Part shown: positions 1-63,321 of the stretch, piece after piece
How the letters are laid out: each line of letters opens with the position of its first letter
Position numbering within the stretch: the stretch's first letter is position 1
Assembly: GCA_018692925.1 (NCBI GenBank)
Contig: JABHLH010000019.1
Span: 1-63,321 of the forward strand
Direction of reading: 5' to 3'
Source of the DNA: an archaeon
GTDB taxonomy: Archaea; Nanobdellota; Nanobdellia; SCGC-AAA011-G17; GW2011-AR17
Length of the DNA: 63,321 bases
The notes under the pieces: generated by a model
Told to the model about the DNA's origin: nothing
The model's input: the letters and a program-made list of their open reading frames with translations, nothing else
Database searches by the model: none
Program-made: the position numbers and the translations under genes

Positions 1-722
1 AAACTGATACAGGGACAAATGCTTATTGTAATGCAACAAATGTTTGTTCAAGTTTAGGAAGATGTTCTTATGATTCAGACTGTGGAGAATACCTTTGTGA
101 TACAAGTATAGGTTATTGTTATGATAGCTGTACTGATGATTCAAACTGTGATACCAGTGCAGGAGGAAATGCATATTGTAATGCAACAAATGTTTGTTCA
201 AGTTTAGGAAGGTGTTCTTATGATGCAGATTGTGGAGATTATCTTTGTGATACAACAACAAATTTCTGTTATGATAGCTGTACAGATGATTCAAATTGTC
301 AAACTGATACAGGGACAAATGCTTATTGTAATGCAACAAATGTTTGTTCAAGTTTAGGAAGATGTTCTTATGATTCAGATTGTGGAGATTACCTTTGTGA
401 TACAACAACTAATTTCTGTTTTGATAGCTGTGTTTATGAAAGTACAGAAACAGATGAATTAGATATCGATGTAGTAGTTGAATCAGAATGTGATACACCT
501 AGAGATTGTGTAGACCTTTATGATCCAAGATATAGATATGTTTGTGACGAAGGTGAATGTTTACAAAGAGGATTATTAGGAAAAAGACCACCTCGAAGTA
601 CTAGCTCAGGTTCTGGTATGGGTGCTGCAGAGAATGAAGGTTTCTTCTCAAAACTCTGGGAAAAGTTATTCTGGGGAAGATCAGATTCTAACTTGGAGAC
701 ATATGCTGTTGAAAGTGGATGA
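1..722 (+). CDS. Cys-rich tandem-repeat surface protein (5' end outside window)
   Basis: The frame is open from base 3 to the TGA at 720-722; the start lies upstream of the window. The visible 239 residues hold three copies of a 50-residue (150 bp) unit. Each unit has two Cys-rich half-modules, with signatures such as GRCSYDSDCG.YLCDT and DSCTDDSNC followed by NAYCNATNVC. The spacing (DC-x5/6-C-x4-C) suggests small disulfide-bonded modules of extracellular proteins. A fourth, diverged Cys module (ECDTPRDC...VCDEGEC) follows, then a Ser/Gly linker and an acidic end with no C-terminal membrane helix. A related Cys motif occurs near the C-terminus of the giant protein at 12778-24168. Function unknown; extracellular location is inferred from cysteines and sequons. 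Confidence 0.75.
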   Translation, partial: TDTGTNAYCNATNVCSSLGRCSYDSDCGEYLCDTSIGYCYDSCTDDSNCDTSAGGNAYCNATNVCSSLGRCSYDADCGDYLCDTTTNFCYDSCTDDSNCQTDTGTNAYCNATNVCSSLGRCSYDSDCGDYLCDTTTNFCFDSCVYESTETDELDIDVVVESECDTPRDCVDLYDPRYRYVCDEGECLQRGLLGKRPPRSTSSGSGMGAAENEGFFSKLWEKLFWGRSDSNLETYAVESG

Positions 723-744
723 ATAATCCATTTTTATTTTTTTT

Positions 745-1191
745 ATGTTAATTTCTACACATTTATTGGCAGGAATGATTCTTTCTTTATTGATAATAGA
801 TCTGTTTAATATTACAAATGCTTTAATGTTCATAATAATATTTTCTTTCTTTTCAATACTACCTGATATAGATTCACACAAAAGTAAAATTGGAAGTAAA
901 TTAAAACCTTTGTCTTATGTCTTTGAAATCTTATTTGGACATAGAGGATTTTTACATAGTATGTGGATACCTATGATTATATTTATTTTATTTTGGCTCT
1001 TTGGATATTTTACTCTAGGACTAGCTGCAATGTTAGGATATATCTTACATTTGTTAATGGATTCTATGACTTTAGGAGGAGTTAAATTCTTTGGAATTAA
1101 AAAAAGAAGAGGATTTGTAAAAACAGGAGGAGCTTTTGAAATTGTTTTATTCTTTGTTTTGGTTTTATTGTTGATAAAGATCTTATTTTAG
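745..1191 (+). CDS. DUF457/YdjM-like membrane-bound metal-dependent hydrolase
   Basis: This 148-residue protein has about four hydrophobic segments. It carries the signatures of the DUF457/YdjM family: SILPDIDSHKSK near residue 40, GHRGFLHS near 65-72, and GYILHLLMDSMTLGG near 97-111. The conserved His and Asp residues are the presumed metal ligands. Members are predicted inner-membrane metal-dependent hydrolases; the substrate is not established, though membrane-lipid or envelope roles have been proposed. The gene follows the Cys-rich surface gene by 22 bp and may share its transcript. Its 3' end overlaps the convergent gene at 1183-1488 by 9 bp. Confidence 0.75.
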   Translation: MLISTHLLAGMILSLLIIDLFNITNALMFIIIFSFFSILPDIDSHKSKIGSKLKPLSYVFEILFGHRGFLHSMWIPMIIFILFWLFGYFTLGLAAMLGYILHLLMDSMTLGGVKFFGIKKRRGFVKTGGAFEIVLFFVLVLLLIKILF

Positions 1192-1488
1192 AATAAATCC
1201 CTTAACATTTCTAATATCATTTCTATCATAGAATAATTCTATAGGAACATTAGAATAATTGTTTAAAGTTTTAGCAGCCAAACCTCTAATAGCATTAGCA
1301 CCATAAATAGGATATCTAAACTCAAGATAGGCTGATCTAAATTTTAATCCAATCTTAAGATCCTGAGCCCAAACAACTTTCTCACCATCACTTAAACTGT
1401 ATGGCTTTGAAGCAGCAAGAATCTCTGCATCTGCCCCCAAATAATGAGGATTATTTAAGTTCAAATTTAGAGTTTTGAAATTTCGCAT
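1183..1488 (-). CDS. Hypothetical protein, 101 aa
   Basis: I do not recognise this protein. It has no signal peptide, membrane helix or cysteine motif. The composition is ordinary for a soluble alpha/beta protein (for example ELFYDRNDIRNVKGFILK at the end). The ATG at 1486-1488 is preceded by a doubled TTATAAAA-like AT stretch near 1510-1530 that could serve as the TATA element, giving a very short leader. It is convergent with, and overlaps by 9 bp, the DUF457-like gene. Coding status rests on the intact frame, a plausible promoter and lack of any competing gene here. Confidence 0.5.
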   Translation of the reverse strand: MRNFKTLNLNLNNPHYLGADAEILAASKPYSLSDGEKVVWAQDLKIGLKFRSAYLEFRYPIYGANAIRGLAAKTLNNYSNVPIELFYDRNDIRNVKGFILK

Positions 1489-1549
1489 ATAATAAAGAAA
1501 AAAGTTAGAGTTTATAAAATTTTATAAAATTAAAAAAAAAAGAAAAAGT

Positions 1550-2485
1550 TTATCTTCGCACGATTAAAATCAATGCTAAGATAACGATTAATACAGCTAA
1601 GATACCGAATCCAAGTCTTAAAGCAGTTGAAAAGTCTGTGTTTTCTACTTCTTCATCATCATTAGAATCGTCTGTTACAACAACTGTAACTGTGCTGTCA
1701 TCATCTTCGGAACTAACTTCACAAGCTGAACTATCAACATTAAAGCTTACAGTTTCTTCTAATGTGTCGTATCCTTCATTGTATGATACTGTAACTACAG
1801 CTTCATAATCACCATCATCAGCACAATCTGGAATCTGGTATGTTAAGGAAACTTCACCTGAGGATTCTTCATCTTCATTGTCAATTTCGTTGTTTGTTAA
1901 TTCGTTCAGATATTCTGAAACTTCAATATCTAGTTCTGCAATGGTTAATGTAACTTTGATATCTTCTTCTTTGTGGTCACCCATGTTTTCTAATCTAACT
2001 GTAGCACTTGCGTAATCGCCTGCTTCAGCATCGTTAATTAGAACATCCTGAACACTTAAAAGATGTCTCTCATTACTAACCAAGATTGTAGTTGTAGCTG
2101 TGATTGAGTCTGTTTCGTCGAATACTTCTACGTATAGAGTGTATTCTTGATCAGCATTCAAATCTGAAGGTAAAGCTAAATCTAAAGTTTTACCATAGAT
2201 AACACCTGCTTCAACATCGAACATACTTGATGTTTCTTGAACAGTATCATATTCGTATCCACCTAACCAAGTCTTAATTTGAACGTCTTTTGTTTCGTCC
2301 AGACCTTGTACATATACACGAACTGTAATTTCGTCTCCTCTTTCAACATAGATTGAACTATCTACTGTATAACCAACACCATCTACATAGATGTTTCCGA
2401 AAGCGTAATTTGTGCTTTCTTCAGCTAAGGTAGGTACAGTTAATAGACACAATGCCATTATCAATATACTTAATATTTTTTTCAT
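1550..2485 (-). CDS. Secreted, C-terminally anchored surface protein (CARDB/Ig-like)
   Basis: 311 residues from the ATG at 2485. The N-terminus (MKKILSILIMALCLLTVPTLA) is a cleavable signal peptide. Two or three beta-sandwich segments follow, including one with LLSVQDVLINDAEAGDYASA and VRLENMGDHKEEDI, the style of CARDB/COG1470 domains. An acidic Ser/Asp/Glu linker precedes a C-terminal membrane helix (LGFGILAVLIVILALILIV) and an RR end, typical of archaeal surface proteins anchored by a C-terminal helix. An upstream in-frame ATG at 2536 would add 17 residues, but a full AAGGAGG site lies 11 bases before the ATG at 2485, and that start gives a clean signal peptide. It is probably a highly expressed envelope protein; ligand unknown. 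Confidence 0.75.
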   Translation of the reverse strand: MKKILSILIMALCLLTVPTLAEESTNYAFGNIYVDGVGYTVDSSIYVERGDEITVRVYVQGLDETKDVQIKTWLGGYEYDTVQETSSMFDVEAGVIYGKTLDLALPSDLNADQEYTLYVEVFDETDSITATTTILVSNERHLLSVQDVLINDAEAGDYASATVRLENMGDHKEEDIKVTLTIAELDIEVSEYLNELTNNEIDNEDEESSGEVSLTYQIPDCADDGDYEAVVTVSYNEGYDTLEETVSFNVDSSACEVSSEDDDSTVTVVVTDDSNDDEEVENTDFSTALRLGFGILAVLIVILALILIVRR

Positions 2486-2496
2486 TTTTTTTATGT

Positions 2497-2503
2497 CCTC
2501 CTT
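2497..2503 (-). promoter_or_regulatory. Strong Shine-Dalgarno site (AAGGAGG)
   Basis: On the minus strand the sequence reads AAGGAGG, followed after 11 bases by the ATG at 2485. Many genes in this window look leaderless, with the TATA box about 25-30 bp before the ATG, so this perfect site stands out. It decides the start of the surface protein. Confidence 0.75.
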
Positions 2504-2535
2504 AAGGAATCTGTTACCACTCTGCTGAAAGATCA

Positions 2536-2547
2536 TAGTATTTAAAG
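2536..2547 (-). promoter_or_regulatory. Probable TATA box for surface protein gene
   Basis: The minus strand reads GCTTTAAATACTA here, a good archaeal TATA-like element. It would place transcription start near 2510, giving a leader of about 25 bases that contains the strong ribosome binding site. Confidence 0.5.
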
Positions 2548-2678
2548 CTTATGGTTTTGTTGTAACTTTATAGTGGTTGCTAGGCCCCTTTTTGAAGAAA
2601 TAAGCTTAAATTTTGCTTTTTTTTAAATTTAAAGCTTAATTTGTAAAGTGAAATAGGTGATTTAACATGAATGTTGGA

Positions 2679-3089
2679 CTAGTCTTGAGAGGTGGAGATC
2701 CAGAAGTAAATTGTTTCTCCAGAATCTAAGTCAATAATAACTTTAGCTGAATCAAAGTTTTGAGAGATTACAAATGACTCCTTTATGATTGCTTTTGAAG
2801 AATCTTCTAATGTAATACTTGAAGAACCTAATTCGCCTATATCTTCACCATCATCAAATTCAATGTAAACATCATATGTATATGTATTAGTAGTTTCTAA
2901 GTTATTTGTTATAGAGAATGAAAATTCATACGTTTCTCCTAATTCTATCTCTGAAGGTAAAGCTTCAGGATTTTCAAAGTATAATTCTGTGAAATTTGCT
3001 TCAGTTCTATCTACAACATGAAGTAAAGTGATTACTAGTAATACAATAATACAAGAAACAGCTATTAAACTCCATTTATCAGATTTCAT
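2679..3089 (-). CDS. Small membrane-anchored Ig-like (DUF1616-like) protein
   Basis: 136 residues. A short cytoplasmic N-terminus is followed by one membrane helix (LIAVSCIIVLLVITLLHVV, about residues 8-26) and a beta-sandwich. The sequence TELYFENPEALPSEIELG and the pattern FSFSITNNLETTNTYTY resemble the extracytoplasmic half of DUF1616 proteins, which begins FTEFY/L and has a similar N.E...Y.Y strand. It starts inside the stop of the upstream membrane enzyme (ATGA overlap at 3086-3089), so the two are translationally coupled and may act together at the membrane. DUF1616 proteins often sit in archaeal glycosylation clusters, which fits. The assignment is by pattern only. Confidence 0.6.
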   Translation of the reverse strand: MKSDKWSLIAVSCIIVLLVITLLHVVDRTEANFTELYFENPEALPSEIELGETYEFSFSITNNLETTNTYTYDVYIEFDDGEDIGELGSSSITLEDSSKAIIKESFVISQNFDSAKVIIDLDSGETIYFWISTSQD

Positions 3090-4777
3090 GAAAAACCTCC
3101 TGAGTACAATACTACATCTCCAGAATCATATAATCTATTCAAAGATTCATAATCATCATCAATAGTCAAAAGAGTTACAGAATTTTTACTTTCTGTTTCA
3201 GCATAGAATATATACTTAAGGAATTTATTGTAATTTAAATCTAACCTATCACTTGATTCTTCTACTAACAAATAATAAATTTCATCTGCTTCAGATACAT
3301 CAATGATCCAATCACCAAAAGCAAAATCATACTCATCCCAATAAACCTTTGTATCAAAAATAGAAGGATCTTTTGAAGTTACTATCATACTTGGAATTAT
3401 TAATAAAATCAATAAAACTACAATCAAAGTTTTTCTTTTTATTAAATAAGGATATAATCTTAATACCATAAAAGGTATGATAAAGAAAAGAGAATAATTA
3501 ATGACCCTAATCATCCAATTATCAAAATTGGTAGTCATTACTAGTGAAAGAGCTAAAGTTATTGCCCCTAAAATAATATAACAAAAAGAAATATTCATAA
3601 AAAAAGAACTATTTAGAACATCATCCTTAATTTTAATCAAATAAGTTAATACATAAACAAAAACTAATGTAATAATAATATTAGGGATTTGTAATAATAA
3701 CATCAAAAGAAAAGAATTATTGTAAACACCTAAGTATATATCGCTCCTAATTACAAATTGAAAGAAAAATGCAAACAAGATAATGTAAGTTAGGAAAATG
3801 AAAAAATAAAATTTATTTTTATTAATAAAATTTGGAACAAGATTCATAATTTTTTTAGCTTTATTCTTCAACAAGATAATACAAATAATTAAGACTAATG
3901 CAGTTATTAAATATGCCAATATTAAAGGTAAAGGATAAGCCATATTTAATGTTGTAAGAAACAAACTTGAAGACTGATTAAAGGAATATTTTACATTCTG
4001 ACTAACCTCACTATAAGGAAATGCTTCAAATCCAAATAGAATAATCATAAATAAACCATAAGAGAGTAAAGATATAATGTTTGATAATTTTTCTTTTTTA
4101 TTATTTAGATATATAATTGCTGATAAACAAATACAAATAGCTATAGTAATTAGAAAAGAAATCATATGGAAATAGTAAAGAGCTGTTAATAAAACAAATA
4201 AAAATATTTGTTTGAAATAATCATTTGTTTCATTATAAATAAACCAAAAGTAATATATAACTAAAACTACAAAAAGCATTCCAATTTGTTGTGGTCTTCC
4301 TTCAATAAGAGGATAAATCAAATAATTAGTACTTAGTAAAAATATTGTAGCTAAATAAGAAGCAGATATATTTTTTGTAACTCTATTAATTATTAAAAAT
4401 ATAAAAGGAAGAGTTATAGTTGTAATAATTAATGAAAAGATATATAATCCTGAACTCAAAAAACTTGGAAATAAAGAGTAAAATAACTCAAGTAAAGATC
4501 CATATCCTGGACCAGAAAGACTACAATCAGATTCTACATTACATTCATAATAATTTGCAAGATAATTTGCTTCATCAGTTGTTGCTAAAATAGATCCACC
4601 ATAAACCATCTCTCTAACATAAAGACCTACAAAAAGACCAATTAATAATAAGAAAATTATTGCAATTATAGTAGAATACTTCTCTTTTGAGTTATTATGA
4701 ATATACATAAATGAAGATACTACAAATAAGACAAAAAATACTAGATATATAATTCCAAATGCTTCAACCATAGCCAT
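3086..4777 (-). CDS. Polytopic membrane glycosyltransferase-like protein (GT-C fold)
   Basis: 563 residues with about 12 predicted membrane helices. The first extracytoplasmic loop carries an acidic motif (ATTDEANYLANYY, D68-E69), the position used by GT-C enzymes for substrate and metal binding. The later EGRPQQIG segment recalls loops of PMT/ArnT-like enzymes. Such enzymes move a sugar from a polyprenyl-phosphate carrier to lipid or protein outside the membrane. The extracytoplasmic C-terminal part (about residues 450-563) has strand-rich text ending YSGGFS. It opens a two-gene unit with the DUF1616-like gene and lies in the glycan cluster. A TATA-like CCTTATAAAT near 4793-4803 places the start of transcription at about the ATG, so the mRNA is probably leaderless. 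The donor and acceptor cannot be read from sequence. Confidence 0.6.
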   Translation of the reverse strand: MAMVEAFGIIYLVFFVLFVVSSFMYIHNNSKEKYSTIIAIIFLLLIGLFVGLYVREMVYGGSILATTDEANYLANYYECNVESDCSLSGPGYGSLLELFYSLFPSFLSSGLYIFSLIITTITLPFIFLIINRVTKNISASYLATIFLLSTNYLIYPLIEGRPQQIGMLFVVLVIYYFWFIYNETNDYFKQIFLFVLLTALYYFHMISFLITIAICICLSAIIYLNNKKEKLSNIISLLSYGLFMIILFGFEAFPYSEVSQNVKYSFNQSSSLFLTTLNMAYPLPLILAYLITALVLIICIILLKNKAKKIMNLVPNFINKNKFYFFIFLTYIILFAFFFQFVIRSDIYLGVYNNSFLLMLLLQIPNIIITLVFVYVLTYLIKIKDDVLNSSFFMNISFCYIILGAITLALSLVMTTNFDNWMIRVINYSLFFIIPFMVLRLYPYLIKRKTLIVVLLILLIIPSMIVTSKDPSIFDTKVYWDEYDFAFGDWIIDVSEADEIYYLLVEESSDRLDLNYNKFLKYIFYAETESKNSVTLLTIDDDYESLNRLYDSGDVVLYSGGFS

Positions 4778-4831
4778 ATGCGAACACCACTCATTTATAA
4801 GGTTTTTGCCCCTGAAAAGGAGTAATGAGAA

Positions 4832-5767
4832 CTATAATTCCAAAAAGATCTTTTTTTTCTTTGAAAACTCAAGAGCCTTCCTGTAATCTTTTTCTAAAAT
4901 CTTAGATAATTCAGAAGGAAGTTTAAGAGAAGAATAAGACTTTTTACTTTTTTTTGTTAGAGGTAAAAAAGAAATAAATTTAGAAAATAAAGCTAAAGGG
5001 TTAACTTTCTTTACCCATTTATGGCCATAAAATAACCCTAGTTTAGATAATATTTTCTGAGCTAATTTCATAAACCAAATAATTACATGTTCAATGCTAA
5101 CAATAATTTCTCTATAAAATACAGGTTGTGTTGCTGAAATAATAGTTGGATTGGCACTTAATTCTTTAATTTTAATTTTTTCAAGATTAAGCCAATCAAA
5201 TACTTGATCTAAAGTTTTATTAGGATTTTTCCATAAATCTTTACTATCAATTATTAATAAATTATTTCCGAAAAGATCATAATAATCTTTTATTACTTTC
5301 TCATAAAGAAAAGTATCTAAATCTTTCATCAAATATTCTTTCATATACTTATTAAAATCTTTAACTCTATGATTCCTATAAAAAAAGTTATAAGTACTAT
5401 GTGCTCTAGCAATAGGATTCCTAAGAACTAAAATAACTTTTGCATCAGGAGAGAATAACTTAATTTTTTCAGCCATCTTTTTTCCAGTAAAAATGTAAGG
5501 TTGACTACCATCAATTCTAAAAGAAAAATTTTCTTTTTCTTGATATATTTTTTTGTATCCCTCCATATTTATCCAAGGAATATTCTTTTTTTTATTTCCT
5601 CTCCACCAAATAGGAGAGAGTATTGGTTTTGAATATAATGAACTTGGTTCTTTAGGAACACCTAGAAATATTTTAGGATGTTGTCCTAAATATTCACATA
5701 AGGAAGTACTTCCAGTTTTAGGAAAACCAGGTACAAATAAATTAGGTTTCCAAGAGGTTATTTTCAT
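4832..5767 (-). CDS. PAPS-dependent sulfotransferase
   Basis: 311 residues. The 5'-phosphosulfate-binding loop is PGFPKTGSTSL at residues 13-23, with the usual Lys and Ser/Thr. The 3'-phosphate-binding motif is KVILVLRNPIARAHSTYNFF at about 110-129, with R116 and S124. This is the layout of the Sulfotransfer_1/heparan-type family, which moves sulfate from PAPS to sugars or proteins. It faces away from the flippase gene at 5828 and shares its promoter region. With a second sulfotransferase at 7096-8022, it suggests that the surface glycan made by this cluster is sulfated. No PAPS synthesis genes are visible in the window. Confidence 0.88.
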   Translation of the reverse strand: MKITSWKPNLFVPGFPKTGSTSLCEYLGQHPKIFLGVPKEPSSLYSKPILSPIWWRGNKKKNIPWINMEGYKKIYQEKENFSFRIDGSQPYIFTGKKMAEKIKLFSPDAKVILVLRNPIARAHSTYNFFYRNHRVKDFNKYMKEYLMKDLDTFLYEKVIKDYYDLFGNNLLIIDSKDLWKNPNKTLDQVFDWLNLEKIKIKELSANPTIISATQPVFYREIIVSIEHVIIWFMKLAQKILSKLGLFYGHKWVKKVNPLALFSKFISFLPLTKKSKKSYSSLKLPSELSKILEKDYRKALEFSKKKKIFLEL

Positions 5768-5786
5768 AATTTCAAATTAAAGCAGA

Positions 5787-5815
5787 AGGTTTATATATTT
5801 ATCCCTTTTTAGGGA
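5787..5815. promoter_or_regulatory. Divergent promoter region with short dyad
   Basis: Between the divergent sulfotransferase (start 5767) and flippase (start 5828) lies GGTTTATATATTTAT, usable as a TATA element for either direction. Right after it is a perfect dyad, TCCCT-TTTT-AGGGA (5802-5815). Its position between TATA and the flippase start is suitable for a regulator, but it could be chance. Confidence 0.4.
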
Positions 5816-5827
5816 AAACAAAGGAAT

Positions 5828-7069
5828 ATGAGAGAGAGAATAAAAAGAACAATAATAAAAAGTAAAAATGACGATTTAATAAAAAGCTCTTTTTTTCTTA
5901 TAAGTAATACTGGAACAGTTTCAATTTTAGGTTTTTTATTTTGGACATTGGCAGCATGGTTATTTACGGTTCAAGAATTAGGTTTAGCAACAACAACAAT
6001 TTCTGCCCTTAGTGTTATTTCTTCTTTCGCTTCATTAGGACTGAGTGTTGCTTTACTAAGATATATGCCTAATGAAAAAAATAAAGATAAACTATTTTGG
6101 AGTGCTATTTGGATTTCAGTATTATTATCAATTATATTAACAGGGGTATTTATATTTGTTTTAAAATGGATCTTTCCAGAATTAACTTTTATTCAAGAAT
6201 CACTTATTTTTATAATAATCGTATTAATTTCAGGATCAAGTGCAGCCCCATTTAAATTAATTGAATCCTTGTTTCTTACAAAGAGAAAAAGTTCCTATGT
6301 ACTAAGTAAAAATTCACTTTGGGGAATCCTAAGACTTTTAGGATTAGTTATTTTAAAATCATTTGGAATGATTGCATTAGTTATTGCTTGGTTTTTTTCA
6401 CAAATTATTTCGACAGTTGTATATTTGAAATTAATGAAAGAAAAAGTTGTTTATGGGATTGATAAAAAATCTATTAAAAAAATGCTCCCTTTAGGAATGG
6501 CAAATTATATTTCAATGATTTCTACAAAATTTCAAGAAATAGGTTTCCCATTATATGTTGCAATCTTATGGGGAGTAGAAAGTACAGCTTATTTTTATAT
6601 CAGTTGGATGATTGCAAATAGTTTATTTGCGGTATCAAGATCTGTTGGGATGAGTTTCTTAACTGAATCTTCACATAATAAAAATACTTCATTTAAAAAA
6701 GCCCTTGGGATTACTTATGGGATTACAATTTTAGGAATTGTTTTAGGATTAATTTTTGGGAAATCTGTATTAAGTATTTTTGGTGAAGCATATGTGAGTA
6801 ATGGATTAGCACTCTTCAAAATATTATTGTTCTCTAGTGTATTCTTTGGATTTAATCAACTTATGTTAATGTATTACAATTTTAAAGAAGAAAAAGGATC
6901 AGTCCGTTGGATAAATTTTAGCATTGTTTTGTTAACTATCATATGTAGCACTTTCTTCTTATCAAAAGGTGTAATTGCGATTGGAATAGGCTGGCTTATT
7001 GCAAATTTTATTGTTTTTTTAATCTTAGGAATAAAATCAAAAAAAATTTTATTTAATCAGAAAGCTTAA
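5828..7069 (+). CDS. Wzx/MATE-like polysaccharide flippase
   Basis: 413 residues with about 12 membrane helices and short polar loops, the shape of the polysaccharide biosynthesis (Wzx/RfbX, MOP superfamily) exporters. Early segments such as LGLATTTISALSVISSFASLGLSVALLRYMP (read as two pieces) match the family pattern of a small-residue-rich helix followed by a basic loop. Such proteins flip lipid-linked oligosaccharides across the membrane. It sits directly before the second sulfotransferase and opposite the first, so it is the likely exporter for the glycan assembled by the neighbouring glycosyltransferases. The ATG at 5828 follows AAAGGAAT, a modest ribosome binding site. Confidence 0.8.
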   Translation: MRERIKRTIIKSKNDDLIKSSFFLISNTGTVSILGFLFWTLAAWLFTVQELGLATTTISALSVISSFASLGLSVALLRYMPNEKNKDKLFWSAIWISVLLSIILTGVFIFVLKWIFPELTFIQESLIFIIIVLISGSSAAPFKLIESLFLTKRKSSYVLSKNSLWGILRLLGLVILKSFGMIALVIAWFFSQIISTVVYLKLMKEKVVYGIDKKSIKKMLPLGMANYISMISTKFQEIGFPLYVAILWGVESTAYFYISWMIANSLFAVSRSVGMSFLTESSHNKNTSFKKALGITYGITILGIVLGLIFGKSVLSIFGEAYVSNGLALFKILLFSSVFFGFNQLMLMYYNFKEEKGSVRWINFSIVLLTIICSTFFLSKGVIAIGIGWLIANFIVFLILGIKSKKILFNQKA

Positions 7070-7095
7070 AAAGTGAGATTACTTATTGAAAAATT

Positions 7096-8022
7096 ATGAC
7101 AGTTGAAATTGTGGTTAATGGATATTATAGAAGTGGAACAACCTTAGTCTGGAATTTGATGAAGGAGGGAATAAAAAATCATGTTAGTTTCTATGAGCCC
7201 TTACACCCAGACTTACCTCAAGTTATTAATGAAGATAAAGAAAATAGAATTCATAAGTATAAATTGTGGCAAGAATATTTAAAATTGAAACCAGTAGTAT
7301 TAGATAAACTTTTTAGATGTCATCCAAATTTAGGAAAAAATACAATTGATAGAGATTCGGAATTAAAAGAATATTTTGATATATATCATAATATGAATGA
7401 AAAGATCATATTACAAACTAATAGATCTCATTTCTTTTTAGATTTAATAAAGAAAGAGTATAATCCAAAAGTTGTACATATTATTAGACATCCAATAGAT
7501 GTTTATTCCTCTATGACAAAAATGTATTTAGATGTTGAAATTAATTATTTAAAAAAAGGATTAAAAAAATCTTTATTTTCTGTTGCATTCAAAAAAGCGA
7601 GTGGTTTTGACCTTGAAAAAGAATATAATTGGATTTACCAACACCTAGGATATCCGAAAAATGCTTATACTGATTGGAAAATTAAACATTTAAATAAAAT
7701 ATCTAATTTTGAGAGATTTATGGTTGTTTGGATTATCTCAAATTATTATGCATTAAAATCTATTGAAAGGAATAAAGGATTATTATTAAGTTATGAAGAG
7801 ATATTAACTAAAAAAGGGATTGAAAGATTAGAGAAATTTTTAAAAATAAAAGTAGATAAGAAAACAAAATTAAAAAAAGAGAATTATTATAAATTTAATA
7901 ATAATAAATTAAAGAATATGAAAAAAGTTATTGACAAATTTCAATTAAATGAAGAATGGAATTATATTAATAAAAGTTTGAAAAAAATAGGAATTGATTA
8001 TATTAATTTGAAAAAATCTTAA
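7096..8022 (+). CDS. Second PAPS-dependent sulfotransferase
   Basis: 308 residues. The PAPS 5'-loop is NGYYRSGTTLVWNLM at residues 8-22. The 3'-phosphate site is KVVHIIRHPIDVYSSM at 125-140 with R131 and S138/S139. The rest is Lys-rich and divergent from the first sulfotransferase (4832-5767), so the two probably modify different positions or acceptors. It begins 26 bp after the flippase and is likely in the same transcript. Its 3' end overlaps the convergent GT4 gene by 20 bp. Carbohydrate sulfation is inferred from context. Confidence 0.85.
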   Translation: MTVEIVVNGYYRSGTTLVWNLMKEGIKNHVSFYEPLHPDLPQVINEDKENRIHKYKLWQEYLKLKPVVLDKLFRCHPNLGKNTIDRDSELKEYFDIYHNMNEKIILQTNRSHFFLDLIKKEYNPKVVHIIRHPIDVYSSMTKMYLDVEINYLKKGLKKSLFSVAFKKASGFDLEKEYNWIYQHLGYPKNAYTDWKIKHLNKISNFERFMVVWIISNYYALKSIERNKGLLLSYEEILTKKGIERLEKFLKIKVDKKTKLKKENYYKFNNNKLKNMKKVIDKFQLNEEWNYINKSLKKIGIDYINLKKS

Positions 8023-9127
8023 AAGTTTTTTCAGCTAAATTATCCCAATCCCAGTTTTCTTTTGCTTTTTGAACCCCATTCTTAGATAATTTTGAAGATA
8101 AATCCTTATCATTAAATATTCTCTTAATTGCTTTAGATAATTCTTTAACATCTTTTGGAGGAACTAATAAGCCATTATATTCATTTTCAATAACTACAGG
8201 AATACCACCTATTTTTGAACCTATAACAGGTGTAGCACAAGCGTTTGCTTCAGCAAGAACCATACCAAAACCTTCAGCAGTACTATAAGTTGGTAAAACA
8301 GCTATATCAACATCTCTATAAATTTTAGGTAGATCTTCATCAGGAACAAATCCTAAGAAAGAGACATTATTTTCAATATTTAATTTTTTCACTAATTCTT
8401 TATATCTAGGCAAATAATCACCTTTACCACAAACATATAAATGAACTTTAGGAAACTCTTTTGAAACTTCTTTTAAAGATGAAAGCAAATAATTCAACCC
8501 TTTGTGAGCATGAGTTTTATTTAATTGACTAACAAATACAATCTTTTCATTTTTATTTTTTAAAAATCCTTTTTTAATCTTATTATTAAAAACATTTAAA
8601 TCTACACCAGGAGAAACAATAGCAATTTTTGATTTAAATTTCTTCAAATAAGGAGATTTGTTTACATAATAATCACTAGTAGCTATAATCCCTTTAGAAG
8701 TTTTTAATGTCCTATTTCCTAAAAGTAAGTAATAAAGTTTACAAATATAATCTACCCAATTAGATTTTACTAAATCATTATGATAAGTAATAATTGTTTT
8801 CTTAGGAGCAATAAAATTAACTAAATCCGCAATAAATGGAACAGGCAAATGAGCATTAATTATATCAGGATTTTCTTTTTTGATTATTTTCTTAATTTTG
8901 AAATACCAAAAAGGATTAACAGGAGTATGTGAAACTGTAAAAAGAATAGGTAATCTGTAAATAGTTAAATTTGCAATTTTTTCTTTAATTTCTTGTTTAT
9001 CCTTATGATTAGATGTAATAACAACAACTTCATTTGTTTTAGCTAACCTTTTAGCAATATTATAAGCATAATTTTCTAATCCACCAGTCTTAGGATAGAA
9101 ATAAGGTGTAACAAAGATGATTTTCAT
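8003..9127 (-). CDS. GT4 family glycosyltransferase
   Basis: 374 residues, two Rossmann halves (GT-B fold). The N-terminus MKIIFVTPYFYPKTGGLENY has the acceptor-side Gly loop. The C-terminal half carries the donor-binding region PTYSTAEGFGMVLAEANA followed by ATPVIGSKIGGIPVVI, with the EX7E-type acidic pair that contacts the nucleotide sugar. GT4 enzymes are retaining transferases that build lipid-linked glycans in the cytoplasm. It starts within the stop of the upstream GT4 gene (ATGA, 9124-9127), the last of a three-gene coupled operon GT2-GT4-GT4. Confidence 0.88.
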   Translation of the reverse strand: MKIIFVTPYFYPKTGGLENYAYNIAKRLAKTNEVVVITSNHKDKQEIKEKIANLTIYRLPILFTVSHTPVNPFWYFKIKKIIKKENPDIINAHLPVPFIADLVNFIAPKKTIITYHNDLVKSNWVDYICKLYYLLLGNRTLKTSKGIIATSDYYVNKSPYLKKFKSKIAIVSPGVDLNVFNNKIKKGFLKNKNEKIVFVSQLNKTHAHKGLNYLLSSLKEVSKEFPKVHLYVCGKGDYLPRYKELVKKLNIENNVSFLGFVPDEDLPKIYRDVDIAVLPTYSTAEGFGMVLAEANACATPVIGSKIGGIPVVIENEYNGLLVPPKDVKELSKAIKRIFNDKDLSSKLSKNGVQKAKENWDWDNLAEKTFKIFSN

Positions 9128-10191
9128 TTCAAAGCCTCCATATAATTACTCTCTAGGTTATTAATAATATTTTCCCATAAATAATTTTTTATTTCAAAGT
9201 TTATTTTTTTAGGATTTTTAAGAAATTTATCAATCTTTGCTTTAAAGTTTTCTTTAGTAGCAATAAATTCTTTGTCCACTAAATACATTGAAGCATTATC
9301 TCTTGCTTTCAAAACTAAAGTTGGAGTGCCACAAGCCATAGCTTCTAAAGGTGCAATACCAAAACCTTCCCTCTCCGAAGGGAAAGCAAATAATTTTGCA
9401 GATTTCATATATCCATAAACATCTTCAATTTTTGGAAGCATACCTAAGACTTCAATATTTGGATATTGTTTTGATTTAGCTTTTATTTTTTCAAGTTCTG
9501 GACCTGAGCCGATAATTCCTAAAGTATAATCAGATTTTACTTGATCAATTAAAAATGAAACATTTTTCTCTTTAATCATTCTACCAGCAAATAATAAGTC
9601 AAAAGATTTTTTCTTTTTAGATTTTTTAATCAAATTAAAATCAATACCGTTTGGAGAATAATTCATTTTATTCTTTGTAACTTTTCTTAATCTTCTTTGA
9701 GTTAATCTGGATACTACATTAATGTTAGTGGATAATTTTGCAGAAAGGTTTTCAATAATATAACCAAAAAGACCTTTTGAACCTAAATAATCAAACCAAT
9801 AGTTCCCCCAGTATTCATGCCAAGTTACAAAAAAAGGTTTTCTTTTAATTTTTGAAATAAGCCAGGTTGGAAAAATTGGAAAGTAAGGCATGTGATCAAC
9901 TTCTATAATGTCAAATTTTTCTGAGATTAATTTTGGTAAATGTGCAGTAAATAGTAAAGCTTGTGTAATAGATCTTGTTCCATCCTTTTTGTATAATTTA
10001 TAGTAAGGTGAGATTGCGTGAAGAGTTAATCCATTTTCTTTTTTTATCTGAGGACCTTTCCACCACTTCATTGTATAAATGTGAACATCATGTCCTTTCT
10101 TAGCTAAACCTGTAGAAATTTCAAAAATTCTTTTCTCTTTGCCACCTTTATGATAAGGGTAAACAGCATCTGATACAAAAGCTATTCTCAT
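9124..10191 (-). CDS. GT4 family glycosyltransferase
   Basis: 355 residues from the ATG at 10191. This start makes an ATGA overlap with the upstream GT2 gene and gives the classical N-terminus MRIAFVSDAVYPYHKGGKEK. A longer frame from 10239 would add 16 residues inside the GT2 gene and is less likely. The donor site reads FPSEREGFGIAPLEAMACG, with the EX7E pair. MPYFPIFPTWLISK near residue 110 lies in the acceptor domain. It probably adds one sugar of the lipid-linked glycan. It differs enough from the neighbouring GT4 to have another specificity. Confidence 0.87.
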   Translation of the reverse strand: MRIAFVSDAVYPYHKGGKEKRIFEISTGLAKKGHDVHIYTMKWWKGPQIKKENGLTLHAISPYYKLYKKDGTRSITQALLFTAHLPKLISEKFDIIEVDHMPYFPIFPTWLISKIKRKPFFVTWHEYWGNYWFDYLGSKGLFGYIIENLSAKLSTNINVVSRLTQRRLRKVTKNKMNYSPNGIDFNLIKKSKKKKSFDLLFAGRMIKEKNVSFLIDQVKSDYTLGIIGSGPELEKIKAKSKQYPNIEVLGMLPKIEDVYGYMKSAKLFAFPSEREGFGIAPLEAMACGTPTLVLKARDNASMYLVDKEFIATKENFKAKIDKFLKNPKKINFEIKNYLWENIINNLESNYMEALK

Positions 10192-10916
10192 TTTGCTTGA
10201 TATTTTGCATATGGTTTCCAAGTTAAATTTTTCATCCAAGCATGCAAAATTTTCTTCCCATCACCAATTGGTTGTAATGCAGTATCTCCAGCTCTATGTT
10301 CATAAGAAATTGGAACAGAGTAAATATCAAATTTCATTTTAGCCATTTTTGTGATCATTTCCATTTCAATTGAGAAACCATCAGCTTCTAAATGTTTTGA
10401 AAGTTTTTTTAGAACAGGTCTTTTCCAAGCAAAGTAACCTGTACAAACATCAGTTACATTACCATGATAAAACATTCTTACTAAAAATGTAAAAAACCAA
10501 TTACCAGTTCTGTTGAACATAGTCATACTACCTTCTTTGATTTTTCCACCTAATCTTGAACCAATAACAACATCACAGAAATTTGAATCAAGAGGTTCAA
10601 TTAATCTTAACATTTCTCTAGGATCGTAAGTATCATCACCATCAAGCATAACAACTAAGTCTGTATCTGTAGTAATACTTTTTACACCTTTTCTAATAGC
10701 ATGACCTTTACCTTGCTTTCCTTCAAAAACAACTCTAGCACCAGCTTTCTTAGCTACTTCTGTAGTTCTATCTTTAGAATTGTTGTCAATTACAAGAACT
10801 TCAACTTCATAACCTAAAGCTTTTAATTTTGCTCTAGGAATTTTTGATATAACCTTTGTGATACCTTTCTCCTCGTTGTAACAAGGAACCATTACTGTTA
10901 ATTTTTTCATTTTCAT
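10188..10916 (-). CDS. GT2 glycosyltransferase, dolichyl-phosphate mannose synthase-like
   Basis: 242 residues, a single GT-A domain. Key motifs: VMVPCYNEEKGITKVI near the N-terminus, VLVIDNNSKDRT for the nucleotide, and the DXD-like VVMLDGDDTYDP near 90-101. GKQGKGHAIRKG and DVCTGYFAWKRP match the DPM1-like branch without a C-terminal membrane domain. Such enzymes charge polyprenyl phosphate with a hexose, the donor used outside the membrane by GT-C enzymes such as the one at 3086-4777. First gene of the GT2-GT4-GT4 operon. Two ATGs (10916 and 10910) compete; AAAGGAT lies just before the first and fits the second better by spacing. Confidence 0.85.
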   Translation of the reverse strand: MKMKKLTVMVPCYNEEKGITKVISKIPRAKLKALGYEVEVLVIDNNSKDRTTEVAKKAGARVVFEGKQGKGHAIRKGVKSITTDTDLVVMLDGDDTYDPREMLRLIEPLDSNFCDVVIGSRLGGKIKEGSMTMFNRTGNWFFTFLVRMFYHGNVTDVCTGYFAWKRPVLKKLSKHLEADGFSIEMEMITKMAKMKFDIYSVPISYEHRAGDTALQPIGDGKKILHAWMKNLTWKPYAKYQAK

Positions 10917-10953
10917 ATCCTTTATATTATTTGAAACAAGTGTTAAACATTCC

Positions 10954-11025
10954 TTGAAAACAGTTGGAATATTATGAAACCAGTTGAAACCAGTTAGTCA
11001 TTCTGTGTAGTCATGATTTATAAGT
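10954..11025 (-). promoter_or_regulatory. Promoter and repeat-bearing leader of the GT operon
   Basis: The minus strand has GACTTATAAATCATGA (about 11011-11026), a good TATA element, which puts the transcription start near 10990. The predicted leader then has three near-identical 11-12 base elements of the form AACTGGTTTCA (10954-10965, 10975-10986, 10985-10997 on the plus strand as TGAAAMCAGTT). The rest of the 167-bp gap between the GT2 gene and 11084 holds nothing else I can identify. Confidence 0.45.
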
Positions 11026-11083
11026 CTTTTGTTTTGTTACTTCTTAGAAGTAGTGGAAATCTTGCTAATTAAATTAAAAAAAA

Positions 11084-11404
11084 TTAAAGTTGATTAGGTA
11101 AAAAATGATCGTAAAAATCACTATTCCCAGAATAACAAGGACCTAATGAAGCAATTGCACGATCAGCAGCTGAAAATGTAGCTCTATCTTTGTCACCTAA
11201 AAAAGTTTGAATATCATCAATATATCTGTTATCTGGATCTAAACCTTCATCTTGTAAAAAATGAGGAACAGCCATTCTTCCACCAGTAATATATATTGGA
11301 TCAAAAGGACAAGTGGTTCCATCATCATAAGGGACTAATACACCTAATTGTTCTGCTATTGTAAGTAAGTCTGTTGTTTGTTCTAATATTTCGTAATCTC
11401 CCAT
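11084..11404 (-). CDS. Hypothetical protein, 106 aa
   Basis: I do not recognise this protein. It is acidic, soluble and without signal peptide or membrane helix. It has a central run PYDDGTTCPFDPIYITGGR and an Asp-rich middle (EGLDPDNRYIDDIQTFLGDKD). Two cysteines are far apart, so no zinc motif. The ATG at 11404 lacks a clear ribosome site; an AT stretch near 11425-11435 could be the TATA element, giving a nearly leaderless message. It is isolated between the GT operon and the radA unit. Confidence 0.5.
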   Translation of the reverse strand: MGDYEILEQTTDLLTIAEQLGVLVPYDDGTTCPFDPIYITGGRMAVPHFLQDEGLDPDNRYIDDIQTFLGDKDRATFSAADRAIASLGPCYSGNSDFYDHFLPNQL

Positions 11405-11488
11405 AAAGCAAAAGATCTCAAAATAATTTAAAAAGCTTTGGGTGAAAAAAAGTTAAACTGAAAATATTTCAAAAAAAGCTTAACAATA

Positions 11489-11579
11489 CTTATAAAATTG
11501 GAGAATATTCTTTAGGGTGGTCACTGGACATGGCTGCGCAGCCCTTTTAAATGTCTTGGAGATATTGAAATATAGGAGG
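11489..11579 (+). promoter_or_regulatory. radA-operon promoter and structured GC-rich leader
   Basis: CTTATAAAA at 11489-11497 is the TATA box, predicting a start near 11515-11520. The leader then contains GACAT (527-531 of this kb), the perfect palindrome GGCTGCGCAGCC (11532-11543) and ATGTC (11551-11555). These can fold as an outer 5-bp stem around a GC-only inner hairpin. AGGAGG at 11574-11579 is the ribosome binding site of the 80-residue gene. In such AT-rich DNA the GC-rich hairpin is conspicuous. Confidence 0.5.
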
Positions 11580-11588
11580 AATTTTGAA

Positions 11589-11831
11589 ATGCCGGCACCT
11601 TTGAAAAAAATAAAATCTGGAAACTATGAGGTTTCTATTTGGGAAAATGAGAAAGACATGAATGATGGAGGTATTGTTACTTTCAAAACTATAAGTTTGA
11701 AAAAAAGTTGGAAAGATAAAAATAATGTAACAAGAGAACAATATCTATCATTGAGAAAACAAGATGTAGAAAAAGTTCTTGTACTAATGAGAAAAGTGCA
11801 CGAACATTTAATATTGGAGGAAGAAAAATGA
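11589..11831 (+). CDS. Small protein coupled to RadA, possible ssDNA-binding (PC4-like) protein
   Basis: 80 residues from the ATG at 11589, chosen because AGGAGG lies 10 bases before it; a GTG at 11517 would run through the leader hairpin. The text SGNYEVSIWENEKDMNDGG, then VTFKTISLKKSWKDKNN, then LSLRKQDVEKVLVLMRKVHEHL suggests a four-strand beta-sheet followed by one helix. That is the size and order of PC4/whirly-like single-strand DNA-binding modules, with basic and aromatic residues in the strands. The last codons overlap the radA ATG (ATGA), so the two are made together. A role at RadA filaments is inference from operon structure and fold guess only. Confidence 0.55.
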   Translation: MPAPLKKIKSGNYEVSIWENEKDMNDGGIVTFKTISLKKSWKDKNNVTREQYLSLRKQDVEKVLVLMRKVHEHLILEEEK

Positions 11832-12781
11832 AAAAAGAGGAAATGAAAATTGAAGATTTACCTGGAGTAGGTGCTGCGACTGCTGAAAAACTAAGAGATG
11901 CAGGATATAATGATTTAATGTCCATTGCTGTGGCAAGCCCTGGAGAACTAACAGAAAGTGTGGGTATGGGAGAAGCTGCTGCAAGAAAAATAATTAATGC
12001 AGGAAGGAATAACTTAGATATGGGTTTTACTTCTGGAGAAGAATTATTAGAAAAGAGAGCGAAGATAATTAAAGTAGGTACAGGCTCAAAAGCTTTTGAT
12101 GAATTAGTAGGAGGAGGTTTTGAATCTGGATGTATAACTGAATGTTTTGGATCATATGGTTCAGGAAAAACAGCTCTAGCAAATCAATTAGCAATCAATG
12201 CTTTAGATATTAATGAAGAAGGTATTCCACAAGCATATGCAATTTGGATTGATTCTGAAAATACATTTAGACCAGAGAGAATTAAACAAATTTGTGATGA
12301 AAATGGTTATGACCCTTTGACAATTTTAAGAAATATAAAAGTTGTAAGAGCTTTTAACTCAGATCACCAAATGATGTGTGCAGAAAAAGTTGAAGACCTA
12401 ATTCAAAAAGAAGGTTTGAAAATCAATATGATAATAGTAGATTCTTTGATGACACACTTTAGATCAGAATTTATCGGTAGAGGAACTCTGGCAAATAGAC
12501 AACAGAAAATTAACAAACATATGCATGTATTAATGAAAATTGCAGACCAGTATAATTTAGTTGTTTATGTGACAAACCAAGTTATGTCAAGACCAGATAC
12601 TTTCTTTGGAGATCCTACAGAAGCAATTGGTGGAAACATTGTAGGACACAATTCTGCTACAAGATTATATCTTCGAAGAGGAAAGAAAGGAACTAGAGTT
12701 GCAAAATTAGTGGATAGTCCTTATCTGCCAGATGGTGAATGTATCTTTAGAATTACTGATAAAGGTATAGAAGATAATTAA
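11828..12781 (+). CDS. radA: DNA repair and recombination protein RadA
   Basis: 317 residues. An N-terminal helix-hairpin-helix region (LPGVGAATAEKLRDAGY, residues 11-27) is followed by the RecA core. Walker A is GSYGSGKT at 108-115, Walker B is INMIIVDS near 196-203, and TNQVMSRPDTFFGDP with GGNIVGHNSATRLYLRRG matches the RadA/Rad51 C-terminal half. It is the archaeal strand-exchange recombinase. GGAGG lies 7 bases before the ATG at 11828, and the start overlaps the preceding small gene by 4 bp. The stop overlaps the convergent giant gene by 4 bp. I see no intein. Confidence 0.96.
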   Translation: MKKEEMKIEDLPGVGAATAEKLRDAGYNDLMSIAVASPGELTESVGMGEAAARKIINAGRNNLDMGFTSGEELLEKRAKIIKVGTGSKAFDELVGGGFESGCITECFGSYGSGKTALANQLAINALDINEEGIPQAYAIWIDSENTFRPERIKQICDENGYDPLTILRNIKVVRAFNSDHQMMCAEKVEDLIQKEGLKINMIIVDSLMTHFRSEFIGRGTLANRQQKINKHMHVLMKIADQYNLVVYVTNQVMSRPDTFFGDPTEAIGGNIVGHNSATRLYLRRGKKGTRVAKLVDSPYLPDGECIFRITDKGIEDN

Positions 12782-15700
12782 TTCTTTTTTTTATTTAAAT
12801 TATCTAAGAGATATATCTGTTCAAGAACAGAATTGTCAACAATAAATATGTCACCAATAGATTGAATATTCTCTTTTTTGACTAAAATATTTTTTCTAAA
12901 GTTATATTTTTTATCAGTTTTTATTATCCAACCATAAACTTTTTTATCTTTTATAATTGAATCCTTGATATAACCAATAAATACCCCATCTTCACTATAA
13001 ACTTCTTTTTCAGAAAAATCTTCTAAATAAAGATAATCTTTTCCAAGATTTATTTTTTCAGGTTTCTTTTTAGAGAGAGTTATAGATTGTTTCAATAGAG
13101 GCCTTTCAGGTAATTCTTCAGAATCAGAAGGGGTTTTTCTTTTCTTAGATCTTTTTTTCTTCTTTTTTAACTTGGTAACTATTTTTTTAGATTCAAAATT
13201 ATTTAATAACTTATTATAAATTCCTTCTAAAGCAATTCTAAAAGACAATAATTTTTTATTTAAATCAAAGCCATTATTCTTTTTGTATACAAGATCAAAT
13301 ATAATTAGACTTAAAATAATAAATATAAAAAACCAAATAAGACTAAGAGAAGATTCTGAACTTTCAAGTTCTATAGCTTCTTCTTCAAGAATTATTTCTG
13401 AATCAGGAGCTAATTCAATTAAAGAATCTTTAAGAGCAATATTCATTTTTCTATAAGATTCAGCATTATAGTTTTCAAAATTTACCTGAACATATAAATC
13501 ATAACTAGCATCCTCTAAATCAGAAGGAAGATTCAAAGTAGTAATTTTAGTTTTTTCTTCAAAGGAACCTAAATAAATTGTATCTTGACCAAGATTGATT
13601 TTATTATTTCCTTCCTGAATCCAAAATTTAATTATTACATCACCATCTATTTCAGCCATACCCTTGATTAAATATTCCAAATTAAAACTTAATTCTTCAA
13701 CTAAAGATTCTATACTTAAAATTTCTACATCAAATAATTTTACACATTCATTTTGATAACAAGTATAACCTTCTTCACAATCTAAATCTATTTCACATTC
13801 GGATACTGAGCCTAAATTATAAGACCCAGAACTACCAGAACCACTACTGCTACTTTCACTTGAAGAATCTTCAACAGGAGTTTCCCTAGCTGAATAAACT
13901 GAAAAACCTTCGACTGTAAAAGTTAAAGTGCCTCCAGTATAAGTTTCTTCAACACAATCATCACAAACAACTCCATCTTTCAAAATTTGAGGAGTTGTAA
14001 AATCTAAATTATAAAGTTTTAATCTTGCATCAACATTTAAACCAGATAAAGCTGTTGAGTTTACTTCAATCCTATTTTGAGAGATAAGGACATGTTTACT
14101 AAAATTAAGAGTGAAATTATCAATATCATTTGAAAGATCAACAGAATCTAAAAAATCTAATTTCCCATAATCAGTCCTAGAAAAAGTTAGATTAACTATG
14201 TTTCTTAAGTCACTTACATTCATTCTAAGTTGAAAATCTGTAGAGTTCCCATCAAACATATAATCATCAATCAAAATAGAATAATTGATTTCAAAAGTTC
14301 TAATTTCACTAATGTTAATATTATTTGCTTGATCAGTACAATTTACAGCCCAAGCATAATTGCTATTTAGAAGATATGAAGTAAAATTATTTGTAGTATC
14401 TTTTTCGGGATTTTCAGAGGATGAATTAATATCATTTTCAATTATCAAACTACAATTTAAAATATCATTAGCATCGGAGACATTATAATAAAAATTTATA
14501 TAATTTGAAGAACTATTTAATATTCCATCTAAAGGGGTTATCAAATTAATTGAAGGTTTAGTTAGATCAATTGTAAAATTAACATTGTCACTTCCTTGAA
14601 GATTTGCAGAATCATTAACCCATAATTCAACTACATGACTTGATTCAGATAAGTTTAAAGTGAAATTTTGACAATTATTAATTGTTTGATTATTCCCTCT
14701 ATCAAGATTATACCAACAACTACTAGTGTCATCAGTTAAAATACTATAATTCAAAATAATACTCTCATTGTAATTAAAATATTCGAAACTGGAAGGAGAA
14801 ATAATATTTAAAACAGGATTTACAGTATCTATAGCAAAACTAAGAAACTCAGTATTATTTAAATTTCCAAAAGTATCATTACAAGAATATCTAACAATAT
14901 AAGACCCATCAGATACAGAACTGTCAGTATAAGTTGCCCCAGTTAAACTATCATTAAGAGAAAGAGAAGAACTAGTTGACCAATTATCAAGACTATAAGA
15001 ACAAGAGCTTAAAGCTTCATTAGAACTAATATTAAAACTTATTAAAGAGCTAATATAAGTTTGAGAAATTGGAGAAATAATAGTTATCAAAGGATTTGTG
15101 GTGTCGATGGAAATACTTCTTGTTGTAGTTGATGCAGAATTACTAGAGTTGTCATAAACAGTAACATTAAATTTATAACTTGCATCAGAAAGACTAGTCC
15201 AATTAATTGATCTTGTTGAAGCTGAAAAAATGGAACTGTTTACTAAAGTGTGATTTGAATAATACAAATTAAAAGTTATATTTGCCTCATCAGTTTCTAC
15301 CACATTAACATTAACATAAATATTGTCCCTAGTTAATTTAGCTTCATCAGCTTCAGCTTGATCTTCATAATTAATTACAGGTGAATTTGTATCAATAGTA
15401 AAATTAACAGACCTGGTATTATTAATATTACCAAAGGTGTCATTACACCAGAATCTTGCAGTATAAGTACTGTCAATTACAGAGAGATTAGTAAAAGTAG
15501 CACCTGTTAAACTACTATTCAATGTCAAACTTGAATTTGTAACCCAATCATCAATACTTACAACACAAGAACTTAAATTTTCATTTGAACTAATATTATA
15601 ACTAATTGAAGAGACAATATAATTCTGATTAAAAGGAGAATCAATTGTTATCAAAGGATTAGTTGTATCTATAGAAACAGTTCTGGTTAAAGTTGATGCA

Positions 15701-18700
15701 GAATTAGTAGCATTATCATAAACTGTAACATTAAAATTATAATTGGTCTCAGAAAGACCAGTCCAATTAATAGATCTAGTTGTATCAGTAAAAGTTGAAC
15801 TGTTTACTAAAGTGTGATTGGAATAATATAAATTATAAGTAATATTTACTTCATTTATTTCAGTCACACTAACATTAACATAAATATTATTTCTAGTTAA
15901 TTTAGATTCATCAGTTTCAGCTTGATCTTCATAATTTATTACAGGTGAATTTGTATCAATAGTAAAACTTGTAATAGAGCTTGCTTCATTACCTAAAGTA
16001 TCATTTGCCCAAACTGTAAGATTATGGCTTCCCTCATTCCAAACCACATTAGTTATATTTGAACAATTACCACCACTACCTAAACTAATATTTACACTCA
16101 TAGTATCATTAGAATACCAACAAGCATCAAGATTGAGATCTGTTACAGTATAGTTTATAATTAAATTAACATCTGAAGAAAAAGAATTATTTTCAAGATT
16201 AACAAAATTTATTATTGGTCCATCAACATCAACAGAATCTATAGTAATAGTACTAATAGTAGTAAGATTTATATTCCCAACATTATCTTTTGAAGATACA
16301 AAATAAGTGTAATCACCGTCAACAAGCCCAGTTGTTGAATTAAGACTTTGGTTAACATATAAATACCATTGAGTGGAATTAATTTTATTTAAGTTTGATA
16401 CATACTGTTGATAAACATCATTTGCACTTAAAGAATTATTCCAGATTTTAAATTCATCCAAAGAACCATTATAATAAGGTTTAGCAAGAGGATATACACC
16501 ATATCCAATTATAATATTATTTGAAGCAGAAGCATCTGAAGAAGTTTTTGAACCAGTAACCTTAAGTGAACCATCAACATATAATTTCATTCCATTTTCA
16601 TCAACTAAAGCAACTGTATGGTGCCATAAATCATCATTATAAGTATCAGTAGTTGTTATTGTTTCTTCAGCCCATAACCTAAAATTCAGATTACCATTCT
16701 GTAAGTAAATATTTCTATCATGATATCCCCAAGATCCGGTTTGACTTGCATCAAAAATACCTGTATTAGGATCTGAAGTTTTAAACCAAAATGAGACTGC
16801 AAAATTAGTTTCAGGCATATCAAAAGAATTCACTTCAATATAATCATCAACTCCATCAAACATAAAAGAGCCACCATATTTTCCAGAAGAGTTATACCTA
16901 GCATCAGATGAACCAAGACCATGATAATTATTAGAACTTAAATCTACTACATAAGAACTATTTTCTCCTAAAGCAGAAACATTATCAAAATTATACATAA
17001 TCATTAAAGAGTTATTATAATAAGTATAATTAGTATTGTTCCAACTATAAATAATTTCATTTAAATTAGCTTCTGAGATAGATAGATTAATTTCAAAGGA
17101 AGAGTTTGTTGTTGTTGAACCATTACCCAAAGTAGGAGAAGTGAAATTTATTTGAGGAAAAGTTGAATCAATAGAAATATTTCTTAACACAGTATTATTT
17201 TCATTTCCAAAATCATCCCTTGCGGAAACAAAATAAGAATAAGTAGCATCATCTAAACTAGTAGTTATATTTTTACTTTGATTAACATATAAATACCATT
17301 GAGTTGAATTAAACTTTCTTAAGTTTGAAACATACTGAGGATATATTTCGCTGGAATCTAAACTTCGATCCCAAATTCTCAATTCGTCAACATTACCATT
17401 CATAAAATTTGAAGAAGTACTACTATGCCAACCACTTAATACTAAAGGATTACTATTTGAAGCTGTAGTCGTAGGAACATTTGCATTATAAGTTAAATCT
17501 CTTTGAATACCATCAAAATAAAATTTTAACCTTGTCTCATTTGTTGCTTGAGTTCCATCATAAACCATGGTCCAATGATGCCAATTAGTATCAATAATAT
17601 CATCTGTAGTATGTGCCCAAGCACTAGAACCATTAGTTACTCTCATAAATACATCATTAGAATCACCATAACCAGCTCCACCAGTACCCATCACTAAAGA
17701 ATTGGTAGTATAATCAGAATCTCTCTTTGAAATTACATAATCCCAAGAACCTATGGAATCATATTTAACCCAAGCACTAATAGTAAAATGTTCAGTCCCA
17801 TCTAATTCATCAACATCACCCATATCTAATTGGCCAAGAGAACCATCAAAATTAAAAGACCCACCATACTTACCAGTTGAAACATAAGTTGCATCAGATT
17901 CAGCAAGACCATTATTTCCATTCCCAGTTAAATCTACAACATAAGTATTATTCTCTCCTAAATCAGAATTATTTTCAAAGTTGTACATTAAAATCATAGA
18001 ACTATTAAAAATAGTATAATTTGTTTCATTCCAATTATAAATCACAGTATCTAAATCAGATTCTAAAATAGATACATTAATTTCAACATTAGTTTGAGAT
18101 TGAGTTAGCCCAGTTACAGGAGTTGGAGAAATAAATTCTAATAAAGGAGGAGTAGACTCTATTGTAAAACTAAGTGAAGAACTATTTATATAATTCATAC
18201 TATCATTTATCCAAATTGTAAGATTATGATTTCCTTCTAACCAAACAACAGAGCTTATATTTACACAATTATCTAAACTAGTATTTCCACTCATACTATC
18301 ATTGCTGTACCAACAAGTACCTATGTTTTCATCAAAGTAAGTAAAATTAATATCTAAATTTGGATCTGATGAAGTTGTACCATTTAAAGGTAAACTAATA
18401 TTTATAGTCGGATAAACAGTATCTATTGCAAATTTAATTGAGCTAGAATTTTCATTTCCGGCACTATCATTTGCCCAAATCGTAATATTGTGATGGCCTT
18501 CTATCCAAATTACATCAGTTATATTTGCACAATTATCTAAAGTAGTATTTCCACTCATACTATCATTACTATACCAACAAGAATCTAAAAAAAGATCTGA
18601 AACAGAATAATTAATATCTAAACTAAGATTATTAGTAAAAGTATTATTTGAAGGATAAATAATATTTATTGCTGAAGGAGTTGTATCAATAGTTACAGTT

Positions 18701-21700
18701 TTATTTATAGATACAAAATTATTTCCAGCCCAATCAAAAATTTCATAGAACCAAGTATAAACACCATCTACAAGATTTATAACAATTCCCAAAGTTCTTT
18801 CTAAAGCACTCTCTGAAAAATTAATAGAAGTTTGATTTACTAAAACCCCAGAAGAATTATAAATAAATAAAGTTGCATTTTTAATTCCAATATTATCTGT
18901 TAGATTAACTGTGAAATTTTGTGAGGAAGAAGATTGATAAGTATTATTATTAGGTGAGACTAAAATCTCTTCAGGAGAAGTTAAATCAATTGCAAAAGTA
19001 ATTACACTAGAGTTTTCATTTCCAGCACTATCATTTGCCCAAATAGTAAGATTATGCTTCCCTTCAGTCCAAATAACACTAGTAATATTTTTTCCACAAG
19101 TAATACTTGTATTCCCGGTATATGTATCATTAGAATACCAACAAGAATCTAAGAAAGTATCAGAGACAGTATAATTAATTGCTAAGCCAGTATGATTTGC
19201 ATAAGTATTATTTAAAGAAGTCAGAATATTTATTGCAGGTTCTGTTGCATCAATAATTACAGAATTATTTAAGTTAGAATAATTATTTCCAGCCCAATCA
19301 AAAACTCTATAGGACCAAGTATAATTTCCATCAGGAAGAGCTACAAGAATCCCAGTATTGGAAGATAAGACATACTCTGAAAAATTAGTAAAAGATTGAT
19401 TAACTAATTCGCCTGTGACATTATAAATAAATAAAGTTGTATTTTTAATCCCTCTATTATCTGTTAAATTAACTGTGAAATTTTGAGAAGCTGGAGTTTT
19501 AAAAGTATTATTTTCGGGGGAGATTAAAGTTGCATTAGGATTTACTAAATCAACTGTAAAAACTATTGAAGAAGAACTTTCATATCCTCCACTATCATTT
19601 GCCCAAATAGTAAGATTATGTTTTCCTTCAGACCAAATTACATCAGTTATATTTGCACAAGTCCCATCATCACCTAAACTAAAATTTCCAGTCATAGTAT
19701 CATTGGAATACCAACAAGAAGACAAATTAAAATCAGAAGTAGAATAATTAATATCTAATTTTACATCATTAGTATAAGTATTATTTGTAGGTTTAATAAA
19801 ATTAATAATAGGACTAGTTGTGTCAATAGATAAAGTTCTATTTTCAGTTATGAAATTATTTCCAGCCCAGTCAAAGAGTTTATAGAACCAAGTATAAATC
19901 CCATCTGCAAGATCGACCATTATCCCAATTGAATCTCCAAGGATATTTTCTGAAAAAGATCTGAAAGTTTGATTTACTAAAACTCCAGAAGAATTATAGA
20001 TGAATAAAGTAGTATTCTCTACTCCAATATTGTCAGTAAAATTCATTGTAAAATTATGAGAACTTGAAGTTAGATTAAGAGTATCATTAACTGGACTTAT
20101 AATAGTTGCATTAGGATTATTTACGTCAATTGTAAAAATTATAGAACTATTTCCAATATTTCCAGCTGTATCATTTGCCCAAATAGTAATATTGTGTCTT
20201 CCTTCTGTCCAATTTATATCAACTATATTATTACAAACACCAGCAGTACCTGAACTGATATTGATACTCATTGTATCATTTGAATACCAACAAGAATCGA
20301 GATTAGAATCAGAAACAGAATAATTAATATCTAAATCTGTATTTGAAGAATAAGTATTATTTGTTGGTGAAAGAAATGTAATAGTAGGAATAGTCTCATC
20401 AACCCCACTAACATAAGTTCCATTTGATAAAATAGTTAAATTTAATTTGGAAGTAATATCTCCTAAATCTTGCTGAGAAGTTTTATTTGCAAATACAAAA
20501 AACTCATAAGTCTCATTTACAGTTCCAGTTGCATTTACCCACCAGCTTATTGTTGTTGACTCATCTTGATTTAAAGTTAGATTATAAGGATTAGTTCCAT
20601 TTGTATAAAAAGGAGTAGTTCCTTCAATAGTTGAAATAAGACCAGATTTACCTGAGGCATATCCAGGAGGCAAAAAAGTTACAGCCATCTCATTATAAGA
20701 ATCAGGTGCATCAGTATCTAAAAATAGATAGTTTGAAGAATCATAATTTAATCCAATATTTCTAGAGGCATAATAAGACATACTATCTGGATGATATTGA
20801 ATTTTGATCTTACCATCTTCATATAAAATTACTTGATAAGTCAAGAGAGTAGATCTGTAACTATAATGAGCTAAATCAGTATATTGAATAATTGCCCTAT
20901 TAGGATTTGTAGCATTTTTGTAATAAACCTGTGTTGCAGAAACAACATACATGTCATTATTTACTGGAGAAATTAATTTATAGGAGCTACTAGGTATAGA
21001 TAAGGATGTACTTCCTGCACTAGTAGTAGTAAAATGAATTCTTCCATTTGAAGAAACATAAGCTGTTGAATAATTGGAATCAAAAAATGGAAAATCTATA
21101 TCTAATGTTGCAGTCTTATAACTGTCATCTGAAGTTTGACCTGTTGCCCATAATGCTACACCACCATCTCCAATAATTTCTTCCCATTCATATGCGTCTC
21201 CTAATGACTCTGTATTATTATAGGCAGTATAATTTGTACCAGTCCCTAAGATAGGATCTAAACTAATATTAACTTCACCACAATCATTATTCAAACAAGT
21301 AACTTTTGCTTGAACTTGAAAAAATTGGTTTTGAGTAACATTAAAATGATCAGTAGGAGAGATCCAAGTTAGATTAATTACAGGTATAGTACTTGTAAAA
21401 ACTACAGATTCACTTGCTAAATTACCAGAACTATCATTACAAAAAACTGTCCAATTATGAATTCCCCCTCCACTATCAAGACTAGTAAAATTAATTCCTG
21501 CAGTTTCTAAACTAGAATTAGTTGCACCATTATCTTTTGAATACCAACAATTACCACCACCATTAGTATCAAAATAAGTATAGTTGAAATCATTTATTGA
21601 AATATCATAACTTAAATTTAAAGGATAAGTAATGTTAAGAATTGGTGTAGTTAAATCTCGAATAGTAACATTCCACTTTGAAGATATATTACTTATAGAC

Positions 21701-24168
21701 ATATCAGAAGTTTTATTTGCGTAAATAAAAAAAGAGTGTTCAATTCCAATATCACCAGTTGAATTTACCCACCAAGTAATAACTTGTGATTCTCCAAGAG
21801 TTAAAGATAAATTATAAGGATTTGTAATATTTGTATAAAAGGGTGTATCTCCTTCAACCATGGAGATTGTTCCAGACTTTGTACTCTCGACAACAGTAAA
21901 ATTAACATCATCATTATCAGAATAAGTTGTATCAAAACAAGTATCGTCTACAGCATCATTTGGATAACTATTATAACCTATAGAACACCTAGCATACTGC
22001 TCTCCAACATCTCCACTTACAACAACAAGTGTAGAATAATTACCATCAGTACAAGCACTATCTTGTCTCCAAATTTTATTCCAAGTCCCATTATAATACA
22101 TGATTGCTAAATCATTCAAACTGGATGTAGAATAACAGTCATAAGTACAAGTAATATTTAATGTCTCTCCTAGTGCAATAGATGTTGCACTAACAGTTGT
22201 TTCGTCAACCCAAAACCCACTACTATAGTAAGAACCAGCAGAACAAGAGTCATAACTATAATCACTAGTAGTAGGATCGCTCCCTTCACAACTAGCACCC
22301 CAAACATCCGAACAAGATCTAGGTGCTGAATTAGTTGGATCTAAAGTTATATTTATTGCATCACAATCAGCATAATAACAAGAAACATTAACACTGATTC
22401 CAAAAAAAGAATTTTGTGTAACATTTAAATTAGCTAAAGGAGTTAAAAAGTCCAAACCAATTGAAGGAACAGCTGTTACATTTACCCACATCAGAGAAGA
22501 ATTAAGATTATTAACAGTATCATTTAAAGTTATATTCAACCAATATAAACCAACATCTAAATATGTATTATTTGATAAGACACCATCACAGCCTAAATCG
22601 AAGTTAGTAGAATCATTTACACTATAACAATCAAATTCTATTGTATCGGTTCCATTTAGAGTATAAGAAAAGGGACTACCAACAGAAAGTGTTTGATTAG
22701 TAATAGAATGAAAATAAGGTAAGATATTATCTATTGCAAAACCAACATCAGAATTATAAACAGTATTATCAGAATTATTACAATAAACAGTCCAATTATT
22801 CCAACCTTCTAAAGGACTTAAATTAGTAAAATTTGTCCCAGCACTTATTGGATCAGAAACCCAGTCACCAGAAGAATTAGACCACCAACAATATTGTGCC
22901 TCTAACTCTGCTTCAATAGTATAATTGATTTCAGACAGACTAGTATAAATTCCATTATCAGTTGGAGAAATTATTTCTACTCCCTCTAAAGGATTATAAG
23001 ATCCTAACTGATACAATTTATTATCATTACTTCCAAAATAAATATATCCTTTTGCAATAGCTACAGGACTATTAATTGTTCCGCTAGTAGCATAAGTTCC
23101 AATTAAATTACTAACATTAGAAGCAGATAACTGATACATAGTTGAACCTGCAGGAACATAAACATAATCATCATTTACAGCAGGTGCAGCACTTATTGAA
23201 GTAGCTAAAGTATAAGTTGCATATTGTTGTGAAATATTTGTAGCACTTAACTGATAAAAAGTTGTACCAGATCCAAAATATAGATAATTCTCACTTAAAG
23301 CATACCACCTACCAGAAGCTGTTGAAAAACTTGCAATTAACTGAGATACAGCTGATGCATTACGTTGTTCTACACGTGCATTACTACCATCACCATCAGT
23401 ACATTTCTTATAAACATAATTATTAGATACAGGAAAATAATCTTCAACACTATTTGCATAACAAGTTACAGAATCTATTGTTTGAGTAATGTCCGAAACA
23501 TTAAACTGATACAATTTCCCAGAAGAAGCACCATAAGCATAATCCCCTAAAACAGGTGTAGATTCATAAATTCTACTAGGACTATTAAATGTTTCAAATA
23601 CATGACTAATATTAGTTGCATTAAACCTGTCAATATCAGAATTATAATTTCCAGTTCCAACATAAACCGCATTATTAAAAATAGTTGGTGCAGCATAATA
23701 TCCATAATCTCCAATACTTTCAGTATCTAAAAGTTGACTTACATTTGAAGCATTTATTTGATACAAACTACCACTACTGTGCATATAGATATTACTATTA
23801 TAATAAACCAAAGATCTACCATCTAAAGTATAAGTTCCAGAACTATTTGAAAGATGTTCACTTATGTTTAAAGCATTTAACTCATAAATTTTTGCAGAAT
23901 AATAATTATAAGGATGAATAAAAACACTATCACCAACTACAATTGCACCACCAGTAACATCACTTGGTAAAGTTGTAGTATAAACAGTAGTATCAGAAAG
24001 ATTTGCAGGACCATTTGCATTAGTGTATCTAGTATAACCTGTATCTTTACCTATCATCCACCATTCATCTCTTGCGGAACTTGAACTCCCATCAGTTTCA
24101 TCAGCTATTGCAAAAACCATTGTTAGAAGAAAAATTAACAAAATTAAAAGAATAATTTTCTTATTCAT
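12778..24168 (-). CDS. Giant multidomain surface glycoprotein, 3,796 aa
   Basis: Signal peptide at residues 1-20 (KKIILLILLIFLLTMVFA). Residues about 36-393 form a PQQ-like beta-propeller, with blades of the kind YQLNASNVSQLL...PVLGDYAYGASSGKL. Then come many Ig-like units of about 95 residues, marked by CWYSNDTMSGN, EGKHNLTIWANDSAGN and FTIDLVNPNATLISP. Two LamG/concanavalin-like domains sit near 2060-2280 and 2395-2590 (FNFDG, HFTISAWVKYD, RIWDRSLDSSEIY). A Cys motif (CEIDLDCEEGYTCYQNEC) lies near 3460. One membrane helix lies at about 3608-3631, then a Lys-rich linker and a cytoplasmic PRC-barrel-like end (about 3706-3790). It is crowded with N-X-S/T sequons. AGGAG lies 8 bases before its ATG, inside the upstream gene. 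Probably an adhesin or host-contact protein. Confidence 0.88.
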   Translation of the reverse strand: MNKKIILLILLIFLLTMVFAIADETDGSSSSARDEWWMIGKDTGYTRYTNANGPANLSDTTVYTTTLPSDVTGGAIVVGDSVFIHPYNYYSAKIYELNALNISEHLSNSSGTYTLDGRSLVYYNSNIYMHSSGSLYQINASNVSQLLDTESIGDYGYYAAPTIFNNAVYVGTGNYNSDIDRFNATNISHVFETFNSPSRIYESTPVLGDYAYGASSGKLYQFNVSDITQTIDSVTCYANSVEDYFPVSNNYVYKKCTDGDGSNARVEQRNASAVSQLIASFSTASGRWYALSENYLYFGSGTTFYQLSATNISQQYATYTLATSISAAPAVNDDYVYVPAGSTMYQLSASNVSNLIGTYATSGTINSPVAIAKGYIYFGSNDNKLYQLGSYNPLEGVEIISPTDNGIYTSLSEINYTIEAELEAQYCWWSNSSGDWVSDPISAGTNFTNLSPLEGWNNWTVYCNNSDNTVYNSDVGFAIDNILPYFHSITNQTLSVGSPFSYTLNGTDTIEFDCYSVNDSTNFDLGCDGVLSNNTYLDVGLYWLNITLNDTVNNLNSSLMWVNVTAVPSIGLDFLTPLANLNVTQNSFFGISVNVSCYYADCDAINITLDPTNSAPRSCSDVWGASCEGSDPTTSDYSYDSCSAGSYYSSGFWVDETTVSATSIALGETLNITCTYDCYSTSSLNDLAIMYYNGTWNKIWRQDSACTDGNYSTLVVVSGDVGEQYARCSIGYNSYPNDAVDDTCFDTTYSDNDDVNFTVVESTKSGTISMVEGDTPFYTNITNPYNLSLTLGESQVITWWVNSTGDIGIEHSFFIYANKTSDMSISNISSKWNVTIRDLTTPILNITYPLNLSYDISINDFNYTYFDTNGGGNCWYSKDNGATNSSLETAGINFTSLDSGGGIHNWTVFCNDSSGNLASESVVFTSTIPVINLTWISPTDHFNVTQNQFFQVQAKVTCLNNDCGEVNISLDPILGTGTNYTAYNNTESLGDAYEWEEIIGDGGVALWATGQTSDDSYKTATLDIDFPFFDSNYSTAYVSSNGRIHFTTTSAGSTSLSIPSSSYKLISPVNNDMYVVSATQVYYKNATNPNRAIIQYTDLAHYSYRSTLLTYQVILYEDGKIKIQYHPDSMSYYASRNIGLNYDSSNYLFLDTDAPDSYNEMAVTFLPPGYASGKSGLISTIEGTTPFYTNGTNPYNLTLNQDESTTISWWVNATGTVNETYEFFVFANKTSQQDLGDITSKLNLTILSNGTYVSGVDETIPTITFLSPTNNTYSSNTDLDINYSVSDSNLDSCWYSNDTMSINISSGTAGVCNNIVDINWTEGRHNITIWANDTAGNIGNSSIIFTIDVNNPNATIISPVNDTLNLTSSSHNFTMNFTDNIGVENTTLFIYNSSGVLVNQTFRSFSENILGDSIGIMVDLADGIYTWFYKLFDWAGNNFITENRTLSIDTTSPIINFIKPTNNTYTNDVKLDINYSTSDFNLSSCWYSNDTMTGNFSLGDDGTCANITDVIWSEGKHNLTIWANDSGGYESSSSIVFTVDLVNPNATLISPENNTFKTPASQNFTVNLTDNRGIKNTTLFIYNVTGELVNQSFTNFSEYVLSSNTGILVALPDGNYTWSYRVFDWAGNNYSNLNNSVIIDATEPAINILTSLNNTYANHTGLAINYTVSDTFLDSCWYSNDTYTGNTSITCGKNITSVIWTEGKHNLTIWANDSAGNENSSVITFAIDLTSPEEILVSPNNNTYQSSSSQNFTVNLTDNIGIKNATLFIYNSSGVLVNQTSINFSESALERTLGIVINLVDGVYTWFYEIFDWAGNNFVSINKTVTIDTTPSAINIIYPSNNTFTNNLSLDINYSVSDLFLDSCWYSNDSMSGNTTLDNCANITDVIWIEGHHNITIWANDSAGNENSSSIKFAIDTVYPTINISLPLNGTTSSDPNLDINFTYFDENIGTCWYSNDSMSGNTSLDNCVNISSVVWLEGNHNLTIWINDSMNYINSSSLSFTIESTPPLLEFISPTPVTGLTQSQTNVEINVSILESDLDTVIYNWNETNYTIFNSSMILMYNFENNSDLGENNTYVVDLTGNGNNGLAESDATYVSTGKYGGSFNFDGSLGQLDMGDVDELDGTEHFTISAWVKYDSIGSWDYVISKRDSDYTTNSLVMGTGGAGYGDSNDVFMRVTNGSSAWAHTTDDIIDTNWHHWTMVYDGTQATNETRLKFYFDGIQRDLTYNANVPTTTASNSNPLVLSGWHSSTSSNFMNGNVDELRIWDRSLDSSEIYPQYVSNLRKFNSTQWYLYVNQSKNITTSLDDATYSYFVSARDDFGNENNTVLRNISIDSTFPQINFTSPTLGNGSTTTNSSFEINLSISEANLNEIIYSWNNTNYTYYNNSLMIMYNFDNVSALGENSSYVVDLSSNNYHGLGSSDARYNSSGKYGGSFMFDGVDDYIEVNSFDMPETNFAVSFWFKTSDPNTGIFDASQTGSWGYHDRNIYLQNGNLNFRLWAEETITTTDTYNDDLWHHTVALVDENGMKLYVDGSLKVTGSKTSSDASASNNIIIGYGVYPLAKPYYNGSLDEFKIWNNSLSANDVYQQYVSNLNKINSTQWYLYVNQSLNSTTGLVDGDYTYFVSSKDNVGNINLTTISTITIDSVDVDGPIINFVNLENNSFSSDVNLIINYTVTDLNLDACWYSNDTMSVNISLGSGGNCSNITNVVWNEGSHNLTVWANDTLGNEASSITSFTIDTNSPVINYEDQAETDESKLTRNNIYVNVSVTEINEVNITYNLYYSNHTLVNSSTFTDTTRSINWTGLSETNYNFNVTVYDNATNSASTLTRTVSIDTTNPLITIDSPFNQNYIVSSISYNISSNENLSSCVVSIDDWVTNSSLTLNSSLTGATFTNLSVIDSTYTARFWCNDTFGNINNTRSVNFTIDTNSPVINYEDQAEADEAKLTRDNIYVNVNVVETDEANITFNLYYSNHTLVNSSIFSASTRSINWTSLSDASYKFNVTVYDNSSNSASTTTRSISIDTTNPLITIISPISQTYISSLISFNISSNEALSSCSYSLDNWSTSSSLSLNDSLTGATYTDSSVSDGSYIVRYSCNDTFGNLNNTEFLSFAIDTVNPVLNIISPSSFEYFNYNESIILNYSILTDDTSSCWYNLDRGNNQTINNCQNFTLNLSESSHVVELWVNDSANLQGSDNVNFTIDLTKPSINLITPLDGILNSSSNYINFYYNVSDANDILNCSLIIENDINSSSENPEKDTTNNFTSYLLNSNYAWAVNCTDQANNINISEIRTFEINYSILIDDYMFDGNSTDFQLRMNVSDLRNIVNLTFSRTDYGKLDFLDSVDLSNDIDNFTLNFSKHVLISQNRIEVNSTALSGLNVDARLKLYNLDFTTPQILKDGVVCDDCVEETYTGGTLTFTVEGFSVYSARETPVEDSSSESSSSGSGSSGSYNLGSVSECEIDLDCEEGYTCYQNECVKLFDVEILSIESLVEELSFNLEYLIKGMAEIDGDVIIKFWIQEGNNKINLGQDTIYLGSFEEKTKITTLNLPSDLEDASYDLYVQVNFENYNAESYRKMNIALKDSLIELAPDSEIILEEEAIELESSESSLSLIWFFIFIILSLIIFDLVYKKNNGFDLNKKLLSFRIALEGIYNKLLNNFESKKIVTKLKKKKKRSKKRKTPSDSEELPERPLLKQSITLSKKKPEKINLGKDYLYLEDFSEKEVYSEDGVFIGYIKDSIIKDKKVYGWIIKTDKKYNFRKNILVKKENIQSIGDIFIVDNSVLEQIYLLDNLNKKKN

Positions 24169-24457
24169 TTTCTACTCCTACAATTAATTTTATTTTCTTA
24201 CCAATATTATTTTTAGGAATAATTATATGATAACCAGTTCCAAATTTACTTGGTTTTCTCTCCAGAATTTCATTACCAAAAATACTAATTTGGATTTTAT
24301 TATTTTGTACCTTTACAGGTTTACCTACAATAACCTTAATTTTTTGTTTAGAATATTTTTTAGGAATTAATAAGTGAGCACCATTCCCAAACTTAGTGGG
24401 AACTAGCTCAATAATTTCAAATCCAAATAAATCTAGAATTATACCCTGATTAACCAT
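24161..24457 (-). CDS. Tandem-domain DUF2080/AbrB-like small protein
   Basis: 98 residues made of two copies of one domain. Copy 1 (about 10-50) reads LFGFEIIELVPTKFGNGAHL then IPKKYSKQKIKVIVGKPV. Copy 2 (about 57-95) reads IFGNEILERKPSKFGTGYHI then IPKNNIGKKIKLIVG. The K.GNSAH..VPK..IGKKVKV pattern is that of DUF2080, annotated in archaea as putative transposon-encoded, and resembles AbrB/SpoVT swapped-hairpin DNA-binding domains. Its stop overlaps the giant gene's ATG by 8 bp, so the two are coupled. The start lies inside a 20-bp dyad repeated 45 bp upstream, which suggests that the protein regulates its own operon; that is inference. Confidence 0.65.
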   Translation of the reverse strand: MVNQGIILDLFGFEIIELVPTKFGNGAHLLIPKKYSKQKIKVIVGKPVKVQNNKIQISIFGNEILERKPSKFGTGYHIIIPKNNIGKKIKLIVGVENE

Positions 24458-24520
24458 ATATACAAGTATATATAGAACTAACTTAAAAGCTTTTGGGTTA
24501 ATATATACAAGTATATATAG
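24456..24520 (-). promoter_or_regulatory. Twin 20-bp dyad operators over promoter and start codon
   Basis: The 20-bp sequence ATATATACAAGTATATATAG occurs twice without mismatch, at 24456-24475 and 24501-24520, exactly 45 bp apart. Its first 18 bases are a dyad: ATATATAC, AA, GTATATAT. The first copy covers the start codon of the 98-residue gene (24455-24457). The second lies where a minus-strand TATA box would be expected. This geometry, two identical sites about four helical turns apart over the promoter and start, fits cooperative repression. The element also contains TATA-like text, so basal promoter function is possible. Confidence 0.6.
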
Positions 24521-24564
24521 ATTTATAAAAGTTTAGTATTTAATAATAACAAATTCAAGCCAAA

Positions 24565-24577
24565 GACTTATAAATAC
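24565..24577 (+). promoter_or_regulatory. TATA box of zinc ribbon/aEF1B unit
   Basis: GACTTATAAATAC is a strong archaeal TATA element. It lies about 25 bp before the ATG at 24598, which supports that start over the GTG at 24589 and implies a leaderless message. Confidence 0.55.
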
Positions 24578-24597
24578 TTGTTATTTTTGTGAAAGCT

Positions 24598-24771
24598 ATG
24601 GAAAAGATACCAAGATGTTCAGCAACTAACAAAGAACTTGTTAATGATAAAGGATCTGTAATTTTTAAGTGTCCTAACTGTTTAGATGCAGAAATTGTAA
24701 GATCATTCCAATCAAGAGTTTTGGCTACAAAGTATGTATGCCCAAAATGTGGATTTGAGGGACCTAATTAA
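24598..24771 (+). CDS. Small zinc-ribbon protein (HVO_2753/DUF1610-like)
   Basis: 57 residues from the ATG at 24598, favoured by the TATA box 25 bp upstream; a GTG at 24589 would add three residues. It has two zinc-type pairs, FKCPNC (about residues 24-29) and YVCPKCGFEGPN at the C-terminus, plus RCSATNKE near the start. The end CPKCGFEGP is the hallmark of the archaeal HVO_2753-like small zinc-finger proteins. One usual CxxC of that family is here only a single Cys (RCSATN), so it may bind fewer zincs. It ends 1 bp before the aEF1B start, a pairing I recall from other archaea. Function is not settled; a translation link is suggested by the pairing. Confidence 0.75.
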   Translation: MEKIPRCSATNKELVNDKGSVIFKCPNCLDAEIVRSFQSRVLATKYVCPKCGFEGPN

Positions 24772-24772
24772 A

Positions 24773-25051
24773 ATGGCAATGGCAATGTTAGTAGTAAAAG
24801 TAATGCCCGATAATGTAGAAGTAGATTTGGCAAAACTAAAAGAAGATGTAGAAAAAACAATTACTGAAATATATGGTGATGTTGGTGAAATTAGAACTGA
24901 AGAAGAACCAATCGCATTTGGATTGAAAGCTTTGAATTTTACATTCATTATGGATGAATCACTAGGTGGAGATATTATCGAAGAAAAATTAAATGGCTTT
25001 GAAAATGTTGCAAGTGCAAAAGTAATTGATTTTAGAAGAACCTTAGGGTAA
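24773..25051 (+). CDS. ef1b: Translation elongation factor aEF-1 beta
   Basis: 92 residues from the first of three in-frame ATGs (24773, 24779, 24785). The pattern LVVKVMPDNVEVDLAKLKED at the start and EEEPIAFGLKALNFTFIM in the middle, ending VASAKVIDFRRTLG, is that of the archaeal nucleotide exchange factor for EF-1 alpha. It is a single ferredoxin-like domain of normal length. It recharges EF-1 alpha with GTP. It forms a tight pair with the zinc-ribbon gene before it. Confidence 0.93.
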   Translation: MAMAMLVVKVMPDNVEVDLAKLKEDVEKTITEIYGDVGEIRTEEEPIAFGLKALNFTFIMDESLGGDIIEEKLNGFENVASAKVIDFRRTLG

Positions 25052-25107
25052 TTTTTTATTTTTTTAATTAGTAAAGTTTATAATAGAATTCTTTTTTGAT
25101 TGAATTT

Positions 25108-25845
25108 ATGATTGATGTATTATTAAAAAGAAATGGTTCTGCAATAGGAGTAAATCCATATTTTGCAAACGGAAGAAATTATCAAGAGATTGTTGAAGAA
25201 TTAAGAGACCAAGTATTTGGAGTCGAGATGTGGTTGAGAGATCTTGATGGTACAGATGCTAATCCAGCAACAGATATTGCATTTAGAGCTGTGGGAACTT
25301 CTTATACAGATTTAAAATACATCAATTGGTGCTTTGCTACTGCTTTTGCTTTGGCTAAAGACAAAAAAAGTGCTGAGAGTTCAAGATGGAATGAATATGT
25401 TGACCAATTTCTAAAAGATAAAAGTCCAAGAGAATTAATCAGACAATTTTCGGAGGAAATAGTAGAAAAAAGTTTGTATCCAGGAGTTAAAGAATGGAAT
25501 GAAGGATTAAATGGTGCAGCAAGATTTTATGTTACTAGAAATATAGGACCGATCACATTTGCATTTGCAAGAAGTTTAGGAATACAAGCAGCATATACAG
25601 AAGTTCAAGATAAAAGTAAAGTTGTAAAAGAATTATTAGAAAGATTTAATGGAGACCTTCAGAGAGTTGGAGTTGAAGGAGATACTATTGAAGATGCAGT
25701 TATGGTTGATGAAGTTAGAAGATTAGGTAAAAAAGTTTTAGGGATACAAGTTATGAAAAAAATAAATGGAACTACATTAGATAGTTTTGATATTTATACT
25801 ACAAGAGATAGAAGAGCACTATTAGAGATTTTAGAAATTAATTAG
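25108..25845 (+). CDS. HAD-superfamily hydrolase
   Basis: 245 residues from the ATG at 25108; TTTATAAT near 25077-25084 lies about 27 bp upstream, so the message is probably leaderless. A TTG at 25096 is the alternative. HAD motif I is RDLDGTD (D45, D47). Motif II is the Thr of FYVTRNIG near 139-146. Motif III is a Lys in VQDKSKVVKELL near 170. Motif IV is EGDTIEDAVMVDEV near 193-206. A helical cap sits between motifs I and II. All catalytic motifs look intact, so it should be a phosphatase; the substrate cannot be told. The 3' end overlaps the convergent gene by 8 bp. Confidence 0.75.
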   Translation: MIDVLLKRNGSAIGVNPYFANGRNYQEIVEELRDQVFGVEMWLRDLDGTDANPATDIAFRAVGTSYTDLKYINWCFATAFALAKDKKSAESSRWNEYVDQFLKDKSPRELIRQFSEEIVEKSLYPGVKEWNEGLNGAARFYVTRNIGPITFAFARSLGIQAAYTEVQDKSKVVKELLERFNGDLQRVGVEGDTIEDAVMVDEVRRLGKKVLGIQVMKKINGTTLDSFDIYTTRDRRALLEILEIN

Positions 25846-26605
25846 TATAATTTTTTATTAGTTTAATGTAATCTTTGTTTAAACCACCAAGACGAAATAA
25901 AGCTACTTCTTTTAATTTATGTTTTTGTGCAAGATCAAAATCTCTTTTTAGTAATTCTAAAGACATTGGTTTTTCCCAGCCTAAAATACCAACAGCTAAA
26001 GTTCCGTAACCCATGATGAATTTATCTCCAAATTCTTCTTTACCCTTAGTAATTTCTTTTTCCATTAAATAATTTCCAAAATCATGTAAAGAACTATAAG
26101 CCATCCTCATTGGAGAAATATTATATGAAGGTGGAAAGTTTAAACATAAAAGCCTGAATAAAGGTGACATCCAGTTGTTTACAAAAAAATATTCTGCAAC
26201 ATAAACCTTTTTGTGAGATTTTATGAATTTGTTGATTAATCTTCTGTTTGAAAGGAAATTTAAAAATTGTGTAAAGTATAATAAGAAATTTGGATGAGTA
26301 GGTAATTCAGCATCCCACATTATAGGAACATCTTTTCCTTTTAATTCCTTAATTGTTCTTTTCAAAGCTTTTCTTTGAGTGAAAGCAGAAAACCAATAAC
26401 CTTCTTTTTTAGTTAATACAGGCCAATAAACTATCTCTTTAATATGTTTTTTTTGTTGAGGATAATCTTTGATAATCTTTTTTTTAATCTTTTGAAATTC
26501 ATTTAATGTAGAAGCAGCAATGTAAAGTTTTGTTGGAAAATTAATTAGCTTAATTTTATCTAGATTAGACTTTTTTGGAAATTCTTCATAAAAACTTATA
26601 ATCAT
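25838..26605 (-). CDS. Conserved hypothetical protein, possible TIM-barrel
   Basis: 255 residues. I cannot give a function. It starts MIISFYEEFPKKSNLDKIKL, has strand-like stretches separated by helices at TIM-barrel-like spacing (FPTKLYIAAST, KEIVYWPVL, DVPIMWDAELPTHPNF, KFIMGYGTLAVGILGWE, EVALFRLGGLN). The acidic residues in MWDAELP and the final LFRLGGL strand recall sugar-active or deacetylase-like barrels. No signal peptide is present, so it is cytoplasmic. It is monocistronic, divergent from the HIT gene. Confidence 0.55.
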   Translation of the reverse strand: MIISFYEEFPKKSNLDKIKLINFPTKLYIAASTLNEFQKIKKKIIKDYPQQKKHIKEIVYWPVLTKKEGYWFSAFTQRKALKRTIKELKGKDVPIMWDAELPTHPNFLLYFTQFLNFLSNRRLINKFIKSHKKVYVAEYFFVNNWMSPLFRLLCLNFPPSYNISPMRMAYSSLHDFGNYLMEKEITKGKEEFGDKFIMGYGTLAVGILGWEKPMSLELLKRDFDLAQKHKLKEVALFRLGGLNKDYIKLIKNYTN

Positions 26606-26648
26606 AAGAAGAGAAAAGCTTTTATTCTTTTAATAGTTTTTTGTTCTT

Positions 26649-27260
26649 ATGTTAACTCCAGAAAAGATTGAAGAAATTAAAAAAGAATTAATGGCTTTGC
26701 CACCTGAAGAGCAACAAAAAAAGTTGCAAGAAGTTCTAGCTAATTTAACAGCAGAAGAGAGAGAACAGTTAGTAGGTAAGCAAGAGTGTCCATTCTGTTT
26801 AATGAGCCAAGGTAAAATCCCTGTGAAAACTGTATATGAAGATGATAGTATTATGGGAATCTTAGATATTCATCCAGCAAATCAAGGACATGTATTATTA
26901 TTTCCAAAGGAACATGCAGCATTAATGGCACAAGTAGCAGATGAGACCTTAGGACATTTGTTTATTGTAGCAAATAAAATAGCATCAGCAATTTTTGAAA
27001 TAACTGGAGCAGAAGGAACAAATGTAGTTGTATCAAATGGACAAGTTGCAGGACAAACAGCTCCACACTTCATGGTAAATATTATTCCAAGAAAACAAGG
27101 AGATAAAGTATCAGTAGGATGGCAACCTTGTGAAGTTAAAGAAGATGAACAAGATAAGATAGCAAATGCAATTAGAGATAAAGTTGGAAGTCTTGGAAAA
27201 AAGAAAGTTGTGAAAAAAGATCCAAGTAAATTTGATAAAGAAGAGAAAAGGATTCCTTAG
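26649..27260 (+). CDS. HIT-family protein with altered catalytic triad
   Basis: 203 residues. A helical N-terminal extension (residues 1-45, with EEQQKKLQEVLANLTAEE) precedes a HIT domain. CPFC at 47-50 is the zinc or structural pair common in HIT proteins. LDIHPANQGHVLLFPKEH at about 72-89 is the classical first half. The usual H-x-H-x-H before IPR is here H140-F-M142-V-N144-IIPR, so the nucleophile and the third His are missing. A basic tail follows. HIT proteins hydrolyse or transfer nucleotides through the central His; this one may only bind nucleotide. The 3' end overlaps the prepilin peptidase gene by 4 bp. Confidence 0.8.
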   Translation: MLTPEKIEEIKKELMALPPEEQQKKLQEVLANLTAEEREQLVGKQECPFCLMSQGKIPVKTVYEDDSIMGILDIHPANQGHVLLFPKEHAALMAQVADETLGHLFIVANKIASAIFEITGAEGTNVVVSNGQVAGQTAPHFMVNIIPRKQGDKVSVGWQPCEVKEDEQDKIANAIRDKVGSLGKKKVVKKDPSKFDKEEKRIP

Positions 27261-28081
27261 ATTAAGTAAAGAATGATTGTGATTAAAAACCCAATAAAAA
27301 TTGCAGGAACGAAAGGGATTCCTATTTTTATCCAAACTTTTCTGATATTATGTTTTTTTAGATTTTTTATTTGTTTATTGTCCAAACAAGGTTTCTTTTT
27401 TGAACAAATGATTTTGTTGTTATGAATAACATCCTCTGCAAGCCAATCACCCTCAGTAACTTGAGATAAAGGTAAGAATTTTTTGAAAGATTGTTTTTCT
27501 ACAACTTTTATGAAAATGAATAAGTAAAAGATTACTAATAAGGATAAAGCAAGAATTGTAGAGATTAACCTGTAATTAAGATTGAATAAAGCAATTAAAA
27601 CAAAAGCTGATGAAAAGATTAATGTTGAGTACCTGTAATATTTGAACTTAATTAATAATTTTTTAAAGTTTTTGAAAGAAGTTTTACTATTCTTAAAAAA
27701 TAAAACTGAAGCCCAAGTAAAAGCATAAAATGCGCCGAAGAATAAAACTATAATTATTAAAATAGCTAAAAAAGGAATTTCAAATATGTAAAAGTCTGCA
27801 AAAGCTGCACCCAAACCCATGAAAAGTTTGGCATCTCCACCACCCCATTGTTTTAGATAGTATAATATGAATCCAAATAAGAACATTAATACAAATCCTA
27901 AAACCCCATAAAAGAAAAATGAAAAATCTGTGAATATAGAATAAATTAATCTAATACCTAAAACTGAAGCAATAAAAGAATAACTTAAGAGATCAGGAAT
28001 TTCACGAGTTTTTAGATCAAAGATAGAGGCAACTAATAGTACTATTAAAGATAAGGAAATTAAAATGATTTCTAACTGCAT
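27257..28081 (-). CDS. Type IV prepilin/preflagellin peptidase (A24 family)
   Basis: 274 residues with about eight membrane helices. The two catalytic aspartates are in IFDLKTREIPD (D22) and WGGGDAKLFMGLGA (D83), the standard A24 arrangement. A cytoplasmic segment near 205-250, with SQVTEGDWLAEDVIHNNKII and CSKKKPCL, precedes the last helix; similar segments occur in FlaK/PibD-like archaeal enzymes of longer type. It cleaves class III signal peptides of pilins at the inner face of the membrane. Likely substrates in the window are the KRGQ-type proteins at 30329-31495 and 36719-37474. Confidence 0.88.
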   Translation of the reverse strand: MQLEIILISLSLIVLLVASIFDLKTREIPDLLSYSFIASVLGIRLIYSIFTDFSFFFYGVLGFVLMFLFGFILYYLKQWGGGDAKLFMGLGAAFADFYIFEIPFLAILIIIVLFFGAFYAFTWASVLFFKNSKTSFKNFKKLLIKFKYYRYSTLIFSSAFVLIALFNLNYRLISTILALSLLVIFYLFIFIKVVEKQSFKKFLPLSQVTEGDWLAEDVIHNNKIICSKKKPCLDNKQIKNLKKHNIRKVWIKIGIPFVPAIFIGFLITIILYLI

Positions 28082-28159
28082 TATTTATTTGAAGAATTAA
28101 GAGTTAAAAAAGGTATATGCTCAACAAGATATATAAATCCCTAAAATTACTTGAATAAG

Positions 28160-29224
28160 ATGATTAGTATTATTGGTGGAGGACCTATTGGAAGTTATCA
28201 AGCTTATCTTCTTGCAAAGAAAGGAGAAAAAGTAAATGTTTATGAAGAGCATGATAAAATAGGTAAGCCAATACAATGTACAGGAATTCTTACACATGAA
28301 ATTCATAAGTTTCTAAAAATGAAAAATAGTTTTGTTGTGAATAAAATAAAGAATGCTAAAGTGTATGCACCAAATGGAAAAAGTATAACTGTAAAATTTG
28401 ATAAAGAAGATACTATTGTTGATAGAACTAAGTTTGATTCTCATTTAGCAGAGATGGCTGAGAAAGAAGGTGCTAAAATCTTTTTGAAAAGTAAATATAA
28501 AAGTAATGATGGAAAAGAATTGAAGATTGGAAATAAAAGAATTAAAACTGATATTTTAATTGGAGCTGATGGACCACATTCTAGAGTTGCAAAAAATAAT
28601 GGCCTTTGGTGTAATAGAAAGTTTGTTGCAGGAAACCAAGTTGTTTGTGAATTAGATGATTTGAAAAAAGATACGATGGAAATCTGGATGGGACTTGGTA
28701 TGTTTGCATGGTGTGTACCAGAAAGTAAAAATATTGGAAGAGTAGGAGTTGTTTCTTATGATAAAGCAAATGAACATCTAAAAGAATTGATGAAGATTAG
28801 ATGTAAAGGTGCAAAAGTTTTAGAAAGACAAAGTGGTTTGATCCCGATATATAATCCTAGACAAAAATTAAAAAAAGATTTTGTGTATTTAGTAGGAGAT
28901 GCAGCAACACAAGTTAAGTCTACCTCTTACGGAGGAATTGTTTTGGGAATGAAAGCTGCAAATGTTTTAGCAAGAAATAAAAAAAGATATGTTTTGAATT
29001 GTAGAAAAGAAGTAGATAAAGATTTGTACCTAAGTAAAATAATTAGAAGAACAATGGACAATTTTAAAATTAAAGATCATAATGAGTTTGTAAAGTTGGT
29101 TAATCAAAAAAGAATTAAAAATATTTTAGAAACAAAAAGTAGAGATTATCCAAGTAAAATGCTTTTAGAGTTGTTAATTAAAGAACCTAGATTTATGAAG
29201 TTCGCTTTGAAAACTTTATTTTAA
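28160..29224 (+). CDS. Geranylgeranyl reductase family protein
   Basis: 354 residues from the ATG at 28160 (a TTG at 28151 would add three). The FAD-binding start is MISIIGGGPIGSYQAYLLAK with the GxGxxG loop and an acidic end of strand 2 (VNVYEEHDKIGKPIQCTG). GADGPHSRVAK near 140 and YLVGDAATQVKSTSYGGI near 245-262 match the FAD-contact motifs of the digeranylgeranylglycerophospholipid reductase family, including the PxxCTGI cysteine. Such enzymes saturate the isoprenoid chains of archaeal lipids. This suggests at least partial lipid processing, while many DPANN lack full lipid synthesis. Its 3' end overlaps pelota by 9 bp. Confidence 0.85.
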   Translation: MISIIGGGPIGSYQAYLLAKKGEKVNVYEEHDKIGKPIQCTGILTHEIHKFLKMKNSFVVNKIKNAKVYAPNGKSITVKFDKEDTIVDRTKFDSHLAEMAEKEGAKIFLKSKYKSNDGKELKIGNKRIKTDILIGADGPHSRVAKNNGLWCNRKFVAGNQVVCELDDLKKDTMEIWMGLGMFAWCVPESKNIGRVGVVSYDKANEHLKELMKIRCKGAKVLERQSGLIPIYNPRQKLKKDFVYLVGDAATQVKSTSYGGIVLGMKAANVLARNKKRYVLNCRKEVDKDLYLSKIIRRTMDNFKIKDHNEFVKLVNQKRIKNILETKSRDYPSKMLLELLIKEPRFMKFALKTLF

Positions 29225-30283
29225 TTGAAATCTTAAAACTGCTCCAACACCACTAATACCCTGTAATTTCTTTCCAGCTTCGTGATCTGTAGAAATAATA
29301 TGGACTTCACCATTGGATCTGTCAACATCTTTCATTATAGCATCAAGTTCATGGAATTTTTCTTTTTCTCTTAAATCGTGAATAAGCTCGTCAGTAACAA
29401 GTAAAGATTTTATTGCATGTGCTTCTGATGCTTCTTGTACTTCTTTAATACCATAAGCAGCTTTTGCTTGTTTAGAAATTTCTTTGAACAATTCTTCAAC
29501 ATATTCTGTCTCTTTAGTTGTTCTGTCCTGTTTTAATACAGTTTTTACTTCGTCTCTTTTTAAAATTTCTTCAACACCATTTCCACCTGTTGAATTACAA
29601 GTAGCTAAAGTTATTTTTTTTATTAGATCAGGATTGTTCTTCTTAATTATTTTCATTAAGTCTTCTTTCCAGAATGCTGGACTTGCAAGTATAATATATT
29701 GTATCTTGTGCCTTTCATGATAATCATGGATTTGTTTTGCAACCTCAGAAAAGAAATCTTTGCCTTTAGTTTCTTCGTAACCCTTTTTACTTACATCACC
29801 AGAAACATCAGAAAGTATTTTGAAACCAGATTGAGTTAGTAAAGCATATGTTGCAGTTGATCTGTCAAAAGCAATAATAAGAATTTTTTCTAATTTATCT
29901 TGAGAAGCTTCAGTTAATTTTTCAATTTGGTAATTTAACCATTGTTCTTTTTTTATTGTGATAATTTTGCCCTCTTCTAAGTCTAAAGTGTGATAAGAAG
30001 CCCTAGGCACATCATCAGGACCATCAGTTATTTTTCCTGAAACTCTTAAAGAGTTAGAAAATTTATGAAATTCTAATTTTTCAACAGCAATTTCTAAAGT
30101 AACTAATTTTTTTATAACTTTTAAATTCCTGTCAGTTTCATCACCAAGTTTAATTTTTCTAAGAGTTTTACCTTTAAGGTGATCTCCTTCATCAATAATA
30201 TGTGACAAAAACCAGAGGTCATCTAATGTATTTATTTCAATTTTTACATTTCCTTTCTTAAAATCCTTAGTTAAGAGTTTCAT
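29216..30283 (-). CDS. pelA: mRNA surveillance protein Pelota
   Basis: 355 residues of the three-domain Pelota/Dom34 fold. The N-terminal Sm-like domain (to about 130) includes DDLWFLSHIIDEGD and WLNYQIEKL. The central domain has ILIIAFDRSTATYALLT and YIILASPAFWKEDLMK. The C-terminal eRF1-like domain has EASEAHAIKSLLVTDELI and VHIISTDHEAGKKLQGISG. It rescues stalled ribosomes, with aEF1-alpha and ABCE1 in archaea. It lacks the GGQ peptide-release motif, as expected. Monocistronic; divergent from the pilin-like gene. Confidence 0.94.
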   Translation of the reverse strand: MKLLTKDFKKGNVKIEINTLDDLWFLSHIIDEGDHLKGKTLRKIKLGDETDRNLKVIKKLVTLEIAVEKLEFHKFSNSLRVSGKITDGPDDVPRASYHTLDLEEGKIITIKKEQWLNYQIEKLTEASQDKLEKILIIAFDRSTATYALLTQSGFKILSDVSGDVSKKGYEETKGKDFFSEVAKQIHDYHERHKIQYIILASPAFWKEDLMKIIKKNNPDLIKKITLATCNSTGGNGVEEILKRDEVKTVLKQDRTTKETEYVEELFKEISKQAKAAYGIKEVQEASEAHAIKSLLVTDELIHDLREKEKFHELDAIMKDVDRSNGEVHIISTDHEAGKKLQGISGVGAVLRFQLK

Positions 30284-30328
30284 GATATTTTGAAAAAGTT
30301 TATATATTAATAAAGTTATTTATCTTGT

Positions 30329-31495
30329 ATGTTTGCTAAGAGAGGTCAGTCAGCGGTTGAAGTTTCAGTCTTTATTTTCTTGATTGGAGTTTTTGTTATT
30401 GGTTATATAATATTACTTCCTGCAGAGGATAGAGCAGCATTATTAGACGACGACTTCGGAACAGATGATGGAGATACAGAAGATATTGCTGGTACTTTAT
30501 TATCAGAAGCAGTAGGAGATGTTAGTTCAAGTAAGAGTTCTTCAAAAGTTTCAGAGTTAGAACCTATGAGATTATACTCTACAACAGAATCAAATACACA
30601 AAATCTAGCTTCATCTTTGACAGTTTCTAGAAATATTTTACAAAATAACTATAAAAACATTTATTTTGATGTTGATGATATTAGTAACTTAGAATCACTA
30701 AGGGTATTATTTTTAATTACAGAATCTAAAGGAGATTTGTTTATTGAGTTAAATGGTAATCCTGTTTATGAAGGAGAATTAACAAGTAGTGAGTTACCTG
30801 TTGAATTATCAACAAGTTATTTACAAGAAAGTGATAATATTTTGAAAATGTATGTTGATTCACCAGGTATTTGGTTATTCTCTAGCCATTATTATTTATT
30901 ACAAGATGTTGAGTTGCTATTAGATTATACAGTAGCAGATACAAGCTCTACAAGAACATTTTCAGTTGATGATGCTGATGATGTTTCAAGTGTTGGATTA
31001 AATTATTTTATTACATGTAATAGTAATGAAGATGGAATCTTAACAATCAATTTGAATAATAGAGAAGTTTTTAGTGATCAGATTTTTTGTGACTATTTGA
31101 ATGAAAGAGAATTAGGTTTGGATGAAGATTATTTACAAAATACAAATACTCTAAAGTTTGAAGTTACAGAAGGAGATTATAATATAGAAGAAATAGAAGT
31201 TTCAGTTAGTTCAAGATCTACAGAATACCCTTCTTATAGTTTTGATGTTGAGTCAGATCTATATGAAGATATTCTTTCTGGGGATAAAGAGGTTTATCTG
31301 AAGTTGAGCTTTGGCGATGATACAACAGATAAAGAAGCTACAATCCTTATCAATGAGTACGATTTTAAAATCAATACAGAAGATGGAAGTTATGAAAAGA
31401 AAATCACTAGTATGGTAGACAATGGAGCTAACACAGTAACAATAGAAGCTGATACTAGTTTTGAAATTGATAACTTAAAAGTTTATTATTCTTAA
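30329..31495 (+). CDS. Pilin-like surface protein with class III signal peptide
   Basis: 388 residues. The N-terminus MFAKRGQSAVEVSVFIFLIG is a class III (type IV pilin) signal: basic residues, cleavage after Gly of KRG, then Q-S-x-x-E and a hydrophobic helix. The remaining 350 residues are acidic and strand-rich, with at least three repeated beta-sandwich segments that share SLRVLFLITESKGDLFIELN, VGLNYFITCNSNEDGILTIN and VYLKLSFGDDTTDKEATILIN. These repeats look like one carbohydrate-binding-type domain in three copies. It should be processed by the peptidase at 27257-28081. TTTATATATTAA near 30299-30310 is the TATA box, giving a leaderless message. Confidence 0.75.
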   Translation: MFAKRGQSAVEVSVFIFLIGVFVIGYIILLPAEDRAALLDDDFGTDDGDTEDIAGTLLSEAVGDVSSSKSSSKVSELEPMRLYSTTESNTQNLASSLTVSRNILQNNYKNIYFDVDDISNLESLRVLFLITESKGDLFIELNGNPVYEGELTSSELPVELSTSYLQESDNILKMYVDSPGIWLFSSHYYLLQDVELLLDYTVADTSSTRTFSVDDADDVSSVGLNYFITCNSNEDGILTINLNNREVFSDQIFCDYLNERELGLDEDYLQNTNTLKFEVTEGDYNIEEIEVSVSSRSTEYPSYSFDVESDLYEDILSGDKEVYLKLSFGDDTTDKEATILINEYDFKINTEDGSYEKKITSMVDNGANTVTIEADTSFEIDNLKVYYS

Positions 31496-32217
31496 TTTTG
31501 TTTAAACCAATTTACAGTCCAAGGAATCATTTGATCTAAAAATTCATCTAAATTGTGGTGACGACTTGGTGTTTTAATTAATTTTGAAGTTTTTAATATT
31601 TTTATAGCATCTTCAGATTGTTTTATTGACACAGAATTATCTTCAGTACCATGAATAATAAGAACAGGACATTTTATTTTTGAGAGTAATTCTTCTTGAT
31701 TAATATTTTCTCTTTCATCTATATATTGCTGAGGAATTTTAAAATATTTATTATCCTTGAATCTAGAATAAAAACCTTTTTCTTCAATCTCTTTTTTTAC
31801 TTTCTCATTATTAAAATAAGGTGTACTTTTTGCAGTAACTGGACACCAGAATACGATTGCTTTAATTTCATCAGTATATCCTAAAGTTACATTTAAGCCA
31901 GCAATGCTTTCTCCCATTACAAAAACATTTGAGTAACCTAAAGTTTTAACATAGTTAAATGCCGATTTATAATCATCTACATAAGCTTCAATAGTAATAA
32001 GACCTTCATCGCTCTCACCAGAGCCAGTTGAATCAAATCTAAAAGTAGAAAAATTATTATTGTTTAATTCCTCTGCAAGTTTAAGAAACCTTGGACGATC
32101 TTTGTTTGATGTGAAACCATGAACCATAATAACAATAGAATCTGTCTTTTCTTTAGGTTCTTGAAGAACGCCAACTAGATTTAGACCCTTAGAGTTTTTG
32201 AAATTAATTTTTTTCAT
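31492..32217 (-). CDS. Alpha/beta hydrolase (serine esterase-like)
   Basis: 241 residues from the ATG at 32217, one base after the PAC2 stop; an in-frame TTG at 32226 is possible. The oxyanion region is IVIMVHGFTSNKDRP, the nucleophile elbow GESIAG, the Asp in LIIHGTEDNSVS, and the His in SRHHNLDEF, all in the right order. FDSTGSGESDEG is the usual loop after strand 4. It resembles bacterial esterase/acylaminoacyl-peptidase-like enzymes; the substrate is open. Last gene of the GINS-to-PAC2 operon, overlapping the convergent pilin-like gene by 4 bp. Confidence 0.85.
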   Translation of the reverse strand: MKKINFKNSKGLNLVGVLQEPKEKTDSIVIMVHGFTSNKDRPRFLKLAEELNNNNFSTFRFDSTGSGESDEGLITIEAYVDDYKSAFNYVKTLGYSNVFVMGESIAGLNVTLGYTDEIKAIVFWCPVTAKSTPYFNNEKVKKEIEEKGFYSRFKDNKYFKIPQQYIDERENINQEELLSKIKCPVLIIHGTEDNSVSIKQSEDAIKILKTSKLIKTPSRHHNLDEFLDQMIPWTVNWFKQN

Positions 32218-32218
32218 T

Positions 32219-32977
32219 TTATCCAAAATAGTTTGGCTCTACAGGTTTTGTTGAAGTTGTACCTGCCTCAGTAACTGCTTTAGCTCTTGTTAAAATTTCA
32301 TTTTCAATTTCATCAATTTCACTTGATAATTTTTTCAAATCAATTTTCATTTTGAATTTAGAATTAAGAACCTTTAAAGTTTCTTTAGCTCCCTTTATCC
32401 CTAAATATGCAGGATGTGCAAAAGTCTGTGCAAGTAAAGCTACACCACTCATTTTTCTTAACTGTGCTCTGCCTAATAATACTCCAGTTACACCAATGAT
32501 TGGACCTACAACACCATAAATTTTATTGTCAGTGTGAGGAAAAGTTTTGATATATTTTTTATCAGTACCAGTTATGTAAACTTTAGGCTTTTTAGGAATC
32601 TTTTGTAAACCTATTCCACCAAGAGTAACTACCTCAGACCCACCATATTTTTCTATAATGTCTAAAATAGCATCACAAAAATCGTAACATGCGGATTCAT
32701 CAATAGGTTGAACATCTCCAACAATAAAAAGAAAATCTTGTTTGTTGATTACTTGATGATAAATATAAATAACAGGTAAATCAATTAAATTTCTTTCATT
32801 AATAAAAACTGAATGAGGAAAATGATTTGAATGAATTTCCATAACTTTTTTTGCTTTTAAATTTTCTACTAAAAAATCTACAGCAATTTTTCCAACATTA
32901 CCAATACCTGGTAAGCCTTCTATTAAAATCGGGTTTGTAAATTTCTTTTTTGTTAACTGTTTTATTTGGAATTTCAT
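32219..32977 (-). CDS. PAC2-family proteasome assembly chaperone
   Basis: 252 residues. ILIEGLPGIGNVGKIAVDFL near the N-terminus, FPHSVFINERNLIDLPVIYI and VVTLGGIGL are the PAC2 (COG2047) signatures. GPIIGVTGVLLGRAQLRKM and ALLAQTFAHPAYLGIKGAKE follow the family pattern. The C-terminus (TKPVEPNYFG) ends in a hydrophobic-Tyr-like tail of the type that docks into proteasome alpha-ring pockets (HbYX); here it is Y-F-G, so only similar. The gene follows Nop10 by 23 bp, an association common in archaea. Confidence 0.88.
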   Translation of the reverse strand: MKFQIKQLTKKKFTNPILIEGLPGIGNVGKIAVDFLVENLKAKKVMEIHSNHFPHSVFINERNLIDLPVIYIYHQVINKQDFLFIVGDVQPIDESACYDFCDAILDIIEKYGGSEVVTLGGIGLQKIPKKPKVYITGTDKKYIKTFPHTDNKIYGVVGPIIGVTGVLLGRAQLRKMSGVALLAQTFAHPAYLGIKGAKETLKVLNSKFKMKIDLKKLSSEIDEIENEILTRAKAVTEAGTTSTKPVEPNYFG

Positions 32978-33000
32978 AGGTTAGAAAAATAAAGAGTAAT

Positions 33001-33165
33001 TTATAAAGCTTTTTGTTCTTTTTTTGAAAGTCTTCTGTATTTGCCCCATTTGTCGTCTAAAGAGAATTTAGCAGGTTTTGTAGTTAAAGCCTTTTCACCA
33101 CAAGAACATTTTTCTTTCATTGTATATTTATTACAGTTTTTGCAGAATAAAATATGTAAAGTCAT
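33001..33165 (-). CDS. nop10: H/ACA RNP protein Nop10
   Basis: 54 residues. The protein begins MTLHILFCKNCNKYTMKE, has KCSCGEKA for the second metal pair, then TKPAKFSLDDKWGKYRRL, all hallmarks of archaeal Nop10. The zinc ribbon uses C8, C11, C20 and C22. It joins Cbf5 in guide-RNA-dependent pseudouridylation. Its ATG overlaps the aIF2-alpha stop (ATGA, 33162-33165), the conserved archaeal order aIF2alpha-Nop10-PAC2. The identification is firm despite the small size. Confidence 0.95.
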   Translation of the reverse strand: MTLHILFCKNCNKYTMKEKCSCGEKALTTKPAKFSLDDKWGKYRRLSKKEQKAL

Positions 33166-33956
33166 TTTTTTCTTAAGATCTCAGTATGACCTTTCTTTTT
33201 CTCCAATTCTTTTACTATTACATCTGCTACTTCATCTAAAATTTCTTCAGCAACTTTGTAATCGTGTGAGTAAATCTCAAGTCTGTACTTAGGAGCAGAG
33301 ATGTAAACTAAACTAATTTTGTAATCTTTCTTTTTAGCAAACTTTTCTCCAGCAATTAAAGCATTTTTAATATCTTCAACACCTTCTTCAGAAGTACTTT
33401 GTAAAACTAATTTACAATGAACAGTTACTTCAGGAGGTTTAATTTTACTTTGAACAATTTCTATTAATATTTTTGATTCCTTTGCAGGAAGTTTTAATTC
33501 GATTATAGCTTCTTCACCATTTGCAGCAATTTCATTAAATGCAATACCAAGTAAACCAAAATGTTCAACAAGCTTAAATCCAACTTTTTTGTACATTCCT
33601 TCTAAATCAGTTTTTATTTGTTTTCCAATGTATTCTAGAAGTTTTTCAGATTTGATCTCTTGTTTAAATTCTTCATTTTTCTTGATTCTAAGATTTTGAG
33701 GTACTCTCCTTAAAGATAAGTCAACTTGCTTTTTTTCTTGATTAATTTTTAAAACAATACAAACTAGTTTTTTACCTTCTTTAACATAATCTCTAATGTT
33801 TCTAATTCTTCCTGGAGCAATTTCAGAAATGTGAATCATACCCTCTTGATTATCATATTCGTCGAGAGTTACAAAAATAGAATGATATAGGATTTTCTTA
33901 ACTGTACAGATAATTACATCACGTTCATCAGGTAAACCTTTTTTCTTGTAAAACAT
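33162..33956 (-). CDS. eif2a: Translation initiation factor aIF2 subunit alpha
   Basis: 264 residues. The N-terminal S1 domain reads DVIICTVKKILYHSIFVTLDEY (in two pieces), followed by GMIHISEIAPGRIRNIRDYV and VDLSLRRV. A helical domain and the C-terminal alpha/beta domain (VHCKLVLQSTSEEGVEDIKN, APKYRLEIYSHDYK) complete the normal three-domain layout. It contacts initiator tRNA as part of the aIF2 heterotrimer. In the operon it lies 33 bp after eS27 and overlaps Nop10 by 4 bp. Length and motifs are standard. Confidence 0.95.
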   Translation of the reverse strand: MFYKKKGLPDERDVIICTVKKILYHSIFVTLDEYDNQEGMIHISEIAPGRIRNIRDYVKEGKKLVCIVLKINQEKKQVDLSLRRVPQNLRIKKNEEFKQEIKSEKLLEYIGKQIKTDLEGMYKKVGFKLVEHFGLLGIAFNEIAANGEEAIIELKLPAKESKILIEIVQSKIKPPEVTVHCKLVLQSTSEEGVEDIKNALIAGEKFAKKKDYKISLVYISAPKYRLEIYSHDYKVAEEILDEVADVIVKELEKKKGHTEILRKK

Positions 33957-33989
33957 AAGAATAAGGAAAAATTAGTAGTTTAAAAAGAT

Positions 33990-34166
33990 TTACTTTAACT
34001 CTTCAAGTTGTCTAGCAATAATTTTTGCTTTTCCACCTTTAGATTCTGCTAAAACTTCACCACAAACTAAACATTTTACACTGCTTGCAGCTTTGTCAAA
34101 AATAACTTGTTCATTCTTACACTTGCATCTTACTTTTACAAATTTTCCTTTTGGTTGTTGAATCAT
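33990..34166 (-). CDS. rps27e: Ribosomal protein eS27
   Basis: 58 residues. The protein starts [20 protein letters not shown], continues [20 protein letters not shown] and ends ARQLEELK. The zinc ligands are C14, C16, C32 and C35; the first pair is CxC rather than the usual Cxx[19 protein letters not shown] is the family signature. It begins 1 bp after the eL42 stop and precedes aIF2-alpha, the standard archaeal order. Confidence 0.94.
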
Positions 34167-34167
34167 T

Positions 34168-34479
34168 TTATACGAACTCCACTTTTTTTGCTCTTGGATT
34201 TGTGTGAACTACCATTTTTTTACAAACAGCACACTTTAATCTTAAATCTATTTTTTTGGATGATTTAGCTCCTACTCTCTTTCCTCCACCAGGTGGCTTT
34301 GAATATTTGTTTTGATTTCCGAAACCTCTTCTAAGACCCCTCTTCCTCATTCTAGAGTTAGCTCCTCTTGACATTGGATGAGCAGTACTTCTAGTTCTTC
34401 TTTTTGCCTCAGCAACAGTCATCTCTGTATGCTTTTTACACTTTGGACAATAAGTTTTTTGTTTCTTAGGGATTTTCAT
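34168..34479 (-). CDS. rpl44e: Ribosomal protein eL42 (L44e)
   Basis: 103 residues. [18 protein letters not shown] (first zinc pair), the basic middle [20 protein letters not shown], and [19 protein letters not shown] (second pair) identify eL42. [20 protein letters not shown] is the E-site loop region. The length is typical. It overlaps the end of the GINS gene by 14 bp and leads straight into eS27. Confidence 0.95.
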
Positions 34480-35095
34480 TTTTCGCTTGGTTTGTTTGAA
34501 TTAAGAGTTTTGCTATGTTTTCTTCGACAACAACACTCTCATCTTTTTTGTAAGGTCCGTAAACTTCTAGGTCTGGACCCACAAACTCAGGTACATCCTC
34601 AAGTATAAAGACATTAATGGTATTGGTTTTATCCTCTGTTTTTAAATCTTTCTGTTCAGCCTCTATTACAGGAATTTCGAGGTTTGGAAGCTGATTTTGC
34701 AAAATTTGGTATAATATGCCCTGTCTATACTTGTCTAAGTTGTCTTTAAGATTCCTATAGAAGGCTAATTCTTGAGGAAGCATAGCGGAAGTATCCTGTG
34801 GATTTTGAGCTCTTGAAGAGAATAAAGCTGATTGAATGATCTTGTTTTCTCGCTTTTCATAAAGCTCTTTAAGGATTTTTTGAATGTTTCGAATCTGATT
34901 TTGAGTTTTTACAAGCTCAGTAGAAGCAAAAATACTGTCCTTTTGAGATTGAGAAGAGAGTATAGCAGTCTTTTCTTGAAGATATTTAACAACATCCCTG
35001 AAAAAAGTATCATCAACTTTTTGCAATTCAGTTCGATATTTTTCTCTACGAAGAATCTCGTACAAGTTTTCGTAAGTGATGATTATGTCTGGCAT
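34466..35095 (-). CDS. Archaeal GINS subunit (Gins15/51 type)
   Basis: 209 residues. The helical A domain is at the N-terminus (IITYENLYEILRREKYRTEL, DDTFFRDVVKYLQEK). The small beta B domain is at the C-terminus (FILEDVPEFVGPDLEVYGPY, VEENIAKLLIQTNQ). This order, A before B, marks the Gins51 class. GINS bridges MCM helicase and the archaeal Cdc45/RecJ-like protein at the fork. It heads the operon with eL42-eS27-aIF2alpha, linking replication and translation genes as in many archaea. Confidence 0.88.
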   Translation of the reverse strand: MPDIIITYENLYEILRREKYRTELQKVDDTFFRDVVKYLQEKTAILSSQSQKDSIFASTELVKTQNQIRNIQKILKELYEKRENKIIQSALFSSRAQNPQDTSAMLPQELAFYRNLKDNLDKYRQGILYQILQNQLPNLEIPVIEAEQKDLKTEDKTNTINVFILEDVPEFVGPDLEVYGPYKKDESVVVEENIAKLLIQTNQAKNENP

Positions 35096-35177
35096 TATTT
35101 TTGATATAAGATTTAGCTTTAAATTGATTTCTGTGATTAGGGTTAATTTTAAAAAGATTATTTATTTGTTATAGCAT

Positions 35178-35840
35178 ATGTTTTGTAAAATATATCTATT
35201 TAGGCATGGTCAAACACATTATAATGCAAAGAAAATATTTTGTGGGTGGAAAGATTCTAAATTGACTAAACAAGGGATTAAAGATGCAAGGAAAATTGCT
35301 AGAAAATTGAAAGATAAGAGAATTGATATCGCTTTTCAAACACATCTGTCAAGATCTAAAGATACTTTGAGGTATGTTTTGAAATATCATCCTGAATGTA
35401 TTGGTGTTATTGAAGATGATAGAATGCTAGAAAGAAGCTACGGAGATCTTCAAGGGAAAAGTCATAAGTGGTTTGTTGATGTGACAGGTGAAGAAGATTA
35501 TAAGACATTATTACATTGGCATAAAGTTGATCATTTACAAGGAAAAGAGAAGGAAGAGTTTGTAAAAAAGGTAGGAGAAGCAGAATTGAAAATTGTTAGA
35601 AGAAGTTATGATGTTGCACCGCCTGGTGGAGAGAGTATTAGAGATGTTGAAAAAAGAGTAAAACCCTTCGTAAAAGACTTAATTAAATTTGTAAAAGAAA
35701 ATAGAGTAAATGTAGCTATTTCTGCACATGGGAATTCTATGAGACCTTTTAGGAGACATTTCGAAAGGTTAAGCTTAAAAGAGATGATGAAATTAGAGAA
35801 TCCGTGGGATGACTGTTTTGAGTATAAAGTGAGAGTATGA
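35178..35840 (+). CDS. Histidine phosphatase, phosphoglycerate mutase-like
   Basis: 220 residues. YLFRHGQTHYNAKKIFCGWKDS holds the catalytic RHG (written here over 20 only as part of residues 6-27). LERSYGDLQGKSH supplies the acid residue, PPGGESIRDVEKRV and AISAHGNSMRPFRRH the second catalytic His. The layout is that of 2,3-bisphosphoglycerate-dependent mutases rather than short SixA-like phosphatases, so a glycolytic mutase role is possible. It overlaps truD by 4 bp (ATGA). Confidence 0.82.
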   Translation: MFCKIYLFRHGQTHYNAKKIFCGWKDSKLTKQGIKDARKIARKLKDKRIDIAFQTHLSRSKDTLRYVLKYHPECIGVIEDDRMLERSYGDLQGKSHKWFVDVTGEEDYKTLLHWHKVDHLQGKEKEEFVKKVGEAELKIVRRSYDVAPPGGESIRDVEKRVKPFVKDLIKFVKENRVNVAISAHGNSMRPFRRHFERLSLKEMMKLENPWDDCFEYKVRV

Positions 35841-36703
35841 AGATAAAACAAATAGAAAAAGATTTTGTAGTAAAGGAGATTATTGACTTAGAACTTTCAG
35901 AAAATGGAAAGTACCATTATTATTATATGACAAAGAAAAATTGGAATACTTTAGATTTAATTAAAGAGATTAAAAAAAGGTTGAAAGTTAGAGATGTTGG
36001 TTTTGCAGGTTTGAAAGATAGAAATGCAATTACTTCACAATATATTTCTGTAGAGAAAAAAATTAATTTTGAAATTAAAGATGTAGAATTCGAGTATAAA
36101 GGTAGTGGGAAGAAAAGAATCTATATGGGGAAGTTGATAGGAAATGAGTTTATTATTACAATTAGAGATATAGAAGAAAAATTAGAATTACCAGAAGAAG
36201 TTCTTAATTTATTTGGAAAACAAAGATTTAGTGAAAGAAATGATAAAATTGGAAAGTTAATTGTACAAAAAAAGTTTAAAGAAGTTTGTGAAGAATTAAA
36301 ATTGGAAGTTGAAAAGAATGATTATATCGGAGCAATGAGAAAATATGGTAAAGAAAAATTAAGATTTTATATTAATGCATATCAAAGTTATTTGTGGAAT
36401 AAATTAGCAAAAGTTAGCAGCTATAGAATTTTACCTATTGTAGGTTTTTTAACAGAAGAAGATGATTATGATGAGATTCTTGAAAAAGAAGGTGTTGGAA
36501 AAATGCAATTTATTATGAGAGAGATGCCAGAGCTTTGTGCTGAAGGTAGTGAGAGAGAAAGAGTTATGAAAGTGAAAAATTTTAAAGTTCTTTCTTTTGG
36601 AGATGATGAGCTAAATGAAGGGAAGAAAAAGGAAGTTGTTAGTTTTTTTCTACCAAAAGGAAGTTATGCTACAGTTGTGTTGGATAATTTAATAAATAAA
36701 TAA
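35837..36703 (+). CDS. truD: tRNA pseudouridine synthase TruD
   Basis: 288 residues. FAGLKDRNAITSQYISV holds the catalytic Asp. LNLFGKQRFSERNDKIGKLI is the second TruD signature, and FYINAYQSYLWNKLAK the third. It makes pseudouridine 13 in tRNA. Archaeal members are usually 350-430 residues; this one has a shortened N-terminus and a reduced insertion domain, common in small genomes. It is translationally coupled to the phosphatase-like gene before it. The core is complete, so activity is expected. Confidence 0.92.
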   Translation: MKIKQIEKDFVVKEIIDLELSENGKYHYYYMTKKNWNTLDLIKEIKKRLKVRDVGFAGLKDRNAITSQYISVEKKINFEIKDVEFEYKGSGKKRIYMGKLIGNEFIITIRDIEEKLELPEEVLNLFGKQRFSERNDKIGKLIVQKKFKEVCEELKLEVEKNDYIGAMRKYGKEKLRFYINAYQSYLWNKLAKVSSYRILPIVGFLTEEDDYDEILEKEGVGKMQFIMREMPELCAEGSERERVMKVKNFKVLSFGDDELNEGKKKEVVSFFLPKGSYATVVLDNLINK

Positions 36704-36718
36704 TTCTATAATATAAAT

Positions 36719-37474
36719 GTGAAAAGAGGACAATTTACTTTATTTATAATTTTAGGAATATTTATTATTTTAATAATAGGGATTAGTTATTATTATATTA
36801 ACAATACTTCAAGTTCTGGAGCTAGCCTTTCTGGAGAAATATCAGTTGCACCAGAAGCTCAAGAATACTATGATGAAATTGATTCTTGCTTAGAAGAAAT
36901 TGTAGAAACAAGTATTGTAGATTTAGGAATGCAGGGAGGATATTATGATGTTCCAGAGCCATACTTTGATTTAGAATTATATAAAATCCCTTATTTCTAT
37001 AATGATGGTGAAGAAGATAATGGAATGAATGTTGAAACTTTTGCAGGAGAATTGAATAAATATCTTGAAAGAGATTTTGTTCCCTGTGTTACAGAAATAG
37101 AAGCTTATGAAAAATATTTCTTTATAGATGAAGAGGATTTAGAAACTAAAATAAGTATATTTGATACTTCAATTGAAGTTGAGATGATTTTACCAACAGA
37201 AGTGAAAATTACTAATGGAAGTTATGATTTTGAAGATTATTATTATGAAGCTGAATACCAAATTCCCAAAATGCTTGAATTGAAAAATAAAGTTTTAGAA
37301 TATACTGTTGAATATGTTGATGAGATACCTATGACTAAATTAATGGAATTGTTTGAAGAAGAAGAAATGGAAATTGAAGTAAATATAGACTTCAATGAAG
37401 TGATGTATGTGATAAATGATGTAGATTATTCCTATTATTTTATGGTTAAATATAATTGGTTCGAAGAAGAATGA
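36719..37474 (+). CDS. Pilin-like/secreted protein with KRGQ N-terminus
   Basis: 251 residues starting at GTG 36719; an overlapping ATG at 36717 is followed at once by a stop in its own frame. The N-terminus MKRGQFTLFIILGIFIILII is the class III-like signal (cleavage after KRG) seen recurrently in Woesearchaeota-type genomes. The body is very acidic (runs of D and E) with no known domain. Two cysteines (about 58 and 122) could form a disulfide. It overlaps the next secreted protein by 4 bp, and the two may form one surface complex processed by the prepilin peptidase at 27257-28081. Confidence 0.65.
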   Translation: MKRGQFTLFIILGIFIILIIGISYYYINNTSSSGASLSGEISVAPEAQEYYDEIDSCLEEIVETSIVDLGMQGGYYDVPEPYFDLELYKIPYFYNDGEEDNGMNVETFAGELNKYLERDFVPCVTEIEAYEKYFFIDEEDLETKISIFDTSIEVEMILPTEVKITNGSYDFEDYYYEAEYQIPKMLELKNKVLEYTVEYVDEIPMTKLMELFEEEEMEIEVNIDFNEVMYVINDVDYSYYFMVKYNWFEEE

Positions 37475-39294
37475 AAAAAATTATGATTATTGGATTAGTA
37501 ATTTTGATTTTGTTAGTGCCTAGTGTTATTTCTGATACTGCAGAAGAAGATTGTATTATTATTTACGATAGTGTATATAATGAAGAAGAAGAGACTTATC
37601 AAGGAGGGTATATTTTTTCCCCGTTAGATTGCAGAGAAGAATTTAGATTTGAAGACGTTGAAATGGTGATGGTAACAGAAGATAAAGGTAATAACCATTA
37701 TCCTATAAATATTTCTGGAAAAGGAAAAGTAGGAGAATTAAATGTAGAATCTTTTGAAGGAAAAATTAGTTTTTGTGATAAATATAAAGATGAAATTAAA
37801 GGAGAAGAAGAAGATCCTTGTTGGGACCCATTATATATTGAAAATGGAAGAAATATGGTTAATGGAGAATGGTCTGCAGGATATAGCACAACTGCTATTA
37901 ATGAAGATATTTTTTATCAAACACCATTAAATAAAGAATCAGAAGAAAAAGTAATTTCAGATATATTAAACCCAGGAATAAAAATTAGTGACCAAGAAAT
38001 TAGTTTAAATAATTATGTCTATATAGAAGGAGTCTATACAAGTGTAAAAGAATTGATTATAAGTCCATATGGAATAGGTTGTGCTTCGTGTGTTTTTGAG
38101 ATTGTAGGGAAACCAGAAATTAAAATATTTGGTTCAACTTTGAGTATTTTATCAACTGGAAAAGGAAGTTCAACAAAAATAATATTAAATGGTGAAGAAC
38201 ATATTATTGGTGGAGCTGTTCAATTAGAAGATGGATATTTAGTAATTCCAGAAGATGAAATAGGAATGGTTGATGGTGTTTATATTAATGCAAGGAAATC
38301 TGAGAAAGTTACAATCAATTTAGAAGGACAAACCCCAAAAGAAGAAGGAAATTATTTGAGTTTGTATAATGATTATTTTAATGCTAATGGAGAAGGATTT
38401 AAGTTTACCTTAGGAACAGGAAATGGTGGATGGGTTAGTGAGGATTTTGATTTTGAAATGTTAGATCAATCAAGATATATTAGTGAAGGAAATGATTATG
38501 GAAGATTAATATTTGAAATGAGTGGAGGAGAATTAACTGCTGTAAAACATCAAAATACAGACCTAATGAAAATTTATCATAAAGAAGGTTCTTTTAATTA
38601 TATTAATGGAGAAAAGAAATTTATTTATGAAGGAGGTCCACCAAGAGATATGGCTTACAAAGGAGATGAAGATTATACGAATTGTAAGACTGATTTTTTA
38701 AATTTTAGATCAACGACAAGAGCTTCTTGTGGAGATACAAAAGGTTTTGACTTAGTTGCAAGTTTAATAAAAATTCAAGGTTATGAGGATGTTGAAGAAG
38801 AAATGGTAAGTGTTAGTCTTCAAAATAGAGAGAGTTATAGTATAGATAAAAATAAAGTTTATTTATTGAATTTAGAAGAAAATAGAGAAATTTCAAAAGT
38901 AGGGATATTATATTATTCAGAAGAAGATTGGAGAATATTTGATGAGAGTGGAGTGAAAGATTTTGTAGAGAGTAGTTTTTATGAGAGTGATATAGAAATA
39001 AAAGAAATGAGTGTAGATTTTCCAAAAGAAATTATAGAAGAAATAGAAGAAAAATATGAATTAAGTTATAGAACTGGAAAAAAGGTATATTATGCAGCAG
39101 CTGGAATTTATGTTAGTCAATCAAGTGAGTTAGAAGATATAGAAGATGTAGATAGTTCAACAGCAAAAGAATTTGAACTATATATGGGAGAGAGTAGTAC
39201 AAAATCAGCTTTTGTAACAAAGAGTATTGTGAGCCTTGTAGAAAGAAATATGGGCGAAGAGATCTTAAGTAGCTCATTTATTGAATCTAGTTAA
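37471..39294 (+). CDS. Secreted protein of unknown function, 607 aa
   Basis: The ATG at 37471 overlaps the previous stop (ATGA) and gives a clean signal peptide (MKKIMIIGLVILILLVPSVIS, about 21 residues, first half basic). The mature part is acidic and strand-rich, with some conserved-looking stretches (GSSTKIILNGEEHIIGGA, NDYFNANGEGFKFTLGTG). No C-terminal membrane helix is seen. Six or so cysteines are spread widely. I do not recognise any family. It is co-transcribed with the KRGQ protein, so a shared envelope role is likely. Confidence 0.65.
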   Translation: MKKIMIIGLVILILLVPSVISDTAEEDCIIIYDSVYNEEEETYQGGYIFSPLDCREEFRFEDVEMVMVTEDKGNNHYPINISGKGKVGELNVESFEGKISFCDKYKDEIKGEEEDPCWDPLYIENGRNMVNGEWSAGYSTTAINEDIFYQTPLNKESEEKVISDILNPGIKISDQEISLNNYVYIEGVYTSVKELIISPYGIGCASCVFEIVGKPEIKIFGSTLSILSTGKGSSTKIILNGEEHIIGGAVQLEDGYLVIPEDEIGMVDGVYINARKSEKVTINLEGQTPKEEGNYLSLYNDYFNANGEGFKFTLGTGNGGWVSEDFDFEMLDQSRYISEGNDYGRLIFEMSGGELTAVKHQNTDLMKIYHKEGSFNYINGEKKFIYEGGPPRDMAYKGDEDYTNCKTDFLNFRSTTRASCGDTKGFDLVASLIKIQGYEDVEEEMVSVSLQNRESYSIDKNKVYLLNLEENREISKVGILYYSEEDWRIFDESGVKDFVESSFYESDIEIKEMSVDFPKEIIEEIEEKYELSYRTGKKVYYAAAGIYVSQSSELEDIEDVDSSTAKEFELYMGESSTKSAFVTKSIVSLVERNMGEEILSSSFIESS

Positions 39295-39325
39295 TTTTAT
39301 AAAGAAAGTTAATATTTTTTTGAGT

Positions 39326-40450
39326 ATGTTTAAATTCCTAAAAGATAAAGTAAAGAAAGCAGTTTCTAATATTTCGGATAAGTTTGAAAAAGAAGGAGAA
39401 ACAGTAGAAGAAGTTCCTAAAGTTAAGAAAATAAAGAAAGTTGAAAAAAAGAAAGAAGTAGTAAAAGATAAAGTAGAAATAAAAGAAAAATTAAGAGAAG
39501 ATATTGCCCCAGTTGTTGAAACTGTAAAAGAAGAATTAAAAAAACAAGAAGTAGAAGAAAAAAAGAAAGAAGTAAAAAAAGGATTCTTATCATCAATTAG
39601 AGAAAAAGTTGTTACAAAGAAAATATCACAAAGACAATTTGAAGAATTATTCTGGGATTTAGAAGTAGAGTTATTGGAAAATAATGTTGCGTTTGAAGTT
39701 ATTGAAAAGATTAAACAAGATTTAGCAAAGGATTTAGTAGATGTGCCAATAAAAAGAGGAGATGTTGAAAAGAAAATAACTACTAGTTTAAAGAAAAGTA
39801 TTGAAGAAGTTCTTGATGTTGAGAAAGTTGATGTTATTGAAAAAATTAAAAGTAAAAAACCTTATGTGATTGTTTTTATTGGAGTTAATGGTTCTGGGAA
39901 AACAACCTCTATTGCAAAGTTTGCACACCTTTTGAAAGAAAAAGGATTTAGTATTGTACTTGCAGCAGCTGACACTTTTAGAGCAGCATCCATTCAACAG
40001 TTAGAAGAACATGGAAAAAATTTAGGAATAAAGGTTATTAAACATGATTATGGAAGTGATCCTGCAGCAGTTGGTTTTGATGCAGTTAAATATGCAAAAC
40101 AAAAAGATTTAGATGTAGTTTTAATTGATACAGCTGGAAGACAACATTCTAATATTAATCTTAGAGATGAAATGAAAAAAATAATTAGAGTTGTTAATCC
40201 AGATTTGAAAATTTATGTTGGAGAAATGATTGCAGGAAATGATTGTATTGAACAAATTCAAGAATTTAATAAAGCAGTTAAAATTGATGGAGCAATATTA
40301 AGTAAAGCAGACATTGATGAAAAAGGTGGAACTGCAATTTCTGTTTCTTATGTTACAAGAAAACCAATCTTCTATTTAGGTGTTGGACAAGAGTATGGAA
40401 AGTTAGAAGAATTTGATCCTCAGAAAATAATTAAGAATCTAGGATTATAA
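39326..40450 (+). CDS. ftsY: Signal recognition particle receptor FtsY
   Basis: 374 residues from ATG 39326, which gives the usual start MFKFLKDKVKKAVSNISDKF; a frame from 39281 runs into the previous gene and is unlikely. A charged linker (EEVPKVKKIKKVEKKKEVV) precedes the NG domain. G1 is GVNGSGKTTSIAK, then DTFRAASIQQLEEH, G3 DTAGRQHSN and G4-like SKADIDEKGG. It docks SRP-ribosome complexes at the membrane. SRP54 follows 430 bp downstream, with one small membrane gene between. Confidence 0.95.
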   Translation: MFKFLKDKVKKAVSNISDKFEKEGETVEEVPKVKKIKKVEKKKEVVKDKVEIKEKLREDIAPVVETVKEELKKQEVEEKKKEVKKGFLSSIREKVVTKKISQRQFEELFWDLEVELLENNVAFEVIEKIKQDLAKDLVDVPIKRGDVEKKITTSLKKSIEEVLDVEKVDVIEKIKSKKPYVIVFIGVNGSGKTTSIAKFAHLLKEKGFSIVLAAADTFRAASIQQLEEHGKNLGIKVIKHDYGSDPAAVGFDAVKYAKQKDLDVVLIDTAGRQHSNINLRDEMKKIIRVVNPDLKIYVGEMIAGNDCIEQIQEFNKAVKIDGAILSKADIDEKGGTAISVSYVTRKPIFYLGVGQEYGKLEEFDPQKIIKNLGL

Positions 40451-40502
40451 AAAAACTTATAAAGCCATTAAACTATATCAGAATAAAATAAGAGGTAAAC
40501 TT

Positions 40503-40826
40503 ATGGCAAAAAAGAAAAAAAATGATGATAGTAAAGTATGGGCTTTCTTAGGAGTTTTTTTAACTCTAATTGGTTTTTTGATTGTTTATTTAACCAAAAA
40601 GAATGATAAATATGCAATGTACTATGCAAAACATGGTTTAGTATTGTTCATTGGATGGGTAGTATTTGCAGTTCTAGGAGTTATTCCGTTAATAGGATGG
40701 ATATTTGGACTTGTAGGTAATTTACTACTATTAGTTGCGTGGGTAGTAGCGTGGATTGGAGCTCTTTCAGGTGAAGAGAAGAAGATTCCTGTTATAACTG
40801 ATTTAGCAATGAAATTTAACTTTTAA
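40503..40826 (+). CDS. Small membrane protein (DUF4870/Tic20-like)
   Basis: 107 residues with three membrane helices (about 13-30, 45-64, 67-90). The segment LTKKNDKYAMYYAKHGLVLF between helices one and two resembles DUF4870/Tic20-like proteins, whose loop reads K.s.Fv.FHa.Qsl. These are of unknown role. Its place between ftsY and srp54 hints at the membrane insertion pathway, but that is only position. TTATAAAGCC near 40459 may be its TATA box. Confidence 0.65.
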   Translation: MAKKKKNDDSKVWAFLGVFLTLIGFLIVYLTKKNDKYAMYYAKHGLVLFIGWVVFAVLGVIPLIGWIFGLVGNLLLLVAWVVAWIGALSGEEKKIPVITDLAMKFNF

Positions 40827-40880
40827 TTTTTTTATTTTTTTATAAAAAGCTTTAAATACTGATAATCTACTGTTTTTTCT

Positions 40881-42239
40881 ATGGTTTTAGACAAATTAGG
40901 AAGTTCACTGAAGGATACGCTATCTAAGATAGCTAAATCTATGTTTGTAGACGAGAAAGTCGTGAACGAGCTTGTAAAGGATATACAAAGAGCTCTACTA
41001 CAAGCTGATGTAAATGTTAAGCTAGTGTTTGAATTGTCTAAGAACATTAAGAAAAGGGCCTTAGAAGATAAACCTCCAGGTGGTGTAAGCCAAAGAGAAT
41101 ATTTAGTAAAAATTGTATATGAAGAATTAGTTAAATTTCTAGGTGGAGAAAAGAATGAAATTAAAATTGATAAAAGTCAGAAGCCTTTCAAAATAATGAT
41201 GGTTGGTTTGTTTGGTTCAGGTAAAACTACATCCATTTCTAAACTTGCAAAGTACTATATGCAAAGAGGATTCAAAGTTGCAACAATGGGATTAGATGTA
41301 CATAGACCTGCAGCACCATTACAGCTAAAACAATTATCAGATAAATTAAAATTAACTTGTTATATTGATGAAAAAGAAAAAGATGCTTTGAAAATTTATA
41401 AAAAATTTGAAAAAGAATTAAATAAATTTGATTTGGTTTTAGTTGATACTGCTGGAAGAGATGCATTGTCAGATGATTTAGTAAAAGAGATTAAAGAATT
41501 AAATGATTATATTAAACCACAAGAAAAGTTGTTAGTTCTATCTGCAGACATTGGTCAAACTGCTTTGAAACAAGCTGAAAGTTTTCATGAATCATGTGGA
41601 GTTACTGGAGTTATTGTTACAAAATTAGATGGTACTGCTAAAGGAGGAGGTGCAATAAGTGCTTGCTCTGCTACTAATGCAGCAATTAAATTTATTGGTG
41701 TTGGTGAAAAACCTGATGACCTTGAAGTGTTTAATCCAAAAGGTTTTGTTGGAAGACTATTAGGTATGGGAGATATTGAAGCTCTATTAGAAAAAGCACA
41801 ATATGCATTAGATCAAGATAAAGTTGAGGACTTAGGAAAAAAGTTATTGAAAGGAGATTTTAATTTCTTAGATCTTTATGAACAAATGGAAGCAATGGGA
41901 AAGATGGGTTCACTTTCAAAAATAGTTGATATGATCCCAGGTTTAGGTGGAGCAAAAATCCCTAAAGGTATGTTAGAAGGTCAAGAAGATAAATTAAAGA
42001 AATGGAAAATAATTATGCAGTCTTGTACCAAAGAAGAATTAGAAGATCCTAGTTTGTTAAATAGAAATAGAATTGATAGAATTGCAGAAGGTGCAGGTGT
42101 AGAAGTTTCTGAAGTTAGACAGTTGTTGAAACAATATAAACAAAGTAAAAAAATGATGAAGATGATGAAAGGTAGTGAAGACCCTCAGAAGTTAATGAAA
42201 AAGTTTAAAGGTAAAATGCCAAAAGGGATGGGTTTTTAG
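40881..42239 (+). CDS. srp54: Signal recognition particle GTPase SRP54
   Basis: 452 residues. The N domain (to about 95) is followed by the G domain: GLFGSGKTTSISKLAKYY, DVHRPAAPLQLKQL, DTAGRDALSD and TKLDGTAKGGGA. The C-terminal M domain has the hydrophobic loop and Met-rich end (KQSKKMMKMMKG, KKFKGKMPKGMGF) that bind signal peptides and SRP RNA. Full-length and normal. CTTTAAATACTG near 40849-40862 is a TATA box close to the ATG. The 7S RNA gene was not found in the window. Its stop overlaps the convergent unknown gene by 4 bp. Confidence 0.96.
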   Translation: MVLDKLGSSLKDTLSKIAKSMFVDEKVVNELVKDIQRALLQADVNVKLVFELSKNIKKRALEDKPPGGVSQREYLVKIVYEELVKFLGGEKNEIKIDKSQKPFKIMMVGLFGSGKTTSISKLAKYYMQRGFKVATMGLDVHRPAAPLQLKQLSDKLKLTCYIDEKEKDALKIYKKFEKELNKFDLVLVDTAGRDALSDDLVKEIKELNDYIKPQEKLLVLSADIGQTALKQAESFHESCGVTGVIVTKLDGTAKGGGAISACSATNAAIKFIGVGEKPDDLEVFNPKGFVGRLLGMGDIEALLEKAQYALDQDKVEDLGKKLLKGDFNFLDLYEQMEAMGKMGSLSKIVDMIPGLGGAKIPKGMLEGQEDKLKKWKIIMQSCTKEELEDPSLLNRNRIDRIAEGAGVEVSEVRQLLKQYKQSKKMMKMMKGSEDPQKLMKKFKGKMPKGMGF

Positions 42240-42823
42240 TAAATTGATTGTTGTTCTCTTGATGTTATAATTCTTTTTAATGTAGGATGAACTTGATGTT
42301 CTACAGGAGTAATTAATGGCCAAAAATTATCTCTTCTTAATTTATTTGAAGGATTAGTTAATTTTGTAAAATGTTGGTTTTCTGTTAAGTAAGTTTTTAA
42401 TCTTTGTAACTTAGCTTCTTTTGGAAGATATAATAATAATGCTTGAGCTCTTCCACTAGCCCTAAGTTCAAATGAATTTAATAAAGAATCTATAGAAGAA
42501 TTTCTAGAAACACCGGGAGAGACATAAATATCTTTGATAGGTAAAAGAGAAACTTTTCCAACTCTAAAAGGAGAAGAATAAATTCCAAAAGCAGAAACAA
42601 ATGAATCTTTCATTAAAACGATTGTTTCATCTCCTTCTTCTAATTTATCATGAGTAAATTTTCCAGTTCCAAGAATGGATTCTGCCTCAGTATCTTCTAA
42701 ATAAATAGAAACATCCTGATCAAGTAAACCTAAAACTAATTTCTGTTTAATATCAATTTTATCAAATATAGAAAAATGAGAATACAAAAAAGTATAATCT
42801 AGTTGGTGCAATGTGTTTAACAT
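42236..42823 (-). CDS. Hypothetical protein, 195 aa
   Basis: I do not recognise this protein. It is soluble, with a beta-rich first half (LVLGLLDQDVSIYLEDTEAE, DETIVLMKDSFVSAFGIYSS) and a basic helical second half (LPKEAKLQRLKTYLTENQHF, RIITSREQQ). The C-terminal part recalls a domain that could bind nucleic acid. It is monocistronic between the convergent srp54 and the divergent bud32. The divergent gap (42824-42878) holds TATA-like TTTATAAAG near 42847. Confidence 0.5.
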   Translation of the reverse strand: MLNTLHQLDYTFLYSHFSIFDKIDIKQKLVLGLLDQDVSIYLEDTEAESILGTGKFTHDKLEEGDETIVLMKDSFVSAFGIYSSPFRVGKVSLLPIKDIYVSPGVSRNSSIDSLLNSFELRASGRAQALLLYLPKEAKLQRLKTYLTENQHFTKLTNPSNKLRRDNFWPLITPVEHQVHPTLKRIITSREQQSIY

Positions 42824-42878
42824 AAAATAGAGTTTAAAGATAGTATTTATAAAGTAATAGTTAATTTTTACTTATACT

Positions 42879-43472
42879 ATGAAGTTGATTCAAGAGGGTG
42901 CTGAAGCTAAAATTTATTTCAAAGATGGCACTGTAATTAAGGAAAGAATAAAGAAAGTCTATAGACATGAAGATATAGATAAGGCTATTCGAAGAGGAAA
43001 TACTAGACGAGAAGCTAAACTATTGAAAAAAGCTGCTGATCTAATCCCTGTACCAAAAGTTATTGATTCTTGTGATAAAGAAATGAAAATAAAAATGGAA
43101 TTTATTGAAGGTGAAAAACTTCGAGATGTTGTAGATTCTGTTGATAGAAAAGATATTTTTAAAAGAGTTGGAAAGAAAATTGCAAAATTACATAATGCAC
43201 ATATTATTCATGGAGATCTAACTACTTCAAATATTATTGTTAAAGATAAAGTTTATTTTATTGATTTTGGTTTAGGTTTTGTTTCTACAAAAGTAGAAGA
43301 TAAAGCTGTAGATTTGCATTTGATTAAGAAAGCTTTAGGAAGTAAACATTACAAACATGCAGAAGAATGTTTTAAGTATATTCTTGAAGGCTATAAAAAA
43401 GAAAGTAAAGAATTTTCTGAAGTTATGACTAGATTAGAGAAAGTTGAGAAACGAGGAAGATATAAAAGTTAA
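42879..43472 (+). CDS. bud32: KEOPS complex kinase/ATPase Bud32
   Basis: 197 residues, stand-alone. It starts MKLIQEGAEAKIYFKDGT (the Gly loop), with ERIKKVYRHEDIDKAIRRGN covering the nucleotide Lys region and TRREAKLL the following helix Glu. The catalytic loop is HGDLTTSNIIV and the metal loop FIDFGLGF. With Kae1, Cgi121 and Pcc1 it makes the t6A modification of tRNA. In many archaea it is fused to Kae1; here it is separate and no Kae1 is nearby. Confidence 0.94.
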   Translation: MKLIQEGAEAKIYFKDGTVIKERIKKVYRHEDIDKAIRRGNTRREAKLLKKAADLIPVPKVIDSCDKEMKIKMEFIEGEKLRDVVDSVDRKDIFKRVGKKIAKLHNAHIIHGDLTTSNIIVKDKVYFIDFGLGFVSTKVEDKAVDLHLIKKALGSKHYKHAEECFKYILEGYKKESKEFSEVMTRLEKVEKRGRYKS

Positions 43473-44203
43473 TCTTTAGAATTTTTCCACATGAAATTAA
43501 AATAATTCTCAAAAGTTTTTGCAACACTTTTATTTTCAATTAAGATTGCTTTAGGGTTGTCATCCCAAATTAATATTGCTATTTTATCACCATAAATATT
43601 TACTGTTGCTTCAGAAATTACCTCGGAAGGAGTAGTTCTATATTCAGACAGTTTCCAGTTAGATTTATTTTCTCTTTTTTTTCTAACCAAAACCTTGGAT
43701 TTAATTTTTTTCATCTCTTTCCTTTTCTTGAAAACTGGAGCGAAATAAGGCATCTTTTCACTAAAGTATCCTTCAGAACCCATTACATAAAAAGGATTTT
43801 TATTGTCGCAAGAATCTAAAATATCTTGAAGGATTGTTTTAATCCCTTTGTAACCTTGGAATAATTTTACAGAACTTTTTTTCTTTGTTGAGAAATTTTC
43901 TCTTAACTTAGGAATTATTTTTTTTGCAATTTCCTCTTTCTCTTGATAATAATCAATTATTTTTTTAGGATCTTCAGGTACAAAAATATTTCTTTTGTTC
44001 TCATGAATGGTTGTTACTATTCCTCTTTTTGTTAAAGTTTCTAATGCATTGTAAGTACTTGAACGATCTAATCTTGCTTCCTTTGCAATAATTCCAGCTA
44101 AAGAAGGACCAAGCCGAATTAAAGTTAAGTATACTTTAGATTCATTGATACTGAAGTTTAGTTTTTCTAAATCCCTAAAGATTGTGTCGCTAAATATGTC
44201 CAT
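43469..44203 (-). CDS. TrmB-family transcriptional regulator
   Basis: 244 residues from ATG 44203; the TATA-like TTAAATATATAAAC at about 44226-44239 lies 25-30 bp upstream, so the message is leaderless, while the longer frame to 44266 would cross the promoter. The N-terminal winged helix reads LNFSINESKVYLTLIRLG and ARLDRSSTYNALETLTKRG. A coiled helix (KIIDYYQEKEEIAKKIIPKL) and a C-terminal regulatory domain (about 100-244, with ATVNIYGDKIAILIWDDNPK) follow. TrmB proteins sense sugars or other small molecules. It is divergent from maf and overlaps bud32 by 4 bp. Confidence 0.85.
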   Translation of the reverse strand: MDIFSDTIFRDLEKLNFSINESKVYLTLIRLGPSLAGIIAKEARLDRSSTYNALETLTKRGIVTTIHENKRNIFVPEDPKKIIDYYQEKEEIAKKIIPKLRENFSTKKKSSVKLFQGYKGIKTILQDILDSCDNKNPFYVMGSEGYFSEKMPYFAPVFKKRKEMKKIKSKVLVRKKRENKSNWKLSEYRTTPSEVISEATVNIYGDKIAILIWDDNPKAILIENKSVAKTFENYFNFMWKNSKD

Positions 44204-44320
44204 ATCAATATACAAAATTTCTAAGTTTATATATTTAAGCTTTTGTTGTAGAAGAATCTTCAACAAAGATTTAAGTAATAATTGTAATCAAAAGATTTAA
44301 AAAGAAAAAGTAAAGGAAAA

Positions 44321-44893
44321 ATGAATATGAGAAGAGTAATACTAGCATCAGGAAGTCCTAGGAGATTTGATTTACTGAAAAGTGTATTAGAAAATTTTGA
44401 AGTAATTACTAGTAACTATGAAGAAGATATGACTCTAGATATGAAACCTTCAGAACTAGTTAAATTCTTATCTAAAGGAAAAGCTGACGAAGTTGCACAA
44501 AGAGAAAAAGGAATAATTCTTGGTGCAGATACAATAGTAGTACTAAATGGAAAAGTAATTGGAAAACCTAAAAGTAAAGAAGAAGCAAAAGAAACTCTAA
44601 AAGCACTATCAAATAATTCACATCATGTTTATACTGGATTTACAATAATTGATACAGAAAATAATAAAGAGATCATAGATTTTGAAAAAACAGAAATAAT
44701 CTTCAAAGAATTAAGTGATGAAAAAATTGAAGAATACATAAAAACTGGAGAACCAATGGATAAAGCAGGAGCTTATGGAATCCAAGGTTTAGCAAAAGAA
44801 TTTATTTTAAAATATAATGGATCATACAACAATATTGTTGGTTTACCAATAGAAAAAGTAAAAGAACATTTGATTAGCTTAGAAATTTTATAA
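44321..44893 (+). CDS. maf: Maf-like nucleoside triphosphate pyrophosphatase
   Basis: 190 residues. It starts RRVILASGSPRRFDLLKSV, the substrate loop. ILGADTIVVLNGKVIGKPKS supplies the catalytic Asp, and TGEPMDKAGAYGIQGLAKEF the C-terminal Maf signature. It hydrolyses non-canonical or modified NTPs. ATGs at 44321 and 44327 are both possible; GTAAAGGAA lies 10 bases before the first. The upstream 117 bp separate it from the TrmB regulator, which may act on it. Confidence 0.93.
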   Translation: MNMRRVILASGSPRRFDLLKSVLENFEVITSNYEEDMTLDMKPSELVKFLSKGKADEVAQREKGIILGADTIVVLNGKVIGKPKSKEEAKETLKALSNNSHHVYTGFTIIDTENNKEIIDFEKTEIIFKELSDEKIEEYIKTGEPMDKAGAYGIQGLAKEFILKYNGSYNNIVGLPIEKVKEHLISLEIL

Positions 44894-44939
44894 AATTACC
44901 AAAAGGTTTATTAAGAAACTTATTTTGATTTACTTTTAG

Positions 44940-46523
44940 ATGGCTCAGACGACATTAACAGGTGGAAAAGAAAAGAAAAGTGTTGCAGAACACATGTCAG
45001 ATAAACAAAGAGCAATTTCAATCTCAGAATTCTTTACAAAAAATAGACATTTATTAGGTTTTGATAATCCGAGAAAAGCTTTGTTAACTACAGTTAAAGA
45101 AGCAGTAGATAATAGTTTAGATGCTTGTGAAGAAATGAAAATTCTTCCCGAAATTAAAGTTTTTATTGATCCAACAACAGATGAAAGATTCAAAATTACT
45201 GTTGAAGATAATGGACCCGGAATTGTAAAAAACCAAATCCCAAAGATTTTTGCAAAACTATTGTATGGAAGCAAATTTCATAGATTGAAAATGTCTAGAG
45301 GTCAACAAGGTATTGGAATTTCTGCTGCTGCATTGTACGGACAGTTAACAACAGGAAAACCAATTAGGATTATTTCTAAAATTGGACCAACAGCAAAAGC
45401 TCATTATTATGAATTACATTTGAATACAAGAACAAATGAACCAGAGATAATTAAAGAAGAAGAAAGAGAGTGGGAAGGAAAAGACCACGGAACTAAGTTA
45501 CAATTAGAATTAGAAGGGAAATATCATAAAGGAAAATTAAGTGTTGATGAATTTTTACAATTTACTGCAATTTCTAATCCACATACTACTATAATTTATA
45601 GAGCTCCAGGACAAGAAGCTGTTGAATATCCTAGAGGTTCAAATATTTTACCAAAAGAAGCTAAAGAAATCAAACCTCATCCAAAAGGAATTGAACTTGG
45701 TATGTTAATTAAAATGTTGAAGGATACAAATCAAAAAACATTACAAGGTTTCTTAACACATGATTTTTCAAGAGTTAGTTCAAAGTTAGCAAAAGATATT
45801 TGTGGAAAAGCTGGATTATATGAAAAAGCAAGACCAAGTAGAATTGCAAGACAAGAAGCAGATAATCTTTACAAAGTTATTCAAGAAAGTAAAATTATGA
45901 ATCCTCCAACAGATTGCATCTCACCTATTGGTGAAGATCAAATGCTTAAAGGATTGAAAAAAGAAATTGATGCTGAGTTTTATGCAGCTGTTACAAGACC
46001 TCCTTCTGTTTATAGAGGGAACCCATTCCAAATTGAAGTAGCAGTTGGTTATGGTGGAAATATTAGTTCAGATGGATTAGCAAAAGTAATTAGATATGCA
46101 AATAGAGTTCCACTTCAACATCAAGCAGGAGCATGTGCAGTAACAAAGTCAGTTGTACAAACAGCATGGAGAAATTATGCAATACAACAATCAAGAGGAG
46201 CATTACCATCAGGACCACTAATTATTATGGTACATATGGCTTCAGTTTGGGTACCATTCACATCTGAAAGTAAAGAAGCAATTGCTTCATATCCAGAAAT
46301 TATAAAAGAAGTAAAATTAGCTCTACAAGAAGCTGGAAGAAAATTAGCAACATATGTTAGAAAGAAAAAGAAAGTTGCTGAAGAAGGAAAGAAAAAATCT
46401 TATATTGAAAAATATTTACCACACTTAGGAATTGGAGTAAAAGATATTTTAGGATTAGATGAGAAAGAAGAAAAAGCTATGCTGGAATTATTAAAAGAAA
46501 TATTGGAGAAAACTAGAAAATGA
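44940..46523 (+). CDS. top6B: DNA topoisomerase VI subunit B
   Basis: 527 residues. The GHKL ATPase motifs are KEAVDNSLDACEE, VEDNGPGI and SRGQQGIGISAAALYG. The transducer domain includes PPSVYRGNPFQIEVAVGYGG and FTSESKEAIASYPEI. The length and order are typical of archaeal Top6B. With Top6A it relaxes DNA by passing one duplex through another. Its stop overlaps the top6A start (ATGA). Confidence 0.96.
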   Translation: MAQTTLTGGKEKKSVAEHMSDKQRAISISEFFTKNRHLLGFDNPRKALLTTVKEAVDNSLDACEEMKILPEIKVFIDPTTDERFKITVEDNGPGIVKNQIPKIFAKLLYGSKFHRLKMSRGQQGIGISAAALYGQLTTGKPIRIISKIGPTAKAHYYELHLNTRTNEPEIIKEEEREWEGKDHGTKLQLELEGKYHKGKLSVDEFLQFTAISNPHTTIIYRAPGQEAVEYPRGSNILPKEAKEIKPHPKGIELGMLIKMLKDTNQKTLQGFLTHDFSRVSSKLAKDICGKAGLYEKARPSRIARQEADNLYKVIQESKIMNPPTDCISPIGEDQMLKGLKKEIDAEFYAAVTRPPSVYRGNPFQIEVAVGYGGNISSDGLAKVIRYANRVPLQHQAGACAVTKSVVQTAWRNYAIQQSRGALPSGPLIIMVHMASVWVPFTSESKEAIASYPEIIKEVKLALQEAGRKLATYVRKKKKVAEEGKKKSYIEKYLPHLGIGVKDILGLDEKEEKAMLELLKEILEKTRK

Positions 46524-47614
46524 AAAAAGATGAAGTTAATGTAATAACCAGAATAAAAGATTCTGCTCAAAAAGTTTATGATGCTATCCATAATGGTAAA
46601 AAACCAGAAGTTGATTTTCCAATTAGATCATTAAATAATGTGAATTATGATATCAAAAAAGGTTTCTTTGAATTAAAAGGAAATATGAAAACAAGAACTT
46701 TGACAGTAAATACTGTAAAATCTTTTGCACAGTCTCTAAGAATGATGGCTTTCTCTAAAGAAATTATTGAGAAAGAAGATATTGCAACAAAGAGAGAGAT
46801 GTATTATGTTTCTAAAAACTGGGGAGATGCTAAATTTAATGAACAACCTGAATCCGACACAGTAATGGATGATGTTGAAGCTATGTTTATGGTTAATAGA
46901 GAACAATTAGGTTTTATTCCTGAAGAAAAAGGTGGAGATGTTGCAGGAAAATTAATTGTTGTCGATAAAGATTCAGAAACTGGAGAAGATATTAGAATAG
47001 ATTGTACAAGATTTGGTTCTGGAGCTTATTCAGTACCCTCATCAGTTGAACATTTGAAATTTGAAACAAGTGCAAAATTTATTTTAGCAATTGAAACTGC
47101 CGGTATGTTTCAAAGGTTAGTTAAACATAATTATTGGAAAAAAGCTAATTGTATTTTAGTTTCTATGGGAGGAGTTCCAACAAGAGCTTGTAGAAGGTTT
47201 ATTAGAAGATTAGCAGATGATCAAAATTTAGAAGTTTATGCTTTTACTGATGGTGACCCATATGGATATTTGAATATTTATAGAACTTTGAAAGTTGGTT
47301 CAGGAAATGCAGCACACATTAACAAATATTTTTGTGTACCACAAGCACAGTTTATTGGAGTAACACCAAAAGATATTGAAGATTTTAAATTACCAACCCA
47401 TAAATTAAAGGATGTAGATATTAAAAGAATAAAAGATGGAATTAAAAATGATCCATTTGTAAAACATCACAAAGAATGGCAAAAAGCTTTAGAGAAAATG
47501 CATAAAATGAAAGTAAGGGTTGAGCAACAAGCTTTTGCACAATGGGGATTAAATTATGTTATTGAAGAATATTTACCAAAGAAATTAAAAAATAAAAAAA
47601 CTTGGTTACCTTAA
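46520..47614 (+). CDS. top6A: DNA topoisomerase VI subunit A (Spo11 homologue)
   Basis: 364 residues. The winged-helix domain carries the DNA-attacking Tyr in KREMYYVSKNWG (near 92-103). The Toprim domain has the metal residues in LAIETAGMFQ and YAFTDGDPYGYLNI. It cleaves DNA together with Top6B and is homologous to the meiotic Spo11. It is coupled to top6B by the ATGA overlap. Its stop abuts, base to base, the stop of the convergent 908-residue gene. Confidence 0.96.
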   Translation: MKKDEVNVITRIKDSAQKVYDAIHNGKKPEVDFPIRSLNNVNYDIKKGFFELKGNMKTRTLTVNTVKSFAQSLRMMAFSKEIIEKEDIATKREMYYVSKNWGDAKFNEQPESDTVMDDVEAMFMVNREQLGFIPEEKGGDVAGKLIVVDKDSETGEDIRIDCTRFGSGAYSVPSSVEHLKFETSAKFILAIETAGMFQRLVKHNYWKKANCILVSMGGVPTRACRRFIRRLADDQNLEVYAFTDGDPYGYLNIYRTLKVGSGNAAHINKYFCVPQAQFIGVTPKDIEDFKLPTHKLKDVDIKRIKDGIKNDPFVKHHKEWQKALEKMHKMKVRVEQQAFAQWGLNYVIEEYLPKKLKNKKTWLP

Positions 47615-50341
47615 TTACATTAAATAAGATAGATCTAAATCAGATCTTGAAATATTTTGAGATTCTAAATATTGATTTAAATCTTTTTTAGTAATTGGTT
47701 TTTCTCGTCTATCTTCTCTCAAATCGTTTACAAAATTAACAATCTCATTAATTTCTAAATAAGAAGATTCGTCAAATTCGCCTACAGTTGAAGAACCACC
47801 ATTATAACCATTTGCATGAGTTACCAAGTCGACAGCAAGATTCATTCTTGTATCATAAGTCCATTCAAAAGAATCGTAAACACCTGAATCAAGATTAATT
47901 CCTGTTCCTTTTTTCTCAGTTAAACTTTTTGCAATATTAACAGCAATTAATTGTCTAATACCTTCAGGACCACCAACTAAGTTAATTTCAAAATCATCTA
48001 TATCAACACAAGCGTCATCTAAACAAGTTGTAGCAAGTGATTTATAATCCATTAAAGATTTAGATAAATCAGGATAAGAAAAATCTTCTAAAGGTGTGTC
48101 ATTAACTAAGGGATCGTAAGTTATAGCTAAATCATTTAAGATGATTTTTTCAACAGTGTTACCTATATCGACTCTAAGAGGTTCTTCTTCAGAAACTTCT
48201 ACAGGTTTGTCACCAGCATATAAGAAAGTTCTATTTCCACCACCAAGAACAACATCATCATAAGTTAAGCTTGGTTCAGGAACATCTTGAGAATTACCAA
48301 GAACTTTTGCAACATCTTCAATAATTTGATCTCTATCAACAGAAGTTATTTCTTCCAAAGAATCTTCCATAACACTTTTATCAGGTTCAATTACAATTTC
48401 TTCAATTGAGTCTTCTTCAGGTTTGTCTCCACAATATAAGAAAGTTCTGTTTCCTCCACCAAGAACAACATCATCATAAGTTAATCTTGGCTCAGGAACT
48501 TCTTGAGAAGCTTCTTTGATATATTGTTTTACAGTTCTTTCAGTGTAACCTAATTCTTCAGCTTGTTCTCCAACAAATTGTTTTGCCTCTTCAGATCCTA
48601 AATCAGTTAAACCTTGTTCTACAAAAGTATTGTAAACTTTTGTTTTTCTTTCTTGTCTTGCAGAACTTCTTTGCCCATTAAGAGCAGCTAAAGTACCTAA
48701 ACCAGATCTTCTAAAGTCAGTTGAGTTTCTAATGTCCTTTGCAGTAATAGCTTTTTCTTCATCAGCTAAATTTAAATTTGCACTCTTAACAATTTCATCA
48801 ACAGTCATATAAGTTTCTCTGTCTCCAGGATTTGCACAAGTTTTGTACCATTCAAGAGCTAAAGAAATTCTTTTATCATATGCCCACTGACTTACATCAA
48901 CATTGTCTAAACCATCATTTGAATTATATTGTCTAGCAACTTCTTGAGCTAAATTGGTTCTTGCATCGTTAGCATCTAAATTCCTCTTTGCAAGCAAAGT
49001 CGGATTTTCTTGAACTAAAGCTTCTAAATCTCTGAAAGCAGTTAGTGATTGTTCTAAAGAAACATTAGCTGTTGCTGAATAAGCTACAGATTCAATATCA
49101 TCAATTATTCTTCCTTGAACTAACAAAGTATTATTATCGTCAGCATAAGAATCTGGGATTAGATTTACTGATAATGGAACATTAGTATAAATTACATTTT
49201 TAGTTCCATCTCTTAGACCTTCTGCAGTTAAATCAATATTATGTACTAAATCAGGATTTTGTTCAATAATTAATTTAGTTAATTCTAAATTTGCAAGAAG
49301 AGATTCTCTTGTAAAAGATTGTCCTCTTAAACCTAACCTTAAATTATCAAGCCCTTCTTCAGACATTGAAGCAAAAGTGTAAACATCAATACTCATATTT
49401 TGACTATCTGCATAAGCAAATTGATTTATCATTGCAGCTAATTCAAAAATAGAGGAACCTTCTGTTGGAGTAAAAGTAATTGCATTTCCATCAAAAGAAA
49501 TATAACCATCTTCTTTAACATCTGGAATAATTGTATCAATAATTTCTTCTTCTACAATTGAACTTAAAGTTGGATAATTAACTCCATCATTAATATCCAA
49601 TTCAGGTTCAGGTTCGTCAGTATCTAATAAAGCAAGAGCTCCTAGATCAGGTAAAGCACTTGAAGCCATTAAACCTGCAAAAGGTTTTCCAATAAGATAA
49701 TCAAAAGTTGAACTTCCTAAATCACCTAATTGTTCTCTACCAGCAAATAAAGCTAAAGCTGCAGCACCTAATAATGCAACACCATAAGGCCATCTTGTAG
49801 ATTTTCTGTGTTCAATTGGTTCATCACCCATTGCAAAATCTCTTGTTTGTGTAATTGGTAATTCTGAATCTTCTCCACCAGCTAACAAAGCTTTGTGATC
49901 TATACTATCAGCAGGAGGTTCAAACATCCCAGAAATTAGATTTGTAGGTTCCGAAGTGTCTTCGACTGTAACAGCAACTGGAGGTCTCTCATATCCAGCT
50001 TGACTTTCACCAGCTAAAGAAAGCCTAGCAGAACCATTAACTTTTGTTTCTAAACCACTGTCAGTAGGAGTTTCTTCTTCAAAATCATTAGATGAAAATT
50101 TAAAAAAATCAATTAAATAATCAGATGTTGGGCCTTCTTCAAAAATATTATTAACGACATTATCTAATGCCCCATCTAAACTTACTTGAAGTTTAGCCAT
50201 TTCATAAAAATTAGCAAATCCATCTTCGCCCTTTAAAGGCACTTTAACTTGACTTAATACGTTATTTGCAGCACTATTACTAAGGCTGTGGTTTTCTCTT
50301 AAAAATCTTAAAAATCTTTCTTCTAGTGTTTCATTTGACAT
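47615..50341 (-). CDS. Unknown 908-aa single-pass membrane protein with internal duplications
   Basis: An acidic N-terminal region of about 180 residues precedes one membrane helix (WPYGVALLGAAALALFAG, 184-201) preceded by HRKSTR, so the N-terminus should be inside and the large C-terminal part outside, by the positive-inside rule. Two features repeat. A domain at about 450-545 (AYDKRISLALEW, TVDEIVKSANLN) reappears at about 794-897 (TYDTRMNLAVDL, EINEIVNFVNDL). A motif PEPRLTYDDVVLGGGNRTFLY occurs near 617 and again near 692. An HTH-like stretch (LGYTERTVKQYIKEA) lies near 597. GGAGGA lies 9 bases before the ATG. No family recognised. Confidence 0.7.
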   Translation of the reverse strand: MSNETLEERFLRFLRENHSLSNSAANNVLSQVKVPLKGEDGFANFYEMAKLQVSLDGALDNVVNNIFEEGPTSDYLIDFFKFSSNDFEEETPTDSGLETKVNGSARLSLAGESQAGYERPPVAVTVEDTSEPTNLISGMFEPPADSIDHKALLAGGEDSELPITQTRDFAMGDEPIEHRKSTRWPYGVALLGAAALALFAGREQLGDLGSSTFDYLIGKPFAGLMASSALPDLGALALLDTDEPEPELDINDGVNYPTLSSIVEEEIIDTIIPDVKEDGYISFDGNAITFTPTEGSSIFELAAMINQFAYADSQNMSIDVYTFASMSEEGLDNLRLGLRGQSFTRESLLANLELTKLIIEQNPDLVHNIDLTAEGLRDGTKNVIYTNVPLSVNLIPDSYADDNNTLLVQGRIIDDIESVAYSATANVSLEQSLTAFRDLEALVQENPTLLAKRNLDANDARTNLAQEVARQYNSNDGLDNVDVSQWAYDKRISLALEWYKTCANPGDRETYMTVDEIVKSANLNLADEEKAITAKDIRNSTDFRRSGLGTLAALNGQRSSARQERKTKVYNTFVEQGLTDLGSEEAKQFVGEQAEELGYTERTVKQYIKEASQEVPEPRLTYDDVVLGGGNRTFLYCGDKPEEDSIEEIVIEPDKSVMEDSLEEITSVDRDQIIEDVAKVLGNSQDVPEPSLTYDDVVLGGGNRTFLYAGDKPVEVSEEEPLRVDIGNTVEKIILNDLAITYDPLVNDTPLEDFSYPDLSKSLMDYKSLATTCLDDACVDIDDFEINLVGGPEGIRQLIAVNIAKSLTEKKGTGINLDSGVYDSFEWTYDTRMNLAVDLVTHANGYNGGSSTVGEFDESSYLEINEIVNFVNDLREDRREKPITKKDLNQYLESQNISRSDLDLSYLM

Positions 50342-50438
50342 AAATCATCTTCCTCCATGGAACATTCAAGAAAAATAATATTTGGCTTTAGTTTATAAGT
50401 TTTACCTAGTTGGTTGAGATATGTAAATAGAATAGAAA

Positions 50439-50450
50439 GTTATATAAGGA
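50439..50450 (+). promoter_or_regulatory. TATA box of tRNA-Asn
   Basis: AGTTATATAAGG lies about 25-35 bp before the tRNA-Asn 5' end, right for an archaeal tRNA promoter. The 133-bp gap from 50342 otherwise holds nothing recognisable. Confidence 0.5.
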
Positions 50451-50474
50451 GAATAATTTTGTTTGATTTCATAT

Positions 50475-50546
50475 GCCTCGGTAGCTCAGTGGTGGAGCAC
50501 ACGGCTGTTAACCGTGCGGTCGCAAGTTCGAGTCTTGCCCGGGGCG
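50475..50546 (+). tRNA. trnN: tRNA-Asn (GTT)
   Basis: Full cloverleaf of 72 bases. The acceptor GCCTCGG pairs with CCGGGGC (one G-U), D stem GCTC/GAGC, anticodon stem CACGG/CCGTG around CTGTTAA (anticodon GTT), T stem GCAAG/CTTGC with loop TTCGAGT. The discriminator is G; CCA is not encoded. Confidence 0.95.
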
Positions 50547-50603
50547 CTTTTACAATTCTAAGAAAAGTTTATAAAGAAAAAATTAAATCAAAAACTATAT
50601 ATT

Positions 50604-50678
50604 GGCCCCATGGCTTAGCCTGGCTATAGCACTCGACTGATAATCGAGAGATCCTGAGTTCAAATCTCAGTGGGGCCA
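50604..50678 (+). tRNA. trnI: tRNA-Ile (GAT)
   Basis: Full cloverleaf of 75 bases. The acceptor GGCCCCA pairs perfectly with TGGGGCC, anticodon stem CTCGA/TCGAG around CTGATAA (anticodon GAT), T stem CTGAG/CTCAG with loop TTCAAAT. The D stem is short (GCT/AGC plus a mismatch). The discriminator is A; no CCA is encoded. A TTTATAAAG at 50569-50577 is its own TATA box, so it need not be co-transcribed with tRNA-Asn. Confidence 0.95.
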
Positions 50679-50683
50679 TATTC

Positions 50684-52195
50684 TTAAAATAAACTATTAT
50701 GAAGAAAATTAACTACTTCTTTTCTATGTTTAGGATTAAAAGCAAAAGTTACATTTGTTGAATGAAGAGAAGATCCCCCATCATAAGTGTTAATCCTTGC
50801 ACCAAATTGCCTAGCTACTGCTAAAACTTTCCGATATTTAAATTTAGGATCTACAAAAAAGAAAATTCTTCCAACAGTTGTTGCAATCCCTTTAAGATCT
50901 ATTTTTGCTTCCCAAAGTAACTCTTTATGTAGTTCAATAGTATAACCAGATTTGGCATGCATCTCAGGGTCAATAAATTCTAAACAAGTTTGACCTTTAG
51001 GAATTGAAGGAGCACCATAAACTTGTGAAGGGAGAGGTAATTGATTTTCTTTTAATTGTTCTATTAAGTGTGAAGCAAAAGTATGAGAATCACCTAAACT
51101 TCCAACAATAGAAATTAAAGCAGATTCTGCTTGAGATAAAAGTTTAGTTTTAGAAAAATCTATTTCTCTTTTTAAATTTCTCCAATCTACAGAGATAGAC
51201 ATACCTCCATTAACTGTATTAATCATATCAACAGAAATTCTTTGTCTAGAAAATGCAACTAAAGAATCTAAATAAGGATAAATCTTATCTTCCTTTTCAA
51301 AAGAATAAACAGTATAATTTTCTCTGGAAGTAATTCCAACTAAAGGCATAGAAGGTACAAATCTTTCTCTAGTAATTTGAGTAGCATTTTGTAATAAATC
51401 TGAAGCTGAACCAACTAAAAGAAGCATATCAGATTCTTCACAAGTCTTTATTGCTCTTGGATGAGTAGCAGCCATACCACTAATAGCTTCTTCAATAGCT
51501 TCAGAATATTTTAAATGTGGAACTCTTCTTGCAGATGAAACTAATCTTGGATCAGCAGTATAAATACTTTCTAGTTCTTTTAAAATTGCATAAAATTTGG
51601 CATCAACTGCTACAGCTAATGCAGCTCCAGTGTAATCTGTTCCACTCCTCCCTAAAGTTTTAGTGTTACCAGAAGAAAGATCTTTACCCTGATATCCGGG
51701 AACAACAACAATTTGAGCTTGTGAATCTAAAAGTGTTTTTTCATTAACATAAGCAATTTTTGCATTTCTAGAAATTGAATCAGTTAAAATAATCTCTCTA
51801 GGATCAATATATTCTGAAGAAAAACCTAAAGAATTTAATATTTTATTAGCTAAATTACCTGCAACTCTTTCACCAGAAGCTTCAAATTCATCTAAAGTTC
51901 TAGCTCCTTTTAATTCTCTTTCAAAATGAGACCTAGTATTAAAATCTAAATTATAATGCCCTACTAAAGGAATATGAATACTTGTAATTTGTTCAAGATT
52001 ATTTGAATTATCTCTATACATTGCTTCAAGAGATTTAGTTGTTCTATCTTCTCCTCTAGCTAAAGCAGAAGTTGTAAGAAATATTTTTGCCTCAGAGTCT
52101 TCGTGTATAATATGTTTTATTAATCCAATAGTTGAATCAAAATATTCTGGATCTGCAACAGGGTTTCCACCAAGTTTTAAAACATAATTTGCCAT
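50684..52195 (-). CDS. lysC: Aspartate kinase
   Basis: 503 residues. The start MANYVLKLGGNPVADPEYFD has the KxGG substrate loop (here KLGGNP rather than KFGGTS). EASGERVAGNLANKIL, VVPGYQGKDLSSGNTKTLGR and GRSGTDYTGAALAVAVDA are the kinase signatures; the latter binds ATP. Two ACT-like regulatory domains fill the C-terminal 200 residues (for example VDMINTVNGGMSISVD). It phosphorylates aspartate, the first step to lysine, threonine and methionine. It directly follows the DAP decarboxylase gene with no gap. The other steps are not in the window. Confidence 0.85.
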   Translation of the reverse strand: MANYVLKLGGNPVADPEYFDSTIGLIKHIIHEDSEAKIFLTTSALARGEDRTTKSLEAMYRDNSNNLEQITSIHIPLVGHYNLDFNTRSHFERELKGARTLDEFEASGERVAGNLANKILNSLGFSSEYIDPREIILTDSISRNAKIAYVNEKTLLDSQAQIVVVPGYQGKDLSSGNTKTLGRSGTDYTGAALAVAVDAKFYAILKELESIYTADPRLVSSARRVPHLKYSEAIEEAISGMAATHPRAIKTCEESDMLLLVGSASDLLQNATQITRERFVPSMPLVGITSRENYTVYSFEKEDKIYPYLDSLVAFSRQRISVDMINTVNGGMSISVDWRNLKREIDFSKTKLLSQAESALISIVGSLGDSHTFASHLIEQLKENQLPLPSQVYGAPSIPKGQTCLEFIDPEMHAKSGYTIELHKELLWEAKIDLKGIATTVGRIFFFVDPKFKYRKVLAVARQFGARINTYDGGSSLHSTNVTFAFNPKHRKEVVNFLHNSLF

Positions 52196-53368
52196 CTAAA
52201 TCACATCATCAATTTTTTCTCTTTCTCTTATCACTTCAATTTTTTCATTATCAACAAGTATCTCTGCTGGTCTCAAAAGACCATTGTATCTAGAAGACAT
52301 TACAAAACCATAAGCACCAACAACTTGAATTGCTAAAATATCTTTTTCTTTAACTAAAGGCATAGCCCTATTCTTTGCAAAACAATCTGTGTTTTCACAA
52401 ATAGGACCAACGATGTTTGCTTCTTGAATATATTCTGATTCAGTATTATTTGCTAAAACAATAGGATGATAAGCATTGTATAAAGCTGGCCTTAGTAAAG
52501 TGCTCATTCCTGCATCAACACCTATAAAATTATTTTTTATAGTTGTAACTTGAGTTAGTAGAGTTCCAGATTCAGCAACAAAGAATCTTCCAGGCTCTAA
52601 AAATAAAGTTGCAGGATAAGTAAATGCTTTTTCAACTCTCTCACCAATAGATTTTAAGTTCAAAGCTTTTTCATGAGGTTCATAAGGGACACCTAAACCT
52701 CCACCAATGTCAATAAATTCAAAATTAATATCTAAGGATTGTGAAATTCTATTTGCAATTTCCTGAATAGCAAAAGTTAGTTCTTCAAAATAATCTTCGT
52801 AAAGAACACAAGAACCTGTCATCATGTGAATACCAAATCTTTTGATTCCTTTTTGTTTTGCTAATTTGTAAGCTTCTCTTGCAAGATCTTCATTCATTCC
52901 AAATTTGGTCCCAGAACCACCTACGACAATACCAGGAAATTTACCTTTTCCAAAACCAGGATTTATTCTAAAAGAAATAATTTCTGGAGTTCCAAAATTT
53001 AATAACCTTTTTAGAATTGAAATATCATCTAAATTAATTGTTACTCCTGATTCTAATGCAAATTTTAAATCTTCATCTTTAGGATTTACTGCAGTGAAAA
53101 GAGAATTTTTTAAATTAAAACCAGCTTTTTTTGCATAAGATAATTCAATTGCATTTGAACAGTCAGCACCAAAACCACCGTTAGCAATTATTTTTAATAT
53201 GTCTAAGTTAGAATTTGCTTTTATTGCATAACAAATTTTGGAATTTGGAAAAGAATCCTTTAATTCTTTCATTTTGTTTAAAAGAATAGATTTATCATAA
53301 ACATATAATGGTGTTCCGTAAGTTTTTGCTAATTCAATAGCAGATATATTTCCTATTTTTAATTGCAT
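52196..53368 (-). CDS. lysA: Diaminopimelate decarboxylase-like PLP enzyme
   Basis: 390 residues from ATG 53368 (a TTG three bases earlier is possible). It is an alanine-racemase-fold type decarboxylase. KICYAIKANSNLDILK has the PLP Lys. FIDIGGGLGVPYE and FLEPGRFFVAESG bind the cofactor phosphate. GPICENTDCFA supplies the active-site Cys and Glu, and GAYGFVMSSRYN the C-terminal Tyr. The usual HIGSQ loop reads HMMTGSC, a variant. DAP is the usual substrate, but related decarboxylases exist. It is translated with aspartokinase, the gene that follows without a gap. Confidence 0.83.
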   Translation of the reverse strand: MQLKIGNISAIELAKTYGTPLYVYDKSILLNKMKELKDSFPNSKICYAIKANSNLDILKIIANGGFGADCSNAIELSYAKKAGFNLKNSLFTAVNPKDEDLKFALESGVTINLDDISILKRLLNFGTPEIISFRINPGFGKGKFPGIVVGGSGTKFGMNEDLAREAYKLAKQKGIKRFGIHMMTGSCVLYEDYFEELTFAIQEIANRISQSLDINFEFIDIGGGLGVPYEPHEKALNLKSIGERVEKAFTYPATLFLEPGRFFVAESGTLLTQVTTIKNNFIGVDAGMSTLLRPALYNAYHPIVLANNTESEYIQEANIVGPICENTDCFAKNRAMPLVKEKDILAIQVVGAYGFVMSSRYNGLLRPAEILVDNEKIEVIREREKIDDVI

Positions 53369-53405
53369 CAAAAAAAATTAATAAAAGAGATTAATAAATC
53401 TTTGC

Positions 53406-55262
53406 TTAACTAATCCTAGCACCAGTTTCGATCTTTTTATCAGGTTGTAACAAACAAACTGTATCTTTAAACCCAGCTGCTAAAAGCATACCATTGCTTT
53501 CAATACCTCTGATCTTTGTAGGTTGAAGATTTGTAAAGACTATAACAGGTTTATCAATAAGATCTTTTAATTCATAATGTTCTTTAATTCCAGCGACGAC
53601 CTGCCTATCATTTTCACCTTCACCTAAATCGACTAAAAGAACATAAAGTTTGTCTGCATTTGGATGAGGTTGTGCTTTTATTATTTTTCCAACTCTGAAT
53701 TTCATTTTTTCCCAATCCTTATATGGGACGTAATGTCCAGCTTCTGGAGTTGAGATTACTTCTGCTTTTTCCATTTTTTTCTCCTTTGTTTCATCAATTT
53801 TTGTAAATAAATGTCCATCTTTCTTAACTTTATTATTTCCAAGTAAACCAAATTTAAGATCCTTGAATGTTTCTTTCTTCTTTAAGCTTAAAGATTTCCT
53901 AATCTTACTTGTAGTGTTAGGAATAAAAGGTTCTAATACTATTGAAAGAATTCTTAAGGATTCTGCTAAATTGTAAATTACAACTTCTAATTGTTTTTTA
54001 TTTGTCTTTGCAAGTTCCCAAGGCTTTTTATCGTTGATATATTTATTTGAAGCATTTATGAATTTCCAAATCTCCGAAAGAGCATTGTGAGTTTCAAAGT
54101 TATCCATATGATTTTTTATTTTTTTGAAATTGAATTTTTTAATTAATTCATTCTTTGAAGATCTTGGAACTTTCCCATCAAAATATTTTTCAATCATAGA
54201 AAGACTTCTAGAATGTAAGTTACCTAAATCATTAGTAAGCTCATTGTTGTGTCTTTCCTTTAATGCAGTTTTTGAGAATGCACCGTCAGAACATAAAGGA
54301 ATTTCTCTAGTTAAAAAATACCTTACAGAATCAACAGGAAAAGTCTCAAGTAGTTCAAAAGGATCAACTACATTCCCTATGGATTTTGACATTTTATGGC
54401 CACCTTCGCCTAAAATAAAACCATGAACTAAAAGTTTCTTTGGAGGTTTAATACCTGCTGAAAATAACATAGATAACCAGATTATTGAATGATGCCACAT
54501 AATATCATGAGCAGTCACGTGAATATTTGGTGGCCAAAAATTATGCCTATTCTGTTCTAAAGTAGTTGAGTAATAATTCCAAATTGCATCTGCCCAAACA
54601 TATGCCCTATGTTTTTTATCAAAAGGAAGTTTAATTCCCCAATTAGTGTTTGATCTTGAAATAGATAAATCGTGAATGCCTTCTTTAAATCTATTTAGTA
54701 AAAACTTTTGTCTTGAAGCAGGAAAAACATAAGCATTTTTTGCCATATAATTTTCTACTTTTTTTTGATATTTAGACATTTTAAAAAAATAAGTTTCTTC
54801 TTCAAGCCAATCTACCTTCTTTTTATGAAGAGGACATTTACCTTCAACTAAGTCTTTCTCTTGATAATAAGTTTCACAACCAACACAATACCAACCTTCA
54901 TATTTCCCTTTGTAAATATCACCCTTATCATAGATCTTTTGAATTATTTCTTGACAGAATTTTTTATGAAAAGGATTAGTAGTTCTAACAAATTTGTCAT
55001 AAGAGATATTATAATTTTTGAAAGCTTCTTTAAATTGAGGTACAATCTCATCAAGATAAGCTTTGGGAGTGATGTTTTTTTCTAAAGCTAATTTTTCTAC
55101 TTTTTGAGCATGTTCATCAGTACCAGTTGTAAATAGGACTTCCTTGTTATCAAGTTTATTCCACCTAGCATAAATATCACAAATAATGTTAGTATAAACA
55201 GTACCAATATGAGGTTTTCCGGAAGGATAATAAATTGGACTAGTTATGTAAAATGTTTTCAT
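53406..55262 (-). CDS. metG: Methionyl-tRNA synthetase, bacterial-type with C-terminal tRNA-binding domain
   Basis: 618 residues. The start MKTFYITSPIYYPSGKPHIG has the HIGH-like motif. KMSKSIGN is at about 290-297. GTDEHAQKVEKLALEKNITP and the zinc knuckle region WYCVGCETYYQEKDLVEGKC follow the form of bacterial MetRS type 2, not the usual archaeal form GTDEYG. The C-terminal EMAP/Trbp111-like domain (about 519-618) has FRVGKIIKAQPHPNADKLYV and NLQPTKIRGIESNGMLLA. It charges tRNA-Met. The bacterial look suggests old horizontal transfer, seen in several DPANN groups. Confidence 0.94.
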   Translation of the reverse strand: MKTFYITSPIYYPSGKPHIGTVYTNIICDIYARWNKLDNKEVLFTTGTDEHAQKVEKLALEKNITPKAYLDEIVPQFKEAFKNYNISYDKFVRTTNPFHKKFCQEIIQKIYDKGDIYKGKYEGWYCVGCETYYQEKDLVEGKCPLHKKKVDWLEEETYFFKMSKYQKKVENYMAKNAYVFPASRQKFLLNRFKEGIHDLSISRSNTNWGIKLPFDKKHRAYVWADAIWNYYSTTLEQNRHNFWPPNIHVTAHDIMWHHSIIWLSMLFSAGIKPPKKLLVHGFILGEGGHKMSKSIGNVVDPFELLETFPVDSVRYFLTREIPLCSDGAFSKTALKERHNNELTNDLGNLHSRSLSMIEKYFDGKVPRSSKNELIKKFNFKKIKNHMDNFETHNALSEIWKFINASNKYINDKKPWELAKTNKKQLEVVIYNLAESLRILSIVLEPFIPNTTSKIRKSLSLKKKETFKDLKFGLLGNNKVKKDGHLFTKIDETKEKKMEKAEVISTPEAGHYVPYKDWEKMKFRVGKIIKAQPHPNADKLYVLLVDLGEGENDRQVVAGIKEHYELKDLIDKPVIVFTNLQPTKIRGIESNGMLLAAGFKDTVCLLQPDKKIETGARIS

Positions 55263-55297
55263 CTTAAAAAATAATAGAATAGATTTTATATAGCTTT

Positions 55298-55669
55298 CTA
55301 AGCATTCTTCTCAATGAAAGAAAGCATAGCCTGATCATTTAGTTTCTCAAAAATACTTATTGCCTCACTTAGATAACCTAATTCTAAACAATGGAAAGCA
55401 CAAGATTTCATTTCTTCAACATTAGTAGAATGTAAAAAACAATAAGAAGCTTCTCTAAACCTAGCTCTTTGTTTGTACCAATTCCCAAGTTTAATTAAAT
55501 CAGATTGATTATTTGCTAATGCCAAAGCTTTTGCTGCTTCAATGGGTTTGTTTTCTTTCACTAAAACAGACGCTGCTTCAGTTAAAGCTTGAAATTTAAT
55601 ATTATCAGGAATGGTGAGATTATCAACACCTTTTTCTAAAATTAATTTAACTACAGCTGGATATTGCAT
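55298..55669 (-). CDS. Helical-repeat (TPR-like) hypothetical protein, 123 aa
   Basis: A fully alpha-helical protein with hairpin-like pairs spaced about 34 residues, for example PIEAAKALALANNQSDLIKL, RFREASYCFLHSTNVEEMKS and GYLSEAISIFEKLNDQAML. These fit TPR or similar solenoid repeats that bind partner proteins. No enzyme motif. It lies 35 bp upstream of metG on the same strand and probably shares its transcript. Confidence 0.6.
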   Translation of the reverse strand: MQYPAVVKLILEKGVDNLTIPDNIKFQALTEAASVLVKENKPIEAAKALALANNQSDLIKLGNWYKQRARFREASYCFLHSTNVEEMKSCAFHCLELGYLSEAISIFEKLNDQAMLSFIEKNA

Positions 55670-55751
55670 AGGGAGTTTAGAAGTATGTCAATTAAAAAGG
55701 TTTTAGATTCTAGAAGATAGATTTATAAAATAATAATAAAACATAATTCTT

Positions 55752-56552
55752 ATGAAAGAGAAGCTAGAGCTGCGAATGAGTAAGTTATGTGGACATAAAA
55801 ATGTTAAGATAACGGATAGAGGTAACTCTGCTATATTCATAGCTCTAAATATTGTTAAAAGAATTAGTGATAGAAAGAAAATATTAATTCCAAAAGAAGG
55901 AGGATGGTTTTCTTATAAGAAATATCCCAAATATTTTAATTTTCAAACTGAAGAAGTTGAAACAGATAGAAGTTTGATTGATTTAGAAGATTTAGAAGAA
56001 AAAAGTAAAGATGCTGCTGCAATTATTTTTTGTTCATTTGGAGGATATTTTGTTGAACAAAAGTTAAGACAAATTTCTGAGATTTGTAAAAAAAATGATT
56101 GTTTAGTTATTGAAGATGCTTCTGGTGCAATTGGGGATGAGGTTCTTTGTAATGGGAAATATTCAGATATTATTGTTGGAAGTTTTGGAGAATGGAAACC
56201 TGTGAATAATGGTTATGGTGGTTGGATATCATGTAATGAAAATTATTTTGAAAAAGTTTCAAGCGCACTTTCACTTGTAAGAGTCTATCCAAAAGCTTAT
56301 GAAGAAATATTTAATGCTTTGAAAAAAAATAAATTGAAGAAATTAATTGAATTACAAATGAAGGTAAAAGCTGATTTGAAAGAATTCGATGTATTTCATA
56401 AAAATAAAAGAGGAGTGAATGTTGTTGTGGAAAATAATCCTAAAGTTATTAAATATTGTAAAGATAAAAAATATCCATATGTTGAATGTCCAAAATATAT
56501 TAGAGTTGGAGAGAAAGCAATTTCTATTGAGTTAAAGAGGTTAGACTTATGA
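55752..56552 (+). CDS. Short DegT/DnrJ-like PLP aminotransferase homologue
   Basis: 266 residues, fold type I. VIEDASGAIGDE holds the PLP-pyridine Asp (D122). SFGEWKPVNNGYGGWISC at 144-161 places K149 as the Schiff-base Lys, in the typical SFG..K....G.GG motif of DegT/DnrJ/EryC1 sugar aminotransferases. RGNSAIFIALNI is the phosphate-side loop. It is about 100 residues shorter than the family norm, with the C-terminal domain reduced, so the substrate may be unusual. It overlaps the next gene by 4 bp and begins a three-gene run. Confidence 0.75.
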   Translation: MKEKLELRMSKLCGHKNVKITDRGNSAIFIALNIVKRISDRKKILIPKEGGWFSYKKYPKYFNFQTEEVETDRSLIDLEDLEEKSKDAAAIIFCSFGGYFVEQKLRQISEICKKNDCLVIEDASGAIGDEVLCNGKYSDIIVGSFGEWKPVNNGYGGWISCNENYFEKVSSALSLVRVYPKAYEEIFNALKKNKLKKLIELQMKVKADLKEFDVFHKNKRGVNVVVENNPKVIKYCKDKKYPYVECPKYIRVGEKAISIELKRLDL

Positions 56553-56854
56553 AGAAAAAAAAGAAACATTTTGGAAAATTAATTTTGTTTGTAGGATATT
56601 CGATAAAGGGTTTGTTAAAATTATTATTTGTTGACTCATTCAAAATGATAAAAAGATCTTATAGTTATGCAAAAAATCCAGAAAAGAAATTAATGTTGAA
56701 TAGAGAATTAGAATTAGAAAAGAAAGTAAAAGTACAAGAGAAAAAAATAAAAAGGTTGGAAAGATTAGTTTATAGTATATTTAATGATCCTGATTATGTT
56801 AATTCAGATAAAGGAAAAAATGATGTAAAAGAAATAAGGAGCGGATTGAAATGA
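56549..56854 (+). CDS. Small basic membrane-associated coiled-coil protein, 101 aa
   Basis: A Lys-rich start (MKKKKKHFGK) and one hydrophobic segment (LILFVGYSIKGLLKLLFV, about 11-28) precede a basic heptad region (LELEKKVKVQEKKIKRLERL) that should form a coiled coil. The function is unknown. It is coupled on both sides by 4-bp overlaps (56549-56552 and 56851-56854). Confidence 0.55.
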   Translation: MKKKKKHFGKLILFVGYSIKGLLKLLFVDSFKMIKRSYSYAKNPEKKLMLNRELELEKKVKVQEKKIKRLERLVYSIFNDPDYVNSDKGKNDVKEIRSGLK

Positions 56855-57555
56855 ATTTTATAAGAAAAATTACAGAAGAGAAAAATGATGTGTGGGTTAA
56901 GAAACAATTTACACGATATGGTCGAGGAAATTATAAAAACAAAGCTATTCTAGAAATATCAAAAGGTGCAAAAAGAACAATAATCAAAAGTACTTTTGAG
57001 TTTGCTGGAGAGTTTGCTTATGAACTTGCAAATAGTATTGAAGGAAAAGTTCAAGTTACTGGTGGGATGATATCTACAAAAGATCTTAGTCTTGAAGTTG
57101 ATTTTGAGTTTGCAGGTAAAAAACAATTTGCAGGTGTAAAAACATTTTTGATTGATATGGAAATGTCTAAAGAGGAAATTCAAAAATTATATGATAAATT
57201 TCCAAGTACATTAATATTCTTAACATTTAAGACTGAAGAAGGACAGCTTAAAACAAAAGTAAAATCCCCTAAAGCAGCGAAACCAAAGAAAGGTGAAACA
57301 GAACCTAAAGCAGATTTTTGTAATTTTAAGACAACAAATGAAAGTATTGTTGAAGATTTAACATTTGATGTAGAAAAAGAATTTAAGAAAGTTAAACTTA
57401 TTCATACATTTGAAATTAATGATCTAGAAATTCCTGAAGAGTATAAAAATGATTTTGCAAAAGCAAGAACTCATGCAATTAGAAAGGGAAAAATAATTAG
57501 AGAGATTACAATTAATGAAGAAAAAGAAGAAAAAGAGTATAAGTTAGAAGCTTAA
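56851..57555 (+). CDS. Conserved hypothetical protein, 234 aa
   Basis: The protein looks soluble with two halves of similar build: MNFIRKITEEKNDVWVKKQF and TTNESIVEDLTFDVEKEFKK precede matching strand sets, separated by a basic linker (SPKAAKPKKGETEPK, about residues 145-160). GEFAYELANSIEGKVQVTGG suggests a helix-strand core. I cannot name it. It ends the coupled run that began with the DegT-like gene. Confidence 0.55.
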   Translation: MNFIRKITEEKNDVWVKKQFTRYGRGNYKNKAILEISKGAKRTIIKSTFEFAGEFAYELANSIEGKVQVTGGMISTKDLSLEVDFEFAGKKQFAGVKTFLIDMEMSKEEIQKLYDKFPSTLIFLTFKTEEGQLKTKVKSPKAAKPKKGETEPKADFCNFKTTNESIVEDLTFDVEKEFKKVKLIHTFEINDLEIPEEYKNDFAKARTHAIRKGKIIREITINEEKEEKEYKLEA

Positions 57556-57610
57556 TTTTTTTTATTTTTTAATAATAAGTTTAATAAAAGGTTATGTCTT
57601 AGAGATTTGT

Positions 57611-57886
57611 ATGGCAGATGCAGGAGAAATTGCAAAAAAGATTTTCAAAGGAATTTATGTTGTAATAATTGCATTTTTTGAATCTATAACTGTTTCTTTC
57701 TATAAAAATATTAAAAAAAGATGGTCTGGACCAAGTAATGAATTTAAAGAAGTGAAAGTGCCAAAAGACTTTAAGAATGATTGGCAAGAAGAAAAAATTG
57801 ATTCTGAAGGATATAAAGAGGTGCCACAGAAACCTGATTCTGGAAATAATATTGGTGGTGGATTTGCTAATATGATGAATTTTTAG
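57611..57886 (+). CDS. Small membrane-associated protein, 91 aa
   Basis: One hydrophobic helix (about residues 10-28, IFKGIYVVIIAFFESITV) is followed by a basic and then a polar region (KRWSGPSNEFKEVKVPKDF), ending in a Gly/Asn stretch (NNIGGGFANMMNF). No known domain. It has TATA-like TTTATTTTTTAA text upstream (57556-57575), so it may be transcribed alone. Confidence 0.5.
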   Translation: MADAGEIAKKIFKGIYVVIIAFFESITVSFYKNIKKRWSGPSNEFKEVKVPKDFKNDWQEEKIDSEGYKEVPQKPDSGNNIGGGFANMMNF

Positions 57887-57923
57887 AGAAATGTATATAA
57901 GTATAATGAAGTAAGAATAATAT

Positions 57924-58871
57924 ATGAGTATAAGAGATTTACATATTGAAGATTTATTAAGAATTGCAAGAAAACAACACAGGTTGTTAGAAAATTATTA
58001 TGTACCAAATGAAGTGAAGATAGAAAAGATTAAAGAATTTTTTAATTTAGTTATTCAATTTGAATATGAACAAATAGTAGAATTAGAACAAAAAGGAGAG
58101 TCTATTTTTATTGTACTTTGTGAGGACATTATAAGACAAGCTAAAATTTTTTTAAAAGATCCAAATAAACAAAACTTAGGAGAAGCAAAAAATTTATTAA
58201 ATATTTTTATTAGTATAGAAGATTATCTAAGTTTCATAAATGAGCTCCCTTGGATTATAGGTAGAAAGCTTTCAGGAATAGAAAGAAGAAACATAAAAAG
58301 CAAATTAAGAAGAGTATTACAAAATTTAAAAGATGAATCAGGAAAACCTATAAGAGGGACTAGAGTAAAGATAGAACTTTGCGGAAGTTTAGCAAGAGGA
58401 TATTCAGATTGGAAATTAATAAATGGAGGAAAAATCCCAAAACCTACTGATTTTAAATTGCCAAAAGAATATAGGTTAAGATCTAAAACAATATTGAAAA
58501 AAATTGATGCAGAATTAAATGTACCGAGAGATCTAAAACCTTATATGTCAGATGTTGATTTTGTTATAGTAAATGAAAAAATTTTTAATTCTATTCCTAG
58601 ACAACATCGATTTAAAGACTGGAGTATAAAAATTGGAGAAAAATATAGTGTCCCAGTAAGTCCAATATTATCAAAGATTCATCAAAAATTAATAAATACA
58701 AAAATAGGTGGAATTAGAAATAGGTGGATAAACTATATATTATTAAAAGATGAAGATGGGTATAGAAGATATAAAGAAAGTAGAGAAAAAATATTAAAAG
58801 AAGTAGAAAGAAAAATAGGAAGAGAATTTATCATAAATGACATATTAATTTTAGACGAATTAATAAAATAA
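57924..58871 (+). CDS. DNA polymerase beta-superfamily nucleotidyltransferase-like protein
   Basis: 315 residues. A helical N-terminal domain (to about 145) precedes a nucleotidyltransferase core. RVKIELCGSLARGYSDWKLI has the GSxxRG loop. MSDVDFVIV supplies two acidic metal ligands, about 49 residues after the GS loop instead of the usual 10-15. The stretch between is basic (KLPKEYRLRSKTILKKID). The C-terminus is basic and helical. The metal site looks complete, so activity is plausible, but the target (tRNA, antibiotic or protein) is unknown. Its stop lies 2 bp from the stop of the convergent Dbr1-like gene. Confidence 0.65.
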   Translation: MSIRDLHIEDLLRIARKQHRLLENYYVPNEVKIEKIKEFFNLVIQFEYEQIVELEQKGESIFIVLCEDIIRQAKIFLKDPNKQNLGEAKNLLNIFISIEDYLSFINELPWIIGRKLSGIERRNIKSKLRRVLQNLKDESGKPIRGTRVKIELCGSLARGYSDWKLINGGKIPKPTDFKLPKEYRLRSKTILKKIDAELNVPRDLKPYMSDVDFVIVNEKIFNSIPRQHRFKDWSIKIGEKYSVPVSPILSKIHQKLINTKIGGIRNRWINYILLKDEDGYRRYKESREKILKEVERKIGREFIINDILILDELIK

Positions 58872-58873
58872 AA

Positions 58874-59620
58874 TTATTCTAGTTCAATGACAGTAGCACT
58901 ATTAAAAGACCTTTCACTAGTATGTGATTGTAAATAAGTTATCCTAGATTCATTGTAAGACCCTTCTAAGAAAAATGCATGTCTATGTCCAGAAAAAACA
59001 TAACTTGGTGAAACTTTATTTACTAAGTTTAAAGTAGGAGGGTTCAAATTTTCATCAAATATAAATGGATTTACTTCTAGAGAGATATCAATAAGTGCTT
59101 TGGGTACTGCCCAGTCATGAGTTAATAAAATATCTAATTTATTTCGGGATAATTTTTCAAGATCTGATTTCCTATAATAAGCATGATTATAACAAGAGAT
59201 AGAAGGAAAATCAGATTCATAATGTTTAGGAGAATAAATACCAGTTAAACCACCTATTTTTTTATCTCTTACTTCTAAAGTTCCTGCACGACCTAAGAAA
59301 TAAATATTAGGAGCTAAAAAACCACCATCTTTATGATCATTTAGAAAACCCCAAGATTCATGATTCCCACCAATAAAAAGAGTTAAAAAAGGAGCTTTTT
59401 TTAAACCACTAAAATAATCCGGAAAATCACTTAACCAAGCATATTTTGGAGGAACATATAAATGTTGAAAATCTTTTTCATCTCTTAAAACTTGAAAATC
59501 TCCAACTTGCAATATAGCATGAATATTCTTTTTATGTTTTCTTTCCCAATCAATGAAAAATTTATACATTAAATCTAAATTCCCATGAATATCTCCAACT
59601 ACTCCAAATCTTGTAACCAT
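58874..59620 (-). CDS. Dbr1-like (RNA lariat debranching) metallophosphoesterase
   Basis: 248 residues. Calcineurin-like metal ligands are all present: GDIHG (D10, H12), GDFQ (D41), GGNHES (N86, H87), LLTHDW (H168), FSGHRH (H212, H214). Beyond these, the text follows eukaryotic Dbr1 closely. [59 protein letters not shown] and [13 protein letters not shown] align with human Dbr1's [53 protein letters not shown] and IGGISGIFKSHDY. Eukaryotic Dbr1 has Cys at the first Asp; here it is Asp. The eukaryotic C-terminal domain is absent. The family cuts 2'-5' bonds in intron lariats; the archaeal substrate is unknown. Confidence 0.82.
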   Translation of the reverse strand: [248 protein letters not shown]

Positions 59621-59671
59621 AAGAAATAAAAATTAAATTAGAGTATTTAAGGCTTACTCTTAAGTAGTAAT

Positions 59672-59884
59672 TTATTTTGTTGCTTCTTTTATATCTACAG
59701 CCTTCACAGTTTTCCTTCCAGCATGTTTAGCTAACCTAATTGCTTTTTCACCTATTTCTTCTCCAATTTCTTCAAGAACTTCAACAAGTTTTAATTTTGC
59801 ATCGTCTGAGACTCTCTCTGCTCCAACTTTTTTCAATAATTTTTCCATTGCTGCTGCAGGTAATATAGTTTTTCTTGGTGCCAT
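59672..59884 (-). CDS. Archaeal histone
   Basis: 70 residues from ATG 59884, the usual start ([20 protein letters not shown]); a frame reaching to 59998 crosses the promoter. The histone fold reads [20 protein letters not shown], then [20 protein letters not shown], then [20 protein letters not shown]. The RK-T-V loop and the central dimer helix are typical of HMf-like proteins. TACTTAAATATTTTG near 59916-59930 is the TATA box, and AAGGA lies 9 bases before the ATG. Confidence 0.95.
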
Positions 59885-60005
59885 CTTATTTTCCTTAATA
59901 ATTGTAATAAACCCCAAAATATTTAAGTATTGCGATAAAAAGGTTAAAATAAGCTTAGTTTGGAGAATCATTTTTTGCTTTCGAGGAGTACATATCAAAA
60001 ATTTA

Positions 60006-60022
60006 ACGAAATATTTATAAAG
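60006..60022 (+). promoter_or_regulatory. TATA box of the uL3 operon
   Basis: CGAAATATTTATAAAGA is a strong BRE-plus-TATA-like element. Transcription should start near 60040-60045, leaving a leader of about 130 bases before the uL3 ATG. Confidence 0.6.
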
Positions 60023-60051
60023 AGAGTGATTTTTCTGAACTATTAATTATT

Positions 60052-60152
60052 ACTCGCGTTCGCACTATGTGTTGAACACAAGACCGAAAGGTCTTGTTCT
60101 GAGAGGCGAGAAGGTCTAAAGCCTTGAGACCTGCTGTCGACATAAAGACAGG
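60052..60152 (+). ncRNA. Structured leader RNA upstream of the ribosomal operon
   Basis: This 100-base stretch is GC-rich for the genome and packed with complementary arms. P1: CTCGC (60053-57) with GCGAG (60106-110), enclosing P2 TGTGT/ACACA (60068-72/76-80) and P3 AGACC-GAAA-GGTCT (60081-85/90-94, extendable to 8 bp from 60078). P4: AGGTCT/AGACCT (60112-117/127-132). P5: CTGTC/GACAG (60134-138/147-151). P2 and the long form of P3 compete, and AGACC/GGTCT arms of P3 and P4 can swap. It lies between TATA box and ATG of uL3, so it is probably a regulatory leader. I do not recognise a known class. Confidence 0.65.
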
Positions 60153-60172
60153 ATTGAAAATAAAATAGAAAT

Positions 60173-61141
60173 ATGGGAAGAAAACATCATCCAAGACGAG
60201 GGAGTCTGCAATTTTGGCCTCATAAAAGAAGCAAAAAGCATTGTGCTAGAGTTAGAACCTGGGCTACTGTTAAGGAGAATAAATTATTAGGTTTCTTAGG
60301 ATATAAAGTTGGAATGACTCACCTACTAGTAAAAGATAATAATCCTAATTCACATCTTAAAGATAGAGATATATTTACACCAGTTACAGTTATTGAATGT
60401 CCACCTATGAAAGTTTACTCTATAAGATATTACTTAGAAAATGAAGATAATGATCAAGAAATTGTTTCTGAAGTTTTTTCAAAAAAAGTTGATAAAGAAT
60501 TAAAGAGAAAAATTACAGCTTCTAAAAAAGATAATAAAGCACCTGAAAAATTTGATAGAGTTACTGCTACTGTATATTCACAAGTAAGCAAAACTGGAAT
60601 TGGTAAAAAGAAACCAGATCTAATTGAAGTTGGTATTGGCGGAAATGATTTACAAGTTCTATCTGAATATGCTCTAACATTATTAGACAAAGAAATTAAA
60701 ATTTCTGAAGTTTTCAAAGATAGTCAATTTGTTGATGTTCATTCTTTAACAAAAGGAAAAGGTTTTACTGGAGTTATTAAAAAATATGGTGCAAAAAGAT
60801 TAAACCATAAATCCGAAAAGAAAATTAGAGGAATTGGTACATTAGGTGCTTGGACCCCTTCAACAGTTCCATACACTGCTGCACAGCCAGGTAAATGGGG
60901 ATACCATCTAAGGACAGTCTATAATAAAACTAGCGTTAAAGTGGGAAACAAGCCTGAAGAAATCAATCCTAAGGGTGGATTTGTAAGATATGGTTTAGTT
61001 AAGAATGATTATATGCTAATTAAAGGTTCAGTTCCAGGAGCTTCAAAAAGACCTGTGACAATTACTGAAGCAATAAGAATAAAAAATAAAATGTACGATC
61101 AAGAAATTAAATATGTGAGTTTGGAGTCAAAGCAAGGATGA
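60173..61141 (+). CDS. rpl3: Ribosomal protein uL3
   Basis: 322 residues. GRKHHPRRGSLQFWPHKRSK at the start, FLGYKVGMTHLLV, and KGKGFTGVIKKYGAKRLNHK are uL3 signatures. TLGAWTPSTVPYTAAQPGKW and KGSVPGASKRPVTITEAIR complete the archaeal form. It is an early 50S assembly protein near the peptidyl transferase centre. It opens the S10-type operon and overlaps uL4 by 4 bp. Confidence 0.97.
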   Translation: MGRKHHPRRGSLQFWPHKRSKKHCARVRTWATVKENKLLGFLGYKVGMTHLLVKDNNPNSHLKDRDIFTPVTVIECPPMKVYSIRYYLENEDNDQEIVSEVFSKKVDKELKRKITASKKDNKAPEKFDRVTATVYSQVSKTGIGKKKPDLIEVGIGGNDLQVLSEYALTLLDKEIKISEVFKDSQFVDVHSLTKGKGFTGVIKKYGAKRLNHKSEKKIRGIGTLGAWTPSTVPYTAAQPGKWGYHLRTVYNKTSVKVGNKPEEINPKGGFVRYGLVKNDYMLIKGSVPGASKRPVTITEAIRIKNKMYDQEIKYVSLESKQG

Positions 61142-61935
61142 AAACAAAAGTAATTAGTATGATTGGAAAAGAAGGAAAGGAAATAAGTCTTCCAAAACAA
61201 TTTAGTGAAGAATTTAGACCAGACCTAATTAAGAAAGCTGTAATTGCAATTCAATCACATAAAAGACAGCCTCATGGAACAGATCCTGAAGCTGGTAAAA
61301 AAAATTCTGCTTATTTAACAAAAAGAAGAAAAAAATATAAAACAACTTATGATAAAGGTCAAGCAAGAACCCCAAGAAAGGTAATGACCAAGAGAGGATT
61401 ACATTTCTATTTCGTTGGTGCTTTTGTACCTAATACTGTTGGTGGAAGAACTGCACACCCACCTAAAGCTTCTAAAATTTGGGATTTGAAAATGAATATC
61501 AAAGAAAGAAGAAAAGCTATTAGAAGTGCTATCGCTGCAACTATGGATCTTGACAGAATTAAAAAGAGAGGCCATAAAGTTGAATCAAAAGTTTTAGATG
61601 CTAAAATGGAAGACTTAAGCAAAACAAAAGATGTTGAAAAAATGTTAAAAGCTGTAGGATACCAAAAAGAATTAGAAAGATTAGAAGTTAAAAAAATTAG
61701 AGCTGGAAAAGGAAAAAATAGAGGAAGACCACATAGAATTAAGAAAGGTCCTTTATTTGTAGTTTCAAAAACTTGTCCTTTAGTTAAAGCTGCTAAAAAT
61801 TTACAAGGAATGGATGTTTGTTTAGTTTCAAAATTAAATGCTGAATTGCTTGCACCTGGTACAGATGCTGGAAGAGTTACAATCTGGTCAGAAAAAGCAA
61901 TTGAAATAATGGGAAAGGAGAATTTATTTTGTTGA
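61138..61935 (+). CDS. rpl4: Ribosomal protein uL4
   Basis: 265 residues. The internal loop that lines the exit tunnel is present ([20 protein letters not shown] region), together with [20 protein letters not shown] and [14 protein letters not shown]. The length is typical for archaea. In bacteria L4 represses its own operon by binding the leader; whether this holds for the structured leader here is open. It overlaps uL3 by 4 bp. Confidence 0.96.
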
Positions 61936-61937
61936 AA

Positions 61938-62207
61938 ATGGAAGAAAAAGCAAAAGTGGAAATATTGAAGTATCCTTTAACTACTGAGAAGAATGTTCGT
62001 TTAATTCAAGATGAAAATAAATTAGTTTTTATTGTTGATAGAAAAGCAACAAAGCCAGAAATTAAAAAGGCTGCTGAAGAATTTTTTAAGATTAAAGTTT
62101 TAAAAGTTAATACCACAATTTTACCAAGTGGAAAGAAAAAGGCATATTTAAAATTATCACCAGAACATCCAGCATTGGATGTTGCAACAAACTTAGGATT
62201 AATGTAA
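61938..62207 (+). CDS. rpl23: Ribosomal protein uL23
   Basis: 89 residues from ATG 61938, two bases after the uL4 stop; upstream in-frame TTGs at 61929 and 61932 are less likely. [40 protein letters not shown] and [20 protein letters not shown] identify the archaeal protein. It sits at the tunnel exit and is a docking site for SRP. Confidence 0.95.
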
Positions 62208-62208
62208 A

Positions 62209-62934
62209 ATGGGTAAGAGACTAATAACGCAAAGGCGAGGAAGAGGAACAAACACCTACCGTGCACCTAGTCATAGGTATCATGGGAAAATAAACTATAG
62301 AAGGTTAGATGAAGAAGAAAAGACTTCAGTAGTTTATGGTAAAGTAATTGACCTAATCGCATGTCCAGGACATAGTGCACCTTTAGCGAAAATTAAGTAT
62401 GATACTAAAGAAGAAGTTGTTTTATCAGCTCCATTGAATGTAAAAGTAGGAGATGTTGTTGCTTCAGGAGCTTCAGCACCAGTACAAACAGGAAATGTTT
62501 TACCTTTGAAAAATATTCCAGAAGGATCCTTAATCTTTAATATTGAAATTAAACCAGGAGATGGTGGAAAGTTAGTTAGAAGTGCAGGTTCATTTGCAAA
62601 AGTTGTTGGAAAATCAGGAGACAAAATTATTATTAGATTACCTTCAAAAAAACAGAAATTAATGTTGAGTGAATGTAGAGCTATGTTAGGAGTAATTGCT
62701 GGAGATGGAAGATTTGAAAAACCATTATTGAAAGCTGGTACAAAAATGCACGCAATGAGAGCAAGAAACAAATTGTATCCTAAAACTTCAGGAGTAGCTA
62801 TGAACTCAGTAGATCACCCATTCGGTTCTGGTAGAGGAAGGAATGCAGGTAAACCTAAAACTGCACCTAGATTCGCACCAGCTGGTAGAAATGTTGGTTT
62901 AATCAAAGCAAGAAAAACAGGAAGAGGTAAATAA
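62209..62934 (+). CDS. rpl2: Ribosomal protein uL2
   Basis: 241 residues. [20 protein letters not shown] at the start, then [18 protein letters not shown] and [20 protein letters not shown] are uL2 signatures; the last includes the conserved His region near the peptidyl transferase centre. Start ATG 62209 is one base after the uL23 stop. Confidence 0.97.
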
Positions 62935-62936
62935 TC

Positions 62937-63321
62937 ATGGCAAAGAAAATATTCACATATCGAGGAAAAAAAGCTGAGGAATTGAAAAATCTAGATCTAA
63001 AAGAATTTTCAAAGTTAGTTCCTGCTCGACAAAGAAGAAGTATTATTAGAGGATTTACAGATATGCAAAAAAAGTTATTAGAAAAAATTAAAGCTTCAAA
63101 AGAAGGAAAATGGAAAAAACCTATCAAAACACATTGTAGAGATATGATAGTTATTCCAGAAATGATTGGATCAAATATTCATATCTATAATGGGAAAAAA
63201 TATTTACAAGTTGAAATTGAACCAGAGATGGTAGGACACTATCTAGGGGAATTTTCACATACAAGAAATAGAGTTGCGCACTCTGCTCCAGGAGTTGGAG
63301 CTACAAAATCTAGTGCAGCAG
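62937..63321 (+). CDS. rps19: Ribosomal protein uS19 (3' end outside window)
   Basis: The window holds the first 128 residues. [57 protein letters not shown] and [20 protein letters not shown] are archaeal uS19 text. It begins 2 bp after uL2, keeping the order uL3-uL4-uL23-uL2-uS19. Only a few residues should be missing at the C-terminus. Confidence 0.96.

Follow-up and report, generated by a model that had tools for sequence, protein, structure and literature searches.

The window analysed here is a 63,321-nucleotide stretch of an archaeal contig, and near its start lies a cluster of genes predicted to serve surface-glycan assembly. All ORFs of the cluster are intact and are located at or near the positions stated earlier. 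The initial annotation had described two different sulfotransferases flanking a Wzx-like flippase, and profile searches bear this out. ST1 (4832–5767, minus strand) matches Sulfotransfer_3 (PF13469, 45.2 bits) and Sulfotransfer_1 (PF00685, 43.8 bits), both over the cut-off, ST2 (7096–8022, plus strand) matches Sulfotransfer_3 with 32.3 bits (cut-off 27), and the Wzx/MATE-type flippase between them (5828–7069, plus strand) matches Polysacc_synt_3 (PF13440) with 32.4 bits, over its cut-off. The assignment of two GT4 glycosyltransferases and a DPM1-like GT2, all on the minus strand, also holds. Both GT4 proteins exceed the cut-off for Glycos_transf_1 (PF00534; 151.9 bits for 8003–9127 and 94.4 bits for 9124–10239), and the true start of the second is likely near 10191, because an internal ATG would give a 4-base overlap with each neighbour. 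The GT2 (10188–10916) scores above the cut-off for Glycos_transf_2 (PF00535, 93.5 bits), and its top NCBIfam match is AglJ (TIGR04182) with 186.9 bits, under the cut-off of 325. We regard this AglJ/DPM1-like protein as a candidate dolichyl-phosphate hexosyltransferase.

A 563-AA polytopic membrane protein (3086–4777, minus strand) had been proposed as a GT-C-like enzyme. It has 12 hydrophobic segments, with an acidic pair (D68-E69) within the first long loop, but its only Pfam hit, DUF6057, falls below the cut-off and a PDB sequence search gave nothing of note. The AlphaFold single-sequence model had a pLDDT of 43 and was unusable. The resemblance to GT-C enzymes is thus one of topology, and GT-C nature is unproven. 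This ORF shares a 4-base overlap with that of a small membrane-anchored, DUF1616-like protein (2679–3089, minus strand; PF07760, 26.4 bits, below the cut-off of 31.6), beyond which is encoded a surface protein (1550–2536, minus strand) with a signal-like N-terminal segment and a C-terminal membrane segment.

Conserved core and sulfotransferase motifs

A related cluster was found in Woesearchaeota RIFCSPLOWO2_01_FULL_28_39 (locus L035), which belongs to the same order but to another family. It retains the flippase (27% identity over 396 AA to L035:1563-2714), ST2 (43%, full length), a GT4, the DUF1616-like gene (45% over 124 AA to L035:8394-8906) and the surface protein (53% over 159 AA to a partial gene, L035:9369-9845), and therefore a core of the cluster is maintained. 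No BLAST match was obtained between the membrane protein of that cluster and the 12-segment protein of the window. Judged by synteny, the cluster is slightly wider than the originally delimited 3086–10916, as the predicted DUF1616-like and surface proteins belong to it.

ST1 and ST2 are predicted cytosolic sulfotransferases of the Sulfotransfer_1/Sulfotransfer_3 families and represent two classes, with K-type and R-type loops. A 2024 review (PMC11625862) describes phosphosulfate loops of Lys and Arg types together with a PXXRXXS motif. ST1 has a lysine-type PAPS loop (PKTGST) and the 3′-phosphate motif PXXRXXS (RNPIARAHS); its residues R116 and S124 are invariant across six aligned sulfotransferases. 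ST2 has an arginine-type loop (YRSGTT) and a 3′-phosphate Arg/Ser segment (RHPIDVYSS), and both are retained in its relative L035/L039:4406-5368, with 43–45% identity over the full length. When the profiles of ST1 and ST2 were compared, they aligned at the P-loop only. ST1 matched PDB 3rnl with E=4e-12 as a single sequence and E=1e-50 as a profile built with five relatives, the next profile matches being NDST1 and 3-OST; close named relatives were absent from the genome contigs searched. ST2 gave no PDB match, and its AlphaFold model, built from two sequences, had a pLDDT of 35 and was unusable. A viral or mobile origin of ST2 was considered and rejected, no relative being present in viral contigs or phage records.

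Candidate pathway and acceptor

A sulfated glycan of the cell surface is the probable product that the cluster makes and exports. The reading that we favour, with slightly better than even confidence, is that these genes of a small woesearchaeal-type archaeon assemble a surface glycan in lipid-linked form, with two predicted sulfation steps. The AglJ-like GT2 would load the first sugar onto dolichyl phosphate and the two GT4s would then lengthen the glycan. On the cytosolic side of the membrane, ST1 and ST2 may each sulfate one position, after which the Wzx-like protein would flip the sulfated product. AglB could then transfer the glycan to proteins of the cell surface, for instance the giant, sequon-dense one encoded next to the cluster. 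The PAPS would be supplied by a partner cell or made by enzymes whose genes the draft fails to include. We infer the order of the steps, the substrate and sulfation itself.

A search for AglB in the rest of the genome, proposed in the initial annotation, was positive: an oligosaccharyltransferase is encoded on another contig (G000:C16:26555-27385; STT3, 54.4 bits) and has the motif WWDYGYW. The candidate acceptor is a giant surface protein of 3796 AA (12778–24168, minus strand) with Ig-like (Big_13) and Laminin_G_3 domains and a membrane segment near the C-terminus. It contains 214 N-x-S/T sequons vs. 98±8 in shuffles, and S/T stands at position +2 for 48% of its Asn residues vs. 16–29% at the remaining offsets from +1 to +8. 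Equally, the cluster may make a polysaccharide or a glycolipid that AglB does not handle. The conserved surface protein at 1550–2536 has no sequon at all, which counts against the favoured reading.

PAPS supply and alternative explanations

The proposal of a sulfated lipid-linked glycan that is made and exported stands in part: the genes agree with a glycan being assembled, sulfated and exported, but a search for sulfate activation found no PAPS source in the 985-kb draft genome. ATP sulfurylase (PF01747) gave no match, and the sole match to the APS kinase family (19.6 bits) is a MinD-type ATPase, the APS kinases counted as genuine in the phylum scoring at least 61.5 bits. Neither of two matches to the PAPS_reduct family (PF01507) is CysD; on reading, one of these sequences is a tRNA-thiolation-type protein and the other an asparagine-synthetase fusion. 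PAP phosphatase (CysQ) also gave no match in the draft, an empty result of little weight as the search had no positive control. All vent DPANN genomes of one study are reported to have sulfate adenylyltransferase genes (PMC8091004), unlike what was seen in the present genome. The sulfated glycan was originally to be abandoned if both a PAPS source and an oligosaccharyltransferase were lacking; PAPS genes were not found in the draft, whereas AglB is encoded there.

Among 371 genomes of the phylum, PF13469 sulfotransferases occur in 33 and a genuine APS kinase in 31. Both are present in 13 genomes, 0.7–7.3 kb apart in 11 of them, and 20 of the 33 sulfotransferase genomes have no APS kinase. Such orphan sulfotransferases are not treated in the titles and abstract openings of the open-access literature searched. 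A serious possibility, although we hold it to be less than probable, is that the organism has PAPS genes within an assembly gap and nothing is unusual. The short distances between sulfotransferase and APS kinase agree with this, as does the related cluster, which fills its whole 9.8-kb contig; moreover, only 4.8 kb separate ST1 from the start of the present contig, which falls within a 150-base tandem repeat, and therefore orphan status here could be a contig-break effect. Yet the draft is rated 100% complete, and eight of the 20 orphan genomes have assembled sequence of at least 7.3 kb on either side of the sulfotransferase, without cys genes, so that orphan status is not only such an effect. 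We tentatively give similar weight to the possibility that this reduced-genome archaeon keeps two sulfotransferases for its surface glycan but no longer activates sulfate itself, and that a partner cell provides PAPS or another sulfate donor.

It seems unlikely that the sulfotransferases modify membrane lipids, proteins or a small metabolite instead of the cluster glycan. Acceptors of the PF13469 and PF00685 families are very diverse, and the sequence reveals none for ST1 and ST2; however, both genes are interleaved with the flippase and glycosyltransferases, ST2 remains with the flippase and a GT4 in the relative, and the nearest solved relatives of ST1 after 3rnl are heparan-sulfate sulfotransferases. 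More improbable still is that they are inherited remnants devoid of PAPS, kept as simple binding proteins or in the course of being lost. The failure to find PAPS genes would fit this, together with the rare and patchy distribution (the ST2 family occurs in two of the 371 genomes, chance-level hits excluded), but both ORFs are intact and ST2 keeps its loop and 3′-phosphate residues at 43–45% overall identity.

If the sulfated glycan is indeed made with PAPS from a partner, the orphan sulfotransferases in 20 of 33 genomes would mark a common metabolic dependence, and a sulfated coat would be linked to contact with a host that activates sulfate. The split between PAPS-linked and orphan enzymes in one phylum offers a direct genomic test for import of an activated nucleotide, an expensive compound. 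Chemical proof of sulfated archaeal glycans is limited to a few lineages, and a sulfated coat would be a marker stainable in enrichments.

Comparison with known systems

The 2024 review lists sulfotransferases for Woesearchaeota and Pacearchaeota and calls them uncharacterised (PMC11625862). PAPS-linked islands of the same phylum (G065, G190, G211, G106) likewise carry sulfotransferases, several among glycan genes, but have CysD, CysN and APS kinase beside them, and CysQ in three of the four, whereas the window has none of these. The best ST1 relative among the fetched loci is that of G065, beside a CysQ-CysD-CysNC-CysC set. ST2 resembles the NodH-type Sulfotransfer_3 glycolipid enzymes in being a PF13469 protein with an RxG arginine loop, the feature on which that review places NodH in PF13469 (PMC11625862). 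This likeness is one of described feature, and ST2 differs in having relatives in only two archaea in the collections searched. ST1 and its five relatives match heparan-sulfate NDST, 3-OST and 3rnl at the PAPS loop and around PXXRXXS, a distant relationship. Halobacterium salinarum makes a tetrasaccharide linked to DolP in which two hexuronic acids are sulfated (PMC8674786). The present cluster differs in its internal Wzx-like flippase and in that no PAPS source was found. What the two would share is a lipid-linked oligosaccharide with two sulfated sugars that is moved to surface proteins, described for Halobacterium (PMC8674786) and here predicted from genes.

Gene runs and the two sulfotransferases

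The seven genes that the initial annotation had grouped into a sulfated-glycan cluster were all found intact, six of them matching curated Pfam families over cut-off. They lie on contig C10 (144,466 bases, of which the window makes up the first 63,321) of a draft genome of 985 kb in 19 contigs, rated 100% complete, and form three tight gene runs on the minus, plus and minus strands. Run 1 holds the sulfotransferase ST1 (4832-5767), a 563-aa membrane protein (3086-4777), a DUF1616-like gene (2679-3089) and a surface protein (1550-2536); run 2 the flippase (5828-7069) and the sulfotransferase ST2 (7096-8022); run 3 the GT2 (10188-10916) and two GT4 enzymes (9124-10239 and 8003-9127). In several cases adjacent genes share 4 bases or sit less than 60 bases from each other. 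The G+C content is 26.0% in 3086-10916 vs. 29.4% for the remaining window; low G+C is frequent in glycan islands.

ST1 and ST2 are predicted sulfotransferases of two distinct kinds. ST1 combines a lysine loop with a PXXRXXS helix, and a profile built from it and five relatives matched PDB 3rnl (E=1e-50), followed by heparan-sulfate NDST and 3-OST. ST2 carries the arginine loop YRSGTT, a loop type described in a passage of a review (PMC11625862) as the feature placing NodH in PF13469. The PDB search with ST2 gave no match, and we call it a sulfotransferase because of its PF13469 match (32.3 bits) and motifs. These two are the only sulfotransferases detected in the draft by PF13469 and PF00685. 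Using two ST2 proteins as the query, strong family members were found in 2 of 371 genomes of the phylum, this one and G036 (Candidatus Woesearchaeota archaeon RIFCSPLOWO2_01_FULL_28_39, from another family of the order); two further hits, at 20.0 and 18.6 bits, align over short segments off the motifs.

Five genes of the window have relatives, differently ordered, on the 9.8-kb contig of G036: the flippase (27%), ST2 (43%), a GT4 (27%), the DUF1616-like gene (45%) and the surface protein (53%). No BLAST relative of ST1 or the 563-aa membrane protein was found on it. Because five genes are shared and these two are not, a cluster core is maintained across families of one order while the remaining parts vary.

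Search for PAPS sources in the draft and across the phylum

The proposed sulfation would draw on PAPS, the activated sulfate donor, yet the search for sulfate activation genes found none in the draft. ATP sulfurylase (PF01747) had no match. Sequence reading identified the sole APS kinase family match (19.6 bits) as MinD; of the two PAPS_reduct-family matches, one reads as a tRNA-thiolation protein, the other as an asparagine-synthetase fusion. The CysQ query also gave no match, an empty answer that proves little.

As a control we used the 371 genomes, counting sulfotransferases by PF13469 alone. Matches occurred in 33 genomes, 30 over cut-off (G036, G211 and G390 were below). With up to 10 first-look candidates scored per genome, APS kinase reached at least 60 bits in 31 genomes, a threshold chosen after the gap was seen (next best genome, 25 bits); an order-level search of 103 genomes with all candidates scored agrees for the genomes in common. 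Both proteins were present in 13 genomes, the sulfotransferase only in 20, the kinase only in 18 and neither in 320 (Fisher p=1.4e-7, uncorrected for relatedness). Of the 13 genomes with both, 11 have the two genes within 0.7-7.3 kb of each other and two have them on separate contigs. CysD and CysN accompany them at several loci and CysQ is present at 7 fetched loci; NCBIfam models over cut-off back the CysD, CysQ and APS kinase assignments in G065. Completeness reaches 90% or more in 20 of the sulfotransferase genomes, and 11 of these have no APS kinase.

Some fetched loci showed further arrangements. Fusions of about 305 aa, joining a very short HxGH-type nucleotidyltransferase domain (~125 aa) to APS kinase, occur at L094:8100-9011, L101:10378-11292 and L098:5439-6350, directly after CysQ in L094 and L101, and are possibly miniature PAPS synthases. 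The 440-aa product of L096:9242-10561 fuses APS kinase to an inositol-monophosphatase-family (CysQ-like) domain, which would couple PAPS making and PAP removal. Consecutive CysQ, CysD, CysNC, CysC and sulfotransferase genes at L029:8313-13260 give a small archaeon, with a two-contig genome of 0.9 Mb, a complete set for sulfation. At L027:11266-16117, ORFs resembling NeuB, NeuA and NeuC (sialic-acid-type sugar synthesis), recognized by eye from ORF starts, lie near CysNC, CysC and a sulfotransferase.

Orphan sulfotransferases, those in genomes without an APS kinase above the threshold, look real in the phylum because 8 of the 20 such genomes (G083, G085, G229, G321, G337, G356, G394 and G397) have at least 7.3 kb assembled on both sides of the gene, and no CysC, CysD or CysQ relatives were found around one sulfotransferase in each of the 19 other orphan genomes (L030-L035 and L080-L093). 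In the remaining 12, this genome and G036 among them, the gene is closer to a contig end. The claim does not extend to our case, since C10 starts 4.8 kb from ST1, within a repeat. In the stretch 1-722, 2.8 copies of a 150-base unit stand in tandem (87% matches) in the gene of a Cys-rich, probably secreted repeat protein, and this repeat likely caused the assembly break.

Candidate acceptor and comparison with known systems

AglB, which the initial annotation had proposed to look for in the rest of the genome, is encoded at C16:26555-27385 and carries WWDYGYW. A surface protein of 3796 aa (12778-24168), which carries Ig-like and laminin-G domains, contains 214 N-x-S/T sequons, one per ~18 residues, vs. 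98±8 in 300 shuffles. Position +2 of its Asn residues is S or T in 48% of cases; the other downstream offsets (+1, +3 to +8) give 16-29% and the upstream ones (-1 to -8) 19-24%, and N-P-S/T does not occur. This pattern supports predicted N-glycosylation of the protein and says nothing for use of the cluster's own glycan. The conserved surface protein at 1550-2536 has no sequons.

Woesearchaeota sulfotransferases are already listed in print, as uncharacterised, via PF03567 in a section of PMC11625862, so the cluster belongs to a known kind. The split between PAPS-linked and orphan sulfotransferases may be the new part; searches of the open-access literature turned up nothing on it in titles or the opening lines of abstracts. 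For this cluster we infer sulfation, substrates and PAPS import. The best fit is a lipid-linked glycan pathway of the Halobacterium salinarum kind, here with a Wzx-like flippase; in that species, according to PMC8674786, the tetrasaccharide bound to DolP includes two sulfated hexuronic acids.

Follow-up and report, generated by a model that had tools for sequence, protein, structure and literature searches.

The window, by which we mean the whole analyzed stretch of 63,321 nucleotides of archaeal DNA, contains a ribosomal protein (r-protein) operon whose genes, as identified by Pfam, follow the leader described here in the order uL3, uL4, uL23, uL2, and uS19. Upstream of the leader lies an archaeal histone gene in divergent orientation. 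From the TATA box, a transcription start is predicted at ~60043 (±3), and between this box and the uL3 start codon (60173) the predicted transcript part amounts to ~130 nt. The locus comprises the following features:

60014..60021, forward strand: TATA box TTTATAAA, taken from the sequence to be the promoter of the uL3 operon
60040..60052, forward strand: AU-rich 5' end CTATTAATTATTA, a reduced counterpart of the relatives' hairpin A plus UUUAAUA (alignment A3, weak)
60053..60057, forward strand: 5' arm of P1, CUCGC, which in the fold can pair with GCGAG at 60106-60110 and thereby enclose hairpins 1 and 2
60058..60077, forward strand: hairpin 1, GUUC-G-CAC ... GUG-UU-GAAC, formed in 10/10 sequences of the window's family
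60078..60097, forward strand: hairpin 2, ACAAGACC-GAAA-GGUCUUGU, 8 bp
60097..60110, forward strand: conserved strand UUCUGAGAGGCGAG (columns of alignments A2 and A4), with AGGC at 60104-60107 as the 5' half of the pseudoknot
60112..60132, forward strand: hairpin B, AGGUCU-AAAGCCUUG-AGACCU, with loop GCCU at 60121-60124 as the 3' half of the pseudoknot
60134..60151, forward strand: hairpin C, CUGUC ... GACAG, 21 nt 5' of the start codon
60173..61141, forward strand: uL3 (rpl3), first gene of the operon (PF00297, E 5.8e-67)
61138..61935, forward strand: uL4 (PF00573), a candidate ligand by precedent
61929..62207, forward strand: uL23 (PF00276)
62209..62934, forward strand: uL2 (PF03947)

The uL3 leader of the window is present in one copy in its genome, and hairpin A itself is absent from 60040..60052. 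No Shine-Dalgarno match was found in the 40 nt upstream of uL3, the start codon of which sits in an open, A-rich stretch, and the 16S rRNA 3' end (...ATCACCTCCT) contains the usual anti-Shine-Dalgarno sequence. Neither a terminator-like U-run after hairpin C nor a sequestered Shine-Dalgarno sequence was seen.

A possible new structured leader at this position had been predicted from the letters of the window, on the grounds that the region contains several perfect short helices, one of them capped by a GAAA tetraloop, and is GC-rich compared with its flanks. All of these helices are present: Between 60052 and 60152 we count seven perfect stems with 5 bp or more, whereas 300 dinucleotide shuffles give an expectation of 2.7, and 2.3% of the shuffles reach seven. 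They include the tetraloop helix at 60078-60097 (8 bp) as well as 60068-60080, 60112-60132, and 60134-60151, and the alternative AGACC/GGTCT pairings 60081-60117 and 60089-60132 are likewise found. The GC content is 40% in the leader, 29% in the window, and 25% upstream. For 60040-60175, the minimum free energy is -39.9 kcal/mol compared with -24.3 ± 3.5 kcal/mol in dinucleotide shuffles (z -4.5), none of the 200 shuffles being as low, and for 60043-60172 the z-score of -4.7 lies below those of all 98 windows sampled along the contig, the lowest of which is -3.9. The structured leader RNA before uL3 is thus real, and the case for a new leader rests on its conservation, its covariation, its position, and the lack of an Rfam match as detailed below.

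In the core of the leader, an exposed strand, UUCU-R-AGGCGA, precedes hairpin B, the loop consensus of which is GA-N-GUCU. In the window's family, hairpins 1 and 2 are inserted in tandem before the core strand, which here runs from UUCU through a few A-rich positions to AGGCGAG and leads into hairpin B with its GA-N-GUCU loop. The third inner pair of hairpin 1 changes in a compensatory manner from C-G to G-C (L002) and to A-U (L009), and a hairpin occupies the position of hairpin 2 in 10/10 family members with differing arm sequences. Counterparts of P1, either CUUGC/GCGAG or CUCG/CGAG, occur in L003, L009, L010, and L014 and are missing in several members of the same family; a short hairpin after hairpin B is found in many relatives, for example UACUUCUCGAAAGAGAAGUA in L149. 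This comparison does not support the proposed competition between the helices P2 (60068-60080) and P3 (60078-60097): P2 pairs at 5/5 positions in just 2/10 members, whereas 60058-60077 and 60078-60097 coexist in 10/10, and the conserved hairpin here is 60058-60077 (GUUC-G-CAC/GUG-U-UGAAC) in place of P2. The AGACC/GGTCT arms, which had been thought to pair in two ways, can indeed do so in the window, but the relatives contain no counterpart, their hairpin arms being unrelated. By the family comparison, the competing helices are specific to the window and not conserved, and coincidence is the best reading of them. Another kind of competition is possible, in which GCGAG pairs leftward with CUCGC in P1 or, via AGGC, engages in the pseudoknot.

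As the original prediction had proposed, uL3 upstream regions of relatives were aligned and inspected for covariation. Such regions were gathered from 57 related genomes and 80 named archaeal records, and within the order the leaders are clearly related. Covariation was assessed on alignments A2 (24 leaders) and A4 (34 model-aligned matches, 32 of them distinct). Double changes in hairpin B affect 4/5 modelled pairs in A2 and 5/5 in A4, all five being compensatory in the latter, in alignments that were made partly by hand and partly by covariance model and are biased towards the structure of that model. In A4, 95.7% of the hairpin B cells pair, and 58 cells are double-changed compared with 14 ± 6 in shuffles; controls in which the pairing was slid pair in just 18-57% of cells. 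The sequence GGCGA is invariant in A2. Its overlapping AGGC forms a 4-bp pseudoknot with the hairpin B loop (GUCU/GCCU) that pairs in 32/32 distinct sequences: The commonest form contains a G-U pair, for which the window and L168 have G-C, and in L061 the A-U pair has become G-C by a double change. Support by covariation is consistent but thin for the pseudoknot because its columns hardly vary. Judged from these alignments, the leader possesses a conserved RNA secondary structure that is backed by covariation.

The distribution of this structure was followed with a covariance model, R1, which represents the 3' half of the leader and matches the window at 60087-60135 (E 3e-9). Among the 103 genomes of the order that were searched, 36 contain a match, and in 35 of these it immediately precedes uL3 in the same orientation; adjacency was checked by tblastn for the best 30 and by coordinates for the other five (G021, G008, G000, G031, G033). 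In each of the 35 genomes, the uL3-proximal copy is the best or sole match. The 36th genome, G066, has its match away from uL3, and the weak matches G066:C17, G020:C2, G009:C43, and G017:C6 (E 1e-4 to 1e-2), all away from uL3, were set aside as chance-like. When 378 genomes of the class, including those of the order, were scanned, no R1 match fell outside the order. The leader family occurs in many groups of family rank within a single DPANN (Woesearchaeota/Nanoarchaeota) order, the hairpin B module is missing in two thirds of the order's genomes, and several relatives have leaders of only ~45 nt. A few genomes are devoid of a recognisable full leader, for example G034 (family f18) and G003 from the window's own family.

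In other families of the order, the leader has a bipartite 5' module, CCCUACUG ... AGYCGCUGAUUCU, in which a hairpin often lies between the two halves and hairpin B is often missing. The exact bipartite pattern occurs in 17 copies in 17 genomes (reversed-pattern control: 0), all 17 of them upstream of uL3 at ~21 to 90 nt from the start, and the spacing between the halves varies widely from ~5 to 60 nt. In 34/34 cases, the first half begins 30-33 nt downstream of the TATA box and therefore coincides with the place at which the mRNA is predicted to start. We also considered a general initiator element and rejected it: Across 20 genomes, the TATA box combined with CCCTACTG was found at uL3 in 18 of 19 matches. 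In the window's family this part is mostly lost; L011 retains AGCCGCUUAUUCUCAUAGGCGA and so connects the bipartite form with that of the window's family. Considering the 35 R1 matches together with the 17/17 pattern matches, the position of the leader is consistently the predicted 5' UTR of the r-protein operon, and the leader makes a strong case for founding a new Rfam family.

Two peculiarities of individual upstream regions were recorded alongside. In L053, L055, L045, L217, and L218 (families f2 and f7), a TATA-like GATTTATAAA directly follows the AGYCGCTGATTCTAGA element 25-40 nt before uL3; by its placement, this second box could give rise to a uL3 transcript with almost no leader. In L020 (G008), a second copy of the first uL3 codons, ATGGCAGGAGCAAACACAATGCAC, stands 60-200 nt before the gene, and palindromic insertions separate the leader from uL3.

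The leader matches no Rfam family, relaxed E-values included, and only two tRNAs reach threshold in the window. Specifically, neither the window nor the leader matches the Rfam models of the bacterial S10/L4 leaders, and neither the window nor the related leaders match known riboswitch families. Among known leaders, L4-Archaeoglobi (RF03135) comes closest, a predicted archaeal leader rated borderline by its authors (PMC7247131, Eckert and Weinberg 2020). It precedes the same operon, rplC-rplD-rplW-rplB, so that one archaeal leader was already known there, but its sequence and fold are different: L4-Archaeoglobi has its own long closing CUGAC/GUCAG stem around two hairpins, lies several hundred nucleotides before uL3 in L106, and contains neither the AGGCGA strand nor the GUCU-loop hairpin. 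With the E-value relaxed, the RF03135 model still matched neither the window nor seven related leaders, while the positive control L106 was matched. Feedback of r-proteins through leaders is an established rule in bacteria, L4 being named as the ligand of an established leader, and has been proposed for archaea, where S15, eL15, and L4 leaders have been put forward (PMC7247131). As far as the accounts of the archaeal L7Ae k-turn leader go (PMC5539422, PMC6298567), the 5' leader of an r-protein mRNA there binds the encoded protein by means of a k-turn, whereas the core described here is a pseudoknotted hairpin in which no k-turn was identified.

The upstream regions of uL3 in other archaea contain elements of their own. 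Further Woesearchaeota and Nanoarchaeota have a different conserved leader ~40-200 nt before uL3, composed of a 5' GCCUGAAAAG, a variable stem, and a 3' AAUAGGC, with CAGUAC in one subtype and an inner stem that appears to covary by eye (records L070, L071, L074, L079, L082, L086, L089, L100, L118, L125, L127, and L131 as well as L075, L077, L078, L081, L091-L093, L102, and L128). Relatives of Methanoperedens (L103, L105, L108, L113, L120, L124) share a strongly conserved GUCGAUCAAAGUCGGAUUUGAUGAAU...GUAAGUCAAANUCUAUUUGUGAAGAC 100-200 nt before uL3, for which a scan of L103 and L120 returned no Rfam match. Short hairpins with a recurring internal loop precede uL3 in DHVE2, Aciduliprofundum, and Thermoplasmata (L099, L107, L134, L141, L136, L140) and in Methanocaldococcus (L146), the loop being CCAGAC/GUCACGG in the Thermoplasmata group and ACCUGAAAAGCC/GGCAAUGACAGGU in Methanocaldococcus. 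In Methanobrevibacter (L084, L087, L094, L101), a conserved UCAAUGGAAUAUAUUGAAA...AUAUUUAUCUAGUUGUAA lies 100-200 nt before the uL3 start.

In the S10 operon of E. coli, which encodes L3, L4, L23, and L2, one of the operon's proteins feeds back through the L4 leader. The bacterial leader differs from that of the window in lineage, promoter, and fold, and in the latter no downstream terminator or Shine-Dalgarno element was seen. By our estimate, the probability is about two in three that the RNA described here is likewise a cis-acting r-protein leader, i.e., the folded 5' UTR of the uL3-uL4-uL23-uL2-uS19 mRNA, by which a protein of the operon would exert feedback. The comparison demonstrates an RNA fold that is conserved, linked exclusively to uL3, and situated where the transcript is predicted to begin, the loop of hairpin B (GA-N-GUCU) folding back onto AGGC to give the 4-bp pseudoknot. 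From this we infer protein binding, the candidate proteins, feedback, and repression at translation in the following manner: An operon protein present in excess would bind the leader and reduce the output of the operon, most likely by keeping ribosomes from loading at the uL3 start codon. Hindered ribosome loading is favored because there is neither a Shine-Dalgarno match nor a terminator-like U-run after hairpin C. The ligand would most likely be uL3, which is encoded by the first gene, or uL4, for which there is precedent.

An imitation of 23S rRNA, if found, would have indicated uL3. A likeness of the leader to the uL3 site of 23S rRNA (domain VI, helices 94 and 97; ACCCUACUGAUG and GCUGAAAGCAUCUAAGC) was considered, and this candidate was dropped as all sequence tests remained at shuffle level: Four motif blocks, scanned as weight matrices against six 23S genes of the order, gave nothing above shuffles, the unfiltered covariance model reached a best E of 0.89 on the six 23S loci at a site outside the 23S gene, and both a two-block test of the related GCCUGAAAAG leaders and a gapped local alignment of minimal leaders against 23S rRNA ended at shuffle level. 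Mimicry in structure without sequence similarity is conceivable. Given that no 23S sequence similarity was found, nothing points to one ligand. As a separate observation, the 23S genes measure 3625 nt in L036 (G005) and 3242 nt in L035 (G036) compared with ~2900 nt elsewhere in the order, suggesting introns or insertions.

The 5'-terminal place of the leader, fixed relative to the TATA box, the lack of a Shine-Dalgarno match in a highly expressed operon, and the leaders of only ~45 nt in several relatives would also suit an element for constitutive expression, with neither ligand nor feedback, that by its fold protects the mRNA at the 5' end or aids ribosome recruitment. We consider this unlikely, since the unpaired GGCGA, the loop GUCU, and AGYCGCUGAUUCU are kept more strictly than a stability hairpin needs, and since conserved unpaired motifs are found on one operon only and are unused by other promoters. 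Compensatory changes in hairpin B and hairpins 1-2 would be unneeded if the conservation reflected DNA-level operator or initiator sites for a transcription factor controlling the uL3 promoter. Moreover, the halves vary in spacing and accommodate inserted hairpins, and the element, which is unique to uL3, falls within the transcribed part as judged from the predicted start; despite the initiator-like constancy of CCCTACTG at 30-33 bp from the TATA box and the minimal leaders, which show no obvious stem, we therefore hold such sites to be quite improbable. The compact, well-folded stretch could in principle be a small non-coding RNA gene that precedes uL3 by chance, with no leader involved, but its invariable place directly before uL3 on the same strand at 35 + 17 loci, with a TATA box at the 5' end, and the lack of an Rfam match make this very improbable. 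Small-molecule sensing as in a riboswitch, of which the pseudoknotted conserved loop is reminiscent, is scarcely credible either, given that the element occurs only at an r-protein operon and not at metabolic genes, which is the pattern of an r-protein leader.

A wider and rather doubtful reading holds that archaeal uL3 mRNAs generally carry lineage-specific regulatory leaders that go back to a single feedback element of great age. For the DPANN order considered here, the oldest part would be the 5'-terminal CCCUACUGA acting together with AGYCGCUGAUUCU, and the pseudoknotted hairpin B would have been added later, yielding a protein-sensing module not seen elsewhere.

Control of the kind assumed for a self-regulating r-protein leader, which the RNA upstream of uL3 probably is, is known; the RNA itself is new to the databases and literature searched. 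Very few leaders of r-protein operons have been described in archaea, and none were found for DPANN in that literature. The conserved unpaired loops define a precise putative binding site that is amenable to testing. DPANN genomes are among the smallest known, and if the leader works as proposed, even these reduced cells would balance the parts of their ribosomes by feedback at the mRNA.
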